Below are positions 1 through 64,000 of a stretch of 64,000 nucleotides of DNA, piece after piece; the first letter of the stretch is position 1, and every line of letters begins with the position of its first letter. The position numbers and the translations under genes are program-made. The notes beneath the pieces were generated by a model. That model was not told the origin of the DNA. It was given only the letters and a program-made list of their open reading frames with translations, and did not search any database. The DNA is from an uncultured Actinomycetes bacterium (GTDB lineage Bacteria; Actinomycetota; CADDZG01; WHSQ01). The DNA is taken from NCBI GenBank assembly GCA_937863385.1, contig CALMBW010000019.1, forward strand, positions 124,001 to 188,000, in the 5' to 3' direction.

Positions 1-756
1 GAGGTCGACGAACAGGTCGTCGCCAGCAACGTCGATCACCTGTTCCTCGTCTCATCGCTCGACCTCGACCTCAACCTGCGGCGGATCGAGCGGTATCTGA
101 CCCTAGCGTGGGATAGCGGAGCACAACCGGTTGTGATCCTTACCAAGTCCGATCTTCACGACAACGTCGAGCAAGCGATCGCGGATGTAAGCGAAGTGGC
201 CCCCGGTGTCGACGTGCACGCGATCAGCAGCGTGTCGGGTGACGGGTACGACGCTCTCGAGCGGTATCTCACAGGTTCCACGATCGCCGTTATGGGGTCG
301 TCCGGTGTCGGAAAGTCAACCTTGATAAACCATCTTCGAGGCGACGAGCAGATGAAAGTCGCCGACATCCGTTGGGATGGCAAGGGTCGGCACACGACGA
401 CGCATCGGGAGTTGCTGCGTCTGCCCCAAGGGGGGTGGATCATCGACACGCCGGGGATGCGGGAGCTACAGCTGTGGGATGCGTCGGAAGGCCTCGAGGC
501 AGCATTCTCAGACATCGCCCAACTCGCGACGGCGTGCAAGTTCAGCGATTGCGAACACGAAACCGAGCCCGGGTGCGCGGTGAAGCAAGCGATCCAAAAC
601 AAGGAACTAGACCCCGCCCGCTTGGAGAGTTACCGCAAACAACTCAGAGAGATGGCAGCTCTGGCTCGCAAGTTGGACAAACGCCTGGCCAACGCCGAAG
701 CGAAGAGGTGGAAACAACTGAACAAGGATGCACGCGCAAGGGCCCGGCTGCGATAG
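1..756 (+). CDS. rsgA: Ribosome small subunit-dependent GTPase A (RsgA/YjeQ), 5' end missing
   Basis: RsgA is a circularly permuted GTPase that binds the 30S subunit and assists its late maturation. The frame is open from base 1, so the N-terminal OB-fold and the true start lie before the window; 251 residues are visible. Permuted motif order is seen: the G4 motif TKSD comes first, then the P-loop GSSGVGKST, then the G3 motif DTPGM. The C-terminal zinc-binding cluster has the pattern CKFSDCEHETEPGC. A basic tail rich in Lys and Arg ends the protein. The gene faces rplA, with a perfect hairpin spanning its stop codon. Identification is secure. Confidence 0.95.
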   Translation, partial: EVDEQVVASNVDHLFLVSSLDLDLNLRRIERYLTLAWDSGAQPVVILTKSDLHDNVEQAIADVSEVAPGVDVHAISSVSGDGYDALERYLTGSTIAVMGSSGVGKSTLINHLRGDEQMKVADIRWDGKGRHTTTHRELLRLPQGGWIIDTPGMRELQLWDASEGLEAAFSDIAQLATACKFSDCEHETEPGCAVKQAIQNKELDPARLESYRKQLREMAALARKLDKRLANAEAKRWKQLNKDARARARLR

Positions 757-766
757 CCGGGCCCTT
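738..766. terminator. Perfect 12-bp hairpin between convergent rsgA and rplA
   Basis: Arms 738-749 and 755-766 are perfectly complementary with a 5-base loop, and they include the rsgA stop codon. Neither side has a good T-tract, so it may act as a bidirectional, weakly T-dependent terminator between the convergent genes. Confidence 0.6.
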
Positions 767-792
767 GGGGTTCAGGTAGACCGCTTGGAGTG

Positions 793-1518
793 CTAGCCGG
801 CGGAGGCCTCGTCCGACAGCTCTTTCGCCTTGCTGGTATCGATCCGAACTCCAGGACCCATAGTCGTGGAGAGCGACATCGACTTCAGGTACCGGCCTTT
901 GGCGGCTGCCGGCTTGGCTCGGATCACCTCGTCGACGATAGCTGCGTAGTTCTCAACTAGGTCGGCGGGATCGAACGACTTCTTGCCGATGATCAGGTGG
1001 AGGTTGCCGTTCTTGTCGGTGCGGTACTCGATCATTCCGCCTTTGATGTCACGCACGACCTTCGCTACATCCTCGGTGACCGTTCCCGACTTGGGGTTGG
1101 GCATGAGACCGCGGGGGCCGAGCACCCGTCCGAGCTTTCCGACCGTTGGCATCATGTCGGGTGTAGCAACGACTGCATCGAAGTCCAAGAACCCACCGGA
1201 TACCCGCTCGGCCAGATCGTCATCCCCGACGACGTCCGCCCCGGCGGCCTCGGCGTCCTTGGCCTTCTCGCCCTTCGCGAACACCGCAACCCTCATCGTC
1301 TTACCGGTGCCCTTGGGCAGGGTGATGGCACCGCGGACCATCTGGTCGGGCTTGCGGGGATCGACCCCCAGCCTGATGCTCAATTCGACCGTCTCGTCGA
1401 ACTTCGCGCTGGGGAACTCTTTCAGGATCTTGATGGCGTCCAGTGGCCCATACAACTTGTCGCGGTCAACGCTCTTAAGCGCCTCCGCGAAACGCTTACC
1501 GGTCTTCGGCATCTCCAT
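793..1518 (-). CDS. rplA: 50S ribosomal protein L1
   Basis: L1 binds 23S rRNA at the mobile stalk near the E site; in many bacteria it also represses its own operon by binding the mRNA. The 241-residue length is typical. The family segment [18 protein letters not shown] is present around residues 130-148, followed by the KGG(M)IEYR strand. The ATG follows a GGAG ribosome-binding site. It is downstream of rplK, in the secE-nusG-rplK-rplA order conserved across bacteria. The 91-base rplK-rplA gap is where an L1 binding site would be expected, but I did not identify one. Confidence 0.97.
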
Positions 1519-1609
1519 CTCCTCCTCGTGGTCTGCGACGGGTTGCCCCGTCTCCCACTAACTAGGCCGGCCCTGGTGCAAGTGCGTCCAGGGTGTTGCT
1601 CTGCGACTC

Positions 1610-2041
1610 CTACTTGACGGTGATCCCCATGCTACGAGCGGTCCCTTCGATGATCTTCATCGCTGCGTCCACGTCGTTCGCGTTCAGGTCTGGCATCTTG
1701 ACCTCGGCGATCTCCCGCACCTGATCCTTGGTTACCGACCCAACCTTCGCGCTGTTGGGCGTACCCGATCCTTTGTCAAGGCCCGCCTTCTGCTTGAGAA
1801 GGACTGCCGCAGGCGGAGTCTTGGTGATGAACGAGAAGGAGCGGTCCTCGTACACCGTGATCTCCACGGGCACGACCGTCCCGGTCTGAGCTTGCGTAGC
1901 AGCGTTGTACTGCTTGCAGAACTCCATGATGTTGATGCCGGCTTGACCTAGCGCCGGGCCGACCGGAGGTGCAGGGGTGGCCTGACCGCCAACGATCTGC
2001 AACTTCAGAAGCTGCGCGACCTTCTTCTTCTTCTCTGCCAT
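1610..2041 (-). CDS. rplK: 50S ribosomal protein L11
   Basis: L11 forms part of the GTPase-associated centre and contacts elongation factors and, where present, RelA. The 143-residue length is standard. Visible family features are the N-terminal [20 protein letters not shown] segment, the central FCKQYNAAT, and the C-terminal rRNA-binding domain with [15 protein letters not shown] and the ending ARSMGITV. It lies 13 bases downstream of nusG and upstream of rplA, probably in one transcript starting before secE. Confidence 0.97.
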
Positions 2042-2054
2042 CTCGCTACTCCTC

Positions 2055-3236
2055 CTACAGCTTCGCTACTTGATCGAATCCGAGTTCGACCGGGGTCTCC
2101 CGGCCGAAGATGTTCACGAGGACCTTCAACTTGCTCTGATCGACGTTGATCTCGGAGATGGAGCCGGTGAAGTTCGCGAAGGGGCCCGAGGTAACCCGCA
2201 CGCTTTCATTCTCTTCGAACTCGAGTCGCGGCTTGAGCTTCTTGCGCTCCTCCGGCTTGACGCCCAGGATCCGGTCGACTTCCTTCTCTGAGAGAGGCGT
2301 CGGCTTTGCGCCGGAACCAACGAACCCCGTGACCCCCGGGGTCTCACGGACGCAGCGCCATGAGTCGTCTTCGAGGTACATGCGGACGAGGAGGTAACCG
2401 GGGAAGACCTTCTTCTGAACGATCTGCTTCTTACCGGATTTGATCTCCATGACGTCTTCCATCGGGATGACTACCTCGAACACGAGATCCTCGACATTCA
2501 TCGACTGGATCCGGGACTGAAGGTTCGTCTTGACCTTGTTCTCGTAGCCTGCATAGGTGTGGACGACGTACCAAGAGCCGGGCCGCTCGTTCGGCGGGAT
2601 GATCCGCTCGTACTCATCGTCGTATCCGGCTTCCTCCACTGCTGCAGCCGCCACGGGAACTGCTGCTACCTCAACCGCATCCGAGGCATCGTCTGCCTCT
2701 GCTTGAGCTGAGGACTCCGCTTCCTCGGGCAAGGGCTCGCCATCGGTGACGTCGGCTACTTCGGGCGCAGCGAGAACGGCCGCTTCTTCGACCGCCACGG
2801 ATGCTTCGTTGGCTTCGTCGTCCGCGTCTTCATCTTCGTCTTCGGAATCGTCCGAGGAGTCATCGGAAGTGTCTTCAGAGGTGTCATCCGAGGTGTCATC
2901 CGAAGAGTCGTCATCGGCTTCCTCGTCGTCGTCGTCTGCGTGTTCGATGTTGGGAGAAAGCTCTCCGGCGAAGGCAGGTTCGACATCGGCCTCCGCGCCG
3001 GTTTCGGCGAGGACCTGGTCCAATGCCTCTTCGTCACCCTGAGGATCGGGCGCATCCAAGGGCACTTCCTCGGTCTCGTCCTGCAACAGGCTGGCGTCCG
3101 GCGTGATGGGGCCAGGCGAATCGATACCTTCTAAGCCCTCGGCGACCTCTTCCAGTTCGCCCAGCGCTTGGGGTGAGGACACCTCCGGCGAACCGGAAGC
3201 CTCACGCTCGTCAACGTCTGATGGCCTCTCGCTCAT
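2055..3236 (-). CDS. nusG: Transcription elongation/antitermination factor NusG with long acidic N-terminal extension
   Basis: NusG binds RNA polymerase and couples it to Rho or the ribosome. I place the start at 3236: the ATG overlaps the secE stop as TGATG, giving 393 residues. The NGN domain runs from about residue 218 ([14 protein letters not shown]) to about 305, and the KOW domain covers the last 50 residues ([15 protein letters not shown]). The first ~217 residues are low-complexity and strongly acidic, with tandem D/S/T/E repeats near the middle. Extensions before the NGN domain are known in actinobacterial NusG, but this one is long. The open frame extends 44 codons further upstream, inside secE, and that part is rejected as coding. 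Confidence 0.95.
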
Positions 3237-3526
3237 CAGCCGGCTCCGAACAGGGCCACGATCGCCTTGGTGAAGGCGTAGTCCATGCCGAAGATGAGCG
3301 TGGTGATGACGATGACTGAGACCAGTACGACGATCGTGTAGGCAACGACCTCCTGGCGCGTTGGCCACGCCACCTTCTTCAACTCTGCGATGACTTCCTT
3401 GAAGAACTGGCGTGGCTTCGTGCGCTCGCGCTTGCCCGCGCCCGCTCCACCCGGCGGCTTGGGGGGCCCGGCGGCTTTGCGCTGCTGTTCCTGCTTGGCC
3501 ATCGCTCGTTTCGTCTGCCTGTTCAA
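3236..3526 (-). CDS. secE: Preprotein translocase subunit SecE
   Basis: SecE clamps the SecY channel in the cytoplasmic membrane. The protein has 96 residues. A basic, Pro/Gly/Lys-rich N-terminal region is followed by the conserved amphipathic helix [21 protein letters not shown] (about residues 40-60) and one C-terminal transmembrane helix ([22 protein letters not shown]). This single-helix architecture is the usual Gram-positive form. The stop codon overlaps the nusG start by one base, which suggests translational coupling. Confidence 0.96.
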
Positions 3527-3649
3527 ACCAGACCTCTCGATCTCAACCGTTTAACGCGGAATCGTCCGCCACCCCGGAGCGCGTTCGGTAAGGGTCTAGG
3601 CGCTTCAGGGGGGATTCCGGAGCGATAACTCTAGCACGCTCGTGAAATC

Positions 3650-3674
3650 GGGGGGTCTGCCCGCTCAACCCCCC
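3650..3674 (-). terminator. Possible hairpin terminator after the lipoprotein gene
   Basis: Seven-base G/C-rich arms 3650-3656 and 3668-3674 flank an 11-base loop that overlaps the stop codon at 3665. There is no clear T-tract on the minus strand. It would end the peptide/protease cassette before secE. Confidence 0.4.
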
Positions 3675-4441
3675 GGGGTTAGGCCCTCCAGAGGTTGGGG
3701 ACCAGGCGGCGGGCTCACCTCCACCTCGGAGTTCGGCTCGGATACGCCCAGACGCAAGGTTACGGATGCCCCAGTCAGTGTCCGGAGCTCCGCGGGGGCA
3801 TCATCGGCTAGTTCGGATCCCATCTCGGCTCGCACGACAACCGATATGGGGAAGCCGTTAGCATCCAGGCGCACCTCGATCTCGCCGTCTCTGACGATCC
3901 TTTGCAACGCCTCGAGGTCATCCTCAGATATATCGAAACCTTCACCCGCGATCTCGATCAGGTCTTGGGCGACGGCAACAGCGTTGATGTCGCCGGTGAT
4001 CGTCTCGGCGTCACCGTCCCTATCCACACGTGGCTCGTCAACCCACTCCGACAGGTCTAGATCCTCGAACCCCTCCTGCAAGGCAGCACTGGGCACTCCG
4101 ATCGATGACACCTGGTCCGCAGGAACCTGATAGGCGATGCCGTCGACCTCGATGAATGCCTGCTCCCCCGTCGAGATGAATCGCACGAAGCTCACTTGAT
4201 CGCCCAGTGAGCGCGTGATCTCCCAATCCGTCGATGGGAACCGGCCTTCAGCCAGCGAGAAGGGACCAGTGATGGCGAAGCCGACGGGGCCTTGCCCACC
4301 TGCTTCGATCTGGATAGACATGTCAAGCACACCGCTCCTGACGTCTCGTAGTCGATCGGCAGCATCGTCCAGAGACGATGCTTCATCGCCACCGCACGCG
4401 ACGAATACGGCACAACAGAGAACCGCGACGAGAGCTCTCAC
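3665..4441 (-). CDS. Predicted lipoprotein, LppX/LprG-like
   Basis: The 258-residue protein begins with a short lipoprotein signal whose lipobox ends VFVAC, with Cys16 the likely lipidated residue. The rest contains alternating strands, for example GPFSLAEGRFPSTDWEI and FISTGEQAFIEVDGIAYQV, that recall the LppX/LprA/LprF/LprG family, which forms a half-barrel holding a lipid. This assignment rests on remembered family shape, not a search. The GTG start overlaps the stop of the upstream secreted CxxC protein (GTGA), so it is probably co-translated with that protein and the M50 peptidase. An assembly or anchoring role for the cassette is inference only. Confidence 0.7.
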   Translation of the reverse strand: MRALVAVLCCAVFVACGGDEASSLDDAADRLRDVRSGVLDMSIQIEAGGQGPVGFAITGPFSLAEGRFPSTDWEITRSLGDQVSFVRFISTGEQAFIEVDGIAYQVPADQVSSIGVPSAALQEGFEDLDLSEWVDEPRVDRDGDAETITGDINAVAVAQDLIEIAGEGFDISEDDLEALQRIVRDGEIEVRLDANGFPISVVVRAEMGSELADDAPAELRTLTGASVTLRLGVSEPNSEVEVSPPPGPQPLEGLTPGG

Positions 4442-5163
4442 GAGGTGGGAGAGGCCTCCGGCATGGGAGATCCCTCGGCCGTAGTCGGCTCGGGACTCGG
4501 GGTTGGATCTGCGTCACTCGATGGCGAACCAGAAGGCTCTGGGTCGGTCGAAGGCTCGGCGCTCGGCGAGACGGAAGGACCCGGTTCCGGCTTGCCGGCA
4601 GGAACCAGTTCCTCGTCGAGGATGACGCGCACCTCATCCATCAGCGCGTCGAGGGCCACCAGGAATTCTTCGGGTTCGATATCGCCGTCTTCAAGGTCCT
4701 CCCACATCTCTGAGATCTCCTTGTAGATCTGCACCAGACGTTTCATCCCCTGACCTGTGAAGTGGATCGGGCCCTCCTCGACGCCGACCACGAACTGATA
4801 TGCGACAGCGAACGTTTCGCACAGCGAGCATTCATCGTTGATCGCGATCGCCACGTTCTCTGGAGCTACCGTTGTTACATCCCCCATGACCAGAACGATC
4901 TGGATCGCTACCGCAACGGTCGTGCAAGCCTCGCAGCTCGAGTAGGCCAGCGCGAGGTTGGTTTGGTCGACTATCCCGTCGGTCACTCGCACGATATCGA
5001 AGGCGAACTCGAAGAGGCTCGCTCCATCCTCCTCATTGACGACGATGGCTTCGTTATCGGCGATGTCCTCGAGATCTCCGATCTCTTGGGCATAAGCCGT
5101 AGTGGGGACGAGAAGGAGTAGCAGAGCTGCCCAGAGGGCTAGTGATCTATAGAACCTATTCAT
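4438..5163 (-). CDS. Secreted protein with three ~30-residue repeats, two carrying CxxC
   Basis: The 241-residue protein has a clear signal peptide (hydrophobic LALWAALLLLLVP, AYA cleavage site near residue 25). Three similar repeats follow: residues ~38-66, ~68-98 and ~103-130. Each starts N-x-A-[IL]-x-[VIY] and continues into an alternating strand such as FAVAYQFVV. Repeats two and three carry C77-x-x-C80 and C112-x-x-C115; the first lacks cysteines. A helical acidic stretch (residues ~135-180) and a Pro/Ser/Glu-rich tail end the protein. Its ATG overlaps the M50 peptidase stop (ATGA). I do not recognise a characterised family. Structural or disulfide/metal-binding roles on the cell surface are possible. 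Confidence 0.8.
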   Translation of the reverse strand: MNRFYRSLALWAALLLLLVPTTAYAQEIGDLEDIADNEAIVVNEEDGASLFEFAFDIVRVTDGIVDQTNLALAYSSCEACTTVAVAIQIVLVMGDVTTVAPENVAIAINDECSLCETFAVAYQFVVGVEEGPIHFTGQGMKRLVQIYKEISEMWEDLEDGDIEPEEFLVALDALMDEVRVILDEELVPAGKPEPGPSVSPSAEPSTDPEPSGSPSSDADPTPSPEPTTAEGSPMPEASPTS

Positions 5164-7004
5164 GGCGAGGCCTCCGGAGTTGGGGTCGGGGTGGGCTCTT
5201 CATCTGACGTGGGACTTGCAACGGGCTGCGGCTCTTCTTCCTCGGTGGTGTCGTCTCTGGATCCCGTGGTGGCGGGGTCATCGGAGCTCGACTCTTGCTC
5301 TTCGATACCGGGGGCGCCGTTCAACTCGGTCTCGCGTTGTTCGGTAAGCGACGGGCGACCGGAGGCCGAATCCGAGATGGCTTGAACCCCCTCCGTCAGA
5401 GTCCATCGTTCGCCAGGCTGGATGGGCCGATACTCGCCGTTCGGCCACAGGATGTACCCGGCGAAAGCGATGCACACCAGTGCCAAGGCGGCGAAACCGG
5501 TGCGGAGCACCGGACGCCCTTCGGTCATCCCCCAGGCCCCGGTTCCGATGCGCTTGAAGACCCGCGAGAACGTTATCGACATCCCGAGCAACGGCAGTAC
5601 CAAGAACACGATCTGCAACGCATCAACTGCCGCTTGTCCGTAATCGCCCTTCCGCCAAGCCTCCGTCAGCTTCCCAGACGACCGCTGGAAAGAGTCCCAA
5701 CCCGTTGCCAGGACACGCGGGGCGCTGAGAACCATCATCACGAACAAGAACAGCAGAAGCGGGATGACGATCACCACCCATAGGGTCACCACTACCCGCA
5801 CCCAGGTCTTCAGTTCAGAAACCGAGTCTTCAGTTTCGTGGCCGGGGATCAAGCTCCGCAGGGTCGGCTTCACTCGTGAGAAGAGGTCGGGCACTCCGGT
5901 GAGATCAGAGATGACGTAGTACCCGTCCATCCTCAAGAACGGGATGAAGTTGTAGATCATCAACATGTGCTGCATCAAGATCAGAACCAGCAAGGGTTCG
6001 AAACGAGTCAGCATGTACACGCCGGCGATGGCGATAGAGAAAAGACCGTTGAAATACACGCCACCGAGGTCGGTGCGCACACGTCCGCCTTTCCCCAAAC
6101 GATAGGTATCTGTAACGTCTGTGTAGAAGGCCGGCCATACGACATAGATCCCGAAGCCGATCACTCCCGGGCGCGCCCCCCCATATCGGCATGCCGCGGC
6201 GTGGCCGAATTCATGCCACAGGATCGACAAGATGAGCAGGACGTACACACCCAGGATCAACAGGGGGTTGTAGAGAAGATCACGCATCGATTGCCCGATG
6301 CCGTGGGAACTGAAGTACCAGATATCCACGGCGACCAAGCCCGCCACGAAGGCGAACATCACTGGGAACCAGAAGAGCGGCTTAAGAAGGATGGCGGCCG
6401 CGTTCACTCCCCTTTCTCCCAGCAGTTCCTTCTTGAGCTTCAAGGCGAGGAGAGGATCTGCCTTCTGCACATCCGGCGAGCTTCCATCCGGATGTGCCAG
6501 AACGCCCAGCGGTTGCAGATTGTTCTCAATGAGGTAGGCGACGTTGTCGGCGCTAACTTTGCGCCCGAAACCGTCGGTCACCTTTGCCGCTATCGCCTCG
6601 AGGTCGCGGCTGCCGTCGGCAGCTTCGGCCACGAGGTACAGCAGCTGACTGAGTTGGATCATCTGCCCGTCGTCACGACGGGCGATGTAGGGGTCTTGCT
6701 TGTACCCGGACCCCTCGTAGCGTCCGACGAGCTCGATCCCGGGCGCCAGCTTCGGCTTGCTAGCGCCGGACGCCGAGGGCGGGTTGCCCGCGGATGCCCT
6801 TTCGGCTACAGCGGTCGAGGCGGTTGCTCGGGGAGCCGCCCCGGGATTCGCTTCCCCATCCGTGAAGTCATCGGGGTTGCGCGTCACGGCCGCCGGTGTC
6901 ACTTGGGTCGGTGCGTGTTCACGACCGCGCGACACCCCATCCTGAGATCTGTCGATGACCTCGGCTCCGGGCTCAGATGGAGCTTTCATCACTGTGGTTG
7001 GCAC
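5160..7004 (-). CDS. M50-type membrane zinc metallopeptidase with PqqD-like N-terminal domain
   Basis: The 614-residue protein has a disordered N-terminus (1-85), a PqqD-like winged-helix region (~90-172, ending LIENNLQPLGVLA), then several transmembrane segments. The metal-binding motif is HEFGH at 264-268; the second M50-type motif is NFIPFLRMDGYY (~352-363). More membrane segments and a Ser/Thr/Pro/Glu-rich tail follow. PqqD-like domains bind leader peptides in many RiPP pathways. Lying just downstream of four small peptide genes, the protein is a strong candidate to recognise and cleave or process them; this is inference. The GTG start is preceded by AGGAG seven bases away. The gene is translationally coupled to the secreted CxxC protein. 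Confidence 0.85.
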   Translation of the reverse strand: MPTTVMKAPSEPGAEVIDRSQDGVSRGREHAPTQVTPAAVTRNPDDFTDGEANPGAAPRATASTAVAERASAGNPPSASGASKPKLAPGIELVGRYEGSGYKQDPYIARRDDGQMIQLSQLLYLVAEAADGSRDLEAIAAKVTDGFGRKVSADNVAYLIENNLQPLGVLAHPDGSSPDVQKADPLLALKLKKELLGERGVNAAAILLKPLFWFPVMFAFVAGLVAVDIWYFSSHGIGQSMRDLLYNPLLILGVYVLLILSILWHEFGHAAACRYGGARPGVIGFGIYVVWPAFYTDVTDTYRLGKGGRVRTDLGGVYFNGLFSIAIAGVYMLTRFEPLLVLILMQHMLMIYNFIPFLRMDGYYVISDLTGVPDLFSRVKPTLRSLIPGHETEDSVSELKTWVRVVVTLWVVIVIPLLLFLFVMMVLSAPRVLATGWDSFQRSSGKLTEAWRKGDYGQAAVDALQIVFLVLPLLGMSITFSRVFKRIGTGAWGMTEGRPVLRTGFAALALVCIAFAGYILWPNGEYRPIQPGERWTLTEGVQAISDSASGRPSLTEQRETELNGAPGIEEQESSSDDPATTGSRDDTTEEEEPQPVASPTSDEEPTPTPTPEASP

Positions 7005-7061
7005 CAGCTCCTGGTGGCCGTCCTTACGATCGTTGATCGGATCGTTCCTTTCCTATCCAGC

Positions 7062-7091
7062 AAAGAGGCGGCCCATGGGGGCCGCCTCTTT
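7062..7091 (-). terminator. Strong intrinsic terminator between peptide genes and peptidase
   Basis: Thirteen-base perfect arms (7062-7074 and 7079-7091) enclose a 4-base loop; on the minus strand the 3' arm ends CTCTTT. It separates the peptide genes from the M50 gene in the same orientation, so partial readthrough would yield much peptide mRNA and little peptidase mRNA. Confidence 0.85.
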
Positions 7092-7106
7092 GTCACAGCA
7101 TCTGGA

Positions 7107-7310
7107 TCAGGTGCTCTGGTCGATGTCGACGTCCTGTTCGGCGTTGGCATAGGCGACAGAGTTGTCAGACAGCACGTTCGCTGCAACTGCTGCGTTCACC
7201 GGGGCCGCCAGGTTCGCATTGATGAGCGCCATCTCTTCACGCTCGGGAAGTTCTTCGCCCGACTGTGCCTGAAGCTCTTCCTGAGTCAGTTCATCACGCT
7301 TCTCGGTCAT
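7107..7310 (-). CDS. Small peptide 1 of the tandem family (67 aa)
   Basis: This is the last of four tandem peptide genes. The ATG at 7310 follows AAGGAG eight bases upstream, so earlier in-frame codons are rejected. The N-terminal half is acidic and helical, with the shared block QSGEELPEREEM. The next segment is hydrophobic and Ala/Asn-rich (NAAVAANVLSD), then a variable stretch, ending DIDQST. No cysteine and no signal peptide are present. The leader-like N-terminus and neighbouring PqqD-domain peptidase suggest a ribosomally made, processed peptide. I do not recognise a named precursor family. A structural (fibre-forming) peptide is an alternative. Confidence 0.8.
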   Translation of the reverse strand: MTEKRDELTQEELQAQSGEELPEREEMALINANLAAPVNAAVAANVLSDNSVAYANAEQDVDIDQST

Positions 7311-7367
7311 CTCGAACTCCTTTCGAGTCGTCCATCCAATCAACACTGCTAACTGCTTCCTTGGTGC

Positions 7368-7592
7368 CTAGGCGGTGGGGTCGTCTCCACCGGTGCTTTG
7401 ATCGATCGCTGCGTCCTGGGTTGCATCGGCGTACGCAACTGCGTCGTCGGACAGAACGTTGGCTGCGACCGCTGCATTGATCGGGATCGCAACGTTCGCG
7501 TTCACAAGCGCCATCTCTTCACGCTCGGGAAGTTCTTCTCCCGACTGTGCCTGCAGCTCTTGCTCAGAAAGACCCTTGGTCTCTTCGGTCAT
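7368..7592 (-). CDS. Small peptide 2 of the tandem family (74 aa)
   Basis: It shares QSGEELPEREEM and INAAVAANVLSD with peptides 1 and 3. It differs by Val/Ile changes in the hydrophobic segment and an eight-residue C-terminal addition after IDQST (GGDDPTA region). The ATG at 7592 has AAGGAG upstream that overlaps the stop of peptide 3 (7603-7605), so translation of the two is likely linked. The longer in-frame reading into peptide 3 is not supported. Function unknown; probable substrate of the downstream peptidase by context. Confidence 0.8.
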   Translation of the reverse strand: MTEETKGLSEQELQAQSGEELPEREEMALVNANVAIPINAAVAANVLSDDAVAYADATQDAAIDQSTGGDDPTA

Positions 7593-7602
7593 GGCCTGCT
7601 CC

Positions 7603-7800
7603 TTAGGTGGACTGGTCGATGTCGCCGGTCTGCTCGGCGTTGGCAACCGCGGTTGCGTCGTCGGATAGAACGTTGGCTGCGACCGCTGCGTTCACCGGCG
7701 CTGCGAGATTCGCGTTGATCAGCGACATCTCCTCGCGCTCGGGCAGTTCTTCACCCGACTGTTGGTCTAGCTCTTGCTGCGTCAGATCCTTCTCGCTCAT
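7603..7800 (-). CDS. Small peptide 3 of the tandem family (65 aa)
   Basis: The ATG at 7800 is preceded by AAGGAGG, which decides the start over an in-frame ATG at 7830. The product starts MSEKDLTQQEL, contains the shared QSGEELPEREEM block and VNAAVAANVLSD, and ends DIDQST like peptide 1. Most differences among peptides 1-3 fall in the ten residues after VLSD, so that region may be the part under diversifying or specific selection. It lies between peptide 4 and peptide 2 on the same strand. Confidence 0.8.
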   Translation of the reverse strand: MSEKDLTQQELDQQSGEELPEREEMSLINANLAAPVNAAVAANVLSDDATAVANAEQTGDIDQST

Positions 7801-7826
7801 CCTCTGCCTCCTTCTCGCTGCTTCCC

Positions 7827-8054
7827 TCAACCGGATTTCTTCGGACCCTCTTCGCCGGAACGTTTCTTCCTCGACCGCGACGAGCGCTGCACGATGCGCT
7901 GCTTGGACGAGACGTGCGAGACGCTCCCCTTCTCTCCCACGTTGGCCGCTATCACGGCGTTTATGCCCCCCTTGATGGAGACACCGTCCTCGTCGTGATC
8001 GATCTCTTCGTTGATCACCTTTTCGACCTTCACATTCCGTAGGTGCCCCGGCAC
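7827..8054 (-). CDS. Small peptide 4, divergent basic-tailed member (up to 75 aa)
   Basis: First gene of the cassette. The N-terminal acidic block lacks the ELPEREEM sequence, but the centre reads GGINAVIAANVGEKGSV, matching NAAVAANVLSDNSV of peptides 1-3, and a Gln follows at an equivalent spacing. The C-terminus is strongly basic (RSSRSRKKRS) instead of ending QST. The start is uncertain: GTG 8054 has no good ribosome-binding site, and GTG codons at 8033 and 8018 are alternatives. It is probably a paralogue with a different role, for example nucleation, anchoring or immunity; this is inference. Confidence 0.65.
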   Translation of the reverse strand: MPGHLRNVKVEKVINEEIDHDEDGVSIKGGINAVIAANVGEKGSVSHVSSKQRIVQRSSRSRKKRSGEEGPKKSG

Positions 8055-8068
8055 GCTAGGGATAAACG

Positions 8069-8080
8069 CCCCATATGGGG
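8069..8080. promoter_or_regulatory. Perfect 12-bp palindrome CCCCATATGGGG in the divergent promoter region
   Basis: The palindrome lies between the peptide cassette (minus) and the LVIVD-repeat gene (plus), 15 bases upstream of the peptide 4 GTG. Its perfect symmetry and position fit an operator, but no regulator is identified. The rest of 8055-8193 shows no other clear element. Confidence 0.4.
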
Positions 8081-8193
8081 TTTAGAGACCCCCCGGACGT
8101 GGGAAGCCCGACCGGCTGACCAAGCAGGGATACCACTTCAGATAGCGAATCTCTCTGCCACAACCAAGCGACAAACTGGGGGTTCTCGGAGAA

Positions 8194-9336
8194 ATGAAGC
8201 GGATCATCGTTGTGACGGCGCTCGTCGCATTTGCTCTTTCGTCCCTATCCGTCTCGGCAGCAGCCAGAAGTCTCGAAGCGCCGTCCCCGGGTGGGATTTC
8301 CTCGGACAACGTCGAGTGGGTGAAGCACATCCCGTTCTCGGCCCCCAGTGGTTCCGGTGGGCGCCTGGTGGGGCGCTACTTCTATGCGCTCGATTCGACC
8401 AAGCTGACGATCTACGACACCAAGGACCCCCTGAACCCCGTTCCGGTGGGATTCCTTGAGAACCCACACGAGCCGGTGTTCACTCGTGAGGACGTCGACA
8501 CCAACGGCCGCATCCTGCTGATGCCTAACCTGGCGCTCGCTCCCGGGCCTCTCGAGATCGTCGATGTCGAAGACAAGACCAACCCGACGATCATCGCTTC
8601 GGTCCCCAACATGAGCAACCACACGTTCACGTGCGTTCTCGATTGCAAGTATGCGTACGGTTCCGAGGGTTTCATCATCGACCTGACCGACCCCACCAAC
8701 CCGATCGTCGGGGAGAAGAAGTGGGGCGACGGCAAGGCAGGCGGAAACAACGCCCACGACGTGACCGAGGTCGCTCCGGGAATCGTCCTGACGGCTACGC
8801 CACAGATCATGCTCTTGGACGCCCGCAAGGATCCGATGAACCCCAAGCTGCTTGCCGTGGGGATGACCCCAGACCAACGCTTCCAACACACCGCCGCGTG
8901 GCCCCGCATGGGCAGGGATCGTTGGATCCTGATGGCGGGCGAAACCAACTTCAAGCCCCGCTGCTCGGACAACGGTGGCGCCTTCATGACCTTTGACTCG
9001 AAGAACTGGCAGAAGACCGGCACCTTCGAGCTCATCGACGAGTACCGGGTCAGTAACGGTACGTACGCTGACGGTTCTCCTGTCGCCAACGCACTTGGTT
9101 GCTCTTCTCACTGGCACGAGCCACGTCCTGGCTTCCGCAACGGGGGCATCGTCGCTGCCGCCTTCTTCGAGCACGGCACCCGATTCCTCGACGTCAAGCA
9201 AGACGGTTCGATCGAAGAGGCCGGCTGGTTCATCCCCCACGGCGGGTCGACCGGTGCCGTCTACTGGCGCACCAAGAACATCCTTTACGCCACGGACTAC
9301 AGCCGGGGTATCGACATCCTCCGCTTCAAAGACTGA
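8194..9336 (+). CDS. Secreted LVIVD-repeat beta-propeller protein
   Basis: The 380-residue protein has a signal peptide (hydrophobic VVTALVAFALSSLSVSA, cleavage after AAA near 24). The mature part is built of repeats of the LVIVD type, e.g. KLTIYDTKDPLNPVPVGFL, LEIVDVEDKTNPTIIASV and FIIDLTDPTNPIVGE, which form beta-propeller blades. His-rich and acidic positions (NNAHDV, FQHTAAW, SSHWHEPRPG) are spaced through the blades and could bind metal. The ATG follows CGGAGAA. It is monocistronic: a strong terminator follows 16 bases after the stop. The enzymatic or binding role is unknown. Confidence 0.8.
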   Translation: MKRIIVVTALVAFALSSLSVSAAARSLEAPSPGGISSDNVEWVKHIPFSAPSGSGGRLVGRYFYALDSTKLTIYDTKDPLNPVPVGFLENPHEPVFTREDVDTNGRILLMPNLALAPGPLEIVDVEDKTNPTIIASVPNMSNHTFTCVLDCKYAYGSEGFIIDLTDPTNPIVGEKKWGDGKAGGNNAHDVTEVAPGIVLTATPQIMLLDARKDPMNPKLLAVGMTPDQRFQHTAAWPRMGRDRWILMAGETNFKPRCSDNGGAFMTFDSKNWQKTGTFELIDEYRVSNGTYADGSPVANALGCSSHWHEPRPGFRNGGIVAAAFFEHGTRFLDVKQDGSIEEAGWFIPHGGSTGAVYWRTKNILYATDYSRGIDILRFKD

Positions 9337-9351
9337 TACATCCCAGTCCAG

Positions 9352-9386
9352 AAAAAGGCCCCCTCATACGAGGGGGCCTTTTTTTG
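9352..9386. terminator. Strong bidirectional intrinsic terminator
   Basis: A 14-bp perfect stem (9352-9365 with 9370-9383) and a 4-base loop are followed by a T-run on the plus strand and an equivalent T-run on the minus strand. It ends the LVIVD gene. Before the element inserted, it would also have ended tRNA-Trp transcription from the other side. Confidence 0.93.
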
Positions 9387-9429
9387 CAGGGCGGGAGGGA
9401 CTCGAACCCCCGACCGCTGGTTTTGGAGA
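9386..9429. repeat. Left attachment repeat (attL), tRNA-Trp 3' remnant
   Basis: Forty-four bases identical to 14299-14342. It holds the anticodon loop to the 3' end of tRNA-Trp on the minus strand without the 5' half, so it is a non-functional remnant directly next to the terminator that originally served the tRNA gene. Confidence 0.95.
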
Positions 9430-9436
9430 GCAGTAG

Positions 9437-9459
9437 GGCCCGGGTCTCTGACCTGGGCC
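9437..9459 (+). terminator. Hairpin followed by T-rich tract just inside attL
   Basis: A 10-bp stem (9437-9446 with 9450-9459, one G-T pair) is followed by TTTCTCTATTT on the plus strand. It would insulate the element from plus-strand readthrough. The remainder, 9460-9718, has no gene I can support; it includes short G/C-rich inverted repeats and may hold the element's leading promoter. Confidence 0.65.
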
Positions 9460-9718
9460 TTTCTCTATTTCCCCTGGTGGCACGGCGAAAGTAAACGGAC
9501 TCTAGTTTTCACGGTTGCCATCGAATGCCCGCAGTTAGTTGAACCTGGAGTTGGTCCTGAGGCCCGCCCCTTGTTGGGCCCCAAGGGGCTGTGTAATTTA
9601 ACAAATGTCAGTCACCCCACACCGGGGGTGCAATCACCCAGCGGCCACTCTGCCGCAGTCACAGGGGTTTGTCTAAGAACCCCATTCCCTTAGCAAGGTC
9701 ATCCCAAGAAGGAGGAGA

Positions 9719-10084
9719 TTGACTACGCCGCTATCCGCCCTAGAGGGGCGACGAATCAAAGACCGAGAACGTAAGCGGAAAGTCAGGGGCACCACCCCAG
9801 ACCGAATCCGCATAGGCCCCCCAGAGGGGCCAGAAGGTGCGGACAACCGGAAAGACCGTGAGCAGGACCTCAAGGATTCGGTCCGACCCGTAGAGGCGCT
9901 TCCAGCGCCTCACCCAACACCCCACGGCATGACACCAGTCTTGCCATCGAAGTTGATCGGTAGCGGTCGAGTCCGACATCAGTACCGAAGATCATGCGGG
10001 CGTCCAGGTTGCCCAGCACCCGAAGGGTGTTTTTGCTACAGCGACCGGCACCCGACATTCGTCCGTTTAGAGAAGGAAGGTTGA
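9719..10084 (+). CDS. Hypothetical element protein, basic N-terminus and Cys cluster
   Basis: The open frame starts at TTG 9719 right after AAGGAGG (short 3-base spacing), giving 121 residues. The first half is rich in Arg and Lys (RRIKDRERKRKVRG); the second half has a Cys cluster CGRPGCPAPEGCFC near residues 94-107 that could bind zinc. The stop lies 2 bases before the next gene's ATG, whose ribosome-binding site is inside this frame, so the two are probably co-translated. No family recognised. The TTG start is inferred only from the upstream Shine-Dalgarno sequence. Confidence 0.55.
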   Translation: MTTPLSALEGRRIKDRERKRKVRGTTPDRIRIGPPEGPEGADNRKDREQDLKDSVRPVEALPAPHPTPHGMTPVLPSKLIGSGRVRHQYRRSCGRPGCPAPEGCFCYSDRHPTFVRLEKEG

Positions 10085-10086
10085 AT

Positions 10087-10557
10087 ATGAGCCAATGGAT
10101 AGATCACGACGACGCCGACGATCCACGGTCCACCGAAGATGTCGTGGCGTCGATCCCCAGACCCGGCGACAACCCCGCCCGACACAAGACCGCCAGTGGT
10201 ACCCATCACGGTGGGGAGTGGGTTTTCGATAAGGAATCTAAGCACCTCGAAAGCTACTTCCTGGACCTAGCCAACGGAAACAGCTACCACCGGGATGACT
10301 TTGTGAAGGAGCTTCGCATCGACACAGGGGATATGCCCGCTTGGGATTCGGTCACGCTCAAGGAGTACGTGAAGGATCAGGCCGCCGAACTCAAGAAGCT
10401 TCACGACGCCGGGTGCAGCCAAGAGGCATGGGAACTGGCTAGGGAAGCTGCCGCATACGTGGCCGAGAAGGCTGGGGGCTACATCACCCCTCATGATCCG
10501 AACGAGAACTCCCCGGACGATCCACGAGAGTTGGCCAAGCTGATCAGAAGGCAGTGA
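10087..10557 (+). CDS. Hypothetical acidic element protein (156 aa)
   Basis: The ATG at 10087 follows GAAGGAAGG and gives 156 residues; a longer in-frame reading from 9994 overlaps the previous gene and is rejected. The sequence is hydrophilic and acidic, starts MSQWIDHDDADD, and has a predicted helical centre (LKEYVKDQAAELKKLHDAG, EAWELAREAAAYVAEKAG). No membrane segment, signal peptide or motif that I know is present. It lies second in the element's plus-strand gene run, before the helix-turn-helix gene. Confidence 0.65.
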   Translation: MSQWIDHDDADDPRSTEDVVASIPRPGDNPARHKTASGTHHGGEWVFDKESKHLESYFLDLANGNSYHRDDFVKELRIDTGDMPAWDSVTLKEYVKDQAAELKKLHDAGCSQEAWELAREAAAYVAEKAGGYITPHDPNENSPDDPRELAKLIRRQ

Positions 10558-10609
10558 CGGCAGTAAGGAGGGAGCTATCAACGAACCGTCTGAGAGACAG
10601 GGATTCGTC

Positions 10610-11248
10610 ATGGTCCCTTTTGTCATCCTGGACGCCCCCGGGCTCTCTCGGATGGATAGGGAGGTTTGGATGCGACTGAAACGCCATGCCGGGTCTAGGG
10701 GCGTCACCACCGTAGACCAGGAGACCCTAGCCCTAGAGATGGGGGCGGGGGTGAGAACCATCCAACGTAGCCTCCAGAAGCTACGGGACGCCGATTGGAT
10801 ATGGCAAGAACCACAAGCTTGGGCTGGGGGCCGCCCCGGCCCGGTCAAGAAACACCTCTTGGTAGATATCGTGAAAGGGAGGGTGGTTCGGCGTCCTAAC
10901 GGCCGCCAACCATGGCGGGCAGAGGGGGCTTCCCAAGGGGCAACACGGCCGCCTCTAGCGGCCCGCTTAATAGAGACCCCTTTAGGGGTCTATATAGATA
11001 AAGAGAAGAAGTTGCCGGAGTCCAAAACTCCGGCTCTAACTAAGGAGGGACCTCAAGGTCCCAACCTCTTTGAACCTGCACAGGGCAAGCCTCCCCCCGA
11101 AGAGGGGGAGATCAAAGTGGCTCCCGATTACACCCAACACGCTCCCACGCCTTGCGTGGGGTGCGGAAAGCATGGGGTGTGTAGTGCAGACGGGATCACC
11201 ATGTGGTGTTACGAGTGCCTCTCATCCGCCCAGGCCGCCCCATGTTGA
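10610..11248 (+). CDS. Helix-turn-helix protein of the element, replication-initiator-like
   Basis: 212 residues from ATG 10610. Residues ~10-70 form a winged helix-turn-helix of the kind seen in phage and plasmid replication proteins (LSRMDREVWMRLKRHAGSRG, LALEMGAGVRTIQRSLQKLRDADW). A disordered middle and a Cys-containing tail (CVGCGKHGVC, then CYEC) that could be a zinc ribbon follow. The likely real start is upstream: a perfect AAGGAGGG at 10565-10572 is followed in frame by ATC at 10577, giving INEPSERQGFVM before the annotated Met. The annotated ATG has no Shine-Dalgarno sequence. Role in replication or regulation is inferred from domain type and position. Confidence 0.65.
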   Translation: MVPFVILDAPGLSRMDREVWMRLKRHAGSRGVTTVDQETLALEMGAGVRTIQRSLQKLRDADWIWQEPQAWAGGRPGPVKKHLLVDIVKGRVVRRPNGRQPWRAEGASQGATRPPLAARLIETPLGVYIDKEKKLPESKTPALTKEGPQGPNLFEPAQGKPPPEEGEIKVAPDYTQHAPTPCVGCGKHGVCSADGITMWCYECLSSAQAAPC

Positions 11249-11868
11249 AGCCACCGATAACCGGGTGGAGGTTCTGGGGAGGGAAGGTCCAGAGGGACCA
11301 TTCGTTCAGCCAACAGAACCCCATCTTCACGGCATCTCTTTTCTTCCCCTTCCAGCATCCCGAGTTTGAAGATGGGGACAACGACGACACTGATTGCTTT
11401 GTCACGTCGGCAGAGCTACCCCCAGCCACATGCAGACGTGGGGAACACCCAGCCCCAGACGACAACTGCTCCTGTGGGTGGCGCATGGTCACAGACCTAG
11501 ATGAACTGCTTGACTATGTGGGCTACCAATCGAGCCCACTAAGTGGCTGGTTCCATCTGCGGAACTATCTCGTGATAAGCGAAGTCAGGACTGACCAAGA
11601 GGTGTGTGAGCAAGTAGTAGGTGATGACCCCCCATCGACTTTGCGTGCGGCAACGCTGGCGATCACGAAACTCTATCTAGGGCCGGGATATGCACGGTTC
11701 CCAAGAACCTTCGAGAGGCAGTTTGGGGTTCCCGTGGAAGTGCCCCAGCCGTACATCGTCACGAACGGAATCCCTGGGTACGACTTCAAACACTGGATCA
11801 GGCAGTTAAGGGAGGGGACCACTGTCCCACTGGTCCCACTAGAGACCCCCCTCCCCACCCCCCGGTAG
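11242..11868 (+). CDS. Hypothetical element protein with HPAP...CSCG motif
   Basis: The ATG at 11242 overlaps the previous gene's last seven bases and gives 208 residues. A small Cys/His motif (CRRGEHPAPDDNCSCGW, residues ~63-79) resembles a motif I have seen in many actinobacterial and actinophage hypothetical proteins; the function is unknown. The C-terminal half has aromatic and proline-rich segments (GYARFPRTFERQFGVPVEVP). Earlier in-frame codons from 11203 lie inside the upstream gene and are rejected. Confidence 0.6.
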   Translation: MLKPPITGWRFWGGKVQRDHSFSQQNPIFTASLFFPFQHPEFEDGDNDDTDCFVTSAELPPATCRRGEHPAPDDNCSCGWRMVTDLDELLDYVGYQSSPLSGWFHLRNYLVISEVRTDQEVCEQVVGDDPPSTLRAATLAITKLYLGPGYARFPRTFERQFGVPVEVPQPYIVTNGIPGYDFKHWIRQLREGTTVPLVPLETPLPTPR

Positions 11869-11892
11869 GGGTGGGTTGGGTCTAAAGGAAAG

Positions 11893-12021
11893 ATGAAGAA
11901 CCATGTGTCTCTCGGATCAGGTCAGGGGCTAACCGTTTGGGAGGGTGGTTTCGGTTGCCCCTTCGCAGGTCTTAGTAGGAGCCCTTCGACAAAGGGGCCT
12001 CAATACAAAGGTGATCTGTGA
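11893..12021 (+). CDS. Possible 42-residue peptide in the element
   Basis: ATG 11893 follows AAAGGAAAG and runs 42 codons; its TGA overlaps a GTG (GTGA at 12018) that opens a frame continuing into the terminase-like gene. The Gly/Ser-rich product has no recognisable motif. Apart from this, the 374-base gap 11869-12242 holds short inverted repeats such as GGGTGACTTCACCC and a G-tract ending in GGGGGTACCCCC, which could be operator or origin sequence. Low confidence as a gene. Confidence 0.3.
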   Translation: MKNHVSLGSGQGLTVWEGGFGCPFAGLSRSPSTKGPQYKGDL

Positions 12022-12242
12022 AAACAAGCGTTAGAACTTCCGATCCCGGTTTGTTTCCCTCCTTCTCCCGGGTGCTCGGAAGCAGGGTGACTTCACCCAA
12101 GGTGGTGGGTCACCTCAGAGGGAAGGGGGTGGGGGGGTACCCCCTCCCCTTCTCCACCTCACTACCCGGTGGTATAGCGGCGCACCATGCCTGCCGGTAT
12201 GACCTCCGGGTTTACAAAATCATCAATGCAGAAAGGACACCT

Positions 12243-12614
12243 ATGGCTTCAAAGAATCCCTCGCCCCCTGTGGGGCTCGGAAAGGATGGTCGAGCCTTTT
12301 GGAGAGAGGTAGTCAAGGGATGGGACTGCAATCCCGACACCCTCCGACTACTGGAACGAGCCGCCCGAGTTCTCGACACGTTGGCAGTCCTCGATCAGGA
12401 ACTCGAATCAGCGGAGTTGATCCTGGAGGGCTCCCGTGGGCAGCCCATCGCTAATCCACTCATGACCGAACGTCGGTTACACAGTCAGGTGTTCGCCCAG
12501 CTAGTCCGCCAGCTTCGTCTTGAGGAAGCAGAAGCCGGTGGCTGGGAGGGCTTATCCATCTCAGAGCGAGGCCGCAAAGCGGCCCTGCAAAGATGGAGGA
12601 AATCCCCGCAGTAA
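12243..12614 (+). CDS. Terminase small subunit-like protein
   Basis: The ATG at 12243 has AAAGGA upstream and gives 123 residues. The start PPVGLGKDGRAFWREVVKGWDCNPDTLRLLERAARVLD, a central helix pair, the HPxV-like segment GQPIANPLMTERR and the final ISERGRKAALQRWRK match the pattern of P27-type and actinophage small terminase proteins, which bind pac/cos DNA and recruit the large subunit. No large subunit is present in the element. Satellites of Gram-positive phages commonly carry only a small terminase to redirect packaging. Family assignment is by pattern and not by search. An in-frame GTG at 12018 would add 75 residues of poor quality. Confidence 0.65.
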   Translation: MASKNPSPPVGLGKDGRAFWREVVKGWDCNPDTLRLLERAARVLDTLAVLDQELESAELILEGSRGQPIANPLMTERRLHSQVFAQLVRQLRLEEAEAGGWEGLSISERGRKAALQRWRKSPQ

Positions 12615-12621
12615 ACGGTAG

Positions 12622-12651
12622 TTGACTCCTCGCTTTCGCTCCTGTTATGTG
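12622..12651 (+). promoter_or_regulatory. Candidate promoter for the 12705-14283 gene run
   Basis: TTGACT at 12622-12627 is followed after 18 bases by TATGTG at 12646-12651, in the gap between the terminase-like gene and the next small gene. It may drive the small protein, excisionase and integrase genes separately. Confidence 0.4.
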
Positions 12652-12704
12652 GTCTCTGATTACAGAGCCTTACCGGAAGGCTCGCAGAGGCGAGGAGGTT
12701 GTTC

Positions 12705-12908
12705 ATGCTTGATCCTGTAGCGCCGGAGGTGCCGTGGGGAGTCACCAATTGCCCCGACTGCGATCATTGGACGGCAGAGATACACAAGCCCGTCCTGCAT
12801 GGTGACGAAATCGACCCGGACGCTGGCGATAACGCTCTGTACTACGTGGCCGAGTGTGTCTGTGGCTTCAGCACGGTACAGACGGTTGAGCTTGTTTCGG
12901 GAGCGTGA
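12705..12908 (+). CDS. Small Cys-containing element protein (67 aa)
   Basis: The ATG at 12705 follows GAGGAGG with good spacing. The product contains CPDCDHW near the N-terminus and ECVCGF near the C-terminus, a C-x-x-C ... C-x-C arrangement that suggests a small zinc ribbon. The stop overlaps the GTG of the next gene, so the excisionase-like protein is probably translated in coupling with it. Function unknown. Confidence 0.6.
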   Translation: MLDPVAPEVPWGVTNCPDCDHWTAEIHKPVLHGDEIDPDAGDNALYYVAECVCGFSTVQTVELVSGA

Positions 12909-13108
12909 AGCTCTACGGCATCGCTGAGATAGCGGAGCGGTTAGGCGAACGCCGAGAGACTGTTGCCCAGTGGTACTACCGCAGCCGAACGAACTCACCC
13001 GGTGGCATGGACCTGCCAAAGCCCGACTCCATTCTCAAGATGGGTCCGGTGTGGACGGGAGAAACATTGGGTCCATGGATTCGGAAGATGAGGAGGCGAT
13101 CTATCTGA
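12905..13108 (+). CDS. xis: Excisionase-like DNA-binding protein
   Basis: GTG 12905 overlaps the previous stop (GTGA) and gives 67 residues. The N-terminus LYGIAEIAERLGERRETVAQWYYR is a MerR/AlpA-type helix-turn-helix, and the basic end has WIRKMRRR. Size, fold and position directly before the integrase match excisionases, which bend attachment-site DNA and steer recombination to excision. Its 3' end overlaps the start of the integrase gene by 34 bases. Confidence 0.7.
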   Translation: MKLYGIAEIAERLGERRETVAQWYYRSRTNSPGGMDLPKPDSILKMGPVWTGETLGPWIRKMRRRSI

Positions 13109-14283
13109 AACCTCGAAAAAAAGTAGCGAAGGATGGAACCGTTTCCTGGCTAGCCCGTTGGTATGACCCGCAGGCAAGCAACCCTGTCAGGAAGGTGGTC
13201 CGGTCGAAGTCGTTCAGGACCAAGAGGGACGCTGAGGCATACCAGGCCAGGATGGTGCTGAGGATTCGACAGGGCACCTATGTTGATCCAACCCTCGGCA
13301 AGGTGACCCTTGCCCAGTGGTGGGAAAGGTTCCTGGAAACATCGTCCGTGAACCTGAAACCATCGACCCGAGAGACCTACTCGGCCCGGATGAAGGTTCA
13401 CGTTCTCGGCCCATTAGGCCGTCGCCCATTGGCGACACTCACACGGCTTGATATCGAAACGTGGATAGGGAACCTCACTCGGGAAGGGGTCAAGCCCGCC
13501 AACATCAAAGCCGCTCACAGTGTGTTGCGAAGGGTCCTTCAATCTGCCAAAGACGTAGGGGTTATCGGGACCAACCCAGCAACCGGCGTAGCCACGCCCA
13601 GGGTGCCTCGGGAGGAAATGCGAATCCTTAGCCCCGCAGAGGTTGAAGCCATCGCAAACGAGGTGGCTCCTCGGTATAGGGCTCTGGTCCTCTTACTGGC
13701 CTACGGGGGCCTACGGATCGGAGAAGCAACCGCCCTGCGGGTTGCATCCATGGACCTGCTTAGGGGCCGGGTGAATGTAGCTGAGGCCTTCTCGGAAGTG
13801 GGAGGCCGGTTAGTCCTGGGCTCCACCAAGACGGCTGGGAGCCGCCGAGTGGTAACGCTTCCATCGTCAATAACCCACGCCTTAAGAGAACATCTGGACA
13901 GGTTCCCTCCGGGACCAGACGGTTTGGTTTTCACGGGCGCAAAAGGTGGTGCGGTCCGTAGGACCGCCTTCTACCACCGGGTATGGATACCCGCCCTTAG
14001 GCGGGCCAACATCCAGGGACATGTTCGGGTGCATGACCTACGCCACACGGCGGTCTCCTTAGCGATCATGGTTGGAGCACACCCGAAAGAGATACAGGCT
14101 CGGGCTGGCCACTCATCTATCACCGTGACCATGGACCGCTACGGCCACCTTTTCCCCGGTCAGGATGAAGCTCTAGCCGCCAGGCTAGACGCCCTGATAG
14201 TGGCTCCTACGGACGATGGTTGGTCCACAGTTGGCCTAGGTGAATCGGGCAAGGTCGTAGGCCTCTACGACAAAAGGCCCTGA
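13075..14283 (+). CDS. int: Tyrosine site-specific integrase
   Basis: 402 residues from ATG 13075. The N-terminal arm-binding domain and SAM-like core-binding domain (TLAQWWERFLETSS ... STRETYSARMKVHV) precede the catalytic domain. Catalytic residues are visible: Arg214 (GGLRIGEA), Lys252 (STKTAGSRR), His320 and Arg323 (HDLRHTAVSL), His346 (AGHSSI) and Tyr356 (MDRYGHLF). The set is complete, so the enzyme is probably active. The gene ends 15 bases from attR and targets tRNA-Trp. The start could also be within the preceding overlap; M13075 lacks a close ribosome-binding site. Confidence 0.93.
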   Translation: MDSEDEEAIYLKPRKKVAKDGTVSWLARWYDPQASNPVRKVVRSKSFRTKRDAEAYQARMVLRIRQGTYVDPTLGKVTLAQWWERFLETSSVNLKPSTRETYSARMKVHVLGPLGRRPLATLTRLDIETWIGNLTREGVKPANIKAAHSVLRRVLQSAKDVGVIGTNPATGVATPRVPREEMRILSPAEVEAIANEVAPRYRALVLLLAYGGLRIGEATALRVASMDLLRGRVNVAEAFSEVGGRLVLGSTKTAGSRRVVTLPSSITHALREHLDRFPPGPDGLVFTGAKGGAVRRTAFYHRVWIPALRRANIQGHVRVHDLRHTAVSLAIMVGAHPKEIQARAGHSSITVTMDRYGHLFPGQDEALAARLDALIVAPTDDGWSTVGLGESGKVVGLYDKRP

Positions 14284-14298
14284 CCTGCACTTTCAGTA

Positions 14299-14342
14299 GC
14301 AGGGCGGGAGGGACTCGAACCCCCGACCGCTGGTTTTGGAGA
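14299..14342. repeat. Right attachment repeat (attR) within tRNA-Trp
   Basis: Identical to 9386-9429. It begins one base 5' of the anticodon loop (minus strand) and ends one base beyond the tRNA 3' end, so insertion leaves the tRNA sequence intact. Confidence 0.95.
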
Positions 14343-14372
14343 CCAGTGCTCTACCAACTGAGCTACCGCCCT
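14300..14372 (-). tRNA. trpT: tRNA-Trp (CCA anticodon)
   Basis: The 73-base cloverleaf folds fully: acceptor AGGGCGG pairs with CCGCCCT, D arm GCTC...GAGC, anticodon stem CTGGT/ACCAG around loop CTCCAAA (anticodon CCA at 14337-14339), and the TTCGAGT T-loop. The CCA tail is not encoded. The 3' half lies within attR and is now followed by element DNA and not by its former terminator at 9352. Confidence 0.96.
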
Positions 14373-14464
14373 AAAGCGGGGTCAGTCTATCGAGGCTCCG
14401 AGCGGGGGGCCACGTATTGGTTCGGGATCGGTTTCAGAGCGGTTGAGGCCACGACCTCGGCTCG

Positions 14465-14812
14465 TCAGGCAGGGATCAGTCTGCGACCCGATCGGGACCG
14501 CCACAGGGCTGCGCCCGCAGCGCCCGCTATCGCTACCGCCACCCCGGCATAGGTCTTCTTATTGCGCGCCAGGTGGGTTCGGACGGCAGCAACCCGGGTC
14601 TCGGGATCCGCGATCGCGTAGAGGGCAGGCAACAGATCTTGAGCCGGCTCGGAGTGGACGCCACGGAGCGAAGAAAGCGACCGGCCCAACTCTTGGTACC
14701 GGGAAACTTCCTTCTTGCAAGGCTCGCAACGGGCTAGGTGGCGGCGGACGGCAAGCGAGTCTTCGCTGGTCACGTAGCTGGGGAGCATCTCCTGGATCTC
14801 TTCACACCTCAT
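14465..14812 (-). CDS. Membrane-anchored zinc-finger anti-sigma factor
   Basis: 115 residues. The N-terminal zinc anti-sigma motif is H24-x3-C28-x2-C31 (HLARCEPC) with Cys3 as a further possible ligand. A single transmembrane helix (~91-107, YAGVAVAIAGAAGAALW) is followed by a short basic tail. It overlaps the end of the ECF sigma gene by 11 bases, so the two are coupled and the product probably sequesters that sigma factor at the membrane. The small extracytoplasmic part makes the signal unclear. A 92-base gap separates its stop from tRNA-Trp. Confidence 0.85.
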   Translation of the reverse strand: MRCEEIQEMLPSYVTSEDSLAVRRHLARCEPCKKEVSRYQELGRSLSSLRGVHSEPAQDLLPALYAIADPETRVAAVRTHLARNKKTYAGVAVAIAGAAGAALWRSRSGRRLIPA

Positions 14813-15419
14813 CTCGCACTCCTCGGTCGGGATCGCCGTAAACGATCTCTTTCAACTTCTTGCGAGCCCGATGGATCCGAACCTTTGCGTTCGTCTCGGA
14901 ACAATCAAGCTGCTTGGCGATCTCTTCGATCGTCAGGCCGTAAACGTCCTTAAGGACCAAGGCTGCCCGGTAACTCTCCGGCAACAACGCTAGCGCTTGC
15001 TCCACCTCTTGCACTTCAAGCCGAGCACCTGCGGCCGACTCGGTCGAAGCTGCGGACGGGATCTGTGCCAGCATCTCGTCGTCGGTCCTTGCTTCGTGCT
15101 TGGTTCTCCTGGTGCGCGACCTGTGCTTGCTGATCGCAGCGTTGGTCGCCACCCGATACAACCAAGTCGTGAACATCGCGTCGCCTCGGAATCCCTTGAG
15201 CCCCCGCCATGCCTTCAGGAACGCGTCCTGGGTCGCTTCGGAAGCATCATCAGGATCACCAAGGATCCTCAAACACAGCGAGTAAACGTCCCGGTAGGTC
15301 AGATCGACGAGTTCTTTCCACGCCGCTTGATCGCCTGAACGACAACGATCCACGAGCTGCGGGGACACGAGTCCCTCGTCCTGCTCTGCCGGGCTCTTCT
15401 TGGGACGCCACACCATCAC
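14802..15419 (-). CDS. ECF-type RNA polymerase sigma factor
   Basis: 205 residues. Sigma region 2 is at about 23-95 (YRDVYSLCLRILGDPDDASEATQDAFLKAWRGL, FTTWLYRVATNAAISKHR) and region 4 at about 140-195 (ALLPESYRAALVLKDVYGLTIEEIAKQL, KVRIHRARKKLKEIV). There is no region 3, as usual for ECF factors. The start is GTG 15419 or the adjacent ATG 15416; no strong ribosome-binding site separates them. Its regulon is unknown; co-regulation with the downstream anti-sigma factor is expected. Confidence 0.92.
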   Translation of the reverse strand: MMVWRPKKSPAEQDEGLVSPQLVDRCRSGDQAAWKELVDLTYRDVYSLCLRILGDPDDASEATQDAFLKAWRGLKGFRGDAMFTTWLYRVATNAAISKHRSRTRRTKHEARTDDEMLAQIPSAASTESAAGARLEVQEVEQALALLPESYRAALVLKDVYGLTIEEIAKQLDCSETNAKVRIHRARKKLKEIVYGDPDRGVRDEV

Positions 15420-15425
15420 TCCAGG

Positions 15426-16139
15426 TTACAGAGCCTCGTGGTCCCAGGCCGCTTGGCCCCAGCACACGACCGTTTCACCTGCACTCACCGAGAAAGACGC
15501 CGAACCTGAAGACTGAGACACCCTGCCCACCAACTCGGCCCCCGTACGAGCAGCGGGGCCGAAGCCGACGTGGGCTGCGACCAGCCGGCTCCCAGAGCTG
15601 CGTCTGATCATCTGCAGCACCCAGGAGGCCGGCAGGCCCGGCGGTACAACGGTGCCATCGAGCCCAGCGGCAGAAGCGAACCTCTCGTTGTAGTAGGCCG
15701 GGTTCAGATCCCAGGTTGCAGCGGCGAATGCGATCGAGCGCCCTGCATCGGCAGTTATCCGTTCGCCCAGAATAGGTCCTGGCTCGACGGTAGCCTCAAG
15801 TCCGTCGGCGAAACCCAGACGTATCTCCACTGTGGGCTCGGCACCACCTGCCGCCGTGCAAACCGATGTTGCTGCGCTTGCGTCGATCGACGCAAGCGAC
15901 CCGCTGAGCTTGTCTCCAGCGGCAACCTGTGCGTTCCATCTCACCGATAGAGTCGCAAGACGCAGGCGCGCTCTTTGATCCTTGAGCTCGGGGTGGGTCA
16001 GTGCGCGGTAGAGCGTCGGCACTACCGCGTATGCGAAGACGAAGCCCGGCGGGACCTCACCAGATTCGGTGATGGCCAGCGCACTTCGGAATTCCCGCAG
16101 CTTCTCTCGGCAAAGCTCATACTCCCAGGCGACGCTCAA
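15426..16139 (-). CDS. Probable hotdog-fold (MaoC/FAS1-like) dehydratase
   Basis: 237 residues. The segment FAAATWDLNPAYYNERFASAAGLDGTVVPPGLPASWVLQMI near 133-173 has the shape of the MaoC hydratase motif (A-x-x-[ST]-x-D-x-N-P ... G-x-x-x-P-G). The usual catalytic His after NP is replaced by Tyr (NPAYYNE), so activity is uncertain. The N-terminal half has the FVFAYAVVPTLYRAL segment of double-hotdog dehydratases. In many actinobacteria hotdog dehydratase genes lie just upstream of tRNA-Trp and secE; that context supports the call. It is followed closely by the ECF sigma gene. Confidence 0.6.
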   Translation of the reverse strand: MSVAWEYELCREKLREFRSALAITESGEVPPGFVFAYAVVPTLYRALTHPELKDQRARLRLATLSVRWNAQVAAGDKLSGSLASIDASAATSVCTAAGGAEPTVEIRLGFADGLEATVEPGPILGERITADAGRSIAFAAATWDLNPAYYNERFASAAGLDGTVVPPGLPASWVLQMIRRSSGSRLVAAHVGFGPAARTGAELVGRVSQSSGSASFSVSAGETVVCWGQAAWDHEAL

Positions 16140-16143
16140 GCGA

Positions 16144-16596
16144 TCAAAGGTCCGTGAACATCGACTCTAGACGTGAGAGAAGCTGCGCTTTATCCAGCTC
16201 TTCCTCGGTCTTGCCCTTCAGGTCTGCCTTCGGCGTGTCCAGCATGTGCTGCACCGTGCGAAGCATCTCGTCTGCCGCGAAAGGTTTCGTCAGATAGCGA
16301 TCCGCGCCGAGCTTGTAGCCCTTGACGATGTCACCTTCAGAAGTCTTAGCAGACAGGATCAATATCTTGATCTCTTCGCGCAGGTTCCGTTCGCGCATCT
16401 CTCTCAGCAGGGAGTAGCCATCAAGCGTCGGCATGATCACATCCAGGATCAACAGGTCTGGAGGCTGCTTGAGGATCATCCCAAGAGCTACGGAGCCATC
16501 GGGTGCTACCTGTACCGAGTGTCCCTGATCGATCAGGAGTGCACTGAGCAAGTGACGCATGTCCGCACTGTCGTCGGCAACGAGTATCCGGGCCAT
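16144..16596 (-). CDS. Stand-alone response regulator receiver (first copy)
   Basis: 150 residues. Receiver fold with acidic pair D8/D9, phospho-acceptor Asp52 (LILDVIMP), Ser83 and Lys104 (LTKPF). No DNA-binding or enzymatic output domain; the last ~35 residues form a helical tail (EEELDKAQLLSRLESMFTDL). The tail resembles that of the receiver at 16678, so the two are paralogues. No histidine kinase is adjacent. Such receivers usually act through protein partners. Confidence 0.9.
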   Translation of the reverse strand: MARILVADDSADMRHLLSALLIDQGHSVQVAPDGSVALGMILKQPPDLLILDVIMPTLDGYSLLREMRERNLREEIKILILSAKTSEGDIVKGYKLGADRYLTKPFAADEMLRTVQHMLDTPKADLKGKTEEELDKAQLLSRLESMFTDL

Positions 16597-16677
16597 CTCG
16601 CCACCTCCCCTGGTCAGCCCTACTAACGAGCAACGGTTCAGCCCCCGCCGATCGGAGGCTGCCCTCGTAACTCGATG

Positions 16678-17139
16678 TTAGACGAGGCCCGGGTCTTGGA
16701 ACACGGTCTCGAGCTGAGCCAGCAACAGCGCCTTGTCACGCTCCCGCTGGCGCCGCTGAGCAAGCTGTTCGGGCGAGGACGAAAGGAGTTCGGAGATGGC
16801 AGCTACGAACTCGTCGTGATCGAAGGGCTTGGTGAGATACATGTCGGCCCCGTGCTCGAATCCCTCGACCCTCTCGGACTCAGCGTTCCGAGCCGTCAGC
16901 ACGAGCACTCGAACCCCGGAGCTGCCGCTTCGCGAACGCAAGGCATCCAAGACAGCGAAGCCATCGAGTTCGGGCATCATGAGATCGAGGACCAACACGT
17001 CGGGGGGATCGGCAAGGACCGCTTCAAGAGCGCTACGCCCGTCCTTGGCGGCCATGACCTCATGGCCCTCATCCACGATCGATCTAGTAAGGATGCTCCG
17101 TACGTCTGGATCGTCTTCCGCGATATAGATGCGTGCCAT
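16678..17139 (-). CDS. Stand-alone response regulator receiver (second copy)
   Basis: 153 residues. Acidic residues E8/D9/D10, phospho-acceptor Asp52 (LVLDLMMP), Thr82 and Lys104 (LTKPF). The tail RDKALLLAQLETVFQDPGLV aligns with the tail of the neighbouring receiver. The two genes are 81 bases apart on one strand, but no overlap or shared ribosome-binding site indicates coupling. The kinase partner is not in this region. Confidence 0.9.
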   Translation of the reverse strand: MARIYIAEDDPDVRSILTRSIVDEGHEVMAAKDGRSALEAVLADPPDVLVLDLMMPELDGFAVLDALRSRSGSSGVRVLVLTARNAESERVEGFEHGADMYLTKPFDHDEFVAAISELLSSSPEQLAQRRQRERDKALLLAQLETVFQDPGLV

Positions 17140-17246
17140 GATCTCCCACCTCGTTGGAGGGCAGCGCCGCTGCGGCCAGTCGCCCCTCTGCTTGGAACAT
17201 CGGCCGGCAGAGCCGGTTCCTTGAGACCAGCAGGTACGCTTGGTCC

Positions 17247-17660
17247 ATGGTTGATTCTCGACTTCCTCGTTTCTCGCAAGCGATGCAAGCCATCGTGCTT
17301 GCAGTCGCCTTCCTGGTCGATGCTCGCTTCGTTGTGCCCGCCCTCGCGCTGGTTCTCGGGGCTTCGGTGCTCGGTGGTCCTCGGTTCAACCTGTGGGCAT
17401 ATCTATACCGAGCGCTCCCTATCCCAGCGGGGGAACCCGAGCCTGCAGCGCCTCCTCGCTTCGCTCAGATGATCGGAACCGTCTTTCTGGTCTTGGGCAC
17501 GATCGGTCTCTACCTCTTCGAGACAGAGACAACCATGTGGTGGGTCTTGGGCTGGGGCCCTGCCTTGGCAGTCGCCGCGCTTTCGGCGATCGCAGCGATC
17601 ACATCGTTCTGTCTCGGGTGCGAGATCTACCTGCTGCTGCACCGGACCCGCCAGACTTAG
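17247..17660 (+). CDS. DUF4395 family membrane protein
   Basis: The ATG at 17247 (MVDSRLPRFSQ) is preferred over a longer reading from 17154 because the family begins at this D-x-R-x-x-R segment. 137 residues with about four transmembrane helices and the family features PRFAQMIGTVFL and, near the C-terminus, SFCLGCEIYLLL. The Cys pair in CLGC is typical of DUF4395. These proteins often neighbour thioredoxin-like or sulfur-transfer genes, as here. The role is uncertain. Confidence 0.85.
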   Translation: MVDSRLPRFSQAMQAIVLAVAFLVDARFVVPALALVLGASVLGGPRFNLWAYLYRALPIPAGEPEPAAPPRFAQMIGTVFLVLGTIGLYLFETETTMWWVLGWGPALAVAALSAIAAITSFCLGCEIYLLLHRTRQT

Positions 17661-17663
17661 CCT

Positions 17664-18071
17664 GTGGGTGATCGTTTAGCGATCCTTGGGATCGTTTGCG
17701 CTGTCGCGCTATCGCTCTACGGACTGTTGCTCCTGTACCGGAGGCGATGGACCGAGGCCCCTGAAAGGCTCGCCGTAGACCGCCTTGGTCTGGAGCTGAT
17801 GGAGGGATGCTGTGCCTTCGTGCTCTTCTCGTCTCCATCGTGCCGGCCATGCAAGGCAGCACTGGCCGTCGTGCGATCTGTGGTCTCAAAGACACGCGGT
17901 GTGACGGAGATCGTCCAGATCGACGCCACCGAGCAACCGGACCTAGCCCATGAGTACGGGGTGCGGACCATCCCGACGGTCTTTCTGATCACGGCATCGG
18001 GTCACGTCGTCCACCGATGGCGTTCGGTTCCGGAGCACGCCGAGGCCGAAGCGGCCCTCATGTCGATCTGA
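17664..18071 (+). CDS. Membrane-anchored thioredoxin-like protein
   Basis: The GTG at 17664 is 3 bases after the DUF4395 stop. 135 residues: an N-terminal membrane helix (~6-25), then a thioredoxin fold with redox motif C60-R-P-C63 (SSPSCRPCK) and the cis-Pro loop VRTIPTVFLI. With DUF4395 it probably forms a small membrane redox pair facing either side of the membrane. The partner protein is unknown. Confidence 0.85.
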   Translation: MGDRLAILGIVCAVALSLYGLLLLYRRRWTEAPERLAVDRLGLELMEGCCAFVLFSSPSCRPCKAALAVVRSVVSKTRGVTEIVQIDATEQPDLAHEYGVRTIPTVFLITASGHVVHRWRSVPEHAEAEAALMSI

Positions 18072-18130
18072 CGCCCAGCGACGGACGCGACGTTAGGGGC
18101 CCTTAGTGCAGGTACCGGGATCCTCGGCCT

Positions 18131-18406
18131 TTAGCCTCCGGCAACCGCGGGGATGATGGAGACCTTCGACCCTTCGGGTACAGAAGTCTCGATCCCATCG
18201 AGGAATCGAACATCTTCATCGTCGACGTAGACGTTCAAGAACCGGCGCAGGGCACCACTCTCGTCAAGGAGACGGGCCCCCATGCCGGGATGCTGAGACT
18301 CAAGAAGCGCCACAACCTCGCGCACCGTGGTGGCTTCGATCGAGACCTCAGCAGCGCCATCGGTCAACGAACGTAGCTGGGCTGGGACCTTCACGGTCAC
18401 TGCCAT
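18131..18406 (-). CDS. cysO: CysO-like MoaD/ThiS-family sulfur carrier
   Basis: 91 residues with the beta-grasp fold and the diglycine end PAVAGG; the C-terminal Gly carries a thiocarboxylate sulfur when activated by an E1-like enzyme. The segment RFLNVYVDDEDVRF and the ending IIPAVAGG closely resemble mycobacterial CysO as I remember it, which donates sulfur to the PLP enzyme CysM. Here the partner gene overlaps by 10 bases and encodes a threonine-synthase-like PLP enzyme, not CysM. The pair lies behind a SAM riboswitch, suggesting a methionine-related sulfur transfer (inference). No E1-like activating enzyme is in the window. Confidence 0.85.
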   Translation of the reverse strand: MAVTVKVPAQLRSLTDGAAEVSIEATTVREVVALLESQHPGMGARLLDESGALRRFLNVYVDDEDVRFLDGIETSVPEGSKVSIIPAVAGG

Positions 18407-19617
18407 GACAACACCTCCGCTAGAGCTTCCACCTGTGGCTTGATGATGTGAGTTGGGGACTCCCCCCTGGTCACTTCCAGAGTCTTGAGACCGATCCCCG
18501 TGATCAGCACCACGGTCTCTTCGCCGGGAAGGATCGCACCGGACCGTACGAGGCGCTCGAGCCCGGAGATGGCAACTCCACCCGCCGTTTCCGTAAAGAT
18601 GCCCTCCGTCCGAGCCAAGAGCTCGATGCCCGAAACGACTTCCTCTTCAGGCACGTTCGCTATGGAGCCTGAAGAGCCACGGACCTCCTGCAAAGCGTAG
18701 TAACCGTCTGCAGGATCACCGATCGCGAGCGAGCGAGCGATGGTTGCCGGCTTGACGGGCCTAACGTCCTCAACCCCGGCCACGAAGGCCTCTGCGACGG
18801 GAGCACACCCGGCCGCTTGGGCACCCGCGATCTTGACGGGCTTGTTCTCGATCAGGCCTGCTTGTTCGAACTCCCTGAATCCCTTGGCGACTTTCGTTAG
18901 CAATGACCCCGAGGCGATGGGAACAACGACGGCATCGGGCGAACGCCATCCCAACTGCTGGGCGATCTCGAAAGCGATCGTCTTCGATCCCTCCGCGTAG
19001 AACGGACGCATGTTCACGTTCACGAATGCCCACGGCTTCGAGCCTGCAAGTTCTGCACAAAGCCGGTTCACATCGTCATACGAACCCTCGACGCCGATGA
19101 CTTCACCGCCATAGATCGTCGTTGCTGCGATCTTTCCGCGCTCCAGATCGGCCGGGATGAACACGATGCTCTTCATTCCAGCGGCTGCCGCATGAGCGGC
19201 AACGGCATTGGCTAGATTGCCGGTGGAGGCGCAAGCGGCTACCTCGTATCCGAAGTGACGAGCCATCGAGAGGGCCACGGACACGACCCGGTCCTTGAAC
19301 GAATGTGTGGGGTTGGGGGCGTCACTCTTCAACCAGAGCTTGCGAAGACCGATCTCTGCTGCCAAGCGAGGGGCCGCTATCAAGCGAGTCCCCCCTGCTC
19401 CGATGTCAACACGCTCATCGGGGGCGGGCAGGAACGCGGCGAAGCGCCACATGGATGTGTCTCCTCGATCCAGCTCAGCGCGAGTCACATCCGCCGCGAT
19501 CGCTTCGGCGTCATAGATCACCTCGAGGGGCCCGAAACACAGCTCGCAGACGTGCTGGGGCGAAACGAGATACTCGTTCCCGCACTCCCTGCATCGCAGA
19601 CCCGCCACGTACTTCAT
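18397..19617 (-). CDS. thrC: Threonine synthase-like PLP enzyme under SAM control
   Basis: The ATG at 19617 follows GAAGGAGCG and gives 406 residues; longer readings enter the riboswitch terminator and are rejected. An N-terminal zinc ribbon has C9, C12, C24 and C27. The PLP lysine is Lys108 in PTHSFKDR, and the fold-type II phosphate-binding and GxASTGN segments (CASTGNLANAV) are present. Threonine synthase converts O-phosphohomoserine to threonine. The SAM riboswitch upstream and the overlapping CysO-like gene instead suggest that this copy may use the same substrate with carrier-bound sulfur to form homocysteine. Family secure, specific reaction uncertain. Confidence 0.88.
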   Translation of the reverse strand: MKYVAGLRCRECGNEYLVSPQHVCELCFGPLEVIYDAEAIAADVTRAELDRGDTSMWRFAAFLPAPDERVDIGAGGTRLIAAPRLAAEIGLRKLWLKSDAPNPTHSFKDRVVSVALSMARHFGYEVAACASTGNLANAVAAHAAAAGMKSIVFIPADLERGKIAATTIYGGEVIGVEGSYDDVNRLCAELAGSKPWAFVNVNMRPFYAEGSKTIAFEIAQQLGWRSPDAVVVPIASGSLLTKVAKGFREFEQAGLIENKPVKIAGAQAAGCAPVAEAFVAGVEDVRPVKPATIARSLAIGDPADGYYALQEVRGSSGSIANVPEEEVVSGIELLARTEGIFTETAGGVAISGLERLVRSGAILPGEETVVLITGIGLKTLEVTRGESPTHIIKPQVEALAEVLSWQ

Positions 19618-19655
19618 CGCCGCTCCTTCGTCGTTCGGTGGGCTCTCCTCGAAGA

Positions 19656-19690
19656 CGAGAAAAGCCCCCTTCCCGGACGGGAAAGAGGCT
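19656..19690 (-). terminator. Riboswitch expression-platform terminator
   Basis: On the minus strand, 13-base arms (19663-19675 and 19678-19690, two wobble pairs, tight GTCC loop) are followed by TTTTCTCGTC. It lies between the SAM aptamer and the start codon at 19617, as expected for SAM-dependent premature termination. Confidence 0.8.
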
Positions 19691-19700
19691 CCGGCGCTGG

Positions 19701-19806
19701 ATCTCTTTCGGCTCATCCGTCCGGGTTTCGCACCTTCCCGGAAGCATCGACGCTCCGAGTGGTTGCGGCGGGATCAACGGGCCGGTCCCTCCCCCGCTCT
19801 AGATGA
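19701..19806 (-). ncRNA. SAM riboswitch (SAM-I / S-box)
   Basis: Minus-strand sequence matches the S-box core in order: AGGGACCGGCCCGTTGA (19774-19790), GCAACC (19761-19766), GGTGCGAA (around 19727-19734) and the closing GAAAGAGAT (19701-19709). The 3' AGAT can pair with ATCT at 19801-19804 to close P1, though this stem looks short. A terminator hairpin follows. It probably turns off the threonine-synthase-like and CysO-like genes when S-adenosylmethionine is high. Confidence 0.85.
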
Positions 19807-19818
19807 GCACTAGCGATA

Positions 19819-21069
19819 CTAGCTGTTAGAGGAGTCTTCCGGTGTCACAGACGGCGGTTCGGGCAGGTCCGGCCGCCGGTCGAAGTCTGCCTTGCGGCCG
19901 CGTGTATACGGGGTGGGTTGGTCTCCGAGGACCCGCGTGATCCACAGGTGGCCGATCAAGAGCTTGGTCACGGCCACGGCGGGAACGCCAAGGAAAACCC
20001 CCCAGAAACCGGCCAGCGCACCACCAGCCAACAGGGCCAGCATCACCGTCGCGGGATGCAGTTGAACGGTGCGCCGCATGATGTTCGGGCTGATCACATG
20101 ATTGTCGAGCTGCTGCACGACAAGTTCGACGATCGCCGCTTGAACGCCCAAACCGACTCCACCGCTAACGGTTCCGACAAGGAATCCAAGGCCTCCACCA
20201 ATGAACGGACCCACGAGAGGGACCAGGTTGAAGAAGCCTGCGATCGCACCGATCATCAGCCAGAACGGAAGGCCGATGATCCTGAAACCGATCGCCGACG
20301 CTACTCCCACGAACAGAGCTACGAGCAGTTGCCCCCGGAGGAATCCGGCGAAGGTGCGGTGGATCTTCGCTCCGAGGTCGCTCATCTCGTCACGATGGGT
20401 TTCGGGAATGAGATTGAGCAGATCTCGCTTCAGCTGCGGCAGATCGATCAGTACGTACAGAGCGATCAAAGGTGCCAGTACGAAAACAAGGATGATCTCA
20501 AGAAGGCTTCGCCCGATCTCGGTGAAGTTCCCAAAGTGGTCGATGAATGAGTCACGAAGTTCCTTCGACACCTCGTCGCATCTCTGTTCGGAGGGAGCGT
20601 TCTCGGACGACAGCAGACAATCGACGGTCGTGGTGTCGATCTCGATATCGAAACGATCTTCGAGGCTAGCTGCTGCATCGTCGATGAATGTCACCGTCTT
20701 GTCTCTGAATTCGGGCCACTGATCCGAGAAGATCTCGACCTGTCTTGCCACGTAAGGGATCGTCAGCATCAAGAACAGAGTCACGCTCCCGATCATCACG
20801 ATGTACGCGAGGAAAGTGCCTACCGAGCGGGGAACCCCCCGTTCCTCGAGGCGCGTGATCAGAGGGTTCAGCAAGAAGATGATCAGGATCGCTAATCCGA
20901 TCGGGGCGAAGATCACACGGATGTACAGCAGCCCCTTGAACGCGACGAAAAGGACGAGCAAGACTCCGAGGATCGACCAGGCCGCAACGCCCGCACGGCG
21001 CAACCGTTCGGAGATCGGAAGTCGAGGAGGAAGTGGCATCGACACGGCCTGAGTATCCCCGAAAACCAT
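19819..21069 (-). CDS. AI-2E family transporter (PerM-type)
   Basis: About 416 residues from ATG 21069; an ATG at 21114 would add 15 residues that overlap the otsA upstream region. Seven to eight membrane segments are visible, with the family's large soluble loop in the middle and conserved C-terminal segments (AGFFNLVPLVGPFIGGG, QQLDNHVISPNIM). The family includes a proposed AI-2 exporter and Na+/H+ antiporters; substrate is not predictable. A Ser/Pro-rich acidic tail follows the last helix. A second member begins outside the right edge of the window. Confidence 0.88.
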   Translation of the reverse strand: MVFGDTQAVSMPLPPRLPISERLRRAGVAAWSILGVLLVLFVAFKGLLYIRVIFAPIGLAILIIFLLNPLITRLEERGVPRSVGTFLAYIVMIGSVTLFLMLTIPYVARQVEIFSDQWPEFRDKTVTFIDDAAASLEDRFDIEIDTTTVDCLLSSENAPSEQRCDEVSKELRDSFIDHFGNFTEIGRSLLEIILVFVLAPLIALYVLIDLPQLKRDLLNLIPETHRDEMSDLGAKIHRTFAGFLRGQLLVALFVGVASAIGFRIIGLPFWLMIGAIAGFFNLVPLVGPFIGGGLGFLVGTVSGGVGLGVQAAIVELVVQQLDNHVISPNIMRRTVQLHPATVMLALLAGGALAGFWGVFLGVPAVAVTKLLIGHLWITRVLGDQPTPYTRGRKADFDRRPDLPEPPSVTPEDSSNS

Positions 21070-21120
21070 CGGGCCAACCCGTCTCCCAGCTTGAGCCCGT
21101 GAGTGTGGAACCATAAAGAC

Positions 21121-22584
21121 ATGGATGAAGGCACAGGCGTTGTCATCGCGTCGAATCGCGGCCCCGTGTCATTCGTTAAGGGCCCGGATGGCTTCTCCAC
21201 CACACGCGGCGCTGGAGGGCTAGCCGGAGCCCTGGACCCCGTGGCCCGGCAACTTGGTCACGATGCCGTTTGGATCTCGGCAACCACCTCTGACGACGAC
21301 AGGGACGCGCTGCACGCTGGTCTTTGCGACGGCCTCGAGCGAGAGCTCGGTTACGCCGTCTACATGCTCGACATCGACAAGGAGACGTACAAGAAGTACT
21401 ACGACACGGTCAGCAACCGCATGTTGTGGTTCGCCAATCACTGTCTCTGGGATGAGCTGGGCATCGATGGCTTCGGCGAAGAAGAGATCGCAGCCTGGGA
21501 CGCCGCATACGAACAGGTCAACCGACGTTTCGCTGCGGCCGTCAGCGAGGTCGCTAGCCCCGGCGGTCTTGTCCTGTTCCAGGACTACCATCTGTACACC
21601 GCGCCCGGCCATCTCAGAAGCATCCGGCCGGACCAAGTGATCTTCCATTTCACACATTCCTCGTTCTGCAGTGTCGAGGGCCTCGATAGATTGCCAAAAC
21701 CACTTCCCAAGAGAGTCATCGAAGGGATGCTTGGGGCCGATTTGCTCGGTTTCCACGTCGCCCAATGGGTACACGGATTCCTCGACTGCGCCGAGCGGAT
21801 CGGAGCTCGGGTCGATAGGGCGCGAGGGCGCGTTGATCACGGCGATCGCACTACCTGGGTTAGGGAGTACCCCATCCAAGTGGATGCCGGTTTCCTGCGA
21901 CAGAGGTCGAGGCAAGTCCACGCGACCGAGTGGGCGAACAGGTTCCTGGATAGGACCCGGAAAGGCCCTCTACTCGTGCGCGCCGATCGCTCTGAGCCAT
22001 CCAAGAACATCGTCCGCGGGTTCGAGGCCTTCGGGATGCTGCTGGATCGGCGACCCGATATAGCGAAGGACGCTCGCTTCGTAGCCTGTGTGTACCCATC
22101 CCGGCAGTCGATGCCCGAGTACCAGCGATACACCCGAAGCATCAAGGAGGCTGTCGCTTCGGTAGTGGCCAGACACCCGGGGTCGATCGAACTCTTCATG
22201 GAAGACGACTTCGATCGAACCCTTGGAGCACTTCGGGTATATGACGTTCTGCTGGTGAATCCGATCATGGATGGGATGAACCTCGTGGCCAAGGAGGGCC
22301 CCATCGTCAATGAGCGCGATGGACTCCTCGTGCTCTCAACCGGAGCCGGCTCGTTCGAGGAGATGGGTGACGCGTCGATACAGATCGAGGATCCACTGGA
22401 CGTAACTGCCACTGCAGCTGCCCTAGAGCGGGCTCTTGATATGGAAGCTGACGAGAGGTCGAAGCGAGCCGAAGCTCTTCGAAGAAGTGCCCAGGCAAGA
22501 GAACCCGCGTGGTGGATCGACACTCAGCTGGCCGACCTCGAAGCCATCGCAGCGGGCGATGAGCCGCTGACGCCCCCTTGCTAG
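21121..22584 (+). CDS. otsA: Trehalose-6-phosphate synthase
   Basis: 487 residues from ATG 21121. A GT20 glycosyltransferase makes trehalose-6-phosphate from UDP-glucose (or ADP/GDP-glucose) and glucose-6-phosphate. The start VVIASNRGPVSF, the segment WFANHCLWDELG, the QDYHLYTAP and FTHSSFCS substrate-binding parts and the C-terminal DRSEPSKNI and NPIMDGMNLVAKEGP nucleotide-sugar motifs are present. The partner phosphatase gene otsB is convergent and the two stop codons abut (22584/22585). Trehalose is a common actinobacterial compatible solute. Confidence 0.93.
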   Translation: MDEGTGVVIASNRGPVSFVKGPDGFSTTRGAGGLAGALDPVARQLGHDAVWISATTSDDDRDALHAGLCDGLERELGYAVYMLDIDKETYKKYYDTVSNRMLWFANHCLWDELGIDGFGEEEIAAWDAAYEQVNRRFAAAVSEVASPGGLVLFQDYHLYTAPGHLRSIRPDQVIFHFTHSSFCSVEGLDRLPKPLPKRVIEGMLGADLLGFHVAQWVHGFLDCAERIGARVDRARGRVDHGDRTTWVREYPIQVDAGFLRQRSRQVHATEWANRFLDRTRKGPLLVRADRSEPSKNIVRGFEAFGMLLDRRPDIAKDARFVACVYPSRQSMPEYQRYTRSIKEAVASVVARHPGSIELFMEDDFDRTLGALRVYDVLLVNPIMDGMNLVAKEGPIVNERDGLLVLSTGAGSFEEMGDASIQIEDPLDVTATAAALERALDMEADERSKRAEALRRSAQAREPAWWIDTQLADLEAIAAGDEPLTPPC

Positions 22585-23379
22585 CTAGATCTGAGCGCCC
22601 CCGGCCACCTCTACCATCCTGCGCAAGAGTGCAAGAACACCTTGAGGGCCGTCAACGATCACATCCGCTCTCCTCAGGAGTTCTTCGGGAGCCTCGGAAG
22701 AGTTCACCGCAACGCGCAGAGTGACAGCCTCGGCACCTAGTTCATCAAGGGCGTCGAATCCGGGCAGATCGACGACATCATCCCCTACGAAGCCGGCCGC
22801 AGCGAACCCCTTCGCGCGGTCGCGCACCACATCCGCCTTCGAGAACTCCTGCGGTGGTCTGAGCTCGAAAGCCAGGCGTCCTCCTGCCCTAAGCAAGCCG
22901 TACCGGTCGGCAAGGTCCTGAGCGAGTGAGTCGAGTGCGGCGCGAGCTCTAGCCCGGTCGGCCGCGGCGCGGAAGTGGAGCCCGATCATTATCGTCTTGT
23001 CCTCGAGAACCACGCCCGGCAGGGCAAGTTGATCCAGCGCCGAACGAGCCTCTTTCAAGACCGATGCCATCAGCTCGGCATGAGGCTTTGCGGCATCGGT
23101 GAGTTCGATCCGTCCGTCCACGGTCCGCTCCGCTCCGTGTACCCCCCAAAGCTCGATGCCACCCCCCAGCCACTCCAACAGTTGAGAGGCCGAGCGGCCC
23201 GACACGATCGCGACCAAACCTAGAGCCCGGCCGAGCTCCTCGAGCACGTCCCGAACCCCTAGGAAGGGCCGGGCCTGATGAGGAAGCTCAACGATCTCGG
23301 AAAGGGTTCCGTCGAAATCCAAGAAGAGCGCGGCATCGCGCCCATGTGAAGCGAATCCGGCGACTAAGTCTTTGGTCAC
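22585..23379 (-). CDS. otsB: Trehalose-6-phosphate phosphatase
   Basis: 264 residues from GTG 23379. HAD-superfamily motif I is FLDFDGTL with Asp21 and Asp23; motif II VSGRS and the late FVGDDVVD acidic motif are visible. The cap segment WGVHGAERTVDG is typical of OtsB. It removes phosphate from the product of OtsA. The gene is convergent with otsA rather than in the same operon, so the two proteins must be expressed from separate promoters. Confidence 0.93.
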   Translation of the reverse strand: MTKDLVAGFASHGRDAALFLDFDGTLSEIVELPHQARPFLGVRDVLEELGRALGLVAIVSGRSASQLLEWLGGGIELWGVHGAERTVDGRIELTDAAKPHAELMASVLKEARSALDQLALPGVVLEDKTIMIGLHFRAAADRARARAALDSLAQDLADRYGLLRAGGRLAFELRPPQEFSKADVVRDRAKGFAAAGFVGDDVVDLPGFDALDELGAEAVTLRVAVNSSEAPEELLRRADVIVDGPQGVLALLRRMVEVAGGAQI

Positions 23380-23418
23380 CCGGCGAGGCTAACCGTCGTG
23401 ACTCTCCTACACTGACGT

Positions 23419-24216
23419 ATGCGCAATATGAGGTTGGCCTCGGCGATCCTGTTGCTCGCCGGCGTCTCCTGTCGCCCCGAAACGGTTGAGCTCGCCTACC
23501 GTTACGAGCCAGGAGCAGTGCTTCACTACGAGATGACGGCTTCAGCGAAGGCGTCGTGGGATATCGGTGCCAAAGGTTCCGGCTCGTACACCATCACCTA
23601 TGACGTCGCCGAAGAAGTCATCGAGGTCGATGAGGGTGTCGCAACCGTGGCCGTCACGATGACACCCGGGGAGATCACTGAAAAGGGCCTCCCTTCTCCC
23701 GGCCCCCGCGCTCGCTCGTTCGAACTCCAGCTGGGGACACAAGGACAGGTACTCGAGATCTTGAGCGTCGATGGGGTACCCGCGGGTTCGCTCGAACCAG
23801 ACGACCTTGCCTTCATAGGAACGTACAGACCTCCGCTTGCCTCCCAAGATGTTGCGCTGCGTGACTCCTGGGAAGCCGAGCAGAAGGTGTCCATCGGCCC
23901 GGTCTTCCAGCAGGTAACCACGACCGGACGACTAGAGAGATTGGATGTACGCGCTGCAGGACCCGTCGCCACGATGTCCTTCGAGGGGCGCGGCCCCCTC
24001 GTCTGGACCACGTCACTGGCACAAGGAGCGGCCGAGTTGACGGGTTCAGCTTCGAGTTCGGGTGAAGCCGAACTCAGCATGAAAGATGGCTACCTTGACT
24101 CATCGGTATCAACCACCTCCGGGAGATTCGAGGTGCGCGTCACACCCGAAGGCGGGCAGAGCGCCATCACCGGCACGCTTCGCCTCGATCTCACCTTGGA
24201 GTTGGACCGGGTTTAG
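23419..24216 (+). CDS. Predicted lipoprotein of unknown function
   Basis: 265 residues. N-terminal signal with lipobox LAGVSC (Cys18 probable lipid site). The mature protein is rich in beta strands (VLHYEMTASAKASWDI, SGSYTITYDVAEEVIEVD, VATVAVTMTPGE) in the pattern of beta-barrel/half-barrel extracytoplasmic proteins such as DUF6263-like lipoproteins; that family link is tentative. No operon partner: otsB is divergent and the following gene is convergent. Confidence 0.7.
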   Translation: MRNMRLASAILLLAGVSCRPETVELAYRYEPGAVLHYEMTASAKASWDIGAKGSGSYTITYDVAEEVIEVDEGVATVAVTMTPGEITEKGLPSPGPRARSFELQLGTQGQVLEILSVDGVPAGSLEPDDLAFIGTYRPPLASQDVALRDSWEAEQKVSIGPVFQQVTTTGRLERLDVRAAGPVATMSFEGRGPLVWTTSLAQGAAELTGSASSSGEAELSMKDGYLDSSVSTTSGRFEVRVTPEGGQSAITGTLRLDLTLELDRV

Positions 24217-24226
24217 TGCCGCTTCT

Positions 24227-24790
24227 CTAGTAGTCGGCTCCTACGACTACGTGAAGGGCAACACTGGTCGAGAGGTTCTCGGGCTTGGGCTCCACCTGCC
24301 AACCGAATCGTTGCGCGAGCCGTTCGGCCGCCTCTTGGGATTCGGTATACGACCACAGCACCGTCGTCAGCCCGTAAGAACGCGACGCACCCTGGATCGC
24401 GACAACCTCGAATCCAAGCTCACCCAATTGATTGGCCATACGGTCGTCTGCGGCTGCGTCGGCGGTCCCGTTCAGGACCTGAACGCTCATGTTCTCCGTG
24501 ATCAACTCCACCTCGGCCTCGGGCGTGGTGCTCGGCTCGGGGGCAGGAGGCGAAGGTGAAGGCGACGGGGATGGGTCGGGCCGCGGTGACTTCGACGGGG
24601 CCTCGGCAGAAGGAGCCGCGCTCTCAGACTTCTCTGCCACGACCGGCGTCTCGATATCGTCGTTACCCAAGGCGTCCACCGCCAGCCAGATGCCCACGGC
24701 GACCATCGCAGAGACGATCAACCATGGGAACGCCCAGCCCAGGACCGAGCGGTAGAACGCCCACTGAGATCGATGCGAGTGCTTACCCAC
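24227..24790 (-). CDS. LytR C-terminal domain (LytR_C) membrane protein
   Basis: 187 residues: cytoplasmic N-terminus, one membrane helix (~17-39, LGWAFPWLIVSAMVAVGIWLA), a Pro/Ser/Glu-rich linker (~55-90), and a LytR_C domain at the end (MSVQVLNGTADAAADDRMANQLGELGFEVV ... TTVLWSYTESQEAAERLAQRF). LytR_C domains are often linked to cell-wall glycopolymer ligases. In actinobacteria the gene commonly neighbours a DUF3263 gene, as it does here. Confidence 0.85.
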   Translation of the reverse strand: MGKHSHRSQWAFYRSVLGWAFPWLIVSAMVAVGIWLAVDALGNDDIETPVVAEKSESAAPSAEAPSKSPRPDPSPSPSPSPPAPEPSTTPEAEVELITENMSVQVLNGTADAAADDRMANQLGELGFEVVAIQGASRSYGLTTVLWSYTESQEAAERLAQRFGWQVEPKPENLSTSVALHVVVGADY

Positions 24791-24823
24791 TAGTGCACCG
24801 ACCTTGCGCCGCTGATCGGGGGG

Positions 24824-25093
24824 TCACCTCGGGGTGTAGTCGGCTCCCAGCAACCGCGCCACGCGCTGCTTCTGCCGGTACATCCGGAGACGCTTAAGGC
24901 GTTTGACGAGGATGGGGTCGTACTCGAGTGCAGCCGGTTGCTCCAGAAGCTCGTTGAGTACCTGGTAGTAGCGGGTGGCCGACATATCGAAGCGTTCTTT
25001 GATCGCTTGTTCCTTGACCCCGGCGTGCTTCCACCAGGACCTCTCGAAATCGAGGATGTCGATATCCCGCTGGGAGAGTTCTTCCATGCACAT
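24824..25093 (-). CDS. DUF3263 family helical protein
   Basis: 89 residues from ATG 25093 (or 87 from ATG 25087). The family signature is complete: LSQRDIDILDFERSWWKHAGVKEQAIKERFDMSATRYYQVLNEL, ending with a basic helix (RLKRLRMYRQKQR). The middle resembles a helix-turn-helix. The family is actinobacteria-specific and uncharacterised. It is upstream of the LytR_C gene, with a 33-base gap, probably in one operon. A longer open frame to 25270 has no initiation signals and is not used. Confidence 0.85.
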   Translation of the reverse strand: MCMEELSQRDIDILDFERSWWKHAGVKEQAIKERFDMSATRYYQVLNELLEQPAALEYDPILVKRLKRLRMYRQKQRVARLLGADYTPR

Positions 25094-25172
25094 CAAGCTA
25101 CCCGCGGGGCTCACAGGTGGTACGGATTTCCGCCCGAGATGTGACTCCTGTGCTAGATGAGCAGGGCTCGGA

Positions 25173-26453
25173 TCAAGGAAAGAGTCCCCGCATCTGGTGG
25201 GCCTCGGCAACCCTGGAGACGCCGATCCAAGTGGCCGCTTGTCGCATCGACAGTCCCTTCTCGGCCGCAAGTTCGTGCACCTCCTCGTAGCTCTTCTCCA
25301 TGATCAGCCGGAGACGATCGTTCACCTCTTCGTCGGACCAGAAGTAGGCCTGGATATCCTGAACCCACTCGAAATAGGAAACGGTGACACCTCCAGAGTT
25401 GGCGAGGATGTCCGGCACGACGTGGATCCCGCGTTCGTTGAGGATCTTGTCGGCCTCGAAGGTGACGGGACCGTTGGCCCCTTCACAAAGGATCTTGGCT
25501 CTGACGTTGTCTGCATTCTTGACCGTTATCACGCCTTCAACGGCGGCGGGCACTAGAACGTCAACGTCGAGCTCTAGAAGTTCGTCGTTGGTGATCGGTT
25601 CGGCACCGGGGAAACCGGACACGGTCCCCGAATCTTGCTTGTAACGATTGATCGCTTCAGGGTCGAGACCCTTCTCGCGGTAGAGGCCACCGTCCACATC
25701 CGACACCGCCAAGACGCGGCAACCGGCGTCATGCAGCAGTTGGGCGGCATACCCGCCTACCTTTCCGTAACCCTGGATAGCGACGCTGACCTCATCGATG
25801 CTGAGATTCAAGGCACGAAGCGTAGAGAAGATCGTGTACATGACACCGCGCGAAGTGGCACCTGCCCTGCCACGCGACCCACCGATCGCCACGGGTTTGC
25901 CGGTGACCACGCCCGGCACCGAGAACCCGGTGTTCATCGAGTAGGTGTCCATGATCCAGGACATGATCTCTTCATCGGTGTTCATGTCCGGAGCAGGGAT
26001 ATCGCGTTCGGGACCTATGAAGGGAAGGATCTCCGATGCGTATCTGCGCGTCATCCGTTCGATCTCGGATCGTGAATGGCTTCGAACATCGACGGATATA
26101 CCGCCCTTCGCCCCACCGAATGGGATACCGGCGATAGCGCACTTCCAGGTCATCCACATCGCGAGCGCTTTGACTTCGTTGAGGTTCACCGCCGGGTGAT
26201 AGCGAACTCCACCCTTGGCCGGGCCTCGGGTCACGTTGTGATGAACCCGATAGCCCTCGTAGACGCGGGTGGTGCCGTCATCCATGCGGAACGGAACCGA
26301 CACAACGAGAGCACGCTTGGGGGACCTAAGGATCTCGTGGACGCCGGGAGCTAGTCCCATCAGGTCGGCTACCTCATCGAGCTGCGCGCGGGCGTTATCC
26401 CACGCGGAGTCTGCAGTATCGACCGTGCCCCTAGCTTCCGGTTCGGACGTCAT
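25173..26453 (-). CDS. gdhA: Glutamate dehydrogenase (Glu/Leu/Phe/Val family)
   Basis: 426 residues, the usual length of hexameric catabolic-type enzymes. Substrate-binding segments GPAKGGVRYHP and IPFGGAKGG (with the catalytic Lys environment) and the Rossmann motif IQGYGKVGGYAAQLL are present. The enzyme interconverts glutamate and 2-oxoglutarate with NAD(P). It is monocistronic, with tRNA-Thr upstream on the same strand. Other family members act on branched or aromatic amino acids, but sequence landmarks fit glutamate. Confidence 0.93.
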   Translation of the reverse strand: MTSEPEARGTVDTADSAWDNARAQLDEVADLMGLAPGVHEILRSPKRALVVSVPFRMDDGTTRVYEGYRVHHNVTRGPAKGGVRYHPAVNLNEVKALAMWMTWKCAIAGIPFGGAKGGISVDVRSHSRSEIERMTRRYASEILPFIGPERDIPAPDMNTDEEIMSWIMDTYSMNTGFSVPGVVTGKPVAIGGSRGRAGATSRGVMYTIFSTLRALNLSIDEVSVAIQGYGKVGGYAAQLLHDAGCRVLAVSDVDGGLYREKGLDPEAINRYKQDSGTVSGFPGAEPITNDELLELDVDVLVPAAVEGVITVKNADNVRAKILCEGANGPVTFEADKILNERGIHVVPDILANSGGVTVSYFEWVQDIQAYFWSDEEVNDRLRLIMEKSYEEVHELAAEKGLSMRQAATWIGVSRVAEAHQMRGLFP

Positions 26454-26503
26454 TGTCTCCCAAGTCTGTAGCCGTGCCGTTCCACGATGCTAGCCTCAGC
26501 GAG

Positions 26504-26579
26504 TGGAGCCGGGTGTCGGGATCGAACCGACGACCTAGGCTTTACAAGAGCCTCGCTCTACCAACTGAGCTAACCCGGC
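26504..26579 (-). tRNA. thrT: tRNA-Thr (UGU anticodon), CCA encoded
   Basis: The cloverleaf folds fully: acceptor GCCGGGT pairs with ACCCGGC, anticodon stem AGGCT/AGCCT around loop CTTGTAA (anticodon TGT). Body 26507-26579 (73 bases) with CCA encoded at 26504-26506, unlike tRNA-Trp in this window. Confidence 0.96.
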
Positions 26580-26594
26580 GAGGACATCAGGTTA

Positions 26595-27227
26595 TCAGCG
26601 CGCCGCCGGCCGCCCAGTGACATGGTGCTCGAGCTTTCGTTTGATGCGCTGAAGAGCGTTGTCGATGGATTTCACGTGGCGGCCTAAGAAGTCCGCGATC
26701 TCCTGGTAGGACTTCCCGTCCATATAGAGCTGGAGCACTTCCGTTTCAAAATCCGACAGCAGGCGGCCGACAGACGACCTGATGCTTTCGATCTCCTCCG
26801 CAGAGATGACAAGTTCTGCCGGATCCGAGATCCCTTTGCTGACCAGAGCCTCACCGACGGAACGGTCATCGTCGTCACCTTCGCCTGCCGGTTTGTTCAA
26901 CGAGACATAGGAGTTCAGGGGCTGATGCTTCTGACGCGTCGCGGTCTTGATGGCGGTGATGATCTGGCGCGTCATGCACAGTTCGGCGAAAGCTCTGAAA
27001 GCGGTGTTCTTGTCGGCCTGGAAGTCGCGTATCGCCTTGTATAGACCGATCATTCCTTCTTGGACGATGTCTTCCCGGTCGGCTCCGGCGAGGAAATACG
27101 TGCGCGCCTTCGCTCGCGCGTAGTGACGGTAGCGCTTCAAGAGAAGCTCGATCGCTTGATCCTCTCCAGCTCGGACGCGCTCTACCAACTCCTCGTCGGA
27201 GAGTGCTTCAAGCGTTTCGTCAGACAT
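26595..27227 (-). CDS. sigH: Sigma-70 family factor of the SigH/Spo0H type
   Basis: The ATG at 27227 follows GGGGAG with good spacing and gives 210 residues. Region 2 (YRHYARAKARTYFLAGADREDIVQEGMIGLYKAIRDF) and region 4 (LLSDFETEVLQLYMDGKSYQEIADFLGRHVKSIDNALQRIKRKL) match the Spo0H/SigH type, with region 3 reduced to a linker. In Firmicutes this factor drives entry to sporulation; in actinobacteria without sporulation genes its regulon differs. The position after rlmB and cysS matches the conserved order in Firmicutes. Confidence 0.9.
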   Translation of the reverse strand: MSDETLEALSDEELVERVRAGEDQAIELLLKRYRHYARAKARTYFLAGADREDIVQEGMIGLYKAIRDFQADKNTAFRAFAELCMTRQIITAIKTATRQKHQPLNSYVSLNKPAGEGDDDDRSVGEALVSKGISDPAELVISAEEIESIRSSVGRLLSDFETEVLQLYMDGKSYQEIADFLGRHVKSIDNALQRIKRKLEHHVTGRPAAR

Positions 27228-27288
27228 ATCCATCTCCCCCGTCCCCCGTGCCGGGGACGATCCGCCCACTTGGTGGAGCGAGATCCCG

Positions 27289-28044
27289 CTACAGGTTAGC
27301 TGGAAGTGCTCTCCGTCTTGCGACTTCGAACATCGCGACAGCGCCTGCAACGGCGACGTTCAGAGACCCGATCCGGCCCATGTGAGGGATGCGCGCCGTT
27401 GAATCACAATGGTCGCGAACGAGGCGCGAGATCCCGCGGTCTTCCGCACCCAGAACGAGCCCGATCGGGGGAACCGCCAGATCACTGTTCCACAGATCGC
27501 CCTCTGCCTTCTCATCCATGCCGAGGATCCACAAGCCTTTCCGTTTCGAATCCTCGATCGCCTGGCTCAGGTTCTTGACCCGTGCGACAGGTACTACTTC
27601 AGCGGCTCCCGCCGCAACCCTGCGGACCGAACTCGTAACCCCGACCGATCGATGAGCCGGCACCACGATCCCATCGAAACCGGCGCTGTCCGCACTACGG
27701 ATGAGGGATCCGAGGTTATGTGGGTCCGTTACACCATCGAGGAACAGCAGGGCAGGCGCGGCCCTGGACAACAGCTCTTCCAGTGGCGTGTAGCGATACT
27801 TGCCGGCGACGGCGGCGACCCCTTGATGGTTGGCGCCTCGAACCAGGCGCTCGATCTGTTCCTTAGGGATCATCCGTACGGGCACCGAGGCCTCCTGAGC
27901 GCGCTTACGGATCTCGCCGAGCACACTGGATGGGGCCATCCCCTGCGCCATCATCACCCTCTCGACCCGGCGCCCAGCCTTCAGCATCTCGAGCACCGGC
28001 CTTCGGCCGTACACGATGTCCTCTGCCGAGGGCTGGGATCCCAA
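27289..28044 (-). CDS. rlmB: 23S rRNA 2'-O-methyltransferase (TrmH/RlmB family)
   Basis: 251 residues. N-terminal substrate-binding domain (YGRRPVLEMLKAG) and a SPOUT (trefoil-knot) methyltransferase domain with LFLDGVTDPHNLGSLIRSA, LVLGAEDRGISRLV and IPHMGRIGSLNVAVAGAVAMFE motifs. Members 2'-O-methylate G2251 of 23S rRNA (E. coli numbering); close paralogues modify tRNA. It sits 2 bases from the cysS stop on the same strand. Confidence 0.92.
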   Translation of the reverse strand: MGSQPSAEDIVYGRRPVLEMLKAGRRVERVMMAQGMAPSSVLGEIRKRAQEASVPVRMIPKEQIERLVRGANHQGVAAVAGKYRYTPLEELLSRAAPALLFLDGVTDPHNLGSLIRSADSAGFDGIVVPAHRSVGVTSSVRRVAAGAAEVVPVARVKNLSQAIEDSKRKGLWILGMDEKAEGDLWNSDLAVPPIGLVLGAEDRGISRLVRDHCDSTARIPHMGRIGSLNVAVAGAVAMFEVARRRALPANL

Positions 28045-28046
28045 GA

Positions 28047-29489
28047 TCAGATGCGCCAGCGGGTTCCGGCCGCTGTGTCTTCTATCGAAACCCCCAAAGA
28101 GATCAACCGGTCGCGGATCGCGTCGGCTCGGTCGAAAGCTTTTCCGGCCCGTGCTTCCTCGCGCAGTTCGAGCAAGAAGTCCAGCAACCCACCAACCAGT
28201 TCACCGTTGTCTCCGGTCCCCGAAGGAAAAGCGAAACCGAGAACCCCTGTTAGCTCCAAGAAAGGATCGATGATCTCGATCAGGTTCTGGATGTGTTCGT
28301 CTCCGCCGGACTGAGCGCGCTCCAAGATGCGGTTGCCCTCAGAAACCAGGTCGTGTACCACGGCATAACCACCAGCGGTGTTGAAATCGTCATCCATCGC
28401 ATCGATGAAGCGGGTGACGTAACCCGCGGCTGCGGCGATCTCGTCATCGGTACGCGTGCGCGGCCACGACCCTTGGGGCATCCGCTCGCCGAGCAGGTGA
28501 CGAGACGCCTCCAAAAACGTCTTCCATCGCTCGTAGGCCTGGGTCGCATCGCGCAGAGCGGCTTCACTGAACACCGGCTGGCTGCGGTAAGAACCAGCGA
28601 GGGCCCAGTAGCGTGTCTGCTCTCCGCCATATCGTTCCGCTACATCCCGTGCTAGGACCACGTTCCCGAGAGACTTCGACATCTTCTCGGCTTCCATCTG
28701 GACCATCCCGGAGTGCAGCCAGTGACGCACGAACGTCTGGCCTTCGTGGAGGCCCTCGGCTTGAGCGATCTCGTTCTCGTGGTGAGGGAAGATGAGGTCG
28801 CTGCCTCCGCCATGAAGGTCGAAACCCATACCGAGATACTTCTCGGACATCACCGAGCACTCGATGTGCCACCCCGGTCGACCCGGCCCCCAGGGGGACT
28901 CCCATGAAGGTTCGCCCTCTTTGGCGGCCTTCCACAATGAGAAATCGAGCGGGTGTCTCTTGCCCGCATGGGGCTCGACGCGTTCACCGGCGCGCAGGTC
29001 CTCGATCGATCGGCCGCTGAGCTTTCCGTAGCCATCGAAACTCTCGATCGAAAACCACACGTCCCCCTCGTCGGTGGCATAGGCGGATCCGTTGCCGATC
29101 AGACCAGTGATGGCGGCGACCATCTCGGCGACGTGCTCCGTCGCCTTTACCGTCAGGTCGGGAACCTCACCGCCCAACGCCCGCATGTCCTCTTCAAAGG
29201 CTTCGGTGTACTTGCGGGCGATCGTGTCGGGAGGGACCTTTTCCACCTCAGCGCGTTCGATGATCTTGTCGTCCACATCCGTGTAGTTGCGGACGTAGGT
29301 CACTTCGTAACCTCTGTACTCGAGATAGCGATGGATCAGGTCGAAACAGATAAAGGTACGGCCGTTGCCGATGTGGATCAGGTTGTAGACGGTGGGGCCG
29401 CAGACGTACATCGAGACCTTGCCGGGATCACGCGTCTCGAACGGCACAGTGGTGCGCTTCATCGAATCGTAGATCCGGATACCCATCAC
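28047..29489 (-). CDS. cysS: Cysteinyl-tRNA synthetase
   Basis: 480 residues. Class I synthetase with the zinc-binding Cys of MYVCGPTVYN, HIGH-type motif HIGNGRT, zinc ligands near GWHIECS and PHHENE, and the KMSKS loop (AEKMSKSLG). Charges tRNA-Cys. The ispF stop overlaps this start (29486/29489, ATGA-type), showing translational coupling. Downstream order cysS - rlmB - sigH is conserved in several Gram-positive lineages. Confidence 0.95.
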   Translation of the reverse strand: MMGIRIYDSMKRTTVPFETRDPGKVSMYVCGPTVYNLIHIGNGRTFICFDLIHRYLEYRGYEVTYVRNYTDVDDKIIERAEVEKVPPDTIARKYTEAFEEDMRALGGEVPDLTVKATEHVAEMVAAITGLIGNGSAYATDEGDVWFSIESFDGYGKLSGRSIEDLRAGERVEPHAGKRHPLDFSLWKAAKEGEPSWESPWGPGRPGWHIECSVMSEKYLGMGFDLHGGGSDLIFPHHENEIAQAEGLHEGQTFVRHWLHSGMVQMEAEKMSKSLGNVVLARDVAERYGGEQTRYWALAGSYRSQPVFSEAALRDATQAYERWKTFLEASRHLLGERMPQGSWPRTRTDDEIAAAAGYVTRFIDAMDDDFNTAGGYAVVHDLVSEGNRILERAQSGGDEHIQNLIEIIDPFLELTGVLGFAFPSGTGDNGELVGGLLDFLLELREEARAGKAFDRADAIRDRLISLGVSIEDTAAGTRWRI

Positions 29490-29959
29490 GCCACCCTAAC
29501 CAGAGCTACTGCCGATGCGGCCATACCCTCACCTCGGCCGGTGAAGCCCATCCCGTCGGTGGTGGTGGCCTTGATCGAAACCTGACCTGTATCGAGTCCC
29601 AATGCCGTAGCCACGTTTCGCATCATCGCGTCGCGGTGCGGTGCGAGCCTTGGTTCCTGGGCGACGACGGTCGCATCGATATTCACTATCTCGATGGAAG
29701 CTTCGTCGAGGAGCCTCCGGGTCTCCGCAAGGATCTCGAGACTGGACACACCTTTCCACCGGGCGTCGCCGGGGAACCGGTCCCCGAGGTCACCCAAGCC
29801 GCCGGCGCCCAGCAATGCGTCTGCGATCGCGTGACTCAATACGTCCGCGTCCGAGTGACCACCTAACCCGTCATGCCCCTCGATCGTGACCCCTCCAACG
29901 ACGAGCACACGCCCGCGTTCGAAGCGATGAGCATCGAGACCTTGGCCGACGCGGATCAC
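29486..29959 (-). CDS. ispF: 2-C-methyl-D-erythritol 2,4-cyclodiphosphate synthase
   Basis: 157 residues, full length. Metal-binding D-x-H at Asp9/His11 (GLDAHRF) and the conserved GGHSDADVLSHAIADALLGA and GD(L)GDRFP segments are present. It performs the cyclisation step of the non-mevalonate isoprenoid pathway after IspD and IspE. It overlaps ispD and cysS at its ends, so the three genes form a coupled operon. Confidence 0.96.
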   Translation of the reverse strand: MIRVGQGLDAHRFERGRVLVVGGVTIEGHDGLGGHSDADVLSHAIADALLGAGGLGDLGDRFPGDARWKGVSSLEILAETRRLLDEASIEIVNIDATVVAQEPRLAPHRDAMMRNVATALGLDTGQVSIKATTTDGMGFTGRGEGMAASAVALVRVA

Positions 29960-30615
29960 CGCAGACCACCGCGCACGAGTGCCTCAGCCAGAGCGAAGTC
30001 CTCGGGGTAGGTGACCTTGATATTGGAGCGACCACCGTTCACCAGCTTGACGGTGCCGCCATAGCGCTCCACGAGTGAGGCGTCATCCGTCCCGATGAAC
30101 CCTTCCGCGCGGGCTTTCTCGTGCGCCTCTCGCAACACCTCCGTTCGGAAAGCCTGCGGCGTTTGGGCACGCCACATGTCTTCACGGTCGACCGTGGCCT
30201 CGATCCGGTCCCCCACCGACCGCTTCAAGGTCTCGTCCAGCGGCATCGCTGCGATCGCTCCATCCGCCTCGGTTGCTGCTTCGATCACGGCCTGAACCAA
30301 TCCCACCGAGATGAACGGCCGCGCGCCGTCATGGACGACCACGACGTCGGAGCTCACTTCCTCAAGGCCACTGGCCACGGAGTCTTGACGCGTTTCGCCC
30401 CCGGCAGTGATCACCAATGATTCACGCTGCCCGAACAAGGCACGCGCCTCGTCGAGGTTGCGCTCGGGCACGACTAGGACAACCGGTGAACACCCAGCGT
30501 CGAGCAGAACGTCGAGGGACCATTCGATCAAGGGACGGCCTGCCATAGGCCGGAACTGCTTGGGGCCTCCAGAGTCTCCTGCTGCCCTCTCACCCCGTCC
30601 TCCGGCGGCGATCAC
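29956..30615 (-). CDS. ispD: 2-C-methyl-D-erythritol 4-phosphate cytidylyltransferase
   Basis: 219 residues from GTG 30615. The nucleotidyltransferase signature IAAGGRGERAAGDSGGPKQFRPMAG is present at the very start, and VVHDGARPF and the later GTDDASLVE motif follow. The N-terminus begins close to the motif, so a start some codons upstream is possible, but no other start codon with a ribosome-binding site is visible. It makes CDP-methylerythritol in the isoprenoid pathway. It follows carD by 35 bases. Confidence 0.93.
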   Translation of the reverse strand: MIAAGGRGERAAGDSGGPKQFRPMAGRPLIEWSLDVLLDAGCSPVVLVVPERNLDEARALFGQRESLVITAGGETRQDSVASGLEEVSSDVVVVHDGARPFISVGLVQAVIEAATEADGAIAAMPLDETLKRSVGDRIEATVDREDMWRAQTPQAFRTEVLREAHEKARAEGFIGTDDASLVERYGGTVKLVNGGRSNIKVTYPEDFALAEALVRGGLR

Positions 30616-30650
30616 CGCGGCCGAAGACGGCCTGCCTGTAGCCGTGGGAG

Positions 30651-31136
30651 CTATCCCAGAACCTCGTCGAGCATGCGCTCGGCCTCAGCTTCGTCGCAGT
30701 TCTTGGAGAACGTCAACTCGGAAACGAGGATCTGACGGGCCTTGGTGAGCATGCGCTTCTCGCCTGCAGCAAGTCCCTTCTCCTTGTCGCGCTGGTGGAG
30801 GCTGCGCACCACGTCCGCAACCTGATAGATGTCACCAGACTTGAGCTTCTCGACGTTGGCCTTGAAACGGCGGGACCAGTTGGTGGTGTTGGTGGTGGGC
30901 TCGTTCTTCTTGAGCACCTTCATCACCTTCGGAAGTTCTTTCTCGGGGGTTACCTCGCGCAGTCCGACCTCGTCGGTGGAGTCGGTAGGCACCATCAAGG
31001 TGAGTTCACCGTAGGCGAGCTTCAAGATGTAGTAGTCGCGCTCTTCACCGAAGAGCTCTCGCTTCTCGATCTTCTCGATCGTGGCCGCTCCATGATGGGG
31101 GTAGACGACCTTGTCACCGATTCGGAATCCAGCCAC
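30651..31136 (-). CDS. carD: CarD family RNA polymerase-binding regulator
   Basis: 161 residues. The N-terminal RNA-polymerase-interacting Tudor-like domain (FRIGDKVVYPHHGAATIEKIEK ... YYILKLAYGELTLMVPTDSTDEVGLREV) and the C-terminal helical domain with the conserved Trp for the -10 element (TNWSRRFKANVEKLKSGDIYQVADVVR) are clear. CarD stabilises the open complex at rRNA and other promoters and is essential in mycobacteria. Linkage to ispD is the usual actinobacterial order. A strong CarD-like RNA polymerase-binding protein is the assignment beyond doubt. Confidence 0.96.
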   Translation of the reverse strand: MAGFRIGDKVVYPHHGAATIEKIEKRELFGEERDYYILKLAYGELTLMVPTDSTDEVGLREVTPEKELPKVMKVLKKNEPTTNTTNWSRRFKANVEKLKSGDIYQVADVVRSLHQRDKEKGLAAGEKRMLTKARQILVSELTFSKNCDEAEAERMLDEVLG

Positions 31137-31178
31137 GAACGTTGAACCTCCCTACTAAAGATGCTGCCGCGGCGCTGA

Positions 31179-32627
31179 TCAGCGCGTCCCCAGGAGGGGA
31201 ACCGGACGTTCAACAAGGGTAACACGGCCATCATGGCCTCTCGCTCTCGCGTCGCGCGCCCCAGACGGTTTCGCATCGTGTTCCAGGACCGCGAGAGCAT
31301 GAGAAAGATCCTCGACTTCGACCACGTCCAGAGAACCCTGCCGCTTCTCGCGCGATCCCGCCGGGACCAATGCCGTCGTCGCACCCATGCGGGCGGCCTC
31401 GCTAAGACGTCTTGGCGTGGACGGCACTCTGCGGACCTCGCCACCGAGGCCGATCTCGCCGAACGCAACAACTCCTGGAGGGCACGCTGTCTTGGAGTGT
31501 GCCGAAACTAAGGCCAATGCCACGGCAAGATCGACCGCAGGTTCCTTGACGGCTATCCCCCCTGCAGCCGCCACGAACACATCGCACGATCCCAGCCGGA
31601 TCCCGACCCGTTCCGAAAGCACGCCCAACAACATCGCTATCCTCTTGTGGTCGATACCGGTACAGATCCTCTTTGCTGTAGCAGGGTCTGGAGCAGGTGT
31701 GACTAGCGCTTGGATCTCACTCATCAAGGGACGCGTGCCTTCGATGCCCGGATAGAGGATCGACCCCGGAACGCCGAGGCGGCGGTCTGCCAGGAGCATC
31801 GAAGAAGGATCGTCGACCGTTTCGAGACCATGTTGCTCCATGACGAAAACCCCGGTCTCTTCGCAGGAACCGAAGCGGTTCTTGGCGGCCCGCAGCAGGC
31901 GAAGTGTGCCCGACCGCTCGCCTTCAAGCGTGACGACGGTGTCGACCATGTGCTCGAGCGTCTTCGGTCCCGCGACGTTGCCGTCCTTGGTCACGTGGCC
32001 GACCAGGACCAGAGCGGTACCGCTGGTTTTGGCGAGGGCGATGAGGGCTGCGGCGCAGTCCCTGACCTGAGTGGGCGTGCCGGCAGCAGAACCAAGCTCG
32101 GGATCGGACAAGGTTTGGATCGAGTCGATGATGACCATGTCGTAAGTGTTGACACTGCAAACGTGCACGATGTCAGGGAGTGACGTGCCTGAAGCAACCG
32201 AGAATCCTTGGGGATCGATCCCGAGGCGTTTGCCTCGCAGAGACACCTGCTGAAGACTCTCCTCGCCGGTGATCATCAGGCAACGCTGTCCCGACCTTCC
32301 CATCGAATCGAGAAGCTGCAGCACGAGGGTGGACTTGCCGATACCTGGTTCGCCTGCAAGAAGGACGACCCCACCCGGCACCATCCCGCCGCCCAGCACC
32401 CTGTCAACCTCAGCCAGGCCCACCGTAAGGCGCTGCGAGATATCTTCCGCGTCGGAAAGCGAAGAAACCACCAACCCGGTCCGTCCCCCGGCTGTAGACG
32501 CAGACTTCGCGGCGGTGGAGGTGGTCACGGCAGTGGACCACTCGCCACATTCGGGGCACCGCCCGAACCACTTGTGAGCCTCGTGGTCACACGCCGAACA
32601 AGTAAAGGTTTCTCTAGTTTTCGCCAT
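31179..32627 (-). CDS. radA: DNA repair protein RadA/Sms
   Basis: 482 residues. N-terminal zinc finger C10/C13/C24/C27 (CSACDHEAHKWFGRCPEC), Walker A GEPGIGKST (92-100), RadA-specific KNRFG motif and a C-terminal Lon-like domain (FVAAAGGIAVKEPAVDLAVALALVSA). RadA is a RecA-like branch-migration helicase used in recombination. It lies upstream of carD on the same strand; the carD start lies 42 bases from its stop, and an intergenic promoter is possible. Confidence 0.95.
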   Translation of the reverse strand: MAKTRETFTCSACDHEAHKWFGRCPECGEWSTAVTTSTAAKSASTAGGRTGLVVSSLSDAEDISQRLTVGLAEVDRVLGGGMVPGGVVLLAGEPGIGKSTLVLQLLDSMGRSGQRCLMITGEESLQQVSLRGKRLGIDPQGFSVASGTSLPDIVHVCSVNTYDMVIIDSIQTLSDPELGSAAGTPTQVRDCAAALIALAKTSGTALVLVGHVTKDGNVAGPKTLEHMVDTVVTLEGERSGTLRLLRAAKNRFGSCEETGVFVMEQHGLETVDDPSSMLLADRRLGVPGSILYPGIEGTRPLMSEIQALVTPAPDPATAKRICTGIDHKRIAMLLGVLSERVGIRLGSCDVFVAAAGGIAVKEPAVDLAVALALVSAHSKTACPPGVVAFGEIGLGGEVRRVPSTPRRLSEAARMGATTALVPAGSREKRQGSLDVVEVEDLSHALAVLEHDAKPSGARDARARGHDGRVTLVERPVPLLGTR

Positions 32628-32704
32628 ACCCGAACGCTAACGAGGCCGTGCGACGTTTTTCGTGGCAAGGCTTCGGTGCTCCGGCACACCGCAGAGCCAG
32701 GTTG

Positions 32705-33067
32705 CTATTCGCGGGTGTAGGTATTTGCCGAGGAAGCGCTGGCCTCTTGATAAAGCGCCGAAGCGGCCTGTCTGCTGACAAGCATGAGCTTGGCGACCGC
32801 GGTGATCGTCATCCCGTAATCGTCAACGAGTGAGCGCACCATCTCGGCCCGCATCGATCGCATGGCGGACTGCGCTCTGACGATGGCATCTTCGAGCTTC
32901 TTGCGCTGGGCCCGGCCGTCAAGGATGGCGCGTTCGATCGCGCTACGGTCAGACCCCGGGGAACTGAGCTGGCGCGCCTTCTGCAACGTCTCTTGGGAGA
33001 CATCACAAAGTAAGCGCAGTGATTCCTCCAAACTCAAGAACCGCGTCTCCAACGCCCTGTCGGTCAT
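32705..33067 (-). CDS. Hypothetical helix-turn-helix-ended protein
   Basis: The ATG at 33067 follows GGGGGAGG with eight-base spacing, giving 120 residues. The N-terminal two-thirds is a long helix, probably coiled coil (LETRFLSLEESLRLLCDVSQETLQKARQL ... RKKLEDAIVRAQSAMRSMRAEMVRSL). The end TITAVAKLMLVSRQAASALYQEA looks like a helix-turn-helix of the kind used in small transcription regulators. No named family recognised. It is alone between radA and the ABC transporter operon. Confidence 0.65.
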   Translation of the reverse strand: MTDRALETRFLSLEESLRLLCDVSQETLQKARQLSSPGSDRSAIERAILDGRAQRKKLEDAIVRAQSAMRSMRAEMVRSLVDDYGMTITAVAKLMLVSRQAASALYQEASASSANTYTRE

Positions 33068-33155
33068 GCTCGAAACCTCCCCCACCGAACAGCCGTTGCC
33101 TATTGATACCCCTGCAACCCGGTATTGCGGAAGTGAGATTCCACAATCCCTGGGG

Positions 33156-36014
33156 TCAATCGGCGATGCGCAGGGCTACAGCGGGAGGGATCTGGGAGGC
33201 CTGACGGGCAGGCCACATCGTCGCAAGGAGCGACGCGACCATCGAGATCGCCGCAAGTATCAGCAGCTCGCTCCACGGGACGATGAACTCGATGCCGTCG
33301 CCGAACTCTCCGTTCAGGATCAGCTGGCGCGCGGTGACGATCGCCAGTGCAACACCGATCACCACCCCCGTTAGAGCTGTCAGGGTGCTTTCGATGACGA
33401 ACGCAGTACCGATCATCAGCGGCCGGAACCCCAAGGAACGGAGCACTCCAACCTGGCGACGTCGCTCTCGCACCGCTCGGACCATGACAACACCGATGCC
33501 CGCGATGCCGACAGCAAGGCCCAGAGCCAGGTAACCCTGCATCAGGCGGAAGAACTGCAAGCTGCCTTGCTGGAAATCCTCGATCCGGGAGCGGAACGTC
33601 ACGGCCTCCACACCATTGCGTACGAACTCGCCTTGCAGTGAGCGAACGACAGATTCGGCATCCGCATCCCCATCGACGGAAACGTAGAAACGCGACGGTG
33701 GCACCTGGGCGCCCATGACATCTCGCAGCGAATCGGAGTTCATGTAAACACCGGAGAAAGCAGAGTCGTCGTCGGTCATGGCGATCACCGTTCGCTCGGC
33801 GCTCTTTCCGGTGACGGGATCGATGATCGTGATCTGCTCGCCCGTTCGCACATACTCGATCGAAGGTCCTCCGCCCTCGTTCAAGAAGAAGGGGGGGACG
33901 ATGGCGGCTTCGTCGTCCTCTAGAAGCCTGGCCCATGCCTGCTCGTCATTCGAGATCCCCTCAGCGAGGTCATCGTCGGTGAGATTAGGGGGGCCTATCT
34001 CGACGAAAGTCTCATCCACGCCCGAAGTGGTCCAGGGTTTGGGATCGCGGCTCCGGGGAGTCGTGAACTGCGCCGTCCCGAAGTACAACGTCGCCGCTCG
34101 ATCCACACCCTCTACCCCCTCTAACGCCGCCGCTGACGGAGGATCCGTGCCGAGGGAATCCACCAGGATGTCGTAGCCACCCGCCTCATCTTTGACGGTG
34201 TTGTCGATCTGTCCCGAGAAAACGTTCGAGAGGATCGAGATGAACACCATGGTGAAGATCACCAGCGAGAACATCGCCAGTGTGAGACCGGTGCGGAACC
34301 TGCGTGCCAGCGGATAGGCCAGGCCGAGCCGAAGGGACAACCGCTTCGCGCCGAAGCGACGCACCACCGCCCCTATCGCATCCTGCAACTGGGTCAACAA
34401 GATGACCGCCGCGACGTTCAAGAGAAGCCCAACCAGCACGAAAGCGAAGATGTCGCCCGAATCGTAGAAGGCCCCACTGGTGATCTCGTTGCCAAAGGCC
34501 CCCCAAGCCAGAGAACCGATGGATGCTCCGATCAGCAAGCGGTGGGTCCCAACAACCCTCGAAAACAGTGGAACCAAGCCGTAAGCGATCATGCCCGGCC
34601 CCACGATCACGCCCGCCCACCCTTGCTCGTTCCCGAGCCCAGATAGCAGCGACATCACCCCGAGGATCGCGACCACCCCACCGGCGATCATGGAGCGCTT
34701 GCGGGGACGGATCCGGGTTGGCTCGGGAAGATCGCGGATGGCTCTGATGATGTTCACGCGCGAGATGCGAAGACTGGTCAGAAACACCGTGGCGAGCGCT
34801 ATAACAACCCCGATGGAGAAGCCGGCGATCAGGCTTGAAGTCTCTAGAGCGAAGGTGAGATCGAGCGAGAAGTCACCGAACCCCCCAAAGATCGGAGCAG
34901 CAACTTTGACGATGGCCCACCCCACACCGATCCCGAGCAGCGTTCCAAAGATCCCGGCCGGCAGCCCATAGATCCCCCCCTGCATGTAGAAGCTTCGGAC
35001 GAGGTCCGAACGCTTCAGCCCGACTGCTCGCAGCATCCCGAGCTGGCTTTTCCGCTCCTCGGCCAACATCACGAAGATCTGAACCAACAACAAGATCCCT
35101 GCGATAACTGCGAATGCACCGATCGCCAAGAAGAACTCCGAGAACTGATCGCCCTGGGTTTGGGCGGAATCCAACCGGTCCTTCTTGACGGGGTCGATGT
35201 TGGTCGCTCCCGTGATCTCTTCTATCTCCCTGGTGACTCGGTCGGTCAGCACGGCACCATCTTCAACATCACCCTCATTGGACACGAGCAAGAGATGTGA
35301 AGGCGGGGTCCGGACTGAGGGATCCTGTTGTCCTTCGAGCGCGGCGGCGATGGTTCCGGGGGCAACGAATGCGTTCGGCGAGATCGTCTCGAAACCCGTC
35401 CAGAAGCCCGCGAGACCCAATCGGGGGAAGATCCGCTCAACTCGGAGGCGCTTCTCTACTCCATACAGCGACGCCGTGATCTCGTCACCGACCCCGACCT
35501 CCAAAGCAAGCGCAACGTCTTGCGTGATGAAGACTTCATCGCCGGCTGGGTCTGATCCGTCGACACCCGTCTGGCCCGGGTCACCACCGAAGCTAGTGGC
35601 CGCCTCGATATCCATCTCGATAAGGCGCGCCCCGGGCTCAGCCTTTGGCTCGCTGCCTGTCGTGTACAAAGCGGCACGAGCGGATGACATCGCTATCGCC
35701 CCGTCAACTACGGCATCGGAGGCACGCAGTGCTTCTGCCGCAGCACTCGCCTCCTCGGCCGAAGTAAACATGACGACCTCGTCGACCGGTCCTAGCTGCT
35801 GGGTCGCCGTGGCGGTGATCGATGCATCAAGGGTGTCACCCACGATGAAACTGCCGGTGATGATGGCGGTCCCCAGCAGGCTGCCGGCGATCACCAGCAC
35901 GGTCTCTCCCGGTCGTCTGGTGGCATCGCGCACGGCGAGCCTCCGAAGGATCGGTCTGCGGACCATGAGGACAAGCGCGACTCCCAAGAGGACTACAGCG
36001 AAGGCGAGGATCAA
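33156..36014 (-). CDS. ABC exporter permease with two FtsX domains
   Basis: 952 residues. N-terminal membrane helix, a large extracytoplasmic region, a first FtsX domain (helices ~290-440, e.g. GAFAVIAGILLLVQIFVMLAEERKSQLGMLRAVG), central membrane helices (~450-620), a second extracytoplasmic region and a second FtsX domain at the end (GLAVGIAGIGVVMVRAVRERRRQVGVLRSLG). This is the MacB/LolC-type duplicated permease. Its stop-to-start overlap with the ATPase gene shows one complex; the stop of the ATPase is inside its start (36011/36014). Substrates are unknown; such exporters handle lipoproteins, peptides or antimicrobials. Confidence 0.9.
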   Translation of the reverse strand: MILAFAVVLLGVALVLMVRRPILRRLAVRDATRRPGETVLVIAGSLLGTAIITGSFIVGDTLDASITATATQQLGPVDEVVMFTSAEEASAAAEALRASDAVVDGAIAMSSARAALYTTGSEPKAEPGARLIEMDIEAATSFGGDPGQTGVDGSDPAGDEVFITQDVALALEVGVGDEITASLYGVEKRLRVERIFPRLGLAGFWTGFETISPNAFVAPGTIAAALEGQQDPSVRTPPSHLLLVSNEGDVEDGAVLTDRVTREIEEITGATNIDPVKKDRLDSAQTQGDQFSEFFLAIGAFAVIAGILLLVQIFVMLAEERKSQLGMLRAVGLKRSDLVRSFYMQGGIYGLPAGIFGTLLGIGVGWAIVKVAAPIFGGFGDFSLDLTFALETSSLIAGFSIGVVIALATVFLTSLRISRVNIIRAIRDLPEPTRIRPRKRSMIAGGVVAILGVMSLLSGLGNEQGWAGVIVGPGMIAYGLVPLFSRVVGTHRLLIGASIGSLAWGAFGNEITSGAFYDSGDIFAFVLVGLLLNVAAVILLTQLQDAIGAVVRRFGAKRLSLRLGLAYPLARRFRTGLTLAMFSLVIFTMVFISILSNVFSGQIDNTVKDEAGGYDILVDSLGTDPPSAAALEGVEGVDRAATLYFGTAQFTTPRSRDPKPWTTSGVDETFVEIGPPNLTDDDLAEGISNDEQAWARLLEDDEAAIVPPFFLNEGGGPSIEYVRTGEQITIIDPVTGKSAERTVIAMTDDDSAFSGVYMNSDSLRDVMGAQVPPSRFYVSVDGDADAESVVRSLQGEFVRNGVEAVTFRSRIEDFQQGSLQFFRLMQGYLALGLAVGIAGIGVVMVRAVRERRRQVGVLRSLGFRPLMIGTAFVIESTLTALTGVVIGVALAIVTARQLILNGEFGDGIEFIVPWSELLILAAISMVASLLATMWPARQASQIPPAVALRIAD

Positions 36015-36721
36015 ACGGCGCCCTTCAGACTCGTCGCTTCGACTTCGCCGTCGCGCATCTGGACAAGTCGAGAAGCGGTCTCGCCGATCGCGCGGTCGTG
36101 AGTCACGAGAACCAGTGTCAGTCCGTCACGGTTCAACTCGTGGAGCAGCTCGACGATCGAGCCGGCGGTCTCGGAGTCGAGGTTACCCGTCGGCTCGTCG
36201 GCCCAAACGAGGGAGGGCTCCCCTGCTAAAGCACGGGCAACCGTCACCCGCTGCTGCTCACCGCCCGACAGCTCATTCGGCCGATGACTGATCCGGTGGC
36301 CGAGACCGACGCGATCGAGCGTGGCCACGGCTCGCTTGCGTGCTTCGGACGGTGCGACTCCGGCCAGCAACAGGGGCAGCTCAACGTTCTCGGCTGCGCT
36401 GAACACGGGGATCAGATTGAAGGATTGGAAGATGAAGCCCATCTCCTTGGCACGGTGTGTGCTGCGACGCGCATCTGACATCGAGTGGATCAACTCACCT
36501 TGGACCCATACCTCGCCGCTATCGATGTCGTCCAAACCAGAGAGACAGTTGAGAAGCGTCGTCTTCCCGGAACCGGACGGACCCATAACGCCTACGAACT
36601 CGCCGGGCTGCACGCTGATCGATAGATCCTTGAGAGCCTCGACCGATTCGGCCCCGGTTCGATAGGTCTTGCGCACGCCCTTCGCAACCAAGATGGGATC
36701 GGGTACCCCAGAACCGCTCAC
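36011..36721 (-). CDS. ABC exporter ATP-binding subunit
   Basis: The GTG at 36721 follows AAAGGA and gives 236 residues; ATG codons at 36763 and 36745 lack such a site. Walker A GPSGSGKTT, signature LSGGEQQRV, Walker B WADEPTGNLD and H-loop VTHD are present, and the TGNLDSET form is typical of the LolD/MacB group that pairs with FtsX-type permeases. It precedes and overlaps the 952-residue permease gene. Confidence 0.93.
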   Translation of the reverse strand: MSGSGVPDPILVAKGVRKTYRTGAESVEALKDLSISVQPGEFVGVMGPSGSGKTTLLNCLSGLDDIDSGEVWVQGELIHSMSDARRSTHRAKEMGFIFQSFNLIPVFSAAENVELPLLLAGVAPSEARKRAVATLDRVGLGHRISHRPNELSGGEQQRVTVARALAGEPSLVWADEPTGNLDSETAGSIVELLHELNRDGLTLVLVTHDRAIGETASRLVQMRDGEVEATSLKGAV

Positions 36722-36832
36722 GTCTGTCCTTTCGTAGGCCAGCATCAGGGTAGAGCAGAGCAAGTTTTAGGCAAGCCTCACGAAGGTGATGGGGCACGTC
36801 TTCCTAGGACTTCGGGGAGCGGGGGCTGGACT

Positions 36833-37372
36833 CTAGAAGTGGTGCATCACGGCACCTGAATCCGGTGCGAAATCCGACGCGCCACTTGCGTTCACCGCGC
36901 CGGCCCACCACTCGACCCGATCGGACAGACCCGGCACTGCTTTTCTCGCCACGGAGATCTTCAGCGTTCGGGGGCCGGTCTTGCGACCCCGGCCGGCGTC
37001 GGTCCAGTCGCATCCATCAGCCGTGCACGATCCCAGACTGGCCATCGGCTTGCCCTTGGGTCCAGACACTAGTGTCAGGACATGCTCGATACCGTCACCG
37101 GTATCGAGAGTCAGAAACACGCGGGCGCCCCTTGACAGATCACGCATGTCGAAGCGTTTGGTCGTGACCAGCTCGAAATAGAGCCGCTCGTCGCTGTGAT
37201 CCAGCGACGCCTCGCGGATGTCTAACGGACCTTTGCCCTCCTTGGGGTCCTTGATCGTCTGGGTGCTCGCCACGGCAGACATCAGTAGCCCGATGATCAG
37301 AGCCAGACCCAGCAGGATCAAGATCCCCATCAACGAGAAGATGACGCCGCGCGCGTTCGGTTCCTTGCCCAC
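36833..37372 (-). CDS. Membrane-anchored hypothetical protein
   Basis: 179 residues. A cytoplasmic N-terminus, one transmembrane helix (~10-34, GVIFSLMGILILLGLALIIGLLM) and an extracytoplasmic part with strands (LYFELVTTKRFDMRDLSRGARVFLTLDTG) and two Cys (SCTADGCDW, ~residues 113-118) that could form a disulfide. No family recognised. It lies between clpC and the ABC transporter operon, on the same strand, without overlap with either. Confidence 0.6.
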   Translation of the reverse strand: MGKEPNARGVIFSLMGILILLGLALIIGLLMSAVASTQTIKDPKEGKGPLDIREASLDHSDERLYFELVTTKRFDMRDLSRGARVFLTLDTGDGIEHVLTLVSGPKGKPMASLGSCTADGCDWTDAGRGRKTGPRTLKISVARKAVPGLSDRVEWWAGAVNASGASDFAPDSGAVMHHF

Positions 37373-37509
37373 GCGACAACGTTAGGCAGCGACGAGGGCG
37401 AAGTCGATGGGGTTGGCCCCTTTGAACCTTTTGTGGGGATACGCAACACGCCCCGGCAAGGGGAAGGTTGCCCGTCCCAGCGCCGAGGCGTGCGGTGATC
37501 GCGACAGCT

Positions 37510-40041
<2,532 letters not shown>

Positions 40042-40137
40042 CTGACCGTGCCTCCCTTTCTCGTTTACCCGCCACGAAAGATTCGTAGCGGCCGGGGAAT
40101 CCGTCCGATGCATCATGGACTCCGCCCCGGATGCCCA

Positions 40138-40166
40138 TTATACGGAGGGGGTGTCTCTTTACCCCC
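40138..40166 (-). promoter_or_regulatory. clpC promoter region: -10 box and inverted repeat
   Basis: A perfect TATAAT is on the minus strand at 40138-40143, 97 bases before the clpC ATG. Immediately upstream lies the inverted repeat GGGGGT-N8-ACCCCC (40147-40166) that occupies the -35 region, so a repressor could bind there. No canonical -35 is visible, suggesting an activator or an extended -10 promoter. Confidence 0.5.
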
Positions 40167-40285
40167 GATACCCATCCGAACGCATATGGGGCCTCAAACC
40201 TTTCCTACCTGCACTATCGGGCGGTTGGGGCGGCGGGTTGAACCCCGGGGCCGGCCACAGGGATATCGGAGTTTCGCGGGCCCGC

Positions 40286-41719
40286 CTAATGGACGGGGTC
40301 CCGGCGGGAGGTCGCTACCCCGAAAGCAGCGCTGGTCACCCGGGGGGCGGGACCGTTCACGCGATAAGACCCTTCGAATAGAGCATTCCAGTCCTGTGGA
40401 AGCACGTCGGTGCGCTCGCCGGAGGTCGAGAAGCCTCTCGAGAGCATCACCCACGGCATCTGTTCGGGAAGCGAGTCCCGCTCCGTCACGTTCAGGCCAC
40501 TGCGGGGCACCACCCACAATCCAACGGTGGTGGGGATCGCCGAGGTGTGATCGTCGGGGCCGAAGGTGATGTCGAGGCCACCCATGCGCTGTCCCGTCAG
40601 ACCCTCCAGGGTCTTGGCGATATCGGTGCCCGGCTCCGAGCGGCGAGCCGCCCAGCCCAACATCAGCGTGGCCTCGTAAGAGCGCCGCTGCCACCCCAGG
40701 GGGGTCTCATCCCACCAGTCCCGAAAGGCGCGCCTGAAGCTTTCCAACGATCGCACCGGCAAGTAGTGAGCACCGCGCGCGTAGGTGTCCGCAGCCACGG
40801 TGCCCGCTGGGATCTCCGCATCGGTCGCGGTGAGTGGATTGATCGTCTCGTCGAAAGCGGCGATCTGTGGACGCCACCCGCGGTCGCGGCGACGCTCCCG
40901 GCGGCTTAGTCCTACCGTGCGCGCCTCGGCGGTCGAAACGTAAGAAGCATCCATCTCTCTCAGTTCTGCAAAGAGCAAGGCTGCCGCCGAAGGAGAGCCG
41001 TGGAAGACGATCGATTCCACCTGCTCACGTTTGAGGCGCTGTAGCTGCGGCGTCAGATCTTCGACCATCGGTTCATACGTAGCGACTGCCGTCACCCGGC
41101 CCCCCTCATCACGCAGCGCGCTGCGCGTTGAATCGGTGGCCGTCTCGCCCATCAACGTGTCCTCGGCCAAGATGCCGACGCGTCGGTAGCGCCTGTCTTT
41201 CAACAGGTAGGAAGCCATACGCCGCGCCTGCCACAGATACGGAGGCGATGATTGGAACAGGTGAGGTCGCAGCAACCTGGCGCTATAGAGATCACCGAGC
41301 ACCAGCACCGCAGGTATGCCTGCCTGATCCAGTGCATCTTCGGCCGCAGGAAGCCCCTCGGGTGGCCCTGCGTAGACGATCCCCACCGTGCGTTCCGAGG
41401 CGGCGAGCTCTTCAACCAGCTCGGTGGCCAGCTCGGGATCACCCCGGTCATCGCGCCCCACCAAGCTGAGCATCAGCTCAGTGTCCCGGCGCGTGCGGTT
41501 CAACTCCTGGATCGCAACATCGACCCCCTCGAAGGCATCCTCACCACGCCACGCGCTGGGACCCGACATCGTCCCTACCAGCCCGATGACGGGCCCGGTC
41601 TCGCTCGTTGGTGAGGCCGCGGGCCGTCGCACCGAGTAGCCCCGTTCCTCGCCCTCCCCATCGCAGGCGGACAACGACAGCACCACCAGCAACAGCCCTG
41701 CCCACGACTTCCGCAGCAT
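40286..41719 (-). CDS. ABC transporter substrate-binding lipoprotein, Leu/Ile/Val-type
   Basis: 477 residues. Lipoprotein signal with lipobox LSLSAC (Cys19). The Peripla_BP_6 fold follows: IGLVGTMSGPSAWRGEDAFEGVDVAIQELN, DDRGDPELATELVEELAASERTVGIVYAGPPEGLPAAEDAL, and the later RVGILAEDTLMGE and SYEATLMLGWAARRSEPG segments of branched-chain amino-acid-type binding proteins. No permease or ATPase of this transporter is nearby, so it may serve an unlinked transporter or a sensing role. It lies upstream of clpC but separate from it. Confidence 0.85.
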   Translation of the reverse strand: MLRKSWAGLLLVVLSLSACDGEGEERGYSVRRPAASPTSETGPVIGLVGTMSGPSAWRGEDAFEGVDVAIQELNRTRRDTELMLSLVGRDDRGDPELATELVEELAASERTVGIVYAGPPEGLPAAEDALDQAGIPAVLVLGDLYSARLLRPHLFQSSPPYLWQARRMASYLLKDRRYRRVGILAEDTLMGETATDSTRSALRDEGGRVTAVATYEPMVEDLTPQLQRLKREQVESIVFHGSPSAAALLFAELREMDASYVSTAEARTVGLSRRERRRDRGWRPQIAAFDETINPLTATDAEIPAGTVAADTYARGAHYLPVRSLESFRRAFRDWWDETPLGWQRRSYEATLMLGWAARRSEPGTDIAKTLEGLTGQRMGGLDITFGPDDHTSAIPTTVGLWVVPRSGLNVTERDSLPEQMPWVMLSRGFSTSGERTDVLPQDWNALFEGSYRVNGPAPRVTSAAFGVATSRRDPVH

Positions 41720-41782
41720 CAGGGAATCTTCTCAGGAGCCCACGACAAAGCAGGCATCCGGTGCCCCAGGCGGCTCAGAGCG

Positions 41783-43201
41783 TCAGTCGAGGGGACGAAG
41801 GGTGGGGAAAAGGATGACCTCGCGCAGCGAAGAGGCACCGGTGAAGATGGCCAGGAGCCGGTCGACGCCGAAACCGAAACCTCCCGCGGGAGGCATCCCG
41901 AAAGCCAATGCTTCGAGGAAGTCCTCGTCGGGGAGCTGGGCCTCGTCGTCACCGGCGGCCCTCGCGGCAGCTTGCTGCTCGAAGCGAAGCCGCTGCTCGG
42001 CGGGGTCGTTGAGCTCGGAGTAGATCGGTGCGATCTCGAGCCCTGCGATCAACAGGTCGGCTTGCTCGGTGAAATCACGGATGCTGCGATGGTCCTTCGC
42101 CAGCGGGGAGACCTCTTTGGGGAACCCACAGACGAAGGTCGGCTCGATCAGCAACTTCTCGACCCGCTGCTCGAAGATCTCGACGAGGACCTTGCCCAGC
42201 CCCCACTTCGGATCGATCTTCACGCCCAGGTCCTCGGCAGCCCCTCGCAATCCTGACTCGTCGCCGTCGTCCCACAACTTCTCCATGGACCGACCCGTCG
42301 CTTGCTCGATCGCCTCGAACATCGTCACGCGCTTAAAGGGTTCATCGAGGTCGATCGTCGCGTCTCCGATCGTCAATTCGGCGGTGCCGTTGACGGCGCG
42401 TGCCGTAGCGCGCACCAGGTCCTCGACCAGGGCCATCGTGTCCGTCCAGTCCACGAACGCCTCGTAGCCCTCGAGCATCGTGAACTCGGGATTGTGCTTG
42501 GTGGAGATGCCTTCGTTGCGGAAACTGCGGTTCAGCTCGTAAACCTTCTCGGCCCCCCCGATCAGCAGCCGCTTGAGGTAGAGCTCGGGTGCTATCCGCA
42601 GATAGAGATCGATGTCGAGCGCGTTGTGGTGCGTGACGAAAGGACGAGCTACGGCACCCCCCGCGATGGGTTGTAACAGTGGTGTCTCTACCTCGACGAA
42701 TCCTCGATCCTCCATGAAGGAGCGGATGCTAGAGATCATCGCGATGCGTGCCTTCATGATGCGCTGGGCTTCCGGGTTGGTGATCAGATCGAGATAGCGC
42801 TGGCGGTAGCGCGACTCGACGTCGGTCATGCCGTGCCACTTCTCGGGCATCGACCGCTGGCACGGGGCCAGGATCGTCACGTCCGACACCTTGACCGACA
42901 GTTCGCCACGACGGGTCCGCATGACCACACCTGACGCACCGATGATGTCGCCGACGCCTACCCCTTTGAAGCTCTCCATGCCGTCATCACCGAGCACTGC
43001 TTGCTGAGCGAAGAGCTGAAGGCGGCCGGTGGGGTCTTGCAGGTCGATGAACGCGATCTTTCCGTGCTCCCGGGTGGTCATCGCCCGGCCGGCTACACGG
43101 ACCTCATCGGTGGTCTCGGAACCCGGTTCGAGATCGGTGTAGCGCTCTTGCAGATCGCGTGCGTAGGCGGTGCGATCGAAGCGATATGGGTAACCGGTCA
43201 T
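41783..43201 (-). CDS. lysS: Lysyl-tRNA synthetase (class II)
   Basis: 472 residues. N-terminal OB-fold anticodon-binding domain (DEVRVAGRAMTTREHGKIAFIDLQDPTGRLQLF) and a class II catalytic core, with motif 2 (RSFRNEGISTKHNPEFTMLE) and motif 3 (GFGFGVDRLLAIF). Charges tRNA-Lys. The next gene (coaX) starts with a 4-base overlap (43198/43201). Placement downstream of the clpC region and next to coaX/panD/panC is standard for actinobacteria. Confidence 0.95.
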   Translation of the reverse strand: MTGYPYRFDRTAYARDLQERYTDLEPGSETTDEVRVAGRAMTTREHGKIAFIDLQDPTGRLQLFAQQAVLGDDGMESFKGVGVGDIIGASGVVMRTRRGELSVKVSDVTILAPCQRSMPEKWHGMTDVESRYRQRYLDLITNPEAQRIMKARIAMISSIRSFMEDRGFVEVETPLLQPIAGGAVARPFVTHHNALDIDLYLRIAPELYLKRLLIGGAEKVYELNRSFRNEGISTKHNPEFTMLEGYEAFVDWTDTMALVEDLVRATARAVNGTAELTIGDATIDLDEPFKRVTMFEAIEQATGRSMEKLWDDGDESGLRGAAEDLGVKIDPKWGLGKVLVEIFEQRVEKLLIEPTFVCGFPKEVSPLAKDHRSIRDFTEQADLLIAGLEIAPIYSELNDPAEQRLRFEQQAAARAAGDDEAQLPDEDFLEALAFGMPPAGGFGFGVDRLLAIFTGASSLREVILFPTLRPLD

Positions 43202-43974
43202 CGCTCGGTGTTCCGCTCGTATATGAGTCGCAGGCCATTGATCGTCAACATCGGCTCGAGTTTCTCGATCGTCCGGCAGTACTGCGCTACGACCGCTGAC
43301 AATCCTCCGGTTGCAACGACACGGGCGTCTCCACCCATCTCGTCGGTGGCGCGCTCGACGAGCCCGTCGACCAGCGCGGCAGCTCCGAAGATGATCCCGG
43401 ATTGGACCGCATGAACCGTTGTCTTGCCGATCGAACTCGGAGGGGCGACAAGCTCCACGCGCCTGATCTGAGCGGTCGAAGAGAAGAGCGCCGTGGCCGA
43501 AGTCTCGACCCCCGGCGCGATCGCGCCGCCCAGATACTCACCGTTGGCCGAGACCGCATCGACCGTGATGGCGGTCCCGAAGTCGACGACGCAGACGTTG
43601 TTCCCGGGGAAGAGATCATGAGCGGCGACCGCGTTAGCGATCCTGTCGGCGCCTACCTCCCGAGGGTTGTCCATCAGCACGGCGATACCGGTCTTCGTTC
43701 CCGGTTCGACCACCACCGGAGCGAAACCGAAGTAGTCCTCGGACATCGAACGGAGCTCCATCGTTGCCTTCGGAACGACCGAACAGATCGCAACCCCGGT
43801 GATCTCTCTGGAGAAACTGAGGTCGCCGAGCGATAGGAACTGGCCGAACAGCAGCGCCCACTCGTCCTTGGTACGACGAGCGTCCGTGGACGCGCGCCAT
43901 TCATATGCGAGAGCGTCGCGCTGAAAGACCCCGAGGTGGGTTTGGGTATTGCCAACATCGACGGCTAGGAGCAC
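43198..43974 (-). CDS. coaX: Type III pantothenate kinase
   Basis: 258 residues. ATP-binding motif at the N-terminus (LAVDVGNTQTHLGVF) and the catalytic-loop and second phosphate-binding motifs VVDFGTAITVDAVS and GGAIAPGVETSATALF are present. Phosphorylates pantothenate in coenzyme A synthesis. It is in an operon with panD, panC and lysS, overlapping lysS by 4 bases; panD stop (43975) directly abuts its start. Confidence 0.95.
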   Translation of the reverse strand: MLLAVDVGNTQTHLGVFQRDALAYEWRASTDARRTKDEWALLFGQFLSLGDLSFSREITGVAICSVVPKATMELRSMSEDYFGFAPVVVEPGTKTGIAVLMDNPREVGADRIANAVAAHDLFPGNNVCVVDFGTAITVDAVSANGEYLGGAIAPGVETSATALFSSTAQIRRVELVAPPSSIGKTTVHAVQSGIIFGAAALVDGLVERATDEMGGDARVVATGGLSAVVAQYCRTIEKLEPMLTINGLRLIYERNTER

Positions 43975-44352
43975 TCAGCTGCTTTCTGCTATCGGCTCCA
44001 GGTGCACGATGGCCCGGTTCTCGTCGTCGACTTGCACGATCACCGGTTCGAAGTCCTGGAGCTCCGACTCTGAGTAGGAACCGTACGAGATGACGATGAT
44101 CTTGTCGCCGGGTTGAACCAGACGAGCGGCTGCGCCGTTCAGACACATGTCGCGGCCCCCGCGAGGACCCTCGATCACATAGGTCTCGAATCTCGCGCCG
44201 TTGTTGATATCGACGACTGCCACCTGTTCGTACTCGAGCAGGCAGGCGGCGTCCATCAGGTCTCGGTCGATCGTTATCGAGCCGACGTAGTTGAGGTTCG
44301 CATCGGTAACGGTCGCCCGATGGATCTTGGACTTCATCATGGTGCGTTGCAT
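43975..44352 (-). CDS. panD: Aspartate 1-decarboxylase proenzyme
   Basis: The ATG at 44352 follows AAGGAGACC, giving 125 residues. The pyruvoyl self-cleavage site is Gly24-Ser25 in NYVGSITID. Other landmarks are [11 protein letters not shown], the substrate-binding TYVI segment and the NGAAAR and [11 protein letters not shown] motifs. It produces beta-alanine for PanC. The upstream panC stop is 25 bases away. Confidence 0.95.
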
Positions 44353-44377
44353 CTCAGGTCTCCTTACTGCAGGCCTC

Positions 44378-45235
44378 CTACGAGGTCCCACGTTGTGAAG
44401 CCTTCACCAACAGGTTGTCTATCAGCCGGGTACTTCCTACACGCGCGGCGACCACGAGCAGAACATCGCCGGTTGCAGGTGACGAAAGGTCCAGCGGATC
44501 GACCGCCGCGGCGTAGTCGGTCTCCAGACCGGCAGCGCCGAACACCTCGTGCATCTGATGTTCTGCGTCTTCGGGCGACCCTCCTGCACGCAGAGAAGCT
44601 TCACCCGCCTGAAGCGCCTCATAGAGAGCAAGAGCTCTCTGCCGTTGCTCGATGTCCAGGTAACGGTTGCGGCTGCTCATCGCTAGGCCATCGGGTTCCC
44701 GGATCGTCGGCCCCACCTCGATGCGCACCTCGAAGTCCAGGTCGCGCACCATCGCCTTGATCACCGCAACCTGCTGGGCATCCTTCTGGCCGAAGATGGC
44801 CACGTCGGGATCGACGATGTTGAAGAGCTTCGCCACCACCGTTGCCACCCCCGCCAGATGTCCGGGCCGGTGGGCGCCCTCCAGAACGTCGGCGACGGGC
44901 CCCGGCACTACCGTCGTCGTGGCACCCTCGGGGTACATCTCGTCGACCGAAGGCAGAAAGACGACATCGACACCTGCGCCCCGGGCCAGTTCCAGGTCGG
45001 CATCCAGAGGCCGGGGGTAACGGGCGAGATCCTCGGTGGGACCGAACTGCAATGGGTTCACGAAGATGCTCATGACGCAGACCTCGGCGGCGTCACGAGC
45101 CAGGGCCACTAGGGACAGATGACCGTCGTGAAGCGCTCCCATGGTCGGGACGAATCCGATCGAGCTTTCCGCTCGCAAGGGTGCGAGCAGAGCCCTCAGA
45201 TCACCTATCGAGCGGGCCACTTGCATCTCGGTCAT
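44378..45235 (-). CDS. panC: Pantothenate synthetase
   Basis: 285 residues. Adenylate-forming ligase motifs: [16 protein letters not shown] (HIGH-type), [27 protein letters not shown] and the flexible loop SSRNRYL. It joins pantoate and beta-alanine. It shares four bases with the upstream Rossmann/DUF2520 gene and is followed by panD and coaX, so three steps of vitamin B5/CoA synthesis are encoded side by side. Confidence 0.96.
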
Positions 45236-46125
45236 CGGATCGTGTCTTCCAGGCTTCGGGCGCTACCAGCATCCAAACGCCCCGACATCACCGCTGCGGC
45301 GAGGATCAAGCGAGCCACTTGCCGGTACTCGCCGGCTTTGTCGGGGAAGCGAGCGCCGAGCAGCTCCAGATGACGCCCGACGGTGTCTGCTTCGCCCCGC
45401 AGCACGGGACCGGTCAAGGTCGCCGCTCCTCCTCCCCCGCTTCGGGCATTGGCAACGGTGCCTGCAGCTAGGGGCCCTAGAACGTCTTCGGGACGATCGA
45501 TCCCGATGGCTTCGAGCAAGCTTTCCCCGAACGCCATCAGGGCGGCGATCCCGTTCGATGTCATCACGCAAGCTGCGTGCCACAGGGGACGGTCGCTCTC
45601 GGCTACCTCCACCGGTTTCCCGTCGAGCATCGTGGAGACCAGGGCGTGTGCCCACGCCTCGATCTCTGAAGGGGCAGTCACCCCCCAAGCCGAACCCGGC
45701 AATCGCTCGATGGCGGCAACCACATCGGGACAGGCCTGCACGGGGTGCAGAGCCAGCGGCAAGGCCCCGGCTTCCGTAGCAACCGTCAGCGAGGCCAGTC
45801 CCAGCGAGCCGGAGAGATGAGCCACGACGGTGCCCGCAACAACCACCTGAGAGACGAGCCCGGCCACTCCCGCGATCGCTTGATCCGATGCACCGATGAT
45901 GACGAGATCCGCATCGACGGCGGTCTCTAGGCCGAGGACCGGGCACCCGAGCAAATCGCCAGCCCGCGTGGCGCTGTCGTGTGTTCGAGACCACACACCG
46001 GTCACGTCGCTGCCCGCACGCTGAAGCAGGGCGGTTACAGCGGTTCCGACCCTGCCCGCGCCGAACAAGGCGACGCGGGGAGGCAGGGGGATCTCGTTGG
46101 ATCGCAAGCTTTTGCTCCAGTCCAT
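45232..46125 (-). CDS. Rossmann-like / DUF2520 domain oxidoreductase
   Basis: 297 residues. N-terminal NAD(P)-binding Rossmann domain (ALFGAGRVGTAVTALLQRAGSDVTGVWSRT) and a C-terminal DUF2520 helical domain (LWHAACVMTSNGIAALMAFGESLLEAIGI). The gene is commonly located directly upstream of panC in actinobacteria, and it has been proposed as an alternative ketopantoate reductase; I have no direct evidence for this substrate. It overlaps panC by 4 bases. Confidence 0.85.
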   Translation of the reverse strand: MDWSKSLRSNEIPLPPRVALFGAGRVGTAVTALLQRAGSDVTGVWSRTHDSATRAGDLLGCPVLGLETAVDADLVIIGASDQAIAGVAGLVSQVVVAGTVVAHLSGSLGLASLTVATEAGALPLALHPVQACPDVVAAIERLPGSAWGVTAPSEIEAWAHALVSTMLDGKPVEVAESDRPLWHAACVMTSNGIAALMAFGESLLEAIGIDRPEDVLGPLAAGTVANARSGGGGAATLTGPVLRGEADTVGRHLELLGARFPDKAGEYRQVARLILAAAVMSGRLDAGSARSLEDTIR

Positions 46126-46199
46126 CCGGTACCGGGCTTCGCAAACGAGTCTAGTCCGTGAGGGTAACTTCGTGGCCTCGGCCTCGTTCGAGCAAAGAG

Positions 46200-47624
46200 A
46201 TGCCCATCCGGATCGCTATCGCCATGCTCGCATCGCTTCTGATCGTGCCCCCGGCCATCGCGGCCGAACCCGGGGCGAGGCCCACCGACCCCACAGCGCC
46301 ACAGGAGATCCGCTACCCCAACGGAGCGAGCGTCCAACAGCACTGCACGCCCAGGGTGTGCGTGAACTGGGTACGCAGCGGCGCGCACCCTCCGCCTTCC
46401 GACGACACCGATAGCGATGGCGTCCCCGACCTCATCGAAGGTCTCGTCGTGGCCTATTCGCAGGCTGAAAGCGTCGAGATCGAGCAACTCGGATTCACCG
46501 CCCCGCTTCCGGACTCGGATTCTGACGACGAGGGGCTCGACGACCGTGTCGACGTCTATCTCGCCGATATCGACCGCGAGGGGTACTGCCTCAGCGACGA
46601 TCCCGATCTGAAGCAAGCCGTGGAGTCCTCGGCACACACCGCAGCTTCGGTCTTCTGCGTGATCGACAACGATCTCTCGGATCGCACCGGGGCTCCAGCC
46701 GATGAGATCCGCAGGGAGGCGGCACGCACGTTGTTCCAGGCGATCGCCGCCGCTTACGACGCACTCGAAGACGAGTGGTTCACGCAGGCCTCGGCAACGT
46801 GGATCGCCGACGTGGTCTTCGACGATCTGCCGGTCACCGCAGAGATGCTCACTTCCGGTCCCATCCTGCAGCCCGACTATCCGCTCGACTTCTTCGGCGA
46901 ACCCGAGCCCGGACGTGTGGACTCTGCCTGGCTCTTCTTGCGTTTCCTCACCGAGCACCTCGGCACCGACGGACTACCCGACAACGGCTTCCTTCGGCAG
47001 GTGTGGGAGTTTGCTGCCGCAGACGGTGGCGGATCGGGCATCGACATGTATTCGATGCAGGCGCTGGCTCATGCCCTCTCGCTGCGTGAACTCGACCTTG
47101 AAACGGTGTTCGCCAGCTTCAACTGGCTGAACTGGCTTCCGCTCGAGACCTACTCGGACGGCCAGGAGTACATCGACACCCTGGTTGCGGCTGGGATCGA
47201 GCCACTGCCCTATGTGACCAAGACCCACTACTTCAGCAAACGGGTCTATACGACCGGCTGGTGGGCTCAAGCGCTGTTCCACATGTCTGCCATCAACGTG
47301 GGCTTCCGCCCCAAGAAGGGGGTCGCCCCCTCGACACGTCTGCGCCTGCAGGTCGACGGGCCCAAGCTGACCAGCTTCCCCCAGGCACGCTTCCACATCT
47401 TCTTCACCGACGGCACCCGCTCCAGTGGGTTCATCAGATTGCGAGAAGACGGCACCGGAGGGCGCACGGTCGACTTCGGTGGAGGCGTAGTCGACCGCGT
47501 CATCCTCACCATCACCAACGCCAGCGCTCGCTACGTCGATTGCGGCACCGGGACGTCGCTGTCATGCGGGGGCCGGGCTCTCGACGAGCTAACCGACTAC
47601 CGCTGGCGAGCGACGATCCGCTAG
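46200..47624 (+). CDS. Secreted metalloprotease-like protein lacking the active site (pseudo-protease)
   Basis: 474 residues from ATG 46200, with a signal peptide ending AIAA near residue 22. It is a tandem paralogue of the protein at 47870. Where that protein has HEYFH (271-275) and Glu291, this one has RTLFQ (176-180) and Gln196, with the same 20-residue spacing and matching flanks (AYDALEDEWF...TW), so all three zinc ligands and the catalytic Glu are lost. It also lacks much of the N-terminal propeptide. The C-terminal domain (DCGTGTSLSCGG) aligns. It may bind or regulate the active copy or have a structural role. The ribosome-binding site is weak. Confidence 0.8.
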   Translation: MPIRIAIAMLASLLIVPPAIAAEPGARPTDPTAPQEIRYPNGASVQQHCTPRVCVNWVRSGAHPPPSDDTDSDGVPDLIEGLVVAYSQAESVEIEQLGFTAPLPDSDSDDEGLDDRVDVYLADIDREGYCLSDDPDLKQAVESSAHTAASVFCVIDNDLSDRTGAPADEIRREAARTLFQAIAAAYDALEDEWFTQASATWIADVVFDDLPVTAEMLTSGPILQPDYPLDFFGEPEPGRVDSAWLFLRFLTEHLGTDGLPDNGFLRQVWEFAAADGGGSGIDMYSMQALAHALSLRELDLETVFASFNWLNWLPLETYSDGQEYIDTLVAAGIEPLPYVTKTHYFSKRVYTTGWWAQALFHMSAINVGFRPKKGVAPSTRLRLQVDGPKLTSFPQARFHIFFTDGTRSSGFIRLREDGTGGRTVDFGGGVVDRVILTITNASARYVDCGTGTSLSCGGRALDELTDYRWRATIR

Positions 47625-47633
47625 ACGCGCCAT

Positions 47634-47675
47634 AGCGGAGCCGGGGCACAGCGGAGCCGATAGATAGCGGAGCCG
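47634..47675. repeat. Three short direct repeats at 16-bp spacing
   Basis: The 10-mer AGCGGAGCCG occurs at 47634-47643, 47650-47659 and 47666-47675, exactly 16 bases apart, right after the stop of the pseudo-protease gene. The rest of the 245-base gap to 47869 shows no gene; a ribosome-binding site for the next gene is near 47852. Confidence 0.75.
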
Positions 47676-47869
47676 GGGGTCGGCGCAGGCGGCCATCAAA
47701 CGCAGCGACGGGCGGCGAAGCCGTCCGGAAGCGACCGGGGTCGCAGGTGCCGAGCCCCCGGCGAAGCGATCGCCCGAACCCCAGGCCCCCAAAGATTGCC
47801 TATCGCCAAACGAACCCTTTACGTAGTGAACTGTCACCGGCACTGTTCTTGGAGAGGAGAACCCCCGAG

Positions 47870-49588
47870 ATGAGAAAGTCATTCGGCGCGGCGATGGTTG
47901 CACTGCTCGTGATCGGCCTAGCACCAGCCGGTCTTGCAAGATCGATCCAGCCCCGCCTTGACGCTGGGGAACGCGGTCGCCCCGAAGTCACCGTCACGGC
48001 TCAAGACGCCCTCAGCCGATCGCTGCAGGCAGGGAAGCTGTCGCCGGCTCGCTATGCCTTGGAGCGTGCGCGCTCGCTGTTCGATCTAGCGTCGGTTCGG
48101 AGCCGGTATGGCCATGTCAAGCGGGTGGCCCCGCGCGACGCGACCTCCATCCTGCGAGACCTTGCCCTGCATCGACCGGCGCTTCGTGGACAAGACCGGG
48201 CCGCTGCCGACCGCATCCTTGCCCGGCCCACCGACCCGTCCGAAGGCGAGGTCGACTACGGCTCGGCTTCGACGATGACCGAGTGTCTAGAGCTGTTCTG
48301 CGTGCACTGGGCTACCTCCGGTCCCCACGCCCCCACGCTGACCGATGCTTCGGGCAATGGGGTCCCTGATTGGGTGGACTCGGTGATGGCTGAGCTCGAC
48401 TACATCCTGGGGTCGTACACCGAGATGGGGTACCAAGCGGTCAAGTCCGACCTCGCCTCGTCGGAGAACGGCGGAGATGGCAGACCAGACATCTATCTTG
48501 CCGACGTCGGCGCAGACAGCCTGTACGGCTACTGCACGACGGACGACCCCAACACCGAGCTCTACCCGAACTCGTACAACGGACTCGACTTCTCGGCCTA
48601 CTGCGTGATCGACGAAGACTTCGCCGCGAGCCAGTTCCCGGCTAACACCCCAACCGAGAACATGCAGGTCACTGCCGCCCATGAGTATTTCCACGCCGTT
48701 CAGTTCGGCTACGACGCCGGTGACGACACTTGGTTCCTCGAATCCACTGCAGCTTGGGTCGAAGATGTGCTCTACAACGACATCAACGACAACTACCAGT
48801 ACCTGCTCCAGAGTGCGATCACCTACCCAGACTTCTCGATCGACTACACGGACGACGGGGACTACTCCGGACTGCGCTACGGCCAATGGTTGTTCTTCCG
48901 CTACTTGACCGAACGCTTCGGAGACGGCACCACCCATGACGTCGCTTTCATTCGAAGCTTGTGGGAACGGGCCGCTTATCGCGATGCTTACCCTGACGAT
49001 GTCGACGACTACTCGATTCTGGCGATCGAGAACGAGCTCGCCGCACGGGGCTACGACTTCACCGACGTGTTCGCCGACTTCTCGATGTTCAACTGGGTGA
49101 TCGAGCTTGCATACGAAGAGGGTGTCGAGTACTTCCAATTCTTCCTCGACACCGGTGCTTCGCCTCGGCCTTACTCGGTGGGCGACTTCAAGATCAAGAA
49201 AACACGGCCTAAGACAGGAAACCTCAGCTACGACAGCGTCCATCTGTCCGCCGCGAACTCGACGTTCAAGCCGGCGAAAGGCGTGACGAGCGGCGCGAAG
49301 CTGCTGCTGAAGGTGGACGGGCCGGGCTCTGCCGTCTCGCCGGTCGCTCGCTACGTCGTGTTCTATAAGTCCGGCCTCCCCGACTTCGGCGAGATCGCCC
49401 TCGACGGCCAAGGCGTGGGCAAGAAGAAGGTCCCCTTCGGCAAGGGCACGGTGGCCTACGTAGCATTGGTTCTCGTGAATGCCAGCACACGCTACTCAGA
49501 CTGTGGTTCCGGCTACGTGTACGCGTGTGGTGGACTGCCTCGCGACGACTACGCTCGCTTCGTGTGGTCTGGCACCCTGAAGCAGTAG
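47870..49588 (+). CDS. Secreted zinc metalloprotease, MXAN_6640-like
   Basis: 572 residues from ATG 47870, with GGAGAGGAG upstream. Signal peptide (AAMVALLVIGLAPAGLA), a propeptide-like helical region (~45-115) and a metalloprotease domain with HEYFH (271-275) and Glu291 in FLESTAAW as third ligand. Other marks: SGNGVPDWVDSV (possible Ca-binding loop), GRPDIYLADVG and a conserved Cys pair. The C-terminal domain has CGSGYVYACGG. The arrangement fits a group of bacterial putative secreted metalloproteases seen in myxobacteria and actinobacteria (name from memory). It follows its inactive paralogue in tandem and ends before a strong terminator. Confidence 0.82.
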   Translation: MRKSFGAAMVALLVIGLAPAGLARSIQPRLDAGERGRPEVTVTAQDALSRSLQAGKLSPARYALERARSLFDLASVRSRYGHVKRVAPRDATSILRDLALHRPALRGQDRAAADRILARPTDPSEGEVDYGSASTMTECLELFCVHWATSGPHAPTLTDASGNGVPDWVDSVMAELDYILGSYTEMGYQAVKSDLASSENGGDGRPDIYLADVGADSLYGYCTTDDPNTELYPNSYNGLDFSAYCVIDEDFAASQFPANTPTENMQVTAAHEYFHAVQFGYDAGDDTWFLESTAAWVEDVLYNDINDNYQYLLQSAITYPDFSIDYTDDGDYSGLRYGQWLFFRYLTERFGDGTTHDVAFIRSLWERAAYRDAYPDDVDDYSILAIENELAARGYDFTDVFADFSMFNWVIELAYEEGVEYFQFFLDTGASPRPYSVGDFKIKKTRPKTGNLSYDSVHLSAANSTFKPAKGVTSGAKLLLKVDGPGSAVSPVARYVVFYKSGLPDFGEIALDGQGVGKKKVPFGKGTVAYVALVLVNASTRYSDCGSGYVYACGGLPRDDYARFVWSGTLKQ

Positions 49589-49603
49589 TCCTGCTCCCTT
49601 AAG

Positions 49604-49635
49604 AGGACCCGGCCCCCCCAGGGGGGCCGGGTCCT
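49604..49635. terminator. Long bidirectional terminator between convergent genes
   Basis: A 14-15 bp G/C-rich stem (49604-49618 with 49621-49635) lies between the metalloprotease gene and convergent folK. CCTTCTCG follows on the plus side. It separates the two transcription units. Confidence 0.85.
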
Positions 49636-49640
49636 TCTCG

Positions 49641-50126
49641 TTACCAGGACTCCAAGAAGTCGACGTTTCCTTCGGCTTCATCGAGAGAGTCGGCGAAGGG
49701 CGTGCCCCACGGGTCGGTCTCGTGTGGTGCTATCTCGAGCAGAGGGACCAAGACGAACCGCCGCTCACGGATCCGTGGATGGGGGATCTCGAGGTCGGGT
49801 TCGCTCACCTTGTCCTCGCCATAGGTGAGGACGTCAAGGTCGATGATGCGCGGCCCCCATCTGATCTCGCTGGCATCGCGCCCCAGCTTGTCCTCGATCT
49901 CCTTGCAGACGACGAGCAACTGCCTGGGGGTCAGGTCCGTATCGATACTCGCCACGCAGTTGACGAAGGAACGTTGGGGAGGCCCGCCCACAGGGCTGGT
50001 TTCGTAGAGACCCGAGACGCGGGTGACTCGCACACCAGCGGTGTCGTCAAGCTCCTCGACGGCACGGCGAACGAACAGGATCCTGTCCCCCACGTTCGAT
50101 CCGAAACCGATGTACGACTGGGTCAC
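49641..50126 (-). CDS. folK: 6-hydroxymethyl-7,8-dihydropterin pyrophosphokinase
   Basis: 161 residues. Landmarks SYIGFGSNVGDR at the start, SGLYETSPVGGPPQ-like substrate loop, and RWGPRIIDLDVLTYG around residues 90-105 match HPPK. It pyrophosphorylates the pterin before DHPS. It overlaps folB by 4 bases (50123/50126), continuing the folate operon folE - folP - folB - folK. Confidence 0.95.
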   Translation of the reverse strand: MTQSYIGFGSNVGDRILFVRRAVEELDDTAGVRVTRVSGLYETSPVGGPPQRSFVNCVASIDTDLTPRQLLVVCKEIEDKLGRDASEIRWGPRIIDLDVLTYGEDKVSEPDLEIPHPRIRERRFVLVPLLEIAPHETDPWGTPFADSLDEAEGNVDFLESW

Positions 50127-50482
50127 CGCGACCTCACGATCTTCACCGAGACACCATCCACCGATTCTGGGATCGGCGGCGTCTCCTTACCTACTTCAAC
50201 GCTAACCCCGGTCACACGGTTATCGGCGAACATCCGATCTGCGATCAGCTGCGCCAGGCGCTCCAAGAGCGCCACTTCCTGTGACTCGCACAAGGAGACG
50301 ACCTCGCGGGTGATCGCCGAGTAGTCGACCGTGTCCGCCAGGTCATCGCTGCTGCCCGCTTGGGCTAGGTCGATCTCGAGTTCGATATCGATCAAGAGGT
50401 TCTGCGGCTCAAGACGCTCTTCGGAAGTGACTCCGATATGGCAGGGAGCTACCAAGCGTGTGAATCGGATCCGGTCACTCAC
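50123..50482 (-). CDS. folB: Dihydroneopterin aldolase
   Basis: 119 residues. Conserved RLVAPCHIGVTSEERLEPQNLLIDIELEID, DYSAI and LLERLAQLIAD segments match the aldolase. It cleaves dihydroneopterin to the HPPK substrate. Its start overlaps the folP stop (50479/50482) and its stop overlaps folK start, indicating translation in one operon. Confidence 0.94.
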   Translation of the reverse strand: MSDRIRFTRLVAPCHIGVTSEERLEPQNLLIDIELEIDLAQAGSSDDLADTVDYSAITREVVSLCESQEVALLERLAQLIADRMFADNRVTGVSVEVGKETPPIPESVDGVSVKIVRSR

Positions 50483-51309
50483 GCCCCATGAACCGCCTCG
50501 TGCATCCGTATGGCCCGTACCGTTTCAGCTACGTCGTGAGCGCGAACGATCCGAGCACCCCCGCCGATGGCAGCCAGCGCGGTCGCGAGCGACCCTTCGA
50601 GCCGTTGATCTTCCGGCAGATCCAACACGGCCCCGATGAATGACTTGCGTGATGTGCCTACGAGGATCGGCCATGGAAGCGCGCTTAGCTCATCCATCCG
50701 TCGCAAGATCTCGAGGTTCTGTGATGGGTTCTTGGCGAACCCGATACCGGGATCCAGGATTATCGCCTCGCGATCGACCCCGAGTGCTTCCAGCTCGTTC
50801 CCTCTCATCTTCAGGAACGAGCGTACGGATGCAACGACATCCTCGTAGCCGGTTAGCTCGCGCATGGTGGCCGGTGTCCCACGTGAGTGCATCACACAGA
50901 TGGCGGCACCCGTTTCCAGAGCAACGAGGTCCATCTGCCGATCCGATATCTCGCCCGCGGTGTCGTTGATCAGAGCTGCGCCCGCGGCCACTGCCTCTGC
51001 GGCCACTTCCGGCTTGCGGGTATCGATGGAGATCGTCACGGAGGAAGATGCCCGGAGCCCCTCGATGACCGGCATGACGCGGCGAAGCTCCTCGTCGAGG
51101 GGAACCTCGTGTGCGCCGGGACGGGTGGATTCACCGCCAACATCGATGATGGCGGCTCCTTGCTCGGCCATCTCAAGGCCATGCTTGATGGCAGCGTCAG
51201 GGTCCAACCACAACCCACCGTCCGAGAAGGAATCGGGAGTGACGTTCAAGATTCCCATGACCGCGGCGTGGCTGAGATCTAGGTCGAAGTACCTGCACCG
51301 CAAACGCAT
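50479..51309 (-). CDS. folP: Dihydropteroate synthase
   Basis: 276 residues. TIM-barrel motifs MGILNVTPDSFSDGG and DVGGESTRPGA, plus the phosphate/pABA-binding segments ISIDTRKPEVAAEA and GTSRKSFIG near the C-terminus. It condenses the pterin with p-aminobenzoate; it is the sulfonamide target. Located between folE and folB with short overlaps. Confidence 0.96.
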   Translation of the reverse strand: MRLRCRYFDLDLSHAAVMGILNVTPDSFSDGGLWLDPDAAIKHGLEMAEQGAAIIDVGGESTRPGAHEVPLDEELRRVMPVIEGLRASSSVTISIDTRKPEVAAEAVAAGAALINDTAGEISDRQMDLVALETGAAICVMHSRGTPATMRELTGYEDVVASVRSFLKMRGNELEALGVDREAIILDPGIGFAKNPSQNLEILRRMDELSALPWPILVGTSRKSFIGAVLDLPEDQRLEGSLATALAAIGGGARIVRAHDVAETVRAIRMHEAVHGA

Positions 51310-51318
51310 CGCGACACA

Positions 51319-51882
51319 CTAGTGGTAGATGAGTCCCATCGCTTCGGCACGTGTCGCGCTATTGGCTCGGAAGAGCCCTCGCACCGCAGAGGTAACCGTC
51401 ATCGCCCCCGGCTTGCGGACGCCCCGCATGCTCATGCAGAAATGCTCGGCCTCGATAACCACGAGCACGCCGCGAGGCTCGAGAACCTCATCGATCGTGT
51501 CCGCGATCTGAGTGGTCAGCCGCTCCTGCACCTGTGGACGCTTCGAAAGGATGTCGACGAGACGGGCAAGCTTGGATATCCCGGTGATCTGACCCTGCTT
51601 GTTGGGGATATAAGCAACGTGGGCTTTGCCTGCGAAAGGCACCAGATGATGCTCGCAGCAGCTGGTGAGGGCGATGTCTTTCACCATGATCATCTCGTCA
51701 TGGTTCTCTTCGAACACGACGTTCAGTTCTTCACGTGGATCCCTGTGGAGTCCGGAGAAGATCTCTTCGTACATCTCGGCGACCCGTCGCGGCGTGCCCA
51801 GCAACCCCTCACGGTCGGCGTCCTCACCGATCCCTTTCAGGACCAGCCGGATCGCTTCTTCGATCGTAGGTTTGTCGACCAT
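51319..51882 (-). CDS. folE: GTP cyclohydrolase I
   Basis: 187 residues. Zinc-binding segment [22 protein letters not shown] and the [23 protein letters not shown] and [23 protein letters not shown] segments of the type IA enzyme are present. It starts folate synthesis from GTP. The gene lies between ftsH and folP with gaps of 23 and 9 bases, matching the actinobacterial ftsH - folE - folP order. Confidence 0.96.
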
Positions 51883-51905
51883 GACCCTGATCGGGTTGAG
51901 AAGGC

Positions 51906-53843
51906 TTACGCCTCGCCCAAGCTGGGACGAGGTGAGGGCCGCGGGGTTTGACGCTTGGCACCCGCTTCTCCCGCGGAAGCGTCATCGGGTTCGACCTTGC
52001 CGCCGCGGCGCTTGGCCTTTTCGGCAGTGCCATGAGGGTCGATCTTGGCGACCTCAGCGAAGATCTCGGCGACCTCCTCCTTGTCGACCGATTCCTTCTC
52101 CATCAAGACCTCAACGAGAGCATCCAGCTTGTCCCGGTGCCTGGTCACGATGTCGCGCGCTTCCTGGTGCGCCTCCTCAACGAGGCGATGGATCTCGGCG
52201 TCGATCTTGGCGGCGACCTCGTCGGAGTAGTCCTTGACGTGACCGAAATCGCGGCCCAGGAATGGCTGGCCCTCGTTCTCGCCCAGGGCGAGGGGGCCGA
52301 GCGAGGACATCCCGTACTGGGTGACCATCTGCTTCGCGATCTTGGTGCAGCGCATGATGTCATCCGATGCACCGGTGGTCACCTCGTCGAACACGACCTC
52401 TTCGGCGACACGTCCACCGAGCAGCATCGCTAGTTCGTCGATCATCTCGCTACGGGAGACCAAGAAGCGATCCTCGGTCGGCAAGGTCAGCGTGTAGCCG
52501 AGAGCGCGGCCCCGGGAAACTATCGAGACCTTGTGGACGGGGTCCGTGTTCGGCAGAGCGTGCGAGACCAAAGCGTGCCCTGCTTCGTGATAGGCGATCA
52601 CCTTCTTCTCACGGTCCGAGATGATGCGCGAGCGCCGCTGAGGTCCTGCCAGCACACGATCGATCGCCTCTTCAAGCTCGTCCATGCCGATCTCCGTCTT
52701 GTTGAAGCGGGCCGACAACAGTGCAGCCTCGTTCACGACGTTAGCGAGGTCGGCGCCCGTGAAGCCAGGGGTCCGGCGTGCCAGCACCTCGATGTCGATG
52801 TGCTTGGACAGCGGCTTGCCGCGAGTGTGGACCTTGAGGATCCCGACGCGGCCGGTGAGGTCGGGGCGATCCACCACGATCTGACGGTCGAAGCGGCCGG
52901 GGCGCAGCAGGGCCGGATCGAGGATGTCGGGTCGGTTGGTAGCAGCGATCAGGATGACGCCGCCCTTCACGTCGAAACCGTCCATCTCGACGAGCAGCTG
53001 ATTCAGGGTCTGCTCGCGCTCGTCGTGGCCGCCGCCGAGTCCGGCACCACGGTGCCGCCCGACGGCGTCGATCTCGTCCATGAAAACGATCGACGGTGCG
53101 TTGGCCTTCGCTTGCTCGAAGAGGTCCCGCACCCGCGAGGCACCGACACCGACGAACATCTCGACGAAGTCCGAGCCCGAGATCGAGAAGTAAGGAACGC
53201 CTGCTTCGCCGGCAACCGCCCGTGCGAGCAGGGTCTTTCCGGTTCCGGGGGGACCGAACAGAAGCACGCCCTTTGGGATCTTGGCCCCCATGGCCTGGAA
53301 CTTCTGCGGCGCCTCGAGGAACTCCTTGATCTCTTGGAGCTCTTCGATGGCCTCATCGAGTCCGGCCACATCGCTGAAGGTGATCTTGGGTTGGTCCTTG
53401 GTCACCAGGCGGGCCTTTGACTTACCGAAGCTCATGACACGGTTGCCACCACCCTGCATCTGCTGCATGAGGAAGAAGAAGAATCCGATGATCAAGATGA
53501 TGGGCAAGAACTGGAACAGCACCGAAAGCAGCACGCTGCCTTGCTGAGGGTTCGCCGAGTACTCGACGCCGGCGGACTCGAGGTACTCGGCCATATCTGG
53601 CACGGTTCCCGTGGGAAGCGCGATCTCGTAGCGTCCTCCGTCCGCGAGGTCACCGGTGATCCTCTCGTCCTTGTTCAGGAACTCGGCGCTGGTCACGTCG
53701 CCGTCTTCTACGGATTGCTTGAACTGGTTAACGGACCCGTACTTCAGGGGCCGGTCGGTGCCCGACCGGTATAGCTGAAAGACCCAGACCACGGCGATGA
53801 TCAGGACGAGATAGAACACGGCGGAGCGGAATATGCGATTCAT
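51906..53843 (-). CDS. ftsH: ATP-dependent zinc metalloprotease FtsH
   Basis: 645 residues. Two membrane helices (~7-24 and ~104-126) around a small extracytoplasmic domain, AAA+ Walker A at 197-204 (GPPGTGKT) and Walker B at 254-260 (FMDEIDA), SRH region (RPGRFDRQ), and the zinc site HEAGH at 419-423 with the later D-x-x-x-D. Degrades membrane and unfolded cytoplasmic proteins. C-terminal tail is basic and Pro/Ser-rich. It starts upstream of folE on the same strand. Confidence 0.97.
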
Positions 53844-53872
53844 CGTTGTCTCAGGGTAGCAAGGCCCTACCC

Positions 53873-54472
53873 CTAAGTAACCTCCTCGGACGTCTGAGGG
53901 CCCTCCGCAGGATAGTTGTCGGCATCGGAGGCGTAGGCCTCCGGCTTGAGTACCCCAATGTAGGGAAGGTTCCGGTATCTCTCCGCGTAATCGAGTCCGT
54001 ATCCGACCACGAAGACCGGCGGGATCTCGAATCCCGGGTACTTGACCTCGAGTGGCACCGCCTGCTCGCCCTTCTTCCAGAACAATGAACAGATCTCTAG
54101 GGAAGCCGGTTCACGGGTCTCGAGGTAACGAAGCAAGTAGCTGATCGTCAGCCCCGAATCGATGATGTCTTCGACCAACACGACGTGGCGCCCAGAGATC
54201 TCATAGTCGAGATCCTTCAGGATGCGGACTACCCCCGATGACTTCGTGGATGCGCCGTAAGAGGAGACCGCCATGAAATCGAATTCGAGGGGAAGGTCGA
54301 CGTGACGGCACAGGTCGGCCATGAATACCAGCGCACCCTTGAGAACACCGACCAGTAAAAGATCCTTGCCCCGGTAATCCTCTGTGATCTGCTTCGCGAG
54401 CATCGAGATCTTGTCCTCGATCTCTTGCTCGCTGATCAGGATCTCGGAGATATCGGCGTGGAGGTCACTCAC
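53873..54472 (-). CDS. hpt: Hypoxanthine phosphoribosyltransferase
   Basis: 199 residues from GTG 54472. The PRPP-binding motif VVLVEDIIDSGLTISYL, the flexible loop with SYGASTKSSG and the PPVFVVGYGLDYAERYRNLPYIGVL purine-site segment are present. It salvages hypoxanthine and guanine. It lies between tilS and ftsH, matching the widely conserved tilS-hpt-ftsH cluster. An acidic C-terminal extension of about 15 residues is unusual but not remarkable. Confidence 0.95.
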   Translation of the reverse strand: MSDLHADISEILISEQEIEDKISMLAKQITEDYRGKDLLLVGVLKGALVFMADLCRHVDLPLEFDFMAVSSYGASTKSSGVVRILKDLDYEISGRHVVLVEDIIDSGLTISYLLRYLETREPASLEICSLFWKKGEQAVPLEVKYPGFEIPPVFVVGYGLDYAERYRNLPYIGVLKPEAYASDADNYPAEGPQTSEEVT

Positions 54473-54481
54473 CGGCGCATC

Positions 54482-55465
54482 CTATTTGTTCCCGCCCCCC
54501 GTGCTGATGACCAGGGCGACCGAGGAGATGGTGACCGTGATAGCCCGTCCTAGATCGAACGAAGCGTCGGGCTTGCGATCGTCTCGTTCGAGCGCTCCCA
54601 AGACCTCATCGATGCCTGCCGACCGGTCTCTGTGCTGAGGGATCGAGGCTTCCAGCAATCGCCTTCGTAGTGCCCGGGGCATGGTCATCAAAGTTGGCAG
54701 GTCGATCGAGATCCGACCTTCTTCTGTGACCTCCACGCTGCTCGGCAAGACCTTGGCAGCGAGTTCGTCCAGCGCGGAGCCATCCTCGTCCAGGCGTTGG
54801 GCCGAACGAGCGATCGCCCTGATCGCACCTTCACCCCAGCGCTGCTCGATCAGAGGTAAGACCTCGTGGCGAACAAACGCTCGCTCGAATCGAGGATCGT
54901 CGTTCGCGGGATCTGACACGAAAGCGAGACCAAGCTCTTCGCAGTAAGCACGCGTTTCGGCGCGGCGAAGCTCGATCAAAGGCCTCACACGAACACCGTC
55001 GTTGGCGCGAACGCCTGCAAGCGTTGACGTCCCTGCCCCATGCACCAAACGCTGGATCAAGGTTTCGCTACGGTCATCCAAGGTGTGGCCAGTTGCGATG
55101 AGGGAAGCCCCGTTGTCGTGTCGGATCGTCTCGAAGAATGAGTAACGGAAAGCGCGGGCCCGTGCGTGGATGTTGGGACCCTCGAGTCCCGAAGCACGCG
55201 CGACGTGCACGTCGAAGCCTTCAGACGCAGCCCACCGCGAAACGTCGGCGGCGATCGCTTCGGAGGTTTCGCTCAAGCCGTGATCGACGTGGGCCACGAT
55301 GAGTTCGAGCCCCGCCTGAAGTCGCGAGAGACAGTGCAAGAGACATACCGAATCTGGCCCACCTGAGACGCCAACGACGACCTTCTCGCCGCCGGCGAAC
55401 ATCTTGTGACGGGCGGCGGTTACGGCCATCGCCTCGGCGGTGGCGAAACCGGGGCCACCGGACAC
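54482..55465 (-). CDS. tilS: tRNA(Ile)-lysidine synthetase
   Basis: 327 residues from GTG 55465. PP-loop SGGPDS (VVVGVSGGPDSVCLLHCL) near the start, then the N-type ATP pyrophosphatase fold with HVDHGLSETS and the tRNA-binding RNDNGASLIATGHTLDDRSETLIQR-like region. Converts the wobble C of tRNA-Ile(CAU) to lysidine. The ribosome-binding site at GTG 55465 is weak and ATG 55429 is an alternative start. The gene lacks the longer C-terminal domains of E. coli TilS, as is normal for Gram-positive enzymes. Confidence 0.92.
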   Translation of the reverse strand: MSGGPGFATAEAMAVTAARHKMFAGGEKVVVGVSGGPDSVCLLHCLSRLQAGLELIVAHVDHGLSETSEAIAADVSRWAASEGFDVHVARASGLEGPNIHARARAFRYSFFETIRHDNGASLIATGHTLDDRSETLIQRLVHGAGTSTLAGVRANDGVRVRPLIELRRAETRAYCEELGLAFVSDPANDDPRFERAFVRHEVLPLIEQRWGEGAIRAIARSAQRLDEDGSALDELAAKVLPSSVEVTEEGRISIDLPTLMTMPRALRRRLLEASIPQHRDRSAGIDEVLGALERDDRKPDASFDLGRAITVTISSVALVISTGGGNK

Positions 55466-55472
55466 CGACCAC

Positions 55473-56555
55473 TTAGGCGACGCGGGTCACCCACCTTTCG
55501 GGGGCACGTAGCTCCGAAAGCGAAGGGAGGTTCTCGGGACTGCTCCACAGCGCGTGCAATGCCTCGTTACCGCCCCGCGCAACCACTGCTTCGCAGAAGG
55601 TTTGGCCTAGCTCGTACTGGCGCATCTTCATCTCGAGCCCGATCGCACCATTGATCACCCGTTGAAGCAGATTGGATTGATCCCGACGCTTATCGAACGC
55701 CTTGCGCATCCTTTCGAAAGTAGGGATCACCTGGGCGCCGATCGAGTCCATGACGTAGTTCCCGTGCCCCTCGACCACCGACATGAGCGCCTGGATGTCG
55801 TCCAGTATCACCCTTTGCTCATCCGAGGCAAGCAGGTAGACCGCGTTGCGTTCCTCTTGGGAGATCGAGCGCGTCACGATCTTCTTGGCAGCATCGGCAA
55901 GCCGGCGTGCAAGTGATTTGGGATCCAGTTGGAGCGAAGCCATGTACTGGCGGATCAGCCCGAAGAACCTCTCTCGTAGCCAGGGAACCCCTTCGAACTG
56001 ATAGCGATGCGTCATCTCGTGAACCGCAACCCACAGAGCGAAATCTTCGGGCACGAACTTGAGACGGTTGCAAGTCTCGATCATGTTCGGGCCGACGAAA
56101 TATAGGGATGCGCCACCGGTCGGGCTGTTGCGGTTCCGCCAGTTCGGGCCTGGTTCAGACTCGGGAACCAGGAGGTCGTACTGGCCCAGAACCCGGCGCG
56201 AGACGTAGCCCAACATGACGCCGATCTCAGCAGAAACAAAGGCGCGTTGGGCGAAGCGCGCCGGGGCAGGAACGGCCTTGAGGCTCGAGCCGATCCGATC
56301 CTCGAGAGGCTCGATCAAACGAGACATGCCATGGATGTTCGCTGCCGCCCAGTCGGGACGCTCAACGATCGCCCATCGGACCGGGCGTGGTGAAGTGATG
56401 CCGCTGATGGACGCGACCAACTCATCCGAACGGCCAACTGCCGACTCGAGATCAGACTCGAGCTTGGCGCGCTGGCCTTCGTCGATCCCCGAGACGTCTC
56501 CAGACATCCGCCGCGCAACGGCCGTGGCTATACGAGCGTCGATCAGTCCCGCCAC
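55473..56555 (-). CDS. Zinc-dependent metalloprotease (DUF2342, F420-associated family)
   Basis: 360 residues. A central HEMTH at 179-183 (FALWVAVHEMTHRYQFEGVPWLRE) is the zinc site; the surrounding pattern GPNMIETCNRL ... VVEGHGNYVMD matches the actinobacterial DUF2342 family of zinc-dependent metalloproteases, some annotated as coenzyme F420-associated. The long N-terminal helices and late YQMRKAFDKRRDQSNLLQRVINGAIGLEMKM segment are family features. It neighbours tilS as in most actinobacteria; its substrate is unknown. Confidence 0.9.
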   Translation of the reverse strand: MAGLIDARIATAVARRMSGDVSGIDEGQRAKLESDLESAVGRSDELVASISGITSPRPVRWAIVERPDWAAANIHGMSRLIEPLEDRIGSSLKAVPAPARFAQRAFVSAEIGVMLGYVSRRVLGQYDLLVPESEPGPNWRNRNSPTGGASLYFVGPNMIETCNRLKFVPEDFALWVAVHEMTHRYQFEGVPWLRERFFGLIRQYMASLQLDPKSLARRLADAAKKIVTRSISQEERNAVYLLASDEQRVILDDIQALMSVVEGHGNYVMDSIGAQVIPTFERMRKAFDKRRDQSNLLQRVINGAIGLEMKMRQYELGQTFCEAVVARGGNEALHALWSSPENLPSLSELRAPERWVTRVA

Positions 56556-56570
56556 GAGTCCCTCTTACCG

Positions 56571-56948
56571 CTAGACACCCTCACGCTGGCGCTTGTGGAC
56601 GAAGTTGTAATAGGCCCCACCGATAGCCAGAGCGATGAGGACGAGCAGAGCGATAACGATCTTTGCCATCTGGTAGGTCCACAGCGGTCCGGTCTCGGCT
56701 GCTGCCTCACCGGTACCTTCCTCACCCGAACCGGTTTCGGCCTCTTCATCACTAGATCCAGAATCCGCCTCGTCGCCACCGGTTTCCTCGCCCTCGGTGG
56801 CGTCTTCCTCGCCAACCGCCGGCTCTTCTTCGTCGGTCGTGTCTTGCGCGAGAACCTGGTTCGTCGACGCGTGCGCAACTGGCACGAGCGCTGCCATCGC
56901 AGTAGCGGTCGCAGCTAGGGCCAGCAGCAGGGCAAGCCTGGTGCGCAT
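56571..56948 (-). CDS. Small cell-surface membrane protein with acidic linker
   Basis: 125 residues. N-terminal signal peptide (LALLLALAATATAMAALVPVAHA), an acidic low-complexity mature region rich in Glu, Gly, Ser and Asp (~35-85), and one C-terminal transmembrane helix (~97-116, IVIALLVLIALAIGGAYYNF) followed by a basic tail. Architecture resembles a surface-anchored spacer. No family recognised. It lies directly upstream of the zinc metalloprotease gene on the same strand, possibly in one operon. Confidence 0.75.
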   Translation of the reverse strand: MRTRLALLLALAATATAMAALVPVAHASTNQVLAQDTTDEEEPAVGEEDATEGEETGGDEADSGSSDEEAETGSGEEGTGEAAAETGPLWTYQMAKIVIALLVLIALAIGGAYYNFVHKRQREGV

Positions 56949-56998
56949 CCGGGTGGCCTCCTAAAGATGGGTTGGGGTCATCGAGCAGCCCCAAAGAT

Positions 56999-57032
56999 AT
57001 AACCCCCGGCCGTGGTGATGGCCGGGGGTTAT
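56999..57032 (-). terminator. Strong 13-bp hairpin after the small zinc protein gene
   Basis: Perfect 13-base arms (56999-57011, 57020-57032) around an 8-base loop lie just after the stop at 57054 on the minus strand; ATCTTT follows. It isolates that gene from the surface protein gene downstream. Confidence 0.8.
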
Positions 57033-57053
57033 CGGATCTTCTTGGGGGACGGA

Positions 57054-57257
57054 CTAGAGACTGCCAGCAGCGGGCTTCCGGCCTCGCAGGCGTGGCACCT
57101 TCATCTCGGCATGGGCCCAGCACTTATCCCGCTTGTTGTACACCGACAGCTTCGTCGAGCATCCTTGCTGCGAGCACATCCGGCCCTCTGGAGCTCTCTT
57201 GTTCGCCCTGGGCAGAGCCAGGGTCCGCTGACCACGTATCGCTTCGTTTTTAGCCAT
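57054..57257 (-). CDS. Small Cys/His zinc-binding-type protein
   Basis: The ATG at 57257 follows AGGAGGGG and gives 67 residues. Pattern C-x4-C ... C-x2-H (MCSQQGCSTKLSVYNKRDKCWAH, residues ~27-49) is a likely zinc-binding module that recurs in actinobacterial proteins as I remember them; the ends are basic. It may bind nucleic acid. It stands alone between two terminators or divergent promoters, about 200 bases from the MgtE-like gene on the other strand. Confidence 0.7.
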   Translation of the reverse strand: MAKNEAIRGQRTLALPRANKRAPEGRMCSQQGCSTKLSVYNKRDKCWAHAEMKVPRLRGRKPAAGSL

Positions 57258-57455
57258 GTGGGTCCCCTCCTGACTACGACACCTCAAGCAGCGGCGCCGA
57301 TCACCTCTTTAAACGTCCGGGAAGCCCTTCGCGTTCCCTTTTCGTTCGTTCGAAGCTCGCTGGCTACTCCGATTGGACGAACCTGCACTCTTTAGGGTTC
57401 CCTTCCCAAGCGGAACCGGCTGAGAGGCATCTTGTAAGGGGAAGATGAAATCCGC

Positions 57456-58799
57456 ATGAGAGACGCAAAGGGCATCTCGGGCAGGATCGTGGCGACGCTC
57501 GTACGGGCCGTCGGCGTGACCGTCCGCGTCCTCCTCGGCCCCCCCGCTCGGGCGATCAGAGGCACGGCCCGGCGGGTCTCGGACCCTGCCCGCCAGGTCC
57601 GGGAGTATTTCCACTCGGAACGCCAAACCATCCGTCAGGGCTTCATCGCCGTCCTGATCGCTTCGATGACATCTCTCATCGCGGGGCTGACCCTGGCTGG
57701 GATGGATGGCCGGATCGGCCACGTTATCGGGCTCTTCGTGCTGATCCCGGTTTCGATCGGCATGCGAGGAAACATCTTCGGGGCACTCGCCGCCCGGCTC
57801 GGAACGACCATCCACTCGGGACTGTTCGATGTCTCCAAGGATCGCGACGGGGTCTTGTACCAGAACGTTTACGCGGCAACGCTGTTGACCATCGGGACGT
57901 CGGTAACGATGGGCATCCTGGCCCGGGCCATCGCAGGTCTGCTGAATGTCGACACCGTCAGCATCTGGGATTTCGTCGTGATCGCACTTGTCGGCGGGCT
58001 GCTCTCGTCAACCGTGGTTCTCGCTCTCACGGTTGTCCTTTCGATCCAATCCTTCAGACGCGGTTGGGATCTCGATTCGGTGGGAGCTCCGCTGATCACC
58101 GCCATCGGCGACGTCGTTACGTTGCCATGCTTACTCCTGGCCTCGTATCTCATCGAGATAGAGCACCTGACCGCGATCGTGGGTTGGATCGCCGTGGCTG
58201 CAGCGGTGGCATCTCTCGTCATGGGGTGGACGACGTCACGGCAGGTAACACGGCGAATCGTTCGTGAGAGCTTCCCCGTACTCGTAATCGCGATAGTGCT
58301 CGACGTCCTCGCGGGGGCCGTAGTCTCACCACGGATGGCCGACGTGTTCCTCCCCTACCCAGCACTGCTGATAATCATCCCGGGATTCCTCGAGAATACG
58401 GGCGCGCTCGGTGCGATCCTTGCCGCGCGGCTTGGCTCGAAACTGCACCTGGGTGCGGTCACGCCCTCAGCCAAACCCGAACCCGTCGCGCTCCTGGACG
58501 GCGCGGTGGTGTTAGCGCTCGGATTGGTCGTGTACCTGCTCACCGCTCTGACGACACTGCCGGTAGCGGTGCTACTCGATCAGGACTACCCCGGAGCCTT
58601 GCGATTCATAGGGATCGTCCTTGCCGGCGGCATCATGGCCACGCTGGTGGCGGCCGTTATCGGCTACTACGCAGCCACCATCACCTATCGGTTCGGTTTC
58701 GATCCCGACAACCACACGATCCCACTCGTAACGAGCGGCATGGATCTGCTCGGCATCAGCTGTCTCGTGCTTGCCCTAGTCATGTTCGGAGTAGCCTAG
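57456..58799 (+). CDS. mgtE: MgtE-type divalent cation transporter
   Basis: 447 residues from ATG 57456 with an upstream AAGGGGA. Cytoplasmic N-terminus (~1-55), then two membrane MgtE-type domains, each with about four to five helices, duplicated as in eukaryotic SLC41. Key segments SIGMRGNIFGALAARLGTTIHSG and ENTGALGAILAARLGSKLHLGAVTP carry the NxG and Ala-rich ion-path residues. It lacks the N-terminal regulatory CBS domains of classic MgtE. A tandem PhoU/RCK-C gene follows, giving a probable transporter-regulator pair. Mg2+ or Co2+ is the likely substrate. Confidence 0.88.
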   Translation: MRDAKGISGRIVATLVRAVGVTVRVLLGPPARAIRGTARRVSDPARQVREYFHSERQTIRQGFIAVLIASMTSLIAGLTLAGMDGRIGHVIGLFVLIPVSIGMRGNIFGALAARLGTTIHSGLFDVSKDRDGVLYQNVYAATLLTIGTSVTMGILARAIAGLLNVDTVSIWDFVVIALVGGLLSSTVVLALTVVLSIQSFRRGWDLDSVGAPLITAIGDVVTLPCLLLASYLIEIEHLTAIVGWIAVAAAVASLVMGWTTSRQVTRRIVRESFPVLVIAIVLDVLAGAVVSPRMADVFLPYPALLIIIPGFLENTGALGAILAARLGSKLHLGAVTPSAKPEPVALLDGAVVLALGLVVYLLTALTTLPVAVLLDQDYPGALRFIGIVLAGGIMATLVAAVIGYYAATITYRFGFDPDNHTIPLVTSGMDLLGISCLVLALVMFGVA

Positions 58800-58840
58800 T
58801 GCGGGCCCCTAAGGGGTCCACTCGAAGGGGGAGTTAGCAA

Positions 58841-60040
58841 GTGGATAAGGGCGACGGTCGAAGTACCGTCAAAGGGCTTCTGGCGGAGATCAAAGACGTC
58901 TCGGAGCTCATGGTTGACCTGGCGTATGCATCCATCTTCTTCGCAGATGAGAAGCTCGCCAAAGAGGTACGGCGGCTCGAAGAGCGCATGTTCGAGCACC
59001 TCAGACAACTTCGAAAGATCTCGATCCTCGCGGCGCGTAGTCCCGAAGATGCCGAGCACATGGCCGGCGTCCTCGAGATCGCTGGAGCGGTGGAAAAGAT
59101 TGGAGACGCCGCCGAGGACATCGCTCGCGTCGTCGCCTCGGGGATCGGCATCATCGAAGATCTTCGCAGGGATCTTCGACACGCCGACGAGATCGTCTCG
59201 CGCATCAAAGTTCGCGATGGGGCTCCTGTCGCCGGTCAATCACTACGAGACCTCAACCTGCCCGTCGAGATCGGCATGTGGGTCATCGCCACGAGGCGCG
59301 GCGGAGATTGGGATCTAGATCCCGGTCCCAACTACGTCATCTCGGCTGGAGACGCCTTACTGATCAAAGGACCAGAGGATGGCGTCGCCCTGGCGCGCGA
59401 GATGATGGGCGCTCCGTCACTGCCGGAAGCACCCGAACCTCCTGAAGTCGCTCTTACCGAGCTCGACCGTGCCGTCGACCTCCTCGTGGAGATGAAGAAT
59501 TCCGCCGAGGTAGCCGTCGGACTCGCCTATTCGGCCCTCCTCTTCAATGACCGCGCTCTCGCCGCAGAGGTCTCGTCGTTGGAAGCACGCTCGGACATCT
59601 TGTTCGACGAGCTGGAGTCATGGGTGCTCAAGAGTGCGCTCGAGGCGCGCAACACCGACGATCTGCGCGGGCTGCTGAGGCTGGCCCAAGCCTCGGAGGT
59701 GATCTTCGATTCGGCCCGAGAGATGACGCGGTTGGTCGAGTCCGGAGAAGCCTTGCACCCCGTCATCGCGGCGGCCCTGGTCGAGTCCGATGAGGTAGGC
59801 CACGAGACGATCGTTGGTGAAGGTTCACAAGCCCAAGGTCACTCCATCAAGGAACTGCGGATCGAGACCGAAACGGGGATGTTCGTCCTGGCGGTACAGA
59901 GGGGCAGACGCTGGACATACCGGCCGAAGCCGCGCTTCACCTTCGACGCCGGTGACCGGGTAATAGCCATCGGACCCCCTGAGGGCGGCGAAGAGCTCGA
60001 CCAGATGTTCGGCATTCAGAGAGAGTTAGCCGAGGCATAG
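58841..60040 (+). CDS. Tandem PhoU/RCK-C regulatory protein, partner of MgtE
   Basis: 399 residues from GTG 58841 with GGGGGAG upstream. Two repeats of the same architecture: a PhoU-like helical domain (1-~125, and ~205-310) and an RCK C-terminal (TrkA-C) domain (~126-195, and ~320-395), each with the strand set EIGMWVIATRRGGDWDLDPGP / ETGMFVLAVQRGRRWTYRPKP and PGD or AGD loops. Such PhoU/TrkA-C proteins lie next to MgtE/SLC41-type transporters in archaea and bacteria and may gate transport by ligand binding. The duplication here is visible directly. Confidence 0.88.
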   Translation: MDKGDGRSTVKGLLAEIKDVSELMVDLAYASIFFADEKLAKEVRRLEERMFEHLRQLRKISILAARSPEDAEHMAGVLEIAGAVEKIGDAAEDIARVVASGIGIIEDLRRDLRHADEIVSRIKVRDGAPVAGQSLRDLNLPVEIGMWVIATRRGGDWDLDPGPNYVISAGDALLIKGPEDGVALAREMMGAPSLPEAPEPPEVALTELDRAVDLLVEMKNSAEVAVGLAYSALLFNDRALAAEVSSLEARSDILFDELESWVLKSALEARNTDDLRGLLRLAQASEVIFDSAREMTRLVESGEALHPVIAAALVESDEVGHETIVGEGSQAQGHSIKELRIETETGMFVLAVQRGRRWTYRPKPRFTFDAGDRVIAIGPPEGGEELDQMFGIQRELAEA

Positions 60041-60045
60041 GAGCG

Positions 60046-60333
60046 GTGTCGGTGGGGCATACTTCAGCCGTGGCCAAAGAGACAGCAGAAGGCAAGCCTT
60101 CCCTCATCCAAACGATCGCTGCTGCCCTCGTCGGCATGCTTGCAGTGAAACTGGCCACCTACATCGTGACAACCGTGTGGCGATTGGTGACCAAGGAAGA
60201 CCCTCCACAGGTCGACCAGCAGGCTCCCGTCGGCAAGAAAGCCGCTTGGGTTGCCCTCATCGGCGCCGCCACCGGTGCGGCTCGCCAATCGGCGCGAGAC
60301 GTGGTGAAACCTCCGGGGGCAGGTCCGGGCTAG
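60046..60333 (+). CDS. DUF4235 family membrane protein
   Basis: 95 residues from GTG 60046 (a second GTG at 60070 is possible). Single N-terminal membrane segment (AAALVGMLAVKLATYIVTTVWRLV), then the DUF4235 pattern TKEDPPQ ... KKAAWVALIGAATGAARQSARDV. An actinobacterial family of unknown function. It follows the PhoU/RCK gene by 5 bases and overlaps the end of the convergent gene by 4 bases. Confidence 0.75.
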   Translation: MSVGHTSAVAKETAEGKPSLIQTIAAALVGMLAVKLATYIVTTVWRLVTKEDPPQVDQQAPVGKKAAWVALIGAATGAARQSARDVVKPPGAGPG

Positions 60334-62057
60334 CAGCCCTGGTCCGCGAGCACCTCCGACGCACTCAGGCCCACCCCGGCCGATTCCAGATCCCCCGTCA
60401 CCGCTCGCTTGATTGCGCCAACCACGCGTCCGCACTCATCCACCAGTCCCCGCTCGGAGCTATCTCCGTTCAAGGAGAATGTGATCCCGCGGCGGTCGTA
60501 TCGCAGGCCCTTCAACGACTCCGCTCCGGGTGGAGGGTCGAGGATCGCAAGATTCTCACCGAAGAACGCGTAGGCGGCCGCTCCGGCCTGGGCGGCCTGC
60601 CACCATCCGATCCGGTACTGCAACGTGGATTCAGCCGAGTCACTGATGAACCCATCCATGCTGTCTAGGACCCCCAGCCTTGCCCCAGTCGCTTGGGTCA
60701 ACTCGACCGCTTGGGCGAAGCGCGCCATATGCGCCTCGCGGTCGAACTCGCCGTGGAACTTCCCGAAGACGACCGTCGGGTTCTCGAGCAGATACATGTC
60801 GGCCGGACGTTTCCCGTCACGGGGGCCGAGGGGTGAAGCGATCCCATCGATCTCGCCGAGTGCGTTCTGGACGGAGTGTGAGTTGGCGAAAACGGCCAGA
60901 CCGAGATCGTGTATCGCTTCAACGACCTCGACCTGGCGCTGCCTGGTCAGAAGAACGCCTTCCCCATCCGGTCCCTTTCGGCATCGCTGCCAAGCCGGGT
61001 CGCATACGTCGTACTCGTCAAGGAAGATCCCCGTGGCGCCCATCTCCTTCCACGCCCGCGCGCTCTCTCTGAAGTAGTCGAGGTCGAACACCATGTCGCG
61101 CGTTCCATCAGGTTTCTTCTGAGAGCCGATGAACGAGATGTAGCCCCATAGCTCGGTGCGATTGGATCCTCTTCGCAGACTTTGCATCAGGTTCATCGCG
61201 CCTGCATGACCGGAGCGGGTCTGCTCTTCCAAGCGAGCACCGAACACGACATGACGGAACTTAGAGAACACATCTACTGCGCAGGAAACATCGGTCTGAT
61301 CGAAACCGGAGCAGTCGCGCACGATCCACGGACTGCCCGAGTAGTAGAACGCCATGCGCTTCGGGACGCGGACACGCTCGCTTCTCAACTCGCGGGGGGC
61401 TTGCGGATATCTCGCTCCACCAAGGAAGCGAAGGGGCAGGGAGTTGTAGGAGGACTCGGCGGTCAAACGGACCTCGTCGGTAGCTGCCAGGTCATCGAGG
61501 GGGATACAGAAGAAGAAGCGCCCGGGCTCGGTACGGGTTCGGAGATCGCGCGAATGCATGTTGTTCCATGACCACTCGTTCGGCCGCTCGGCGCCGTATC
61601 GATAGATCGCAGAAGGGTCGACAAGGTAGTCCCAACCGGCATCCGAAAGCTGTGACTGTGCCGTCCACATACCGGTCATCCGATCGGAATCGACATCGAT
61701 GAGCAGCCGATGGATCGGAACCCCCGGTTTGACGTCCACCCGCACGAAGAGGTGGCGGGATCGAGGAAGATCGCCGGGGGCATCGGAAGTAGCCCAGATG
61801 GCTTCGATATCTCCCGCCGGGTCGTAGACGAGTGGCTCGAGCCCCTGCCAGCGCTGGATCGACCCGCATCCCGCGTCGTCGACGACCTGCTCGGCACGAG
61901 GGGCGCGCACCACCACAGGTCCCTTGTCCGCAGCGACATCGGATGCCGGAGATGCATCAACCAAGCGCACGCCGACGCCGGCCGCCACTAGCGTTGCAAC
62001 GACCACCAAGCGGGCCGCTACGCCCGCGCCGCGCTCGGATCGGATATGGGTTGCCAC
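60330..62057 (-). CDS. Secreted putative glycoside-hydrolase-like TIM-barrel protein
   Basis: 575 residues. Signal/anchor helix at 16-34. The middle reads as a TIM barrel with GATGIFLDEYDVCDPAW (~343-359; Asp/Glu pair as possible catalytic or sugar-binding residues), VVEAIHDLGLAVFANSH, and MYLLENPTVVFGKFHGEFDREAHMARFAQAVELTQ-like segments, then LDSMDGF. This pattern resembles GH114-like or similar putative glycosyl hydrolases, but I cannot name the family with certainty. An N-terminal Ig-like or beta domain of about 240 residues precedes it. It starts 114 bases from the divergent MFS gene. Confidence 0.6.
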   Translation of the reverse strand: MATHIRSERGAGVAARLVVVATLVAAGVGVRLVDASPASDVAADKGPVVVRAPRAEQVVDDAGCGSIQRWQGLEPLVYDPAGDIEAIWATSDAPGDLPRSRHLFVRVDVKPGVPIHRLLIDVDSDRMTGMWTAQSQLSDAGWDYLVDPSAIYRYGAERPNEWSWNNMHSRDLRTRTEPGRFFFCIPLDDLAATDEVRLTAESSYNSLPLRFLGGARYPQAPRELRSERVRVPKRMAFYYSGSPWIVRDCSGFDQTDVSCAVDVFSKFRHVVFGARLEEQTRSGHAGAMNLMQSLRRGSNRTELWGYISFIGSQKKPDGTRDMVFDLDYFRESARAWKEMGATGIFLDEYDVCDPAWQRCRKGPDGEGVLLTRQRQVEVVEAIHDLGLAVFANSHSVQNALGEIDGIASPLGPRDGKRPADMYLLENPTVVFGKFHGEFDREAHMARFAQAVELTQATGARLGVLDSMDGFISDSAESTLQYRIGWWQAAQAGAAAYAFFGENLAILDPPPGAESLKGLRYDRRGITFSLNGDSSERGLVDECGRVVGAIKRAVTGDLESAGVGLSASEVLADQGC

Positions 62058-62170
62058 CGCACTCCCTTTGAACTACGCCCAAAGGCATATGCAAGCCCCC
62101 AGCAGACCTCTTGGGAAGGGGGTTTAAGGGATTTCCTTCCAGCCAGTAGGCCATCCGGTAACTTTCCGCC

Positions 62171-63451
62171 GTGGAGAAAGCCGACGAGACCAAGCCCGAT
62201 GTAGCGCCAGGCCTGCTCGCTCGGGTGCGGCGCATCTCGGTGGATATCAGCCCCCTGAAGAACTCCCCCGACTACAGGAGGCTGTGGTCTGCCAGCCTGG
62301 TGTCGTACCTCGGGAGTTTCCTGACGGCGGTAGCGGTCCCTTACCAGGTCTACGAGCTGACCGGATCGACGGCCGCGGTGGGACTGATCGGTTTGGTTGA
62401 ACTCTTCCCGCTGCTACTGCTCTCTCTCGTTGGGGGGGCGATCGCAGACGCCGTAGATAGACGCAAGTTGCTGCTGATCACAGAGAGCCTGACCGCGGCC
62501 AGCTCTTTGGGACTCGCCTACAACGCGTCGCTAGACGATCCGCATGTCTGGCTGCTCTTCGTACTGGCGGGAGCCAACGCTGCGATGTACGCACTAGGCA
62601 CCCCGGCATTCCGATCCTTGACCCCTCTATTCGTGAAGACCGATGACCTCTCCGCCGCGGCCGCTCTCTCAGGGATGTCGCGGACACTGAGCGCTGTAGC
62701 GGGCCCTGCCGTGGCAGGTGTCTTGCTAGCGACCGTTGGGTTGACGCGCACGTACCTCTTCGACGCGGTCTCGTTCCTTGCCATCCTTGTCGCCGTCTTC
62801 AGGATGCGGCCGGTCCCCGTGTCCTCAGACGAGGATCGCTTCACGTTCAAGTCGATCCTTGATGGAGTGAGGTTCCTTCGCGGCCGGCCGGTGCTGCAGG
62901 GTTCTTTCATCGTGGACATCATCGCGATGGTCTTTGGGATGGCTACCGCACTCTTCCCAGCCGTGGCCGCAGAGTTGGGGGGACCTCAGGTACTGGGGCT
63001 TCTCTACTCCGCCCCCTACGCCGGAGCCCTCGTCGCCTCTTTGACCAGCGGCTGGACGGCCCGGGTCCACCGACACGGCTTGATCGTGTATCTAGCCGTC
63101 GCCGGATGGGCCATTTCCCTGATCGTTTTCGGGATGTCGAACACCTTGTGGCTGACCCTGTCGGCGCTCGCCGGCGCCGGAGCCTCGGACATGATCAGCG
63201 CCATCTTCCGCAGCACGATCCTTCAGACGGCAGCTCCGCCCAACATGATCGGGCGCCTCAGTGGTCTCGAACTAGCCGTTGTCACGAGCGGCCCATCGAT
63301 CGGCGACATCGAGGCAGGCTTGCTGGCTGCAGCAACCTCGGTGCGCTTCGCCATCGTCGCTGGTGGTGTTGCCTGCCTGGCAGGCATCGCCTTGATGACC
63401 GTGTTCTTGCCGCAGTTCGCGCTCTACGACTCTCGCGATCCGACGCCCTAA
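62171..63451 (+). CDS. MFS transporter (drug/efflux-type)
   Basis: 426 residues. Twelve-helix major facilitator fold: N-terminal cytoplasmic strand, motif A-type loop GGAIADAVDRRKLLLI after the second helix, and PTLTPLFV- and AGPAVAGVLL-type segments of the EntS/MFS-3 drug-efflux group. The start FSLPDYRRLWSAS-like sequence (PDYRRLWSASLVSYLGS) is typical of that group. Substrate unknown. No regulator gene is adjacent. Confidence 0.87.
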   Translation: MEKADETKPDVAPGLLARVRRISVDISPLKNSPDYRRLWSASLVSYLGSFLTAVAVPYQVYELTGSTAAVGLIGLVELFPLLLLSLVGGAIADAVDRRKLLLITESLTAASSLGLAYNASLDDPHVWLLFVLAGANAAMYALGTPAFRSLTPLFVKTDDLSAAAALSGMSRTLSAVAGPAVAGVLLATVGLTRTYLFDAVSFLAILVAVFRMRPVPVSSDEDRFTFKSILDGVRFLRGRPVLQGSFIVDIIAMVFGMATALFPAVAAELGGPQVLGLLYSAPYAGALVASLTSGWTARVHRHGLIVYLAVAGWAISLIVFGMSNTLWLTLSALAGAGASDMISAIFRSTILQTAAPPNMIGRLSGLELAVVTSGPSIGDIEAGLLAAATSVRFAIVAGGVACLAGIALMTVFLPQFALYDSRDPTP

Positions 63452-63457
63452 GGGTTG

Positions 63458-63784
63458 CTAGGCGTTAACCGGGGCCTCGCCTACGTGCAGGGTCCTGTAG
63501 TAAGCCTCGCGGGCACTTTGGAATGCGTCTTCCACACTGCCGCCGCTGCGGCGCGCGTTCCAAGCTGCCTCACGGGCAGCTATCGCGGCGTCCCGGCTGA
63601 AATCCGCGCCACTCACACGCAGATCGGTGATCCAATCCCGCACCGAGGGGATGTCGTGATTCGAGCGGCGGTCCCCCTGAAATGCTCCTTGCGCCGGCGC
63701 ATTACAACTAGGACACGCCGTGAGGCGAGCACCCGAAGTTCGTAGGACTGCACCGCAACTTCTACAAGAGATCTCGAACGACAT
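63458..63784 (-). CDS. Small zinc-ribbon protein
   Basis: 108 residues. N-terminal treble-clef/zinc-ribbon C7-x2-C10 ... C24-x2-C27 (CRSCGAVLRTSGARLTACPSC). A helical C-terminal half (DWITDLRVSGADFSRDAAIAAREAAWNARR ... ARE) follows. No family recognised beyond the zinc ribbon. It is convergent with the MFS gene, only six bases away. Confidence 0.65.
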   Translation of the reverse strand: MSFEISCRSCGAVLRTSGARLTACPSCNAPAQGAFQGDRRSNHDIPSVRDWITDLRVSGADFSRDAAIAAREAAWNARRSGGSVEDAFQSAREAYYRTLHVGEAPVNA

Positions 63785-63861
63785 CGTTCTCCCCCTAGCC
63801 CGCTCTGCCCCTCACCCGTCGATAACGCTGCCCCAATGATGCATCTTTCGTCAAGAGGCGA

Positions 63862-64000
63862 TCAGGTGGGCTCGGGTTGCGGCTCGACAGCGCTGCGGGT
63901 GAGCTCGTCATCCAAGACCTCGTGTCGCTTCAGATAGGTAGAAAGGCCCGCCTGGACGATCGCCGCCGCGGGTAGCGCCAAGAATGCGCCGATCGCCCCC
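63862..64000 (-). CDS. C-terminal fragment of an AI-2E family transporter (cut by window edge)
   Basis: The minus frame is open from the window edge to a TGA at 63862. The visible 46 residues GAIGAFLALPAAAIVQAGLSTYLKRHEVLDDE... match the end of PerM/AI-2E-family proteins (the LLALP-x-A-A-x-x-Q motif after the last helix) and resemble the end of the paralogue at 19819. The gene's start lies outside the window. Confidence 0.75.
   Translation of the reverse strand, partial: GAIGAFLALPAAAIVQAGLSTYLKRHEVLDDELTRSAVEPQPEPT

Follow-up and report, generated by a model that had tools for sequence, protein, structure and literature searches.

RRE domains are known as guides for modifying enzymes and for RiPP leader peptidases. 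In daptide biosynthesis the protease MpaP removes the leader with the help of its own RRE, and several precursors per cluster together with an RRE are regarded as hallmarks of RiPP systems (PMC10036551). EpeP is sufficient for the production of epipeptide and is thought to both cut and export it, while TglG and TmoG cut the precursors of pearlins (PMC10885120). Here we describe an actinobacterial cassette in which an RRE-bearing protease seems to be the sole linked processing enzyme, an arrangement that extends to hundreds of actinobacterial genomes, including those of common soil genera and environmental mycobacteria. Its peptides, CxxC domain and lipoprotein lie outside every curated family, the gene set was previously unnamed, and within the open-access literature no paper was found on the system or on any of these parts. 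We consider it rather probable that the cassette processes small, unmodified, beta-prone peptides within the membrane, guided by their leaders, and the most secure part of this reading is that precursor, RRE-protease and CxxC domain work as a single unit.

Organization of the cassette and its protease

All genes of the cassette are encoded on the minus strand of the window (the whole 64,000-nucleotide stretch of DNA analysed here), running from position 8054 to 3665, the same extent as in the initial annotation (Table 1). The genes for the protease, the CxxC protein and the lipoprotein overlap by 4 bases each (5160-5163 and 4438-4441), which bears out the earlier description of three genes on a single strand joined by stop-start overlaps. 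A terminator had also been proposed after the peptide genes. The hairpin at this position is strong (-35.6 kcal/mol, z -5.2), and relatives when folded have a strong hairpin of differing sequence in the same place, but it lacks a proper U-tract and is not called by a simple terminator scan. It may instead be an attenuator or mRNA-end stabiliser, through which more peptide than protease is made.

Table 1. Features of the cassette, with positions in the window
Feature	Position	Strand	Description
pep0	7827-8054	minus	75 aa, leaderless, first in row, basic C-terminus, motif NAVIAANV...SSKQRIVQ
pep1	7603-7797	minus	65-aa precursor, alpha type, leader ELPEREEM and core INANLAAPVNAAVAANVLSDDATAVANAEQTGDIDQST
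pep2	7368-7592	minus	74-aa precursor, beta type (ANVAIPINAAVAANVLSDDAVAYADATQ)
pep3	7107-7310	minus	67-aa precursor, alpha type
Hairpin, 14 bp	7061-7092	minus	between peptide genes and protease gene
Protease	5160-7004	minus	M50 site-2-type intramembrane metalloprotease (predicted), N-terminal PqqD/RRE domain
PqqD/RRE-like domain	6480-6743	minus	residues 88-175, presumed leader-binding site, conserved in homologue alignment
HEFGH zinc motif	6201-6215	minus	residues 264-268; presumed third ligand D360 in RMDGY
Secreted CxxC protein	4438-5163	minus	Sec-type signal peptide, three beta-hairpins, two helices, Pro/Ser tail
First CxxC motif	4924-4935	minus	residues 77-80
Second CxxC motif	4819-4830	minus	residues 112-115
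Lipoprotein	3665-4441	minus	lipobox VFVAC

The cassette is flanked by secE, nusG, rplK and rplA, and by an LVIVD-like gene. The divergent gene adjoining it (8194-9336) encodes a secreted protein (about 380 aa) that weakly matches LVIVD repeats, and a NusG-like ORF at 2055-3368 has an unusually long acidic N-terminal extension with runs of D, E and S, its true start codon being uncertain. Also nearby is an integrative element of 4.9 kb (9386-14347), bounded by 49-bp direct repeats (9386-9434 and 14299-14347; 98%) that match the 3' end of tRNA-Trp (14299-14372, minus strand), with an ORF resembling a tyrosine-type integrase (12970-14283). The cassette is not cargo of this element, as the 49-bp att repeats exclude it and place it between the element and secE.

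The closest curated model of the protease is NF041824 (daptide_HExxH, daptide intramembrane metalloprotease), which matches from residue 103 with E 2.4e-31 and 109 bits against a cut-off of 300, while NF058609 (LiaK/YydH) gives E 8e-16 and 58 bits against a cut-off of 225. Single members of the family reach at best 0.0022 with PF02163, and match PF05402 weakly. The residues H264, E265, H268 and D360, within HExGH and RxDGY motifs, are invariant in 9/9 homologues, the first motif being the HEFGH already noted in the peptidase. By these zinc-ligand motifs the protein is an M50 protease of the site-2 type, with predicted proteolytic activity. Hydropathy predicts about seven transmembrane helices followed by an extracytoplasmic Pro/Thr/Ser-rich tail; given an RRE inside the cell, seven helices would put the C-terminal tail outside.

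An AlphaFold2 model was obtained for a homologue in which protease and CxxC domain are fused (L059; 63-row alignment, mean pLDDT 83). Its residues 34-114 have a beta-beta-beta-alpha-alpha-alpha order, which is the PqqD/RRE topology, at pLDDT above 90, and a multi-helix membrane core follows. The initial annotation had likened the N-terminal region to PqqD and made its fold a test of the proposal; the beta3-alpha3 arrangement of the model, the weak PF05402 matches and the NF041824 match all agree with it. A Foldseek search with the whole fused model returned no match at E 0.001 or better and no PqqD structure among its top 50, the most plausible match being a weak one to the site-2 protease SpoIVFB (E 0.3, prob 0.75). 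Searching the sequences of solved structures with the protease and CxxC profiles returned nothing useful.

Distribution of the gene set

When 84,980 species genomes were scanned with a profile of the protease, at least 407 related stretches emerged, of which the best 80 loci were examined. The records of these 80 are mostly named Actinomycetota, and several are MAGs labelled Chloroflexi. Within these best 80 of at least 407 loci, which were found by the protease alone, the peptide family lies beside the protease in 76 and the CxxC domain is adjacent or fused to it in 77. In three of the loci without adjacent peptides (L029, L039 and L044) the contig breaks off beside the protease, and the other (L015) has only a pep0-like peptide there. 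The genome of this last locus (G020) has its protease on one contig (C2) and three leader-bearing peptides with a CxxC gene on another (C4), so that the parts are retained there although unlinked.

The association was also examined at the level of genomes, in 397 members of the window's phylum with cut-offs of E < 1e-6 for the peptides and E < 1e-100 for the protease. The peptide family is found in 26 of them, the protease in 29 and the CxxC domain in 21. Peptide and protease occur together in 24 genomes (Fisher P 2e-31), CxxC domain and protease in 19 (P 3e-23), and CxxC domain and peptide in 20 (P 2e-27), all values being uncorrected for relatedness. Two genomes have peptides without a full protease: in one they lie at a contig end (G028), and in the other beside a protease fragment (G337). 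Peptides and protease without a CxxC domain are found in G139, G174, G215 and G239, and in G018, where an assembly gap is possible; the four former genomes indicate that the CxxC domain is not strictly required. Recurrence in 76-77 of the best 80 loci and the Fisher P of 2e-31 put the gene set beyond chance. Co-occurrence of the peptides with the protease in other genomes had been set beforehand as a test of the proposed pathway, and it is observed here, as is the suggested link between the secreted CxxC protein and the peptidase, which in many genera is a fusion. The cassette is one instance of a widespread actinobacterial system.

The system takes several forms. The short type, to which the window belongs together with MAGs of Thermoleophilia, Acidimicrobiia and Frankiaceae, has two to four peptides of 65-80 aa, and in seven such loci (L016, L017, L019, L020, L024, L027 and L034) a homologue of the lipoprotein lies 3' of the CxxC gene. 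In the long type, found in Arthrobacter, Mycobacterium, Nocardioides and Kribbella, a single precursor of 200-330 aa contains the leader and two copies of the core with a variable linker, and its gene lies directly 5' of that for a fused RRE-M50-CxxC protein. The Streptomyces type has two peptides with ELLPGREAL leaders. Neighbour clustering over the best 80 of at least 407 loci revealed no conserved maturase or transporter near the cassette; it used mechanical ORFs, from which small or poorly conserved genes could escape.

Leaders, cores and the CxxC hairpin domain

The genes pep1 to pep3 are tandem paralogues, present as three 213-nt copies with DNA identity of 71-75%, and their leader, marked by ELPEREEM, is acidic, with a net charge of -7 over the first 28 residues. 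Four peptides had been described as sharing this leader, which is true of pep1 to pep3 but not of pep0, a different and leaderless peptide that has only the motif NAxxAANV...Q in common with them. Homologues of pep0 are present in L015, L016, L017, L021, L023 and L026 (E 4e-8 to 6e-11) and, more weakly, in L028 and L033, where they lead the peptide cluster or lie directly 5' of the protease gene. One pep0-like peptide (L016, 302-697) has a reversed order, with a core-like N-terminal part and a leader-like motif (LQEEEARELPHRE) at the C-terminal end.

In a set of 60 short peptides, leaders from one locus (compared between types) share 78% identity and those from separate loci 58%, and core type is without effect on the leader (308 of 500 permutations being equally good). 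Cores do carry a type signal: with the type-defining columns removed, those of one type still resemble each other across loci more closely than they resemble the other types (0/500 permutations). Between loci, cores are about 70% identical. The beta type of core, that of pep2, is conserved across loci, and a full set of alpha, beta and gamma is present in 11/22 loci, contig ends cutting several of the rest. The pattern fits a leader that is tuned to the recogniser of its own locus and three core roles that have been kept over long times; the likeness of leaders within a locus may come partly from gene conversion or recent duplication rather than from co-evolution with the RRE.

Unrelated cores accompany the leader motif and protease family in L006, L007, L018 and L100, and genomes that have the protease but not this peptide family include G012 and G021, where the same leader motif stands ahead of quite different cores. 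The protease family is thus broader than the core family, the leader being the common part. The earlier proposal that the peptidase recognises the shared leader gains indirect support from two observations, namely that leaders are locus-specific where cores are not and that one leader motif occurs with different cores; the binding itself we infer. Several variants were seen. In L018 (3468-3758), a cluster that also holds normal peptides, one peptide has the same leader followed by a Pro-rich core (MTTLHPPIQPLPPVPGEDYLFPTDP) of unrelated sequence. In L007 (979-2856) a related RRE-M50 protease has a C-terminal DUF3105 (E 2.8e-39) where the CxxC domain would be, and the peptide next to it shares the leader motif but has another core. 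Variant precursors in L096 and L098 have a normal core and then long N/Q/F/D-rich tails (EQNNFIEQNNEQNNFEDRDED), which suggests extended repeat formation.

The peptides are net negative and contain an Ala-rich, weakly hydrophobic segment (LINANLAAPVNAAVAANVL). The AlphaFold model of a long precursor is poor (pLDDT 54), with a leader helix and then tentative strands, and it was too uncertain for a fold search, so no fold match comes from it; because of this low confidence, "beta-prone" is a tentative label for the cores. In neither the window nor relatives does a Pfam or NCBIfam model meaningfully match the peptides or the CxxC protein. The same holds for the lipoprotein, which has no PDB match either, and its assignment to the LprG/LppX type finds no support in Pfam or the PDB.

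The four cysteines of the CxxC domain are invariant in 18/18 sequences. In the model of the fused homologue, residues 555-701 form three consecutive beta-hairpins and then two helices, and by alignment hairpins 2 and 3 carry the CxxC motifs in their turns. A thioredoxin-like assignment was rejected, as only 3 of 63 alignment members have a weak Thioredoxin_3 match (best 0.037) and the model consists of hairpins, not a thioredoxin fold. The domain is fused to the C-terminus of the protease in Arthrobacter, Mycobacterium, Nocardioides, Kribbella and others, and an outer location for it is consistent with the approximately seven transmembrane helices of the protease and the Sec signal of the stand-alone form. 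When the CxxC hairpin is aligned with the peptide core, hhalign scores 24.7, compared with 10.1 +/- 2.1 for column shuffles (maximum 21.1, 0/150) and 13.8 for the reversed profile, and the alignment pairs P.N.A.A.N......A.A.Q at the same spacing in both. The similarity is suggestive of homology between hairpin and core but, taken absolutely, weak (HHalign probability 28%), and convergence of small-residue hairpins may also account for it.

These elements can be assembled into a possible mechanism. The ribosome would make the three short precursors in excess, with the hairpin after pep3 perhaps limiting downstream expression. In the cytosol the PqqD/RRE domain would bind the acidic leader (LTxEELxAQ..EELPxREEM), as fold and sequence pattern suggest. 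The Ala-rich segment may then enter the membrane active site of the M50 protease and the leader be cut off, as MpaP, EpeP and TglG-type enzymes would lead one to expect; the cut is predicted near the start of this segment, by analogy with M50 enzymes that free RiPP products. As no transporter gene is conserved nearby, the core (N..S..S.A.A.A.Q...I.Q) would have to exit the cell through the protease or by some general route. That the CxxC domain can be fused at the outer end and resembles the core suggests a role for it in receiving or seeding the cores once released; secreted or protease-fused, it might receive, nucleate or covalently hold them through its core-like beta-hairpins, with the lipoprotein as a conceivable membrane partner and a surface peptide material as the speculative outcome. 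With neither maturase nor exporter conserved nearby, an unmodified peptide is the simplest reading, and a modifying enzyme could still be encoded unlinked to the cassette.

A bolder version, which we offer tentatively as a possibility, is that one polypeptide both matures and nucleates a polymer: unmodified beta-hairpin subunits, recognised by the RRE and freed by the protease, would assemble on a CxxC domain that is built of the same hairpin and is often part of the protease. If true, this would be a new route to extracellular peptide material in actinobacteria, built from three subunits or from one long precursor with two cores.

Alternative readings and known systems

The cassette has a precursor with leader and core and an RRE/PqqD domain in its processing enzyme, as RiPP pathways do, and has no linked modifying enzyme. 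It could be a true RiPP system, daptide-like or other, with cores modified by enzymes encoded elsewhere and a protease that frees a peptide with bioactivity, perhaps on membranes. The daptide leader peptidase is indeed the closest curated model, several precursors accompany an RRE (hallmarks according to PMC10036551), and pep1 and pep3 end in T as daptide precursors do. However, pep2 ends in A and homologues in N, T, I or A, precursors of 200-330 aa with two cores are unlike small RiPPs, and no oxidative decarboxylase, aminotransferase, methyltransferase, YcaO, radical SAM or lanthipeptide enzyme lies near the window genes or is conserved in the best 80 of at least 407 loci, the last three having been noted as absent in the initial annotation too. 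This reading is unlikely, and for a daptide system proper we reject it, as the cassette has neither the three modifying enzymes nor a C-terminal Thr that is invariant.

Peptide signalling, in which intramembrane cleavage would free a pheromone and the CxxC protein and lipoprotein would be the receptor or sensor side, appears quite improbable. M50 proteases take part in regulated intramembrane proteolysis, and core types are conserved across lineages. Yet neither a regulator nor a sensor kinase is broadly conserved beside the cassette in the best 80 of at least 407 loci, and three precursor types plus long two-core precursors suit a structural material better than a single pheromone. We think it very unlikely that the cassette serves conflict, its peptides being membrane-active bacteriocins with immunity provided by pep0 or the lipoprotein: the semi-hydrophobic Ala-rich segment, a pep0 that is leaderless and basic, and the frequent role of lipoproteins as immunity proteins would agree with this, but the net charge of the peptides is negative and the cores, about 70% identical between loci, show high conservation where bacteriocins usually diversify. 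PADLOC and PHROGs give no match, which also argues against a defence or phage origin. That the protease merely degrades small peptides, for example in membrane quality control with no exported product, is hardly probable at all, for although no dedicated exporter is conserved in the best 80 of at least 407 loci, a core-like secreted hairpin domain, fused or co-encoded, makes a function outside likelier and the conservation pattern of leader and core is that of a processed product.

If our reading of a leader-guided processing system for unmodified peptides is true, this mode of processing is used outside modified natural products, and it could define an actinobacterial surface material. The chaplins and rodlins of Streptomyces, also actinobacterial surface peptides, are functional analogues only; they are Sec-exported, and their sequences are not known to resemble those of the cassette peptides. 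The curli proteins CsgA and CsgB, too, are functional analogues only, in that small secreted subunits have N/S/A/Q-spaced repeats and are accompanied by a related nucleator protein; in contrast, the cassette has a leader that is not of Sec type, no CsgG-type pore and actinobacterial hosts, none of its peptides matches the curlin repeat PF07012 in Pfam, and no linked transporter is conserved in the best 80 of at least 407 loci. The pearlin proteases TglG and TmoG are likewise membrane M50 enzymes acting on a RiPP precursor, but they cleave a modified C-terminal residue from its scaffold, whereas the window protease would remove an N-terminal leader. EpeP/YydH/LiaK (NF058609) is similarly an M50 protease, to which the cutting and perhaps the export of a small peptide are ascribed, and from its system the cassette differs in lacking the radical SAM epimerase and in scoring 58 bits against the cut-off of 225. 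Closest is the daptide protease MpaP/DapP (NF041824), with which the system has in common a PqqD/RRE domain fused to an M50 protease, several leader-bearing precursors per cluster and an origin in Actinomycetota. The window protease is homologous to it but outside its family (109 bits against 300), and the daptide oxidative decarboxylase, aminotransferase and methyltransferase neither flank the cassette nor are conserved in the best 80 of at least 407 loci; to the shared plan the cassette adds a CxxC hairpin domain and a lipoprotein.

Follow-up and report, generated by a model that had tools for sequence, protein, structure and literature searches.

A mobile element at the tRNA-Trp gene

A discrete element of 4,913 bp was identified in the window, i.e., the complete stretch of 64,000 nucleotides that was analyzed, which stems from an uncultured actinobacterium. 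It is bordered by a direct repeat of 49 bp with one mismatch (9386-9434 and 14299-14347), of which the initial 44 bp are exact, and its size corresponds to the start-to-start distance of the two copies. Under equal base use, about 7e-18 exact 44-mer pairs are expected by chance in 64 kb. The left copy (attL, 9386..9434) repeats the 3′ 49 bp of tRNA-Trp, the first 44 bp exactly, whereas the right copy (attR, 14299..14347) is the 3′ 49 bp of the intact host gene for tRNA-Trp (CCA), which lies on the minus strand (14299..14372) and is the integration target. Judging from the sequence, the element rebuilds tRNA-Trp at its integrase side.

In 12 relatives from the same family, the tRNA-Trp gene is near-complete, and their loci were compared with this one; two of the 12 have less than 400 bp on the 3′ side. 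Genes for an anti-sigma and a sigma factor are found on the same side as in this host in 9 of the 12, and the integrase is absent from all 12 loci. The left neighbor gene (8194-9336) was found in none of these relatives, so that the exact empty-site junction was unreadable.

Eight genes were called between the att copies, all on the plus strand with int as the last one. They contain no internal stops and make up 83% of the element interior. Start and stop codons overlap between ORF C and ORF D as well as between ORF F and the xis-like gene. The left end (9435..9718) is non-coding, shows no clear codon periodicity and contains two terminator-like hairpins reading in plus direction (9435-9461 and 9566-9589). 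The evidence for these hairpins is weak, because 8 terminator-like sites in the region compare with 5.0 ± 2.3 in shuffled sequences. A scan for sigma-70-type promoters found 0 with 1.3 expected, and no iteron array was detected by TRF.

ORF A (9719..10084, plus strand) would code for a basic protein of 121 amino acids of no known family, with a TTG start following AAGGAGGAG. It is doubtful as a real gene due to its weak codon periodicity. There was no match in Pfam or NCBIfam, a PHROG replication-initiation match reached merely E = 0.11, and the search for relatives gave a single match with E = 9. ORF B (10087..10557, plus strand, 156 amino acids) was not assigned to a family by Pfam, PHROGs or NCBIfam and had nothing in phages at E ≤ 10. 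One marginal match (35%, E = 8.9e-4) was obtained in 1 of 395 other Actinomycetota genomes. At this matching locus (L091) the ORF caller kept just two ORFs, neither of them mobile-looking.

ORF C (10610..11248, plus strand, 212 amino acids) combines an HTH_36 domain (PF13730, E = 2.1e-7) with a C-terminal CxxC...CxxC arrangement. It also matches PHROG 1835 (HTH DNA binding, 1.7e-5) and PHROG 8102 (replication initiation, 0.005), and no relatives were found in phages. The protein is a candidate replication-initiator-like protein, a role suggested by its HTH domain. An upstream start, in the vicinity of the Shine-Dalgarno-like AAGGAGGG at 10565-10572, is also possible. ORF D (11242..11868, plus strand, 208 amino acids), which starts just before ORF C ends, is an orphan. 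It has no match in Pfam, PHROGs, NCBIfam or phages, only the own copy was found in 24 same-class and 396 phylum genomes, and its predicted structure (pLDDT 33) is unusable. ORF D is followed by the largest intergenic gap (11869..12242, 374 bp), which shows no clear codon periodicity and no Rfam match of note. We infer that this gap is a candidate for an origin of replication or a packaging site.

Downstream of terS, ORF F (12705..12908, plus strand) codes for 67 amino acids with cysteine pairs and no family match, its ATG at 12705 being preceded by GAGGAGG. The xis-like gene (12905..13108, plus strand) encodes a further HTH protein of 67 amino acids, which matches PHROG 597 (DNA binding, 5.9e-7) and the HTH segment of PF06056 (Terminase_5; 21 bits, cut-off 20.3). 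The int gene (13075..14283, plus strand) encodes a tyrosine integrase of 402 amino acids (PF00589, E = 1.7e-19; PHROG 1, E = 2.1e-75), in which the motif residues R / H-x-x-R / H / Y are legible by eye. The ORF list gives 12970 as its start, and the ATG at 13075 was preferred.

What a preliminary description had reported for this DNA was thereby confirmed with small corrections, namely 44-bp att repeats in tRNA-Trp and, in less than 5 kb, a complete tyrosine integrase, helix-turn-helix genes and a small-terminase-like gene. Its right end at 14342 holds for the exact 44-bp repeat, whereas the 49-bp repeat ends at 14347. The gene at 12905 is excisionase-like solely in its position and as an HTH, its match to the PHROG excisionase profile having E = 0.17. 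Capsid and tail genes, described as absent, were also not found here. Profile searches of Pfam, PHROGs and NCBIfam detected no large terminase, portal, capsid or tail gene inside the element, no structural gene besides terS, no lytic gene and no primase or recognized replicase.

The small terminase and its relatives

The terS gene (12243..12614, plus strand) encodes a protein of 123 amino acids matching the small terminase subunit profile PHROG 1496 (E = 2.2e-17). A protein search in phages matched 37 records, and most of the 20 listed are annotated as terminase small subunit; the identity to phage TerS is 33-35%. The predicted model (pLDDT 84) is nearest to HK97 TerS with Z 8.9 (94 residues, rmsd 3.9) and Z 8.8 (97 residues, rmsd 4.3), the next row following at Z 6.4, and its Foldseek E-value against HK97 TerS was merely 0.2. 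Pfam and NCBIfam were silent, with no model reporting TerS, and a PF05119 search of the own genome found nothing. DndE, the sole match of the TerS profile among solved structures (E ~0.5), was dismissed as a relative. By profile and predicted fold, the protein belongs to the HK97-like TerS (PHROG 1496). The homology of the 12243 product to small terminases, as assumed in the preliminary description, is clear, and a packaging activity is predicted.

In total, 19 TerS loci of this type were found in 18 of 396 Actinomycetota genomes, the own one included. A large terminase (TerL) beside TerS was detected with the phrog_2 profile in 1 of the 19, a figure biased to TerL-less elements because the TerS profile (A1) was built mainly from those. 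A PF05065 capsid gene lies within about 3.5 kb of TerS in seven loci, and 11 have neither, with TerL and capsid being detected by one profile each (phrog_2, PF05065), which can miss divergent ones. Among these 11, tail- or protease-like ORFs were seen by eye in two (G324, G384), and four are close to contig ends (G008, G050, G120, G385). Att-like repeats of 23-55 bp occur on either side of eight of the 19 loci; seven of these are at tRNA or tmRNA genes and the remaining one at a glutamine-synthetase-like gene. L009 (tRNA-Leu, 9.1 kb) and L047 (tRNA-Phe, 8.1 kb) are att-bracketed without detected TerL or PF05065 capsid. In the phages with such a TerS, TerL is at most one gene away (6 of 6 inspected).

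The closest TerS found (41-44% identity) is that of L009 (G063:C5) in the MAG Soudan_30 (JADQBG010000016.1), which was also the one locus detected when genome contigs were scanned with a two-row TerS alignment. L009 is likewise bracketed by att repeats, with TerS as the sole terminase subunit detected; unlike the element described here it carries a helicase-primase and a protein with scaffold-like motifs. For the element as a whole, no close relative was confirmed in viral contigs when TerS, Int or the two-row alignment served as query, nor did ORF D or ORF B reveal one in the searches of the 396 Actinomycetota genomes. Near-identical elements, which the preliminary description had suggested to look for, were thus not encountered.

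A TerS tree of 26 rows was built after the G120 row (69 amino acids) had been left out. The rows nearest by path to the TerS described here are G063 and G368, both elements without detected TerL or capsid, followed by two mycobacteriophages. Good support was obtained for 3 of the 23 inner branches, and the tree does not show TerS-only elements as a single clade. The comparison across Actinomycetota favors a satellite over a unique remnant.

Helper candidates and known satellites

No PF05065 capsid gene was found in the host genome. The TerL search with phrog_2 gave three places, one strong and two weak (19-20 bits), and this profile also has matches in 11 of 14 control genomes. The sole clear host TerL (PHROG 9 TerL, 6.6e-40) belongs to the element L020 at tRNA-Met. 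Its 20 listed phage relatives comprise viruses of Thermus, Coprococcus and haloarchaea plus one gut phage, and none is a TerS-bearing mycobacterial phage. L020 was rejected as helper on the ground that the genome yielded no capsid gene. A helper prophage with a matching large terminase, as looked for following the preliminary description, was not detected in this genome by these searches.

By published definition, PICIs bring their own integrase and att site, are free of structural and lytic genes and typically measure about 15 kb (PMC6092414). The element resembles the PICI/SaPI type with terS in the first two of these features and in TerS as sole packaging gene, but it has neither the canonical size nor the canonical gene order. 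It measures 4,913 bp, and all its genes are on the plus strand with int last, whereas PICIs, as described, have a divergent repressor/activator pair with int opposed to xis-pri-rep. With regard to the primase-rep module and origin of PICIs, no primase match was obtained, and the HTH_36 protein has a weak replication-initiator match. The PICI/SaPI systems also belong to a different phylum than the host.

The PICMIs of Vibrionaceae are similar in minimal size, in the combination of int and a small HTH protein, in the lack of capsid genes and in the likely need of concatemers to fill a head. PICMI115 with 6,110 bp is called the smallest satellite with characterized activity by its authors (PMC10803314). 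PICMIs are described as requiring int, alpA and a primase and as being integrated at fis, and words beginning with "terminase" do not occur in the main text of that paper (PMC10803314). The element differs in having TerS, no recognized primase and tRNA-Trp as its site.

Among actinobacterial systems, the 11-kb Alyssa1 and JSForest1 of Mycolicibacterium share a TerS of about 32-34% identity and an integrase, and neither has a gene annotated as TerL apart from the TerS-matching one. They differ from the element in encoding capsid, connector and tape-measure proteins as well as a serine integrase. Mycobacterium candidate PICIs are defined by an integrase plus a capsid gene (PMC10654092), the latter being absent here. 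Of the Streptomyces satellites MulchRoom and MiniFlayer, the former resembles the element in its tyrosine integrase and HTH gene. Both are reported to encode the two terminase subunits as well as portal and capsid (PMC10690885); the element lacks a large terminase and has no own capsid and portal as in capsid-forming satellites.

A probable intact minimal satellite and its alternatives

By its sequence, it is a discrete mobile element with own integrase and att sites and lacks virion-making genes, two general traits of satellites. It is probably an intact, very small satellite, which would use its own Int and Xis for integration and its own TerS to reach the terminase and heads of a helper. 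Since a packaging gene is present and shell genes are absent, it is probably carried from cell to cell in particles hijacked from another virus. The earlier reading as a candidate satellite is supported, because TerS matches profiles and the element looks undegraded.

A degraded remnant of a larger prophage, which the preliminary description had named as the alternative, would be a temperate phage with a Bernalvirus-like TerS, now reduced to terS, the integrase and xis genes and some early genes. Phage relatives exist for TerS and integrase, ORFs A, B and D could be phage early genes, and the small size and the missing helper would fit as well. However, the att core is exact, all genes are open, and the compact one-strand layout with overlaps is retained. 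Neither structural fragments nor broken genes were recognized next to terS, not even a piece of TerL, portal or capsid, yet the inspected phages have TerL within one gene of it, and several att-bracketed elements elsewhere retain TerS without detected TerL. A degraded prophage is thus rather unlikely.

Transfer genes gave no match in Pfam, PHROGs or NCBIfam, and TerS is absent from 72,556 plasmid records but present in phages and att-bracketed phage-like elements. Both results argue against a small integrative plasmid-like element (AICE-like or a mobilizable island) with terS acquired by chance or for a non-packaging use. Actinobacterial integrative elements also commonly have a tRNA target and carry Int together with Xis-like and HTH proteins, and no phage-inducible regulator was recognized; even so, we consider this origin quite improbable. 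An anti-phage decoy, the TerS of which poisons helper packaging so that the gain comes via host protection instead of virion travel, is very improbable. Interference with helper phages is a described trait of PICIs (PMC6092414), and a TerS without own TerL could act dominantly. In contrast, PADLOC detected no known defence family in the 6 of 8 element proteins scanned, with only a 13-bit mad1 match of an HTH protein, and mobility appears maintained, as complete integration genes are carried.

For the minimal satellite, the following cycle is proposed. After infection by or induction of a helper phage, Xis and Int would excise a 4.9-kb circle, and the HTH_36 protein, perhaps together with the products of ORFs A, B and D, would start its replication. 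Since a headful far exceeds 4.9 kb, the products would most likely be concatemers. TerS would then bind the DNA of the element, perhaps at a site in the gap at 11869-12242, and recruit the TerL of the helper, so that helper procapsids would be filled with satellite DNA. The delivered element would re-integrate at tRNA-Trp of the next cell.

Tentatively, the element may belong to an unnamed, phylum-wide group of TerS-only satellites of Actinomycetota, which carry int, a small HTH gene, a replication gene and terS and are located mostly at tRNA genes with 5-15 kb in size. This member, which has no recognized primase and is smaller than the 6.1-kb PICMI115, would then possess in the orphans B, C and D a new module for replication and helper control.

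If the satellite reading is true, fewer genes suffice for a DNA element to parasitize a phage, and TerS-only satellites extend to uncultured lineages of Actinomycetota. The element would also be a clean system for testing if packaging can be redirected by TerS alone. Many short integrase islands at actinobacterial tRNA genes, which are easily dismissed as prophage remnants, may be satellites recognizable by a lone terS.

Boundaries and gene content of the tRNA-Trp element

The element is bracketed by a direct repeat of 49 bp with one mismatch (9386-9434 and 14299-14347), whose first 44 bp form an exact core and whose copies lie 4,913 bp apart. On the right, the repeat forms the 3′ portion of a minus-strand tRNA-Trp gene that is intact; this arrangement is usual for tyrosine integrases that use a tRNA 3′ end and restore the tRNA. 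The precise 44-bp att repeats named in the preliminary description were thereby recovered. The interior has a G+C content of 58.6%, compared with 61.9% in the remaining window, and is 83% coding by our own gene calls; none of the genes, all of which lie on the plus strand, contains an internal stop. Overlapping start and stop codons link ORF C (10610-11248) to ORF D (11242-11868) and ORF F (12705-12908) to the xis-like gene (12905-13108), and several genes are preceded by clear Shine-Dalgarno-like sequences. ORF A (9719-10084) may not be a gene, since its codon periodicity is weak. A strong Shine-Dalgarno-like sequence, AAGGAGGG (10565-10579), is located about 40 bases upstream of the ORF C ATG; an ATC codon, spaced from it as start codons usually are and in frame with ORF C, is possibly an unusual start codon.

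The integrase gene int (13075-14283), described before as complete and of the tyrosine type, was clearly identified by Pfam and PHROG profiles. The likeness of the 12243-12614 product (TerS) to small terminases was borne out by a profile match to PHROG 1496 (terminase small subunit; E=2.2e-17, residues 4-100). TerS is matched by 37 phage records, actinobacterial phages throughout, and the best coverage among the matches listed was found for Bernal13/Mendokysei-type mycobacteriophages (33-35% identity). For its two-row AlphaFold model (pLDDT 84), the nearest solved structures are those of the HK97 small terminase (Z 8.9 and 8.8; next row 6.4), with a Foldseek E of just 0.2.

The 12905-13108 product is a helix-turn-helix (HTH) protein in the excisionase position, and is excisionase-like by that position and as an HTH protein only. 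Its Pfam match to Terminase_5 spans 27 residues only, and we take it for an HTH rather than a terminase. ORF C carries an HTH_36 domain and is weakly similar to replication initiators (Pfam and PHROG profiles), and no family was found in Pfam, PHROGs or NCBIfam for ORFs A, B (10087-10557), D and F. In the same three databases the element had no matches to large terminase, portal, capsid, protease or tail genes, in agreement with the capsid- and tail-free content described initially.

Insertion site and search for a helper

The site was compared in 12 family relatives whose tRNA-Trp is near-complete; in nine of them, anti-sigma and sigma genes lie on the same side as in the window. The integrase was near tRNA-Trp in none of the 12, and the insertion is therefore peculiar to the own genome among those compared. 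The left neighbor gene (8194-9336) is missing from this position in the relatives, so the exact empty site is not readable. One family relative (L065/L084, G006:C15:317190-317455) carries, beside the intact tRNA, partial copies of the tRNA-Trp 3′ end (25-30 bp matched, ~66 bp apart), which resemble scars of repeated integration.

The host genome (2.77 Mb, 27 contigs, completeness listed as 99.78%) contains no capsid gene detectable with PF05065. Its single clear large terminase (TerL) belongs to another element at tRNA-Met (L020), and the phage relatives of this TerL differ, among the matches listed, from those of the window TerS. The helper prophage with a matching large terminase sought on the basis of the preliminary description was thus not encountered; no resident helper phage was found in the host genome, and a helper would come from outside.

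The L020 element (G000:C3:9000-28900, about 4060-16721) comprises ~12.6 kb bounded by two 55-bp repeats that are 89% alike, and encodes the TerL, a DnaD-like helicase loader, an excisionase-like protein and an integrase; a capsid gene was not found in it. It is a TerL-only counterpart to the TerS-only window element. A third possible tRNA island (L021, G000:C27:20000-35000) contains an integrase gene (6136-7376) that overlaps a tRNA-Val gene at its 3′ end and encodes a product ~40% identical to the window integrase; HTH, peptidase and DNA-methylase genes were recognized nearby by eye.

TerS loci across Actinomycetota

Profile A1, built from seven TerS, was applied to 396 Actinomycetota genomes (E<=1e-5) and matched 19 loci in 18 of them, own genome counted. 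TerL (phrog_2) and capsid (PF05065) genes were sought near TerS in all 18. TerL adjoins TerS at one locus (G079) and a capsid gene is near TerS at seven (G058, G068, G155, G241, G307 and two in G391), proportions that are biased because A1 was built mainly from elements without TerL. Neither was detected at 11 loci (G000, G008, G037, G050, G063, G120, G251, G324, G368, G384 and G385), and the firm TerS-only count is below 11, since by eye a long tape-measure-like ORF was seen in G324 and a protease-like ORF in G384, and contigs end close to the loci in G008, G050, G120 and G385. In all six phages opened from the 37 records, TerL lies at most one gene from TerS. The TerS tree is poorly supported, and a shared single origin of the TerS-only elements therefore cannot be stated.

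A scan for exact repeats of at least 18 bp, spaced 3-18 kb, revealed repeats of 23-55 bp bracketing eight of the 19 loci. Seven of these eight sit at tRNA or tmRNA genes; the eighth (L041) lies at the end of an apparent glutamine synthetase gene, as judged by eye. L052 has 18-19-bp repeats only, and ten loci showed no bracketing repeats within these limits. TerL and PF05065 capsid both went undetected in the following bracketed elements: the window element (4.9 kb, tRNA-Trp), L009 (9.1 kb, tRNA-Leu, helicase/primase), L047 (8.1 kb, tRNA-Phe, primase-like), L041 (14.8 kb, primase, excisionase-like) and L046 (11.9 kb, with the tape-measure-like ORF noted above). In G008, from the own family, a DnaD-like gene, terS and tRNA-Met follow one another close to a contig end, probably as part of a similar element. 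L009, a satellite-like element from MAG Soudan_30, also encodes a 133-aa protein (7882-8283) with two copies of a motif that is likewise present at the end of the phage head-scaffold family PHROG 2592 (E=4.4e-12); from its sequence, it is possibly a hijacker of helper-capsid size or assembly.

Relation to known satellites and proposed life cycle

The element fits the broad kind of phage satellite with its own TerS. Compared with the PICI layout in the available text of PMC6092414, it has no divergent regulators, no recognized primase module and one third of the size; compared with the PICMI layout in the available text of PMC10803314, it has no primase and is not at fis. Unlike capsid-forming satellites, it is not capsid-forming. 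PICMI115 (6,110 bp) is, according to its authors, the smallest satellite with characterized activity (PMC10803314, available text); the window element, a satellite predicted from sequence, is smaller. Among actinobacterial satellites, MulchRoom and MiniFlayer carry capsid genes (PMC10690885), and candidate PICIs of Mycobacterium were defined by integrase plus capsid (PMC10654092), each as far as the available text states. In a survey of actinobacterial prophages, whose available text does not contain the word "terminase", small elements are suggested as possible satellites (PMC10023795). No description of TerS-only actinobacterial satellites was recognized among the open-access papers listed in literature searches, and the SatelliteFinder paper may already count some such elements.

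Four 11-kb Mycolicibacterium aichiense "phages" (Alyssa1, JSForest1, JSForest2 and Maddie1) match the window TerS. The two records opened (L007, OR387110.1; L008, OR387115.1) contain TerS, capsid and tape-measure genes but lack any annotation of a portal or a second terminase; by gene content, they resemble capsid-bearing satellites that were submitted as complete phage genomes.

In the proposed life cycle, Int would integrate the element at the tRNA-Trp 3′ end and, together with the HTH protein, excise it. Replication would be started via ORF C or by the helper. The element's TerS would then mark its own DNA and recruit the helper's TerL, and helper heads would be filled, presumably by concatemers, because one unit is much shorter than a phage headful; delivery to the next cell and re-integration would follow. 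The sequence itself shows no more than that Int, att and TerS are present and the remaining genes absent; we infer the other steps from known satellites (PICI, PMC6092414; PICMI, PMC10803314; available text of both).

With Int, att and TerS present and virion genes unmatched, the reading as a candidate actinobacterial phage satellite stands, and the element is a real and very small TerS-only satellite candidate that is probably intact. Its TerS has no match in Pfam or NCBIfam, a caution that annotation pipelines may not readily see such elements. Its mobility is predicted from sequence, and it is worth pursuing via reads and relatives.
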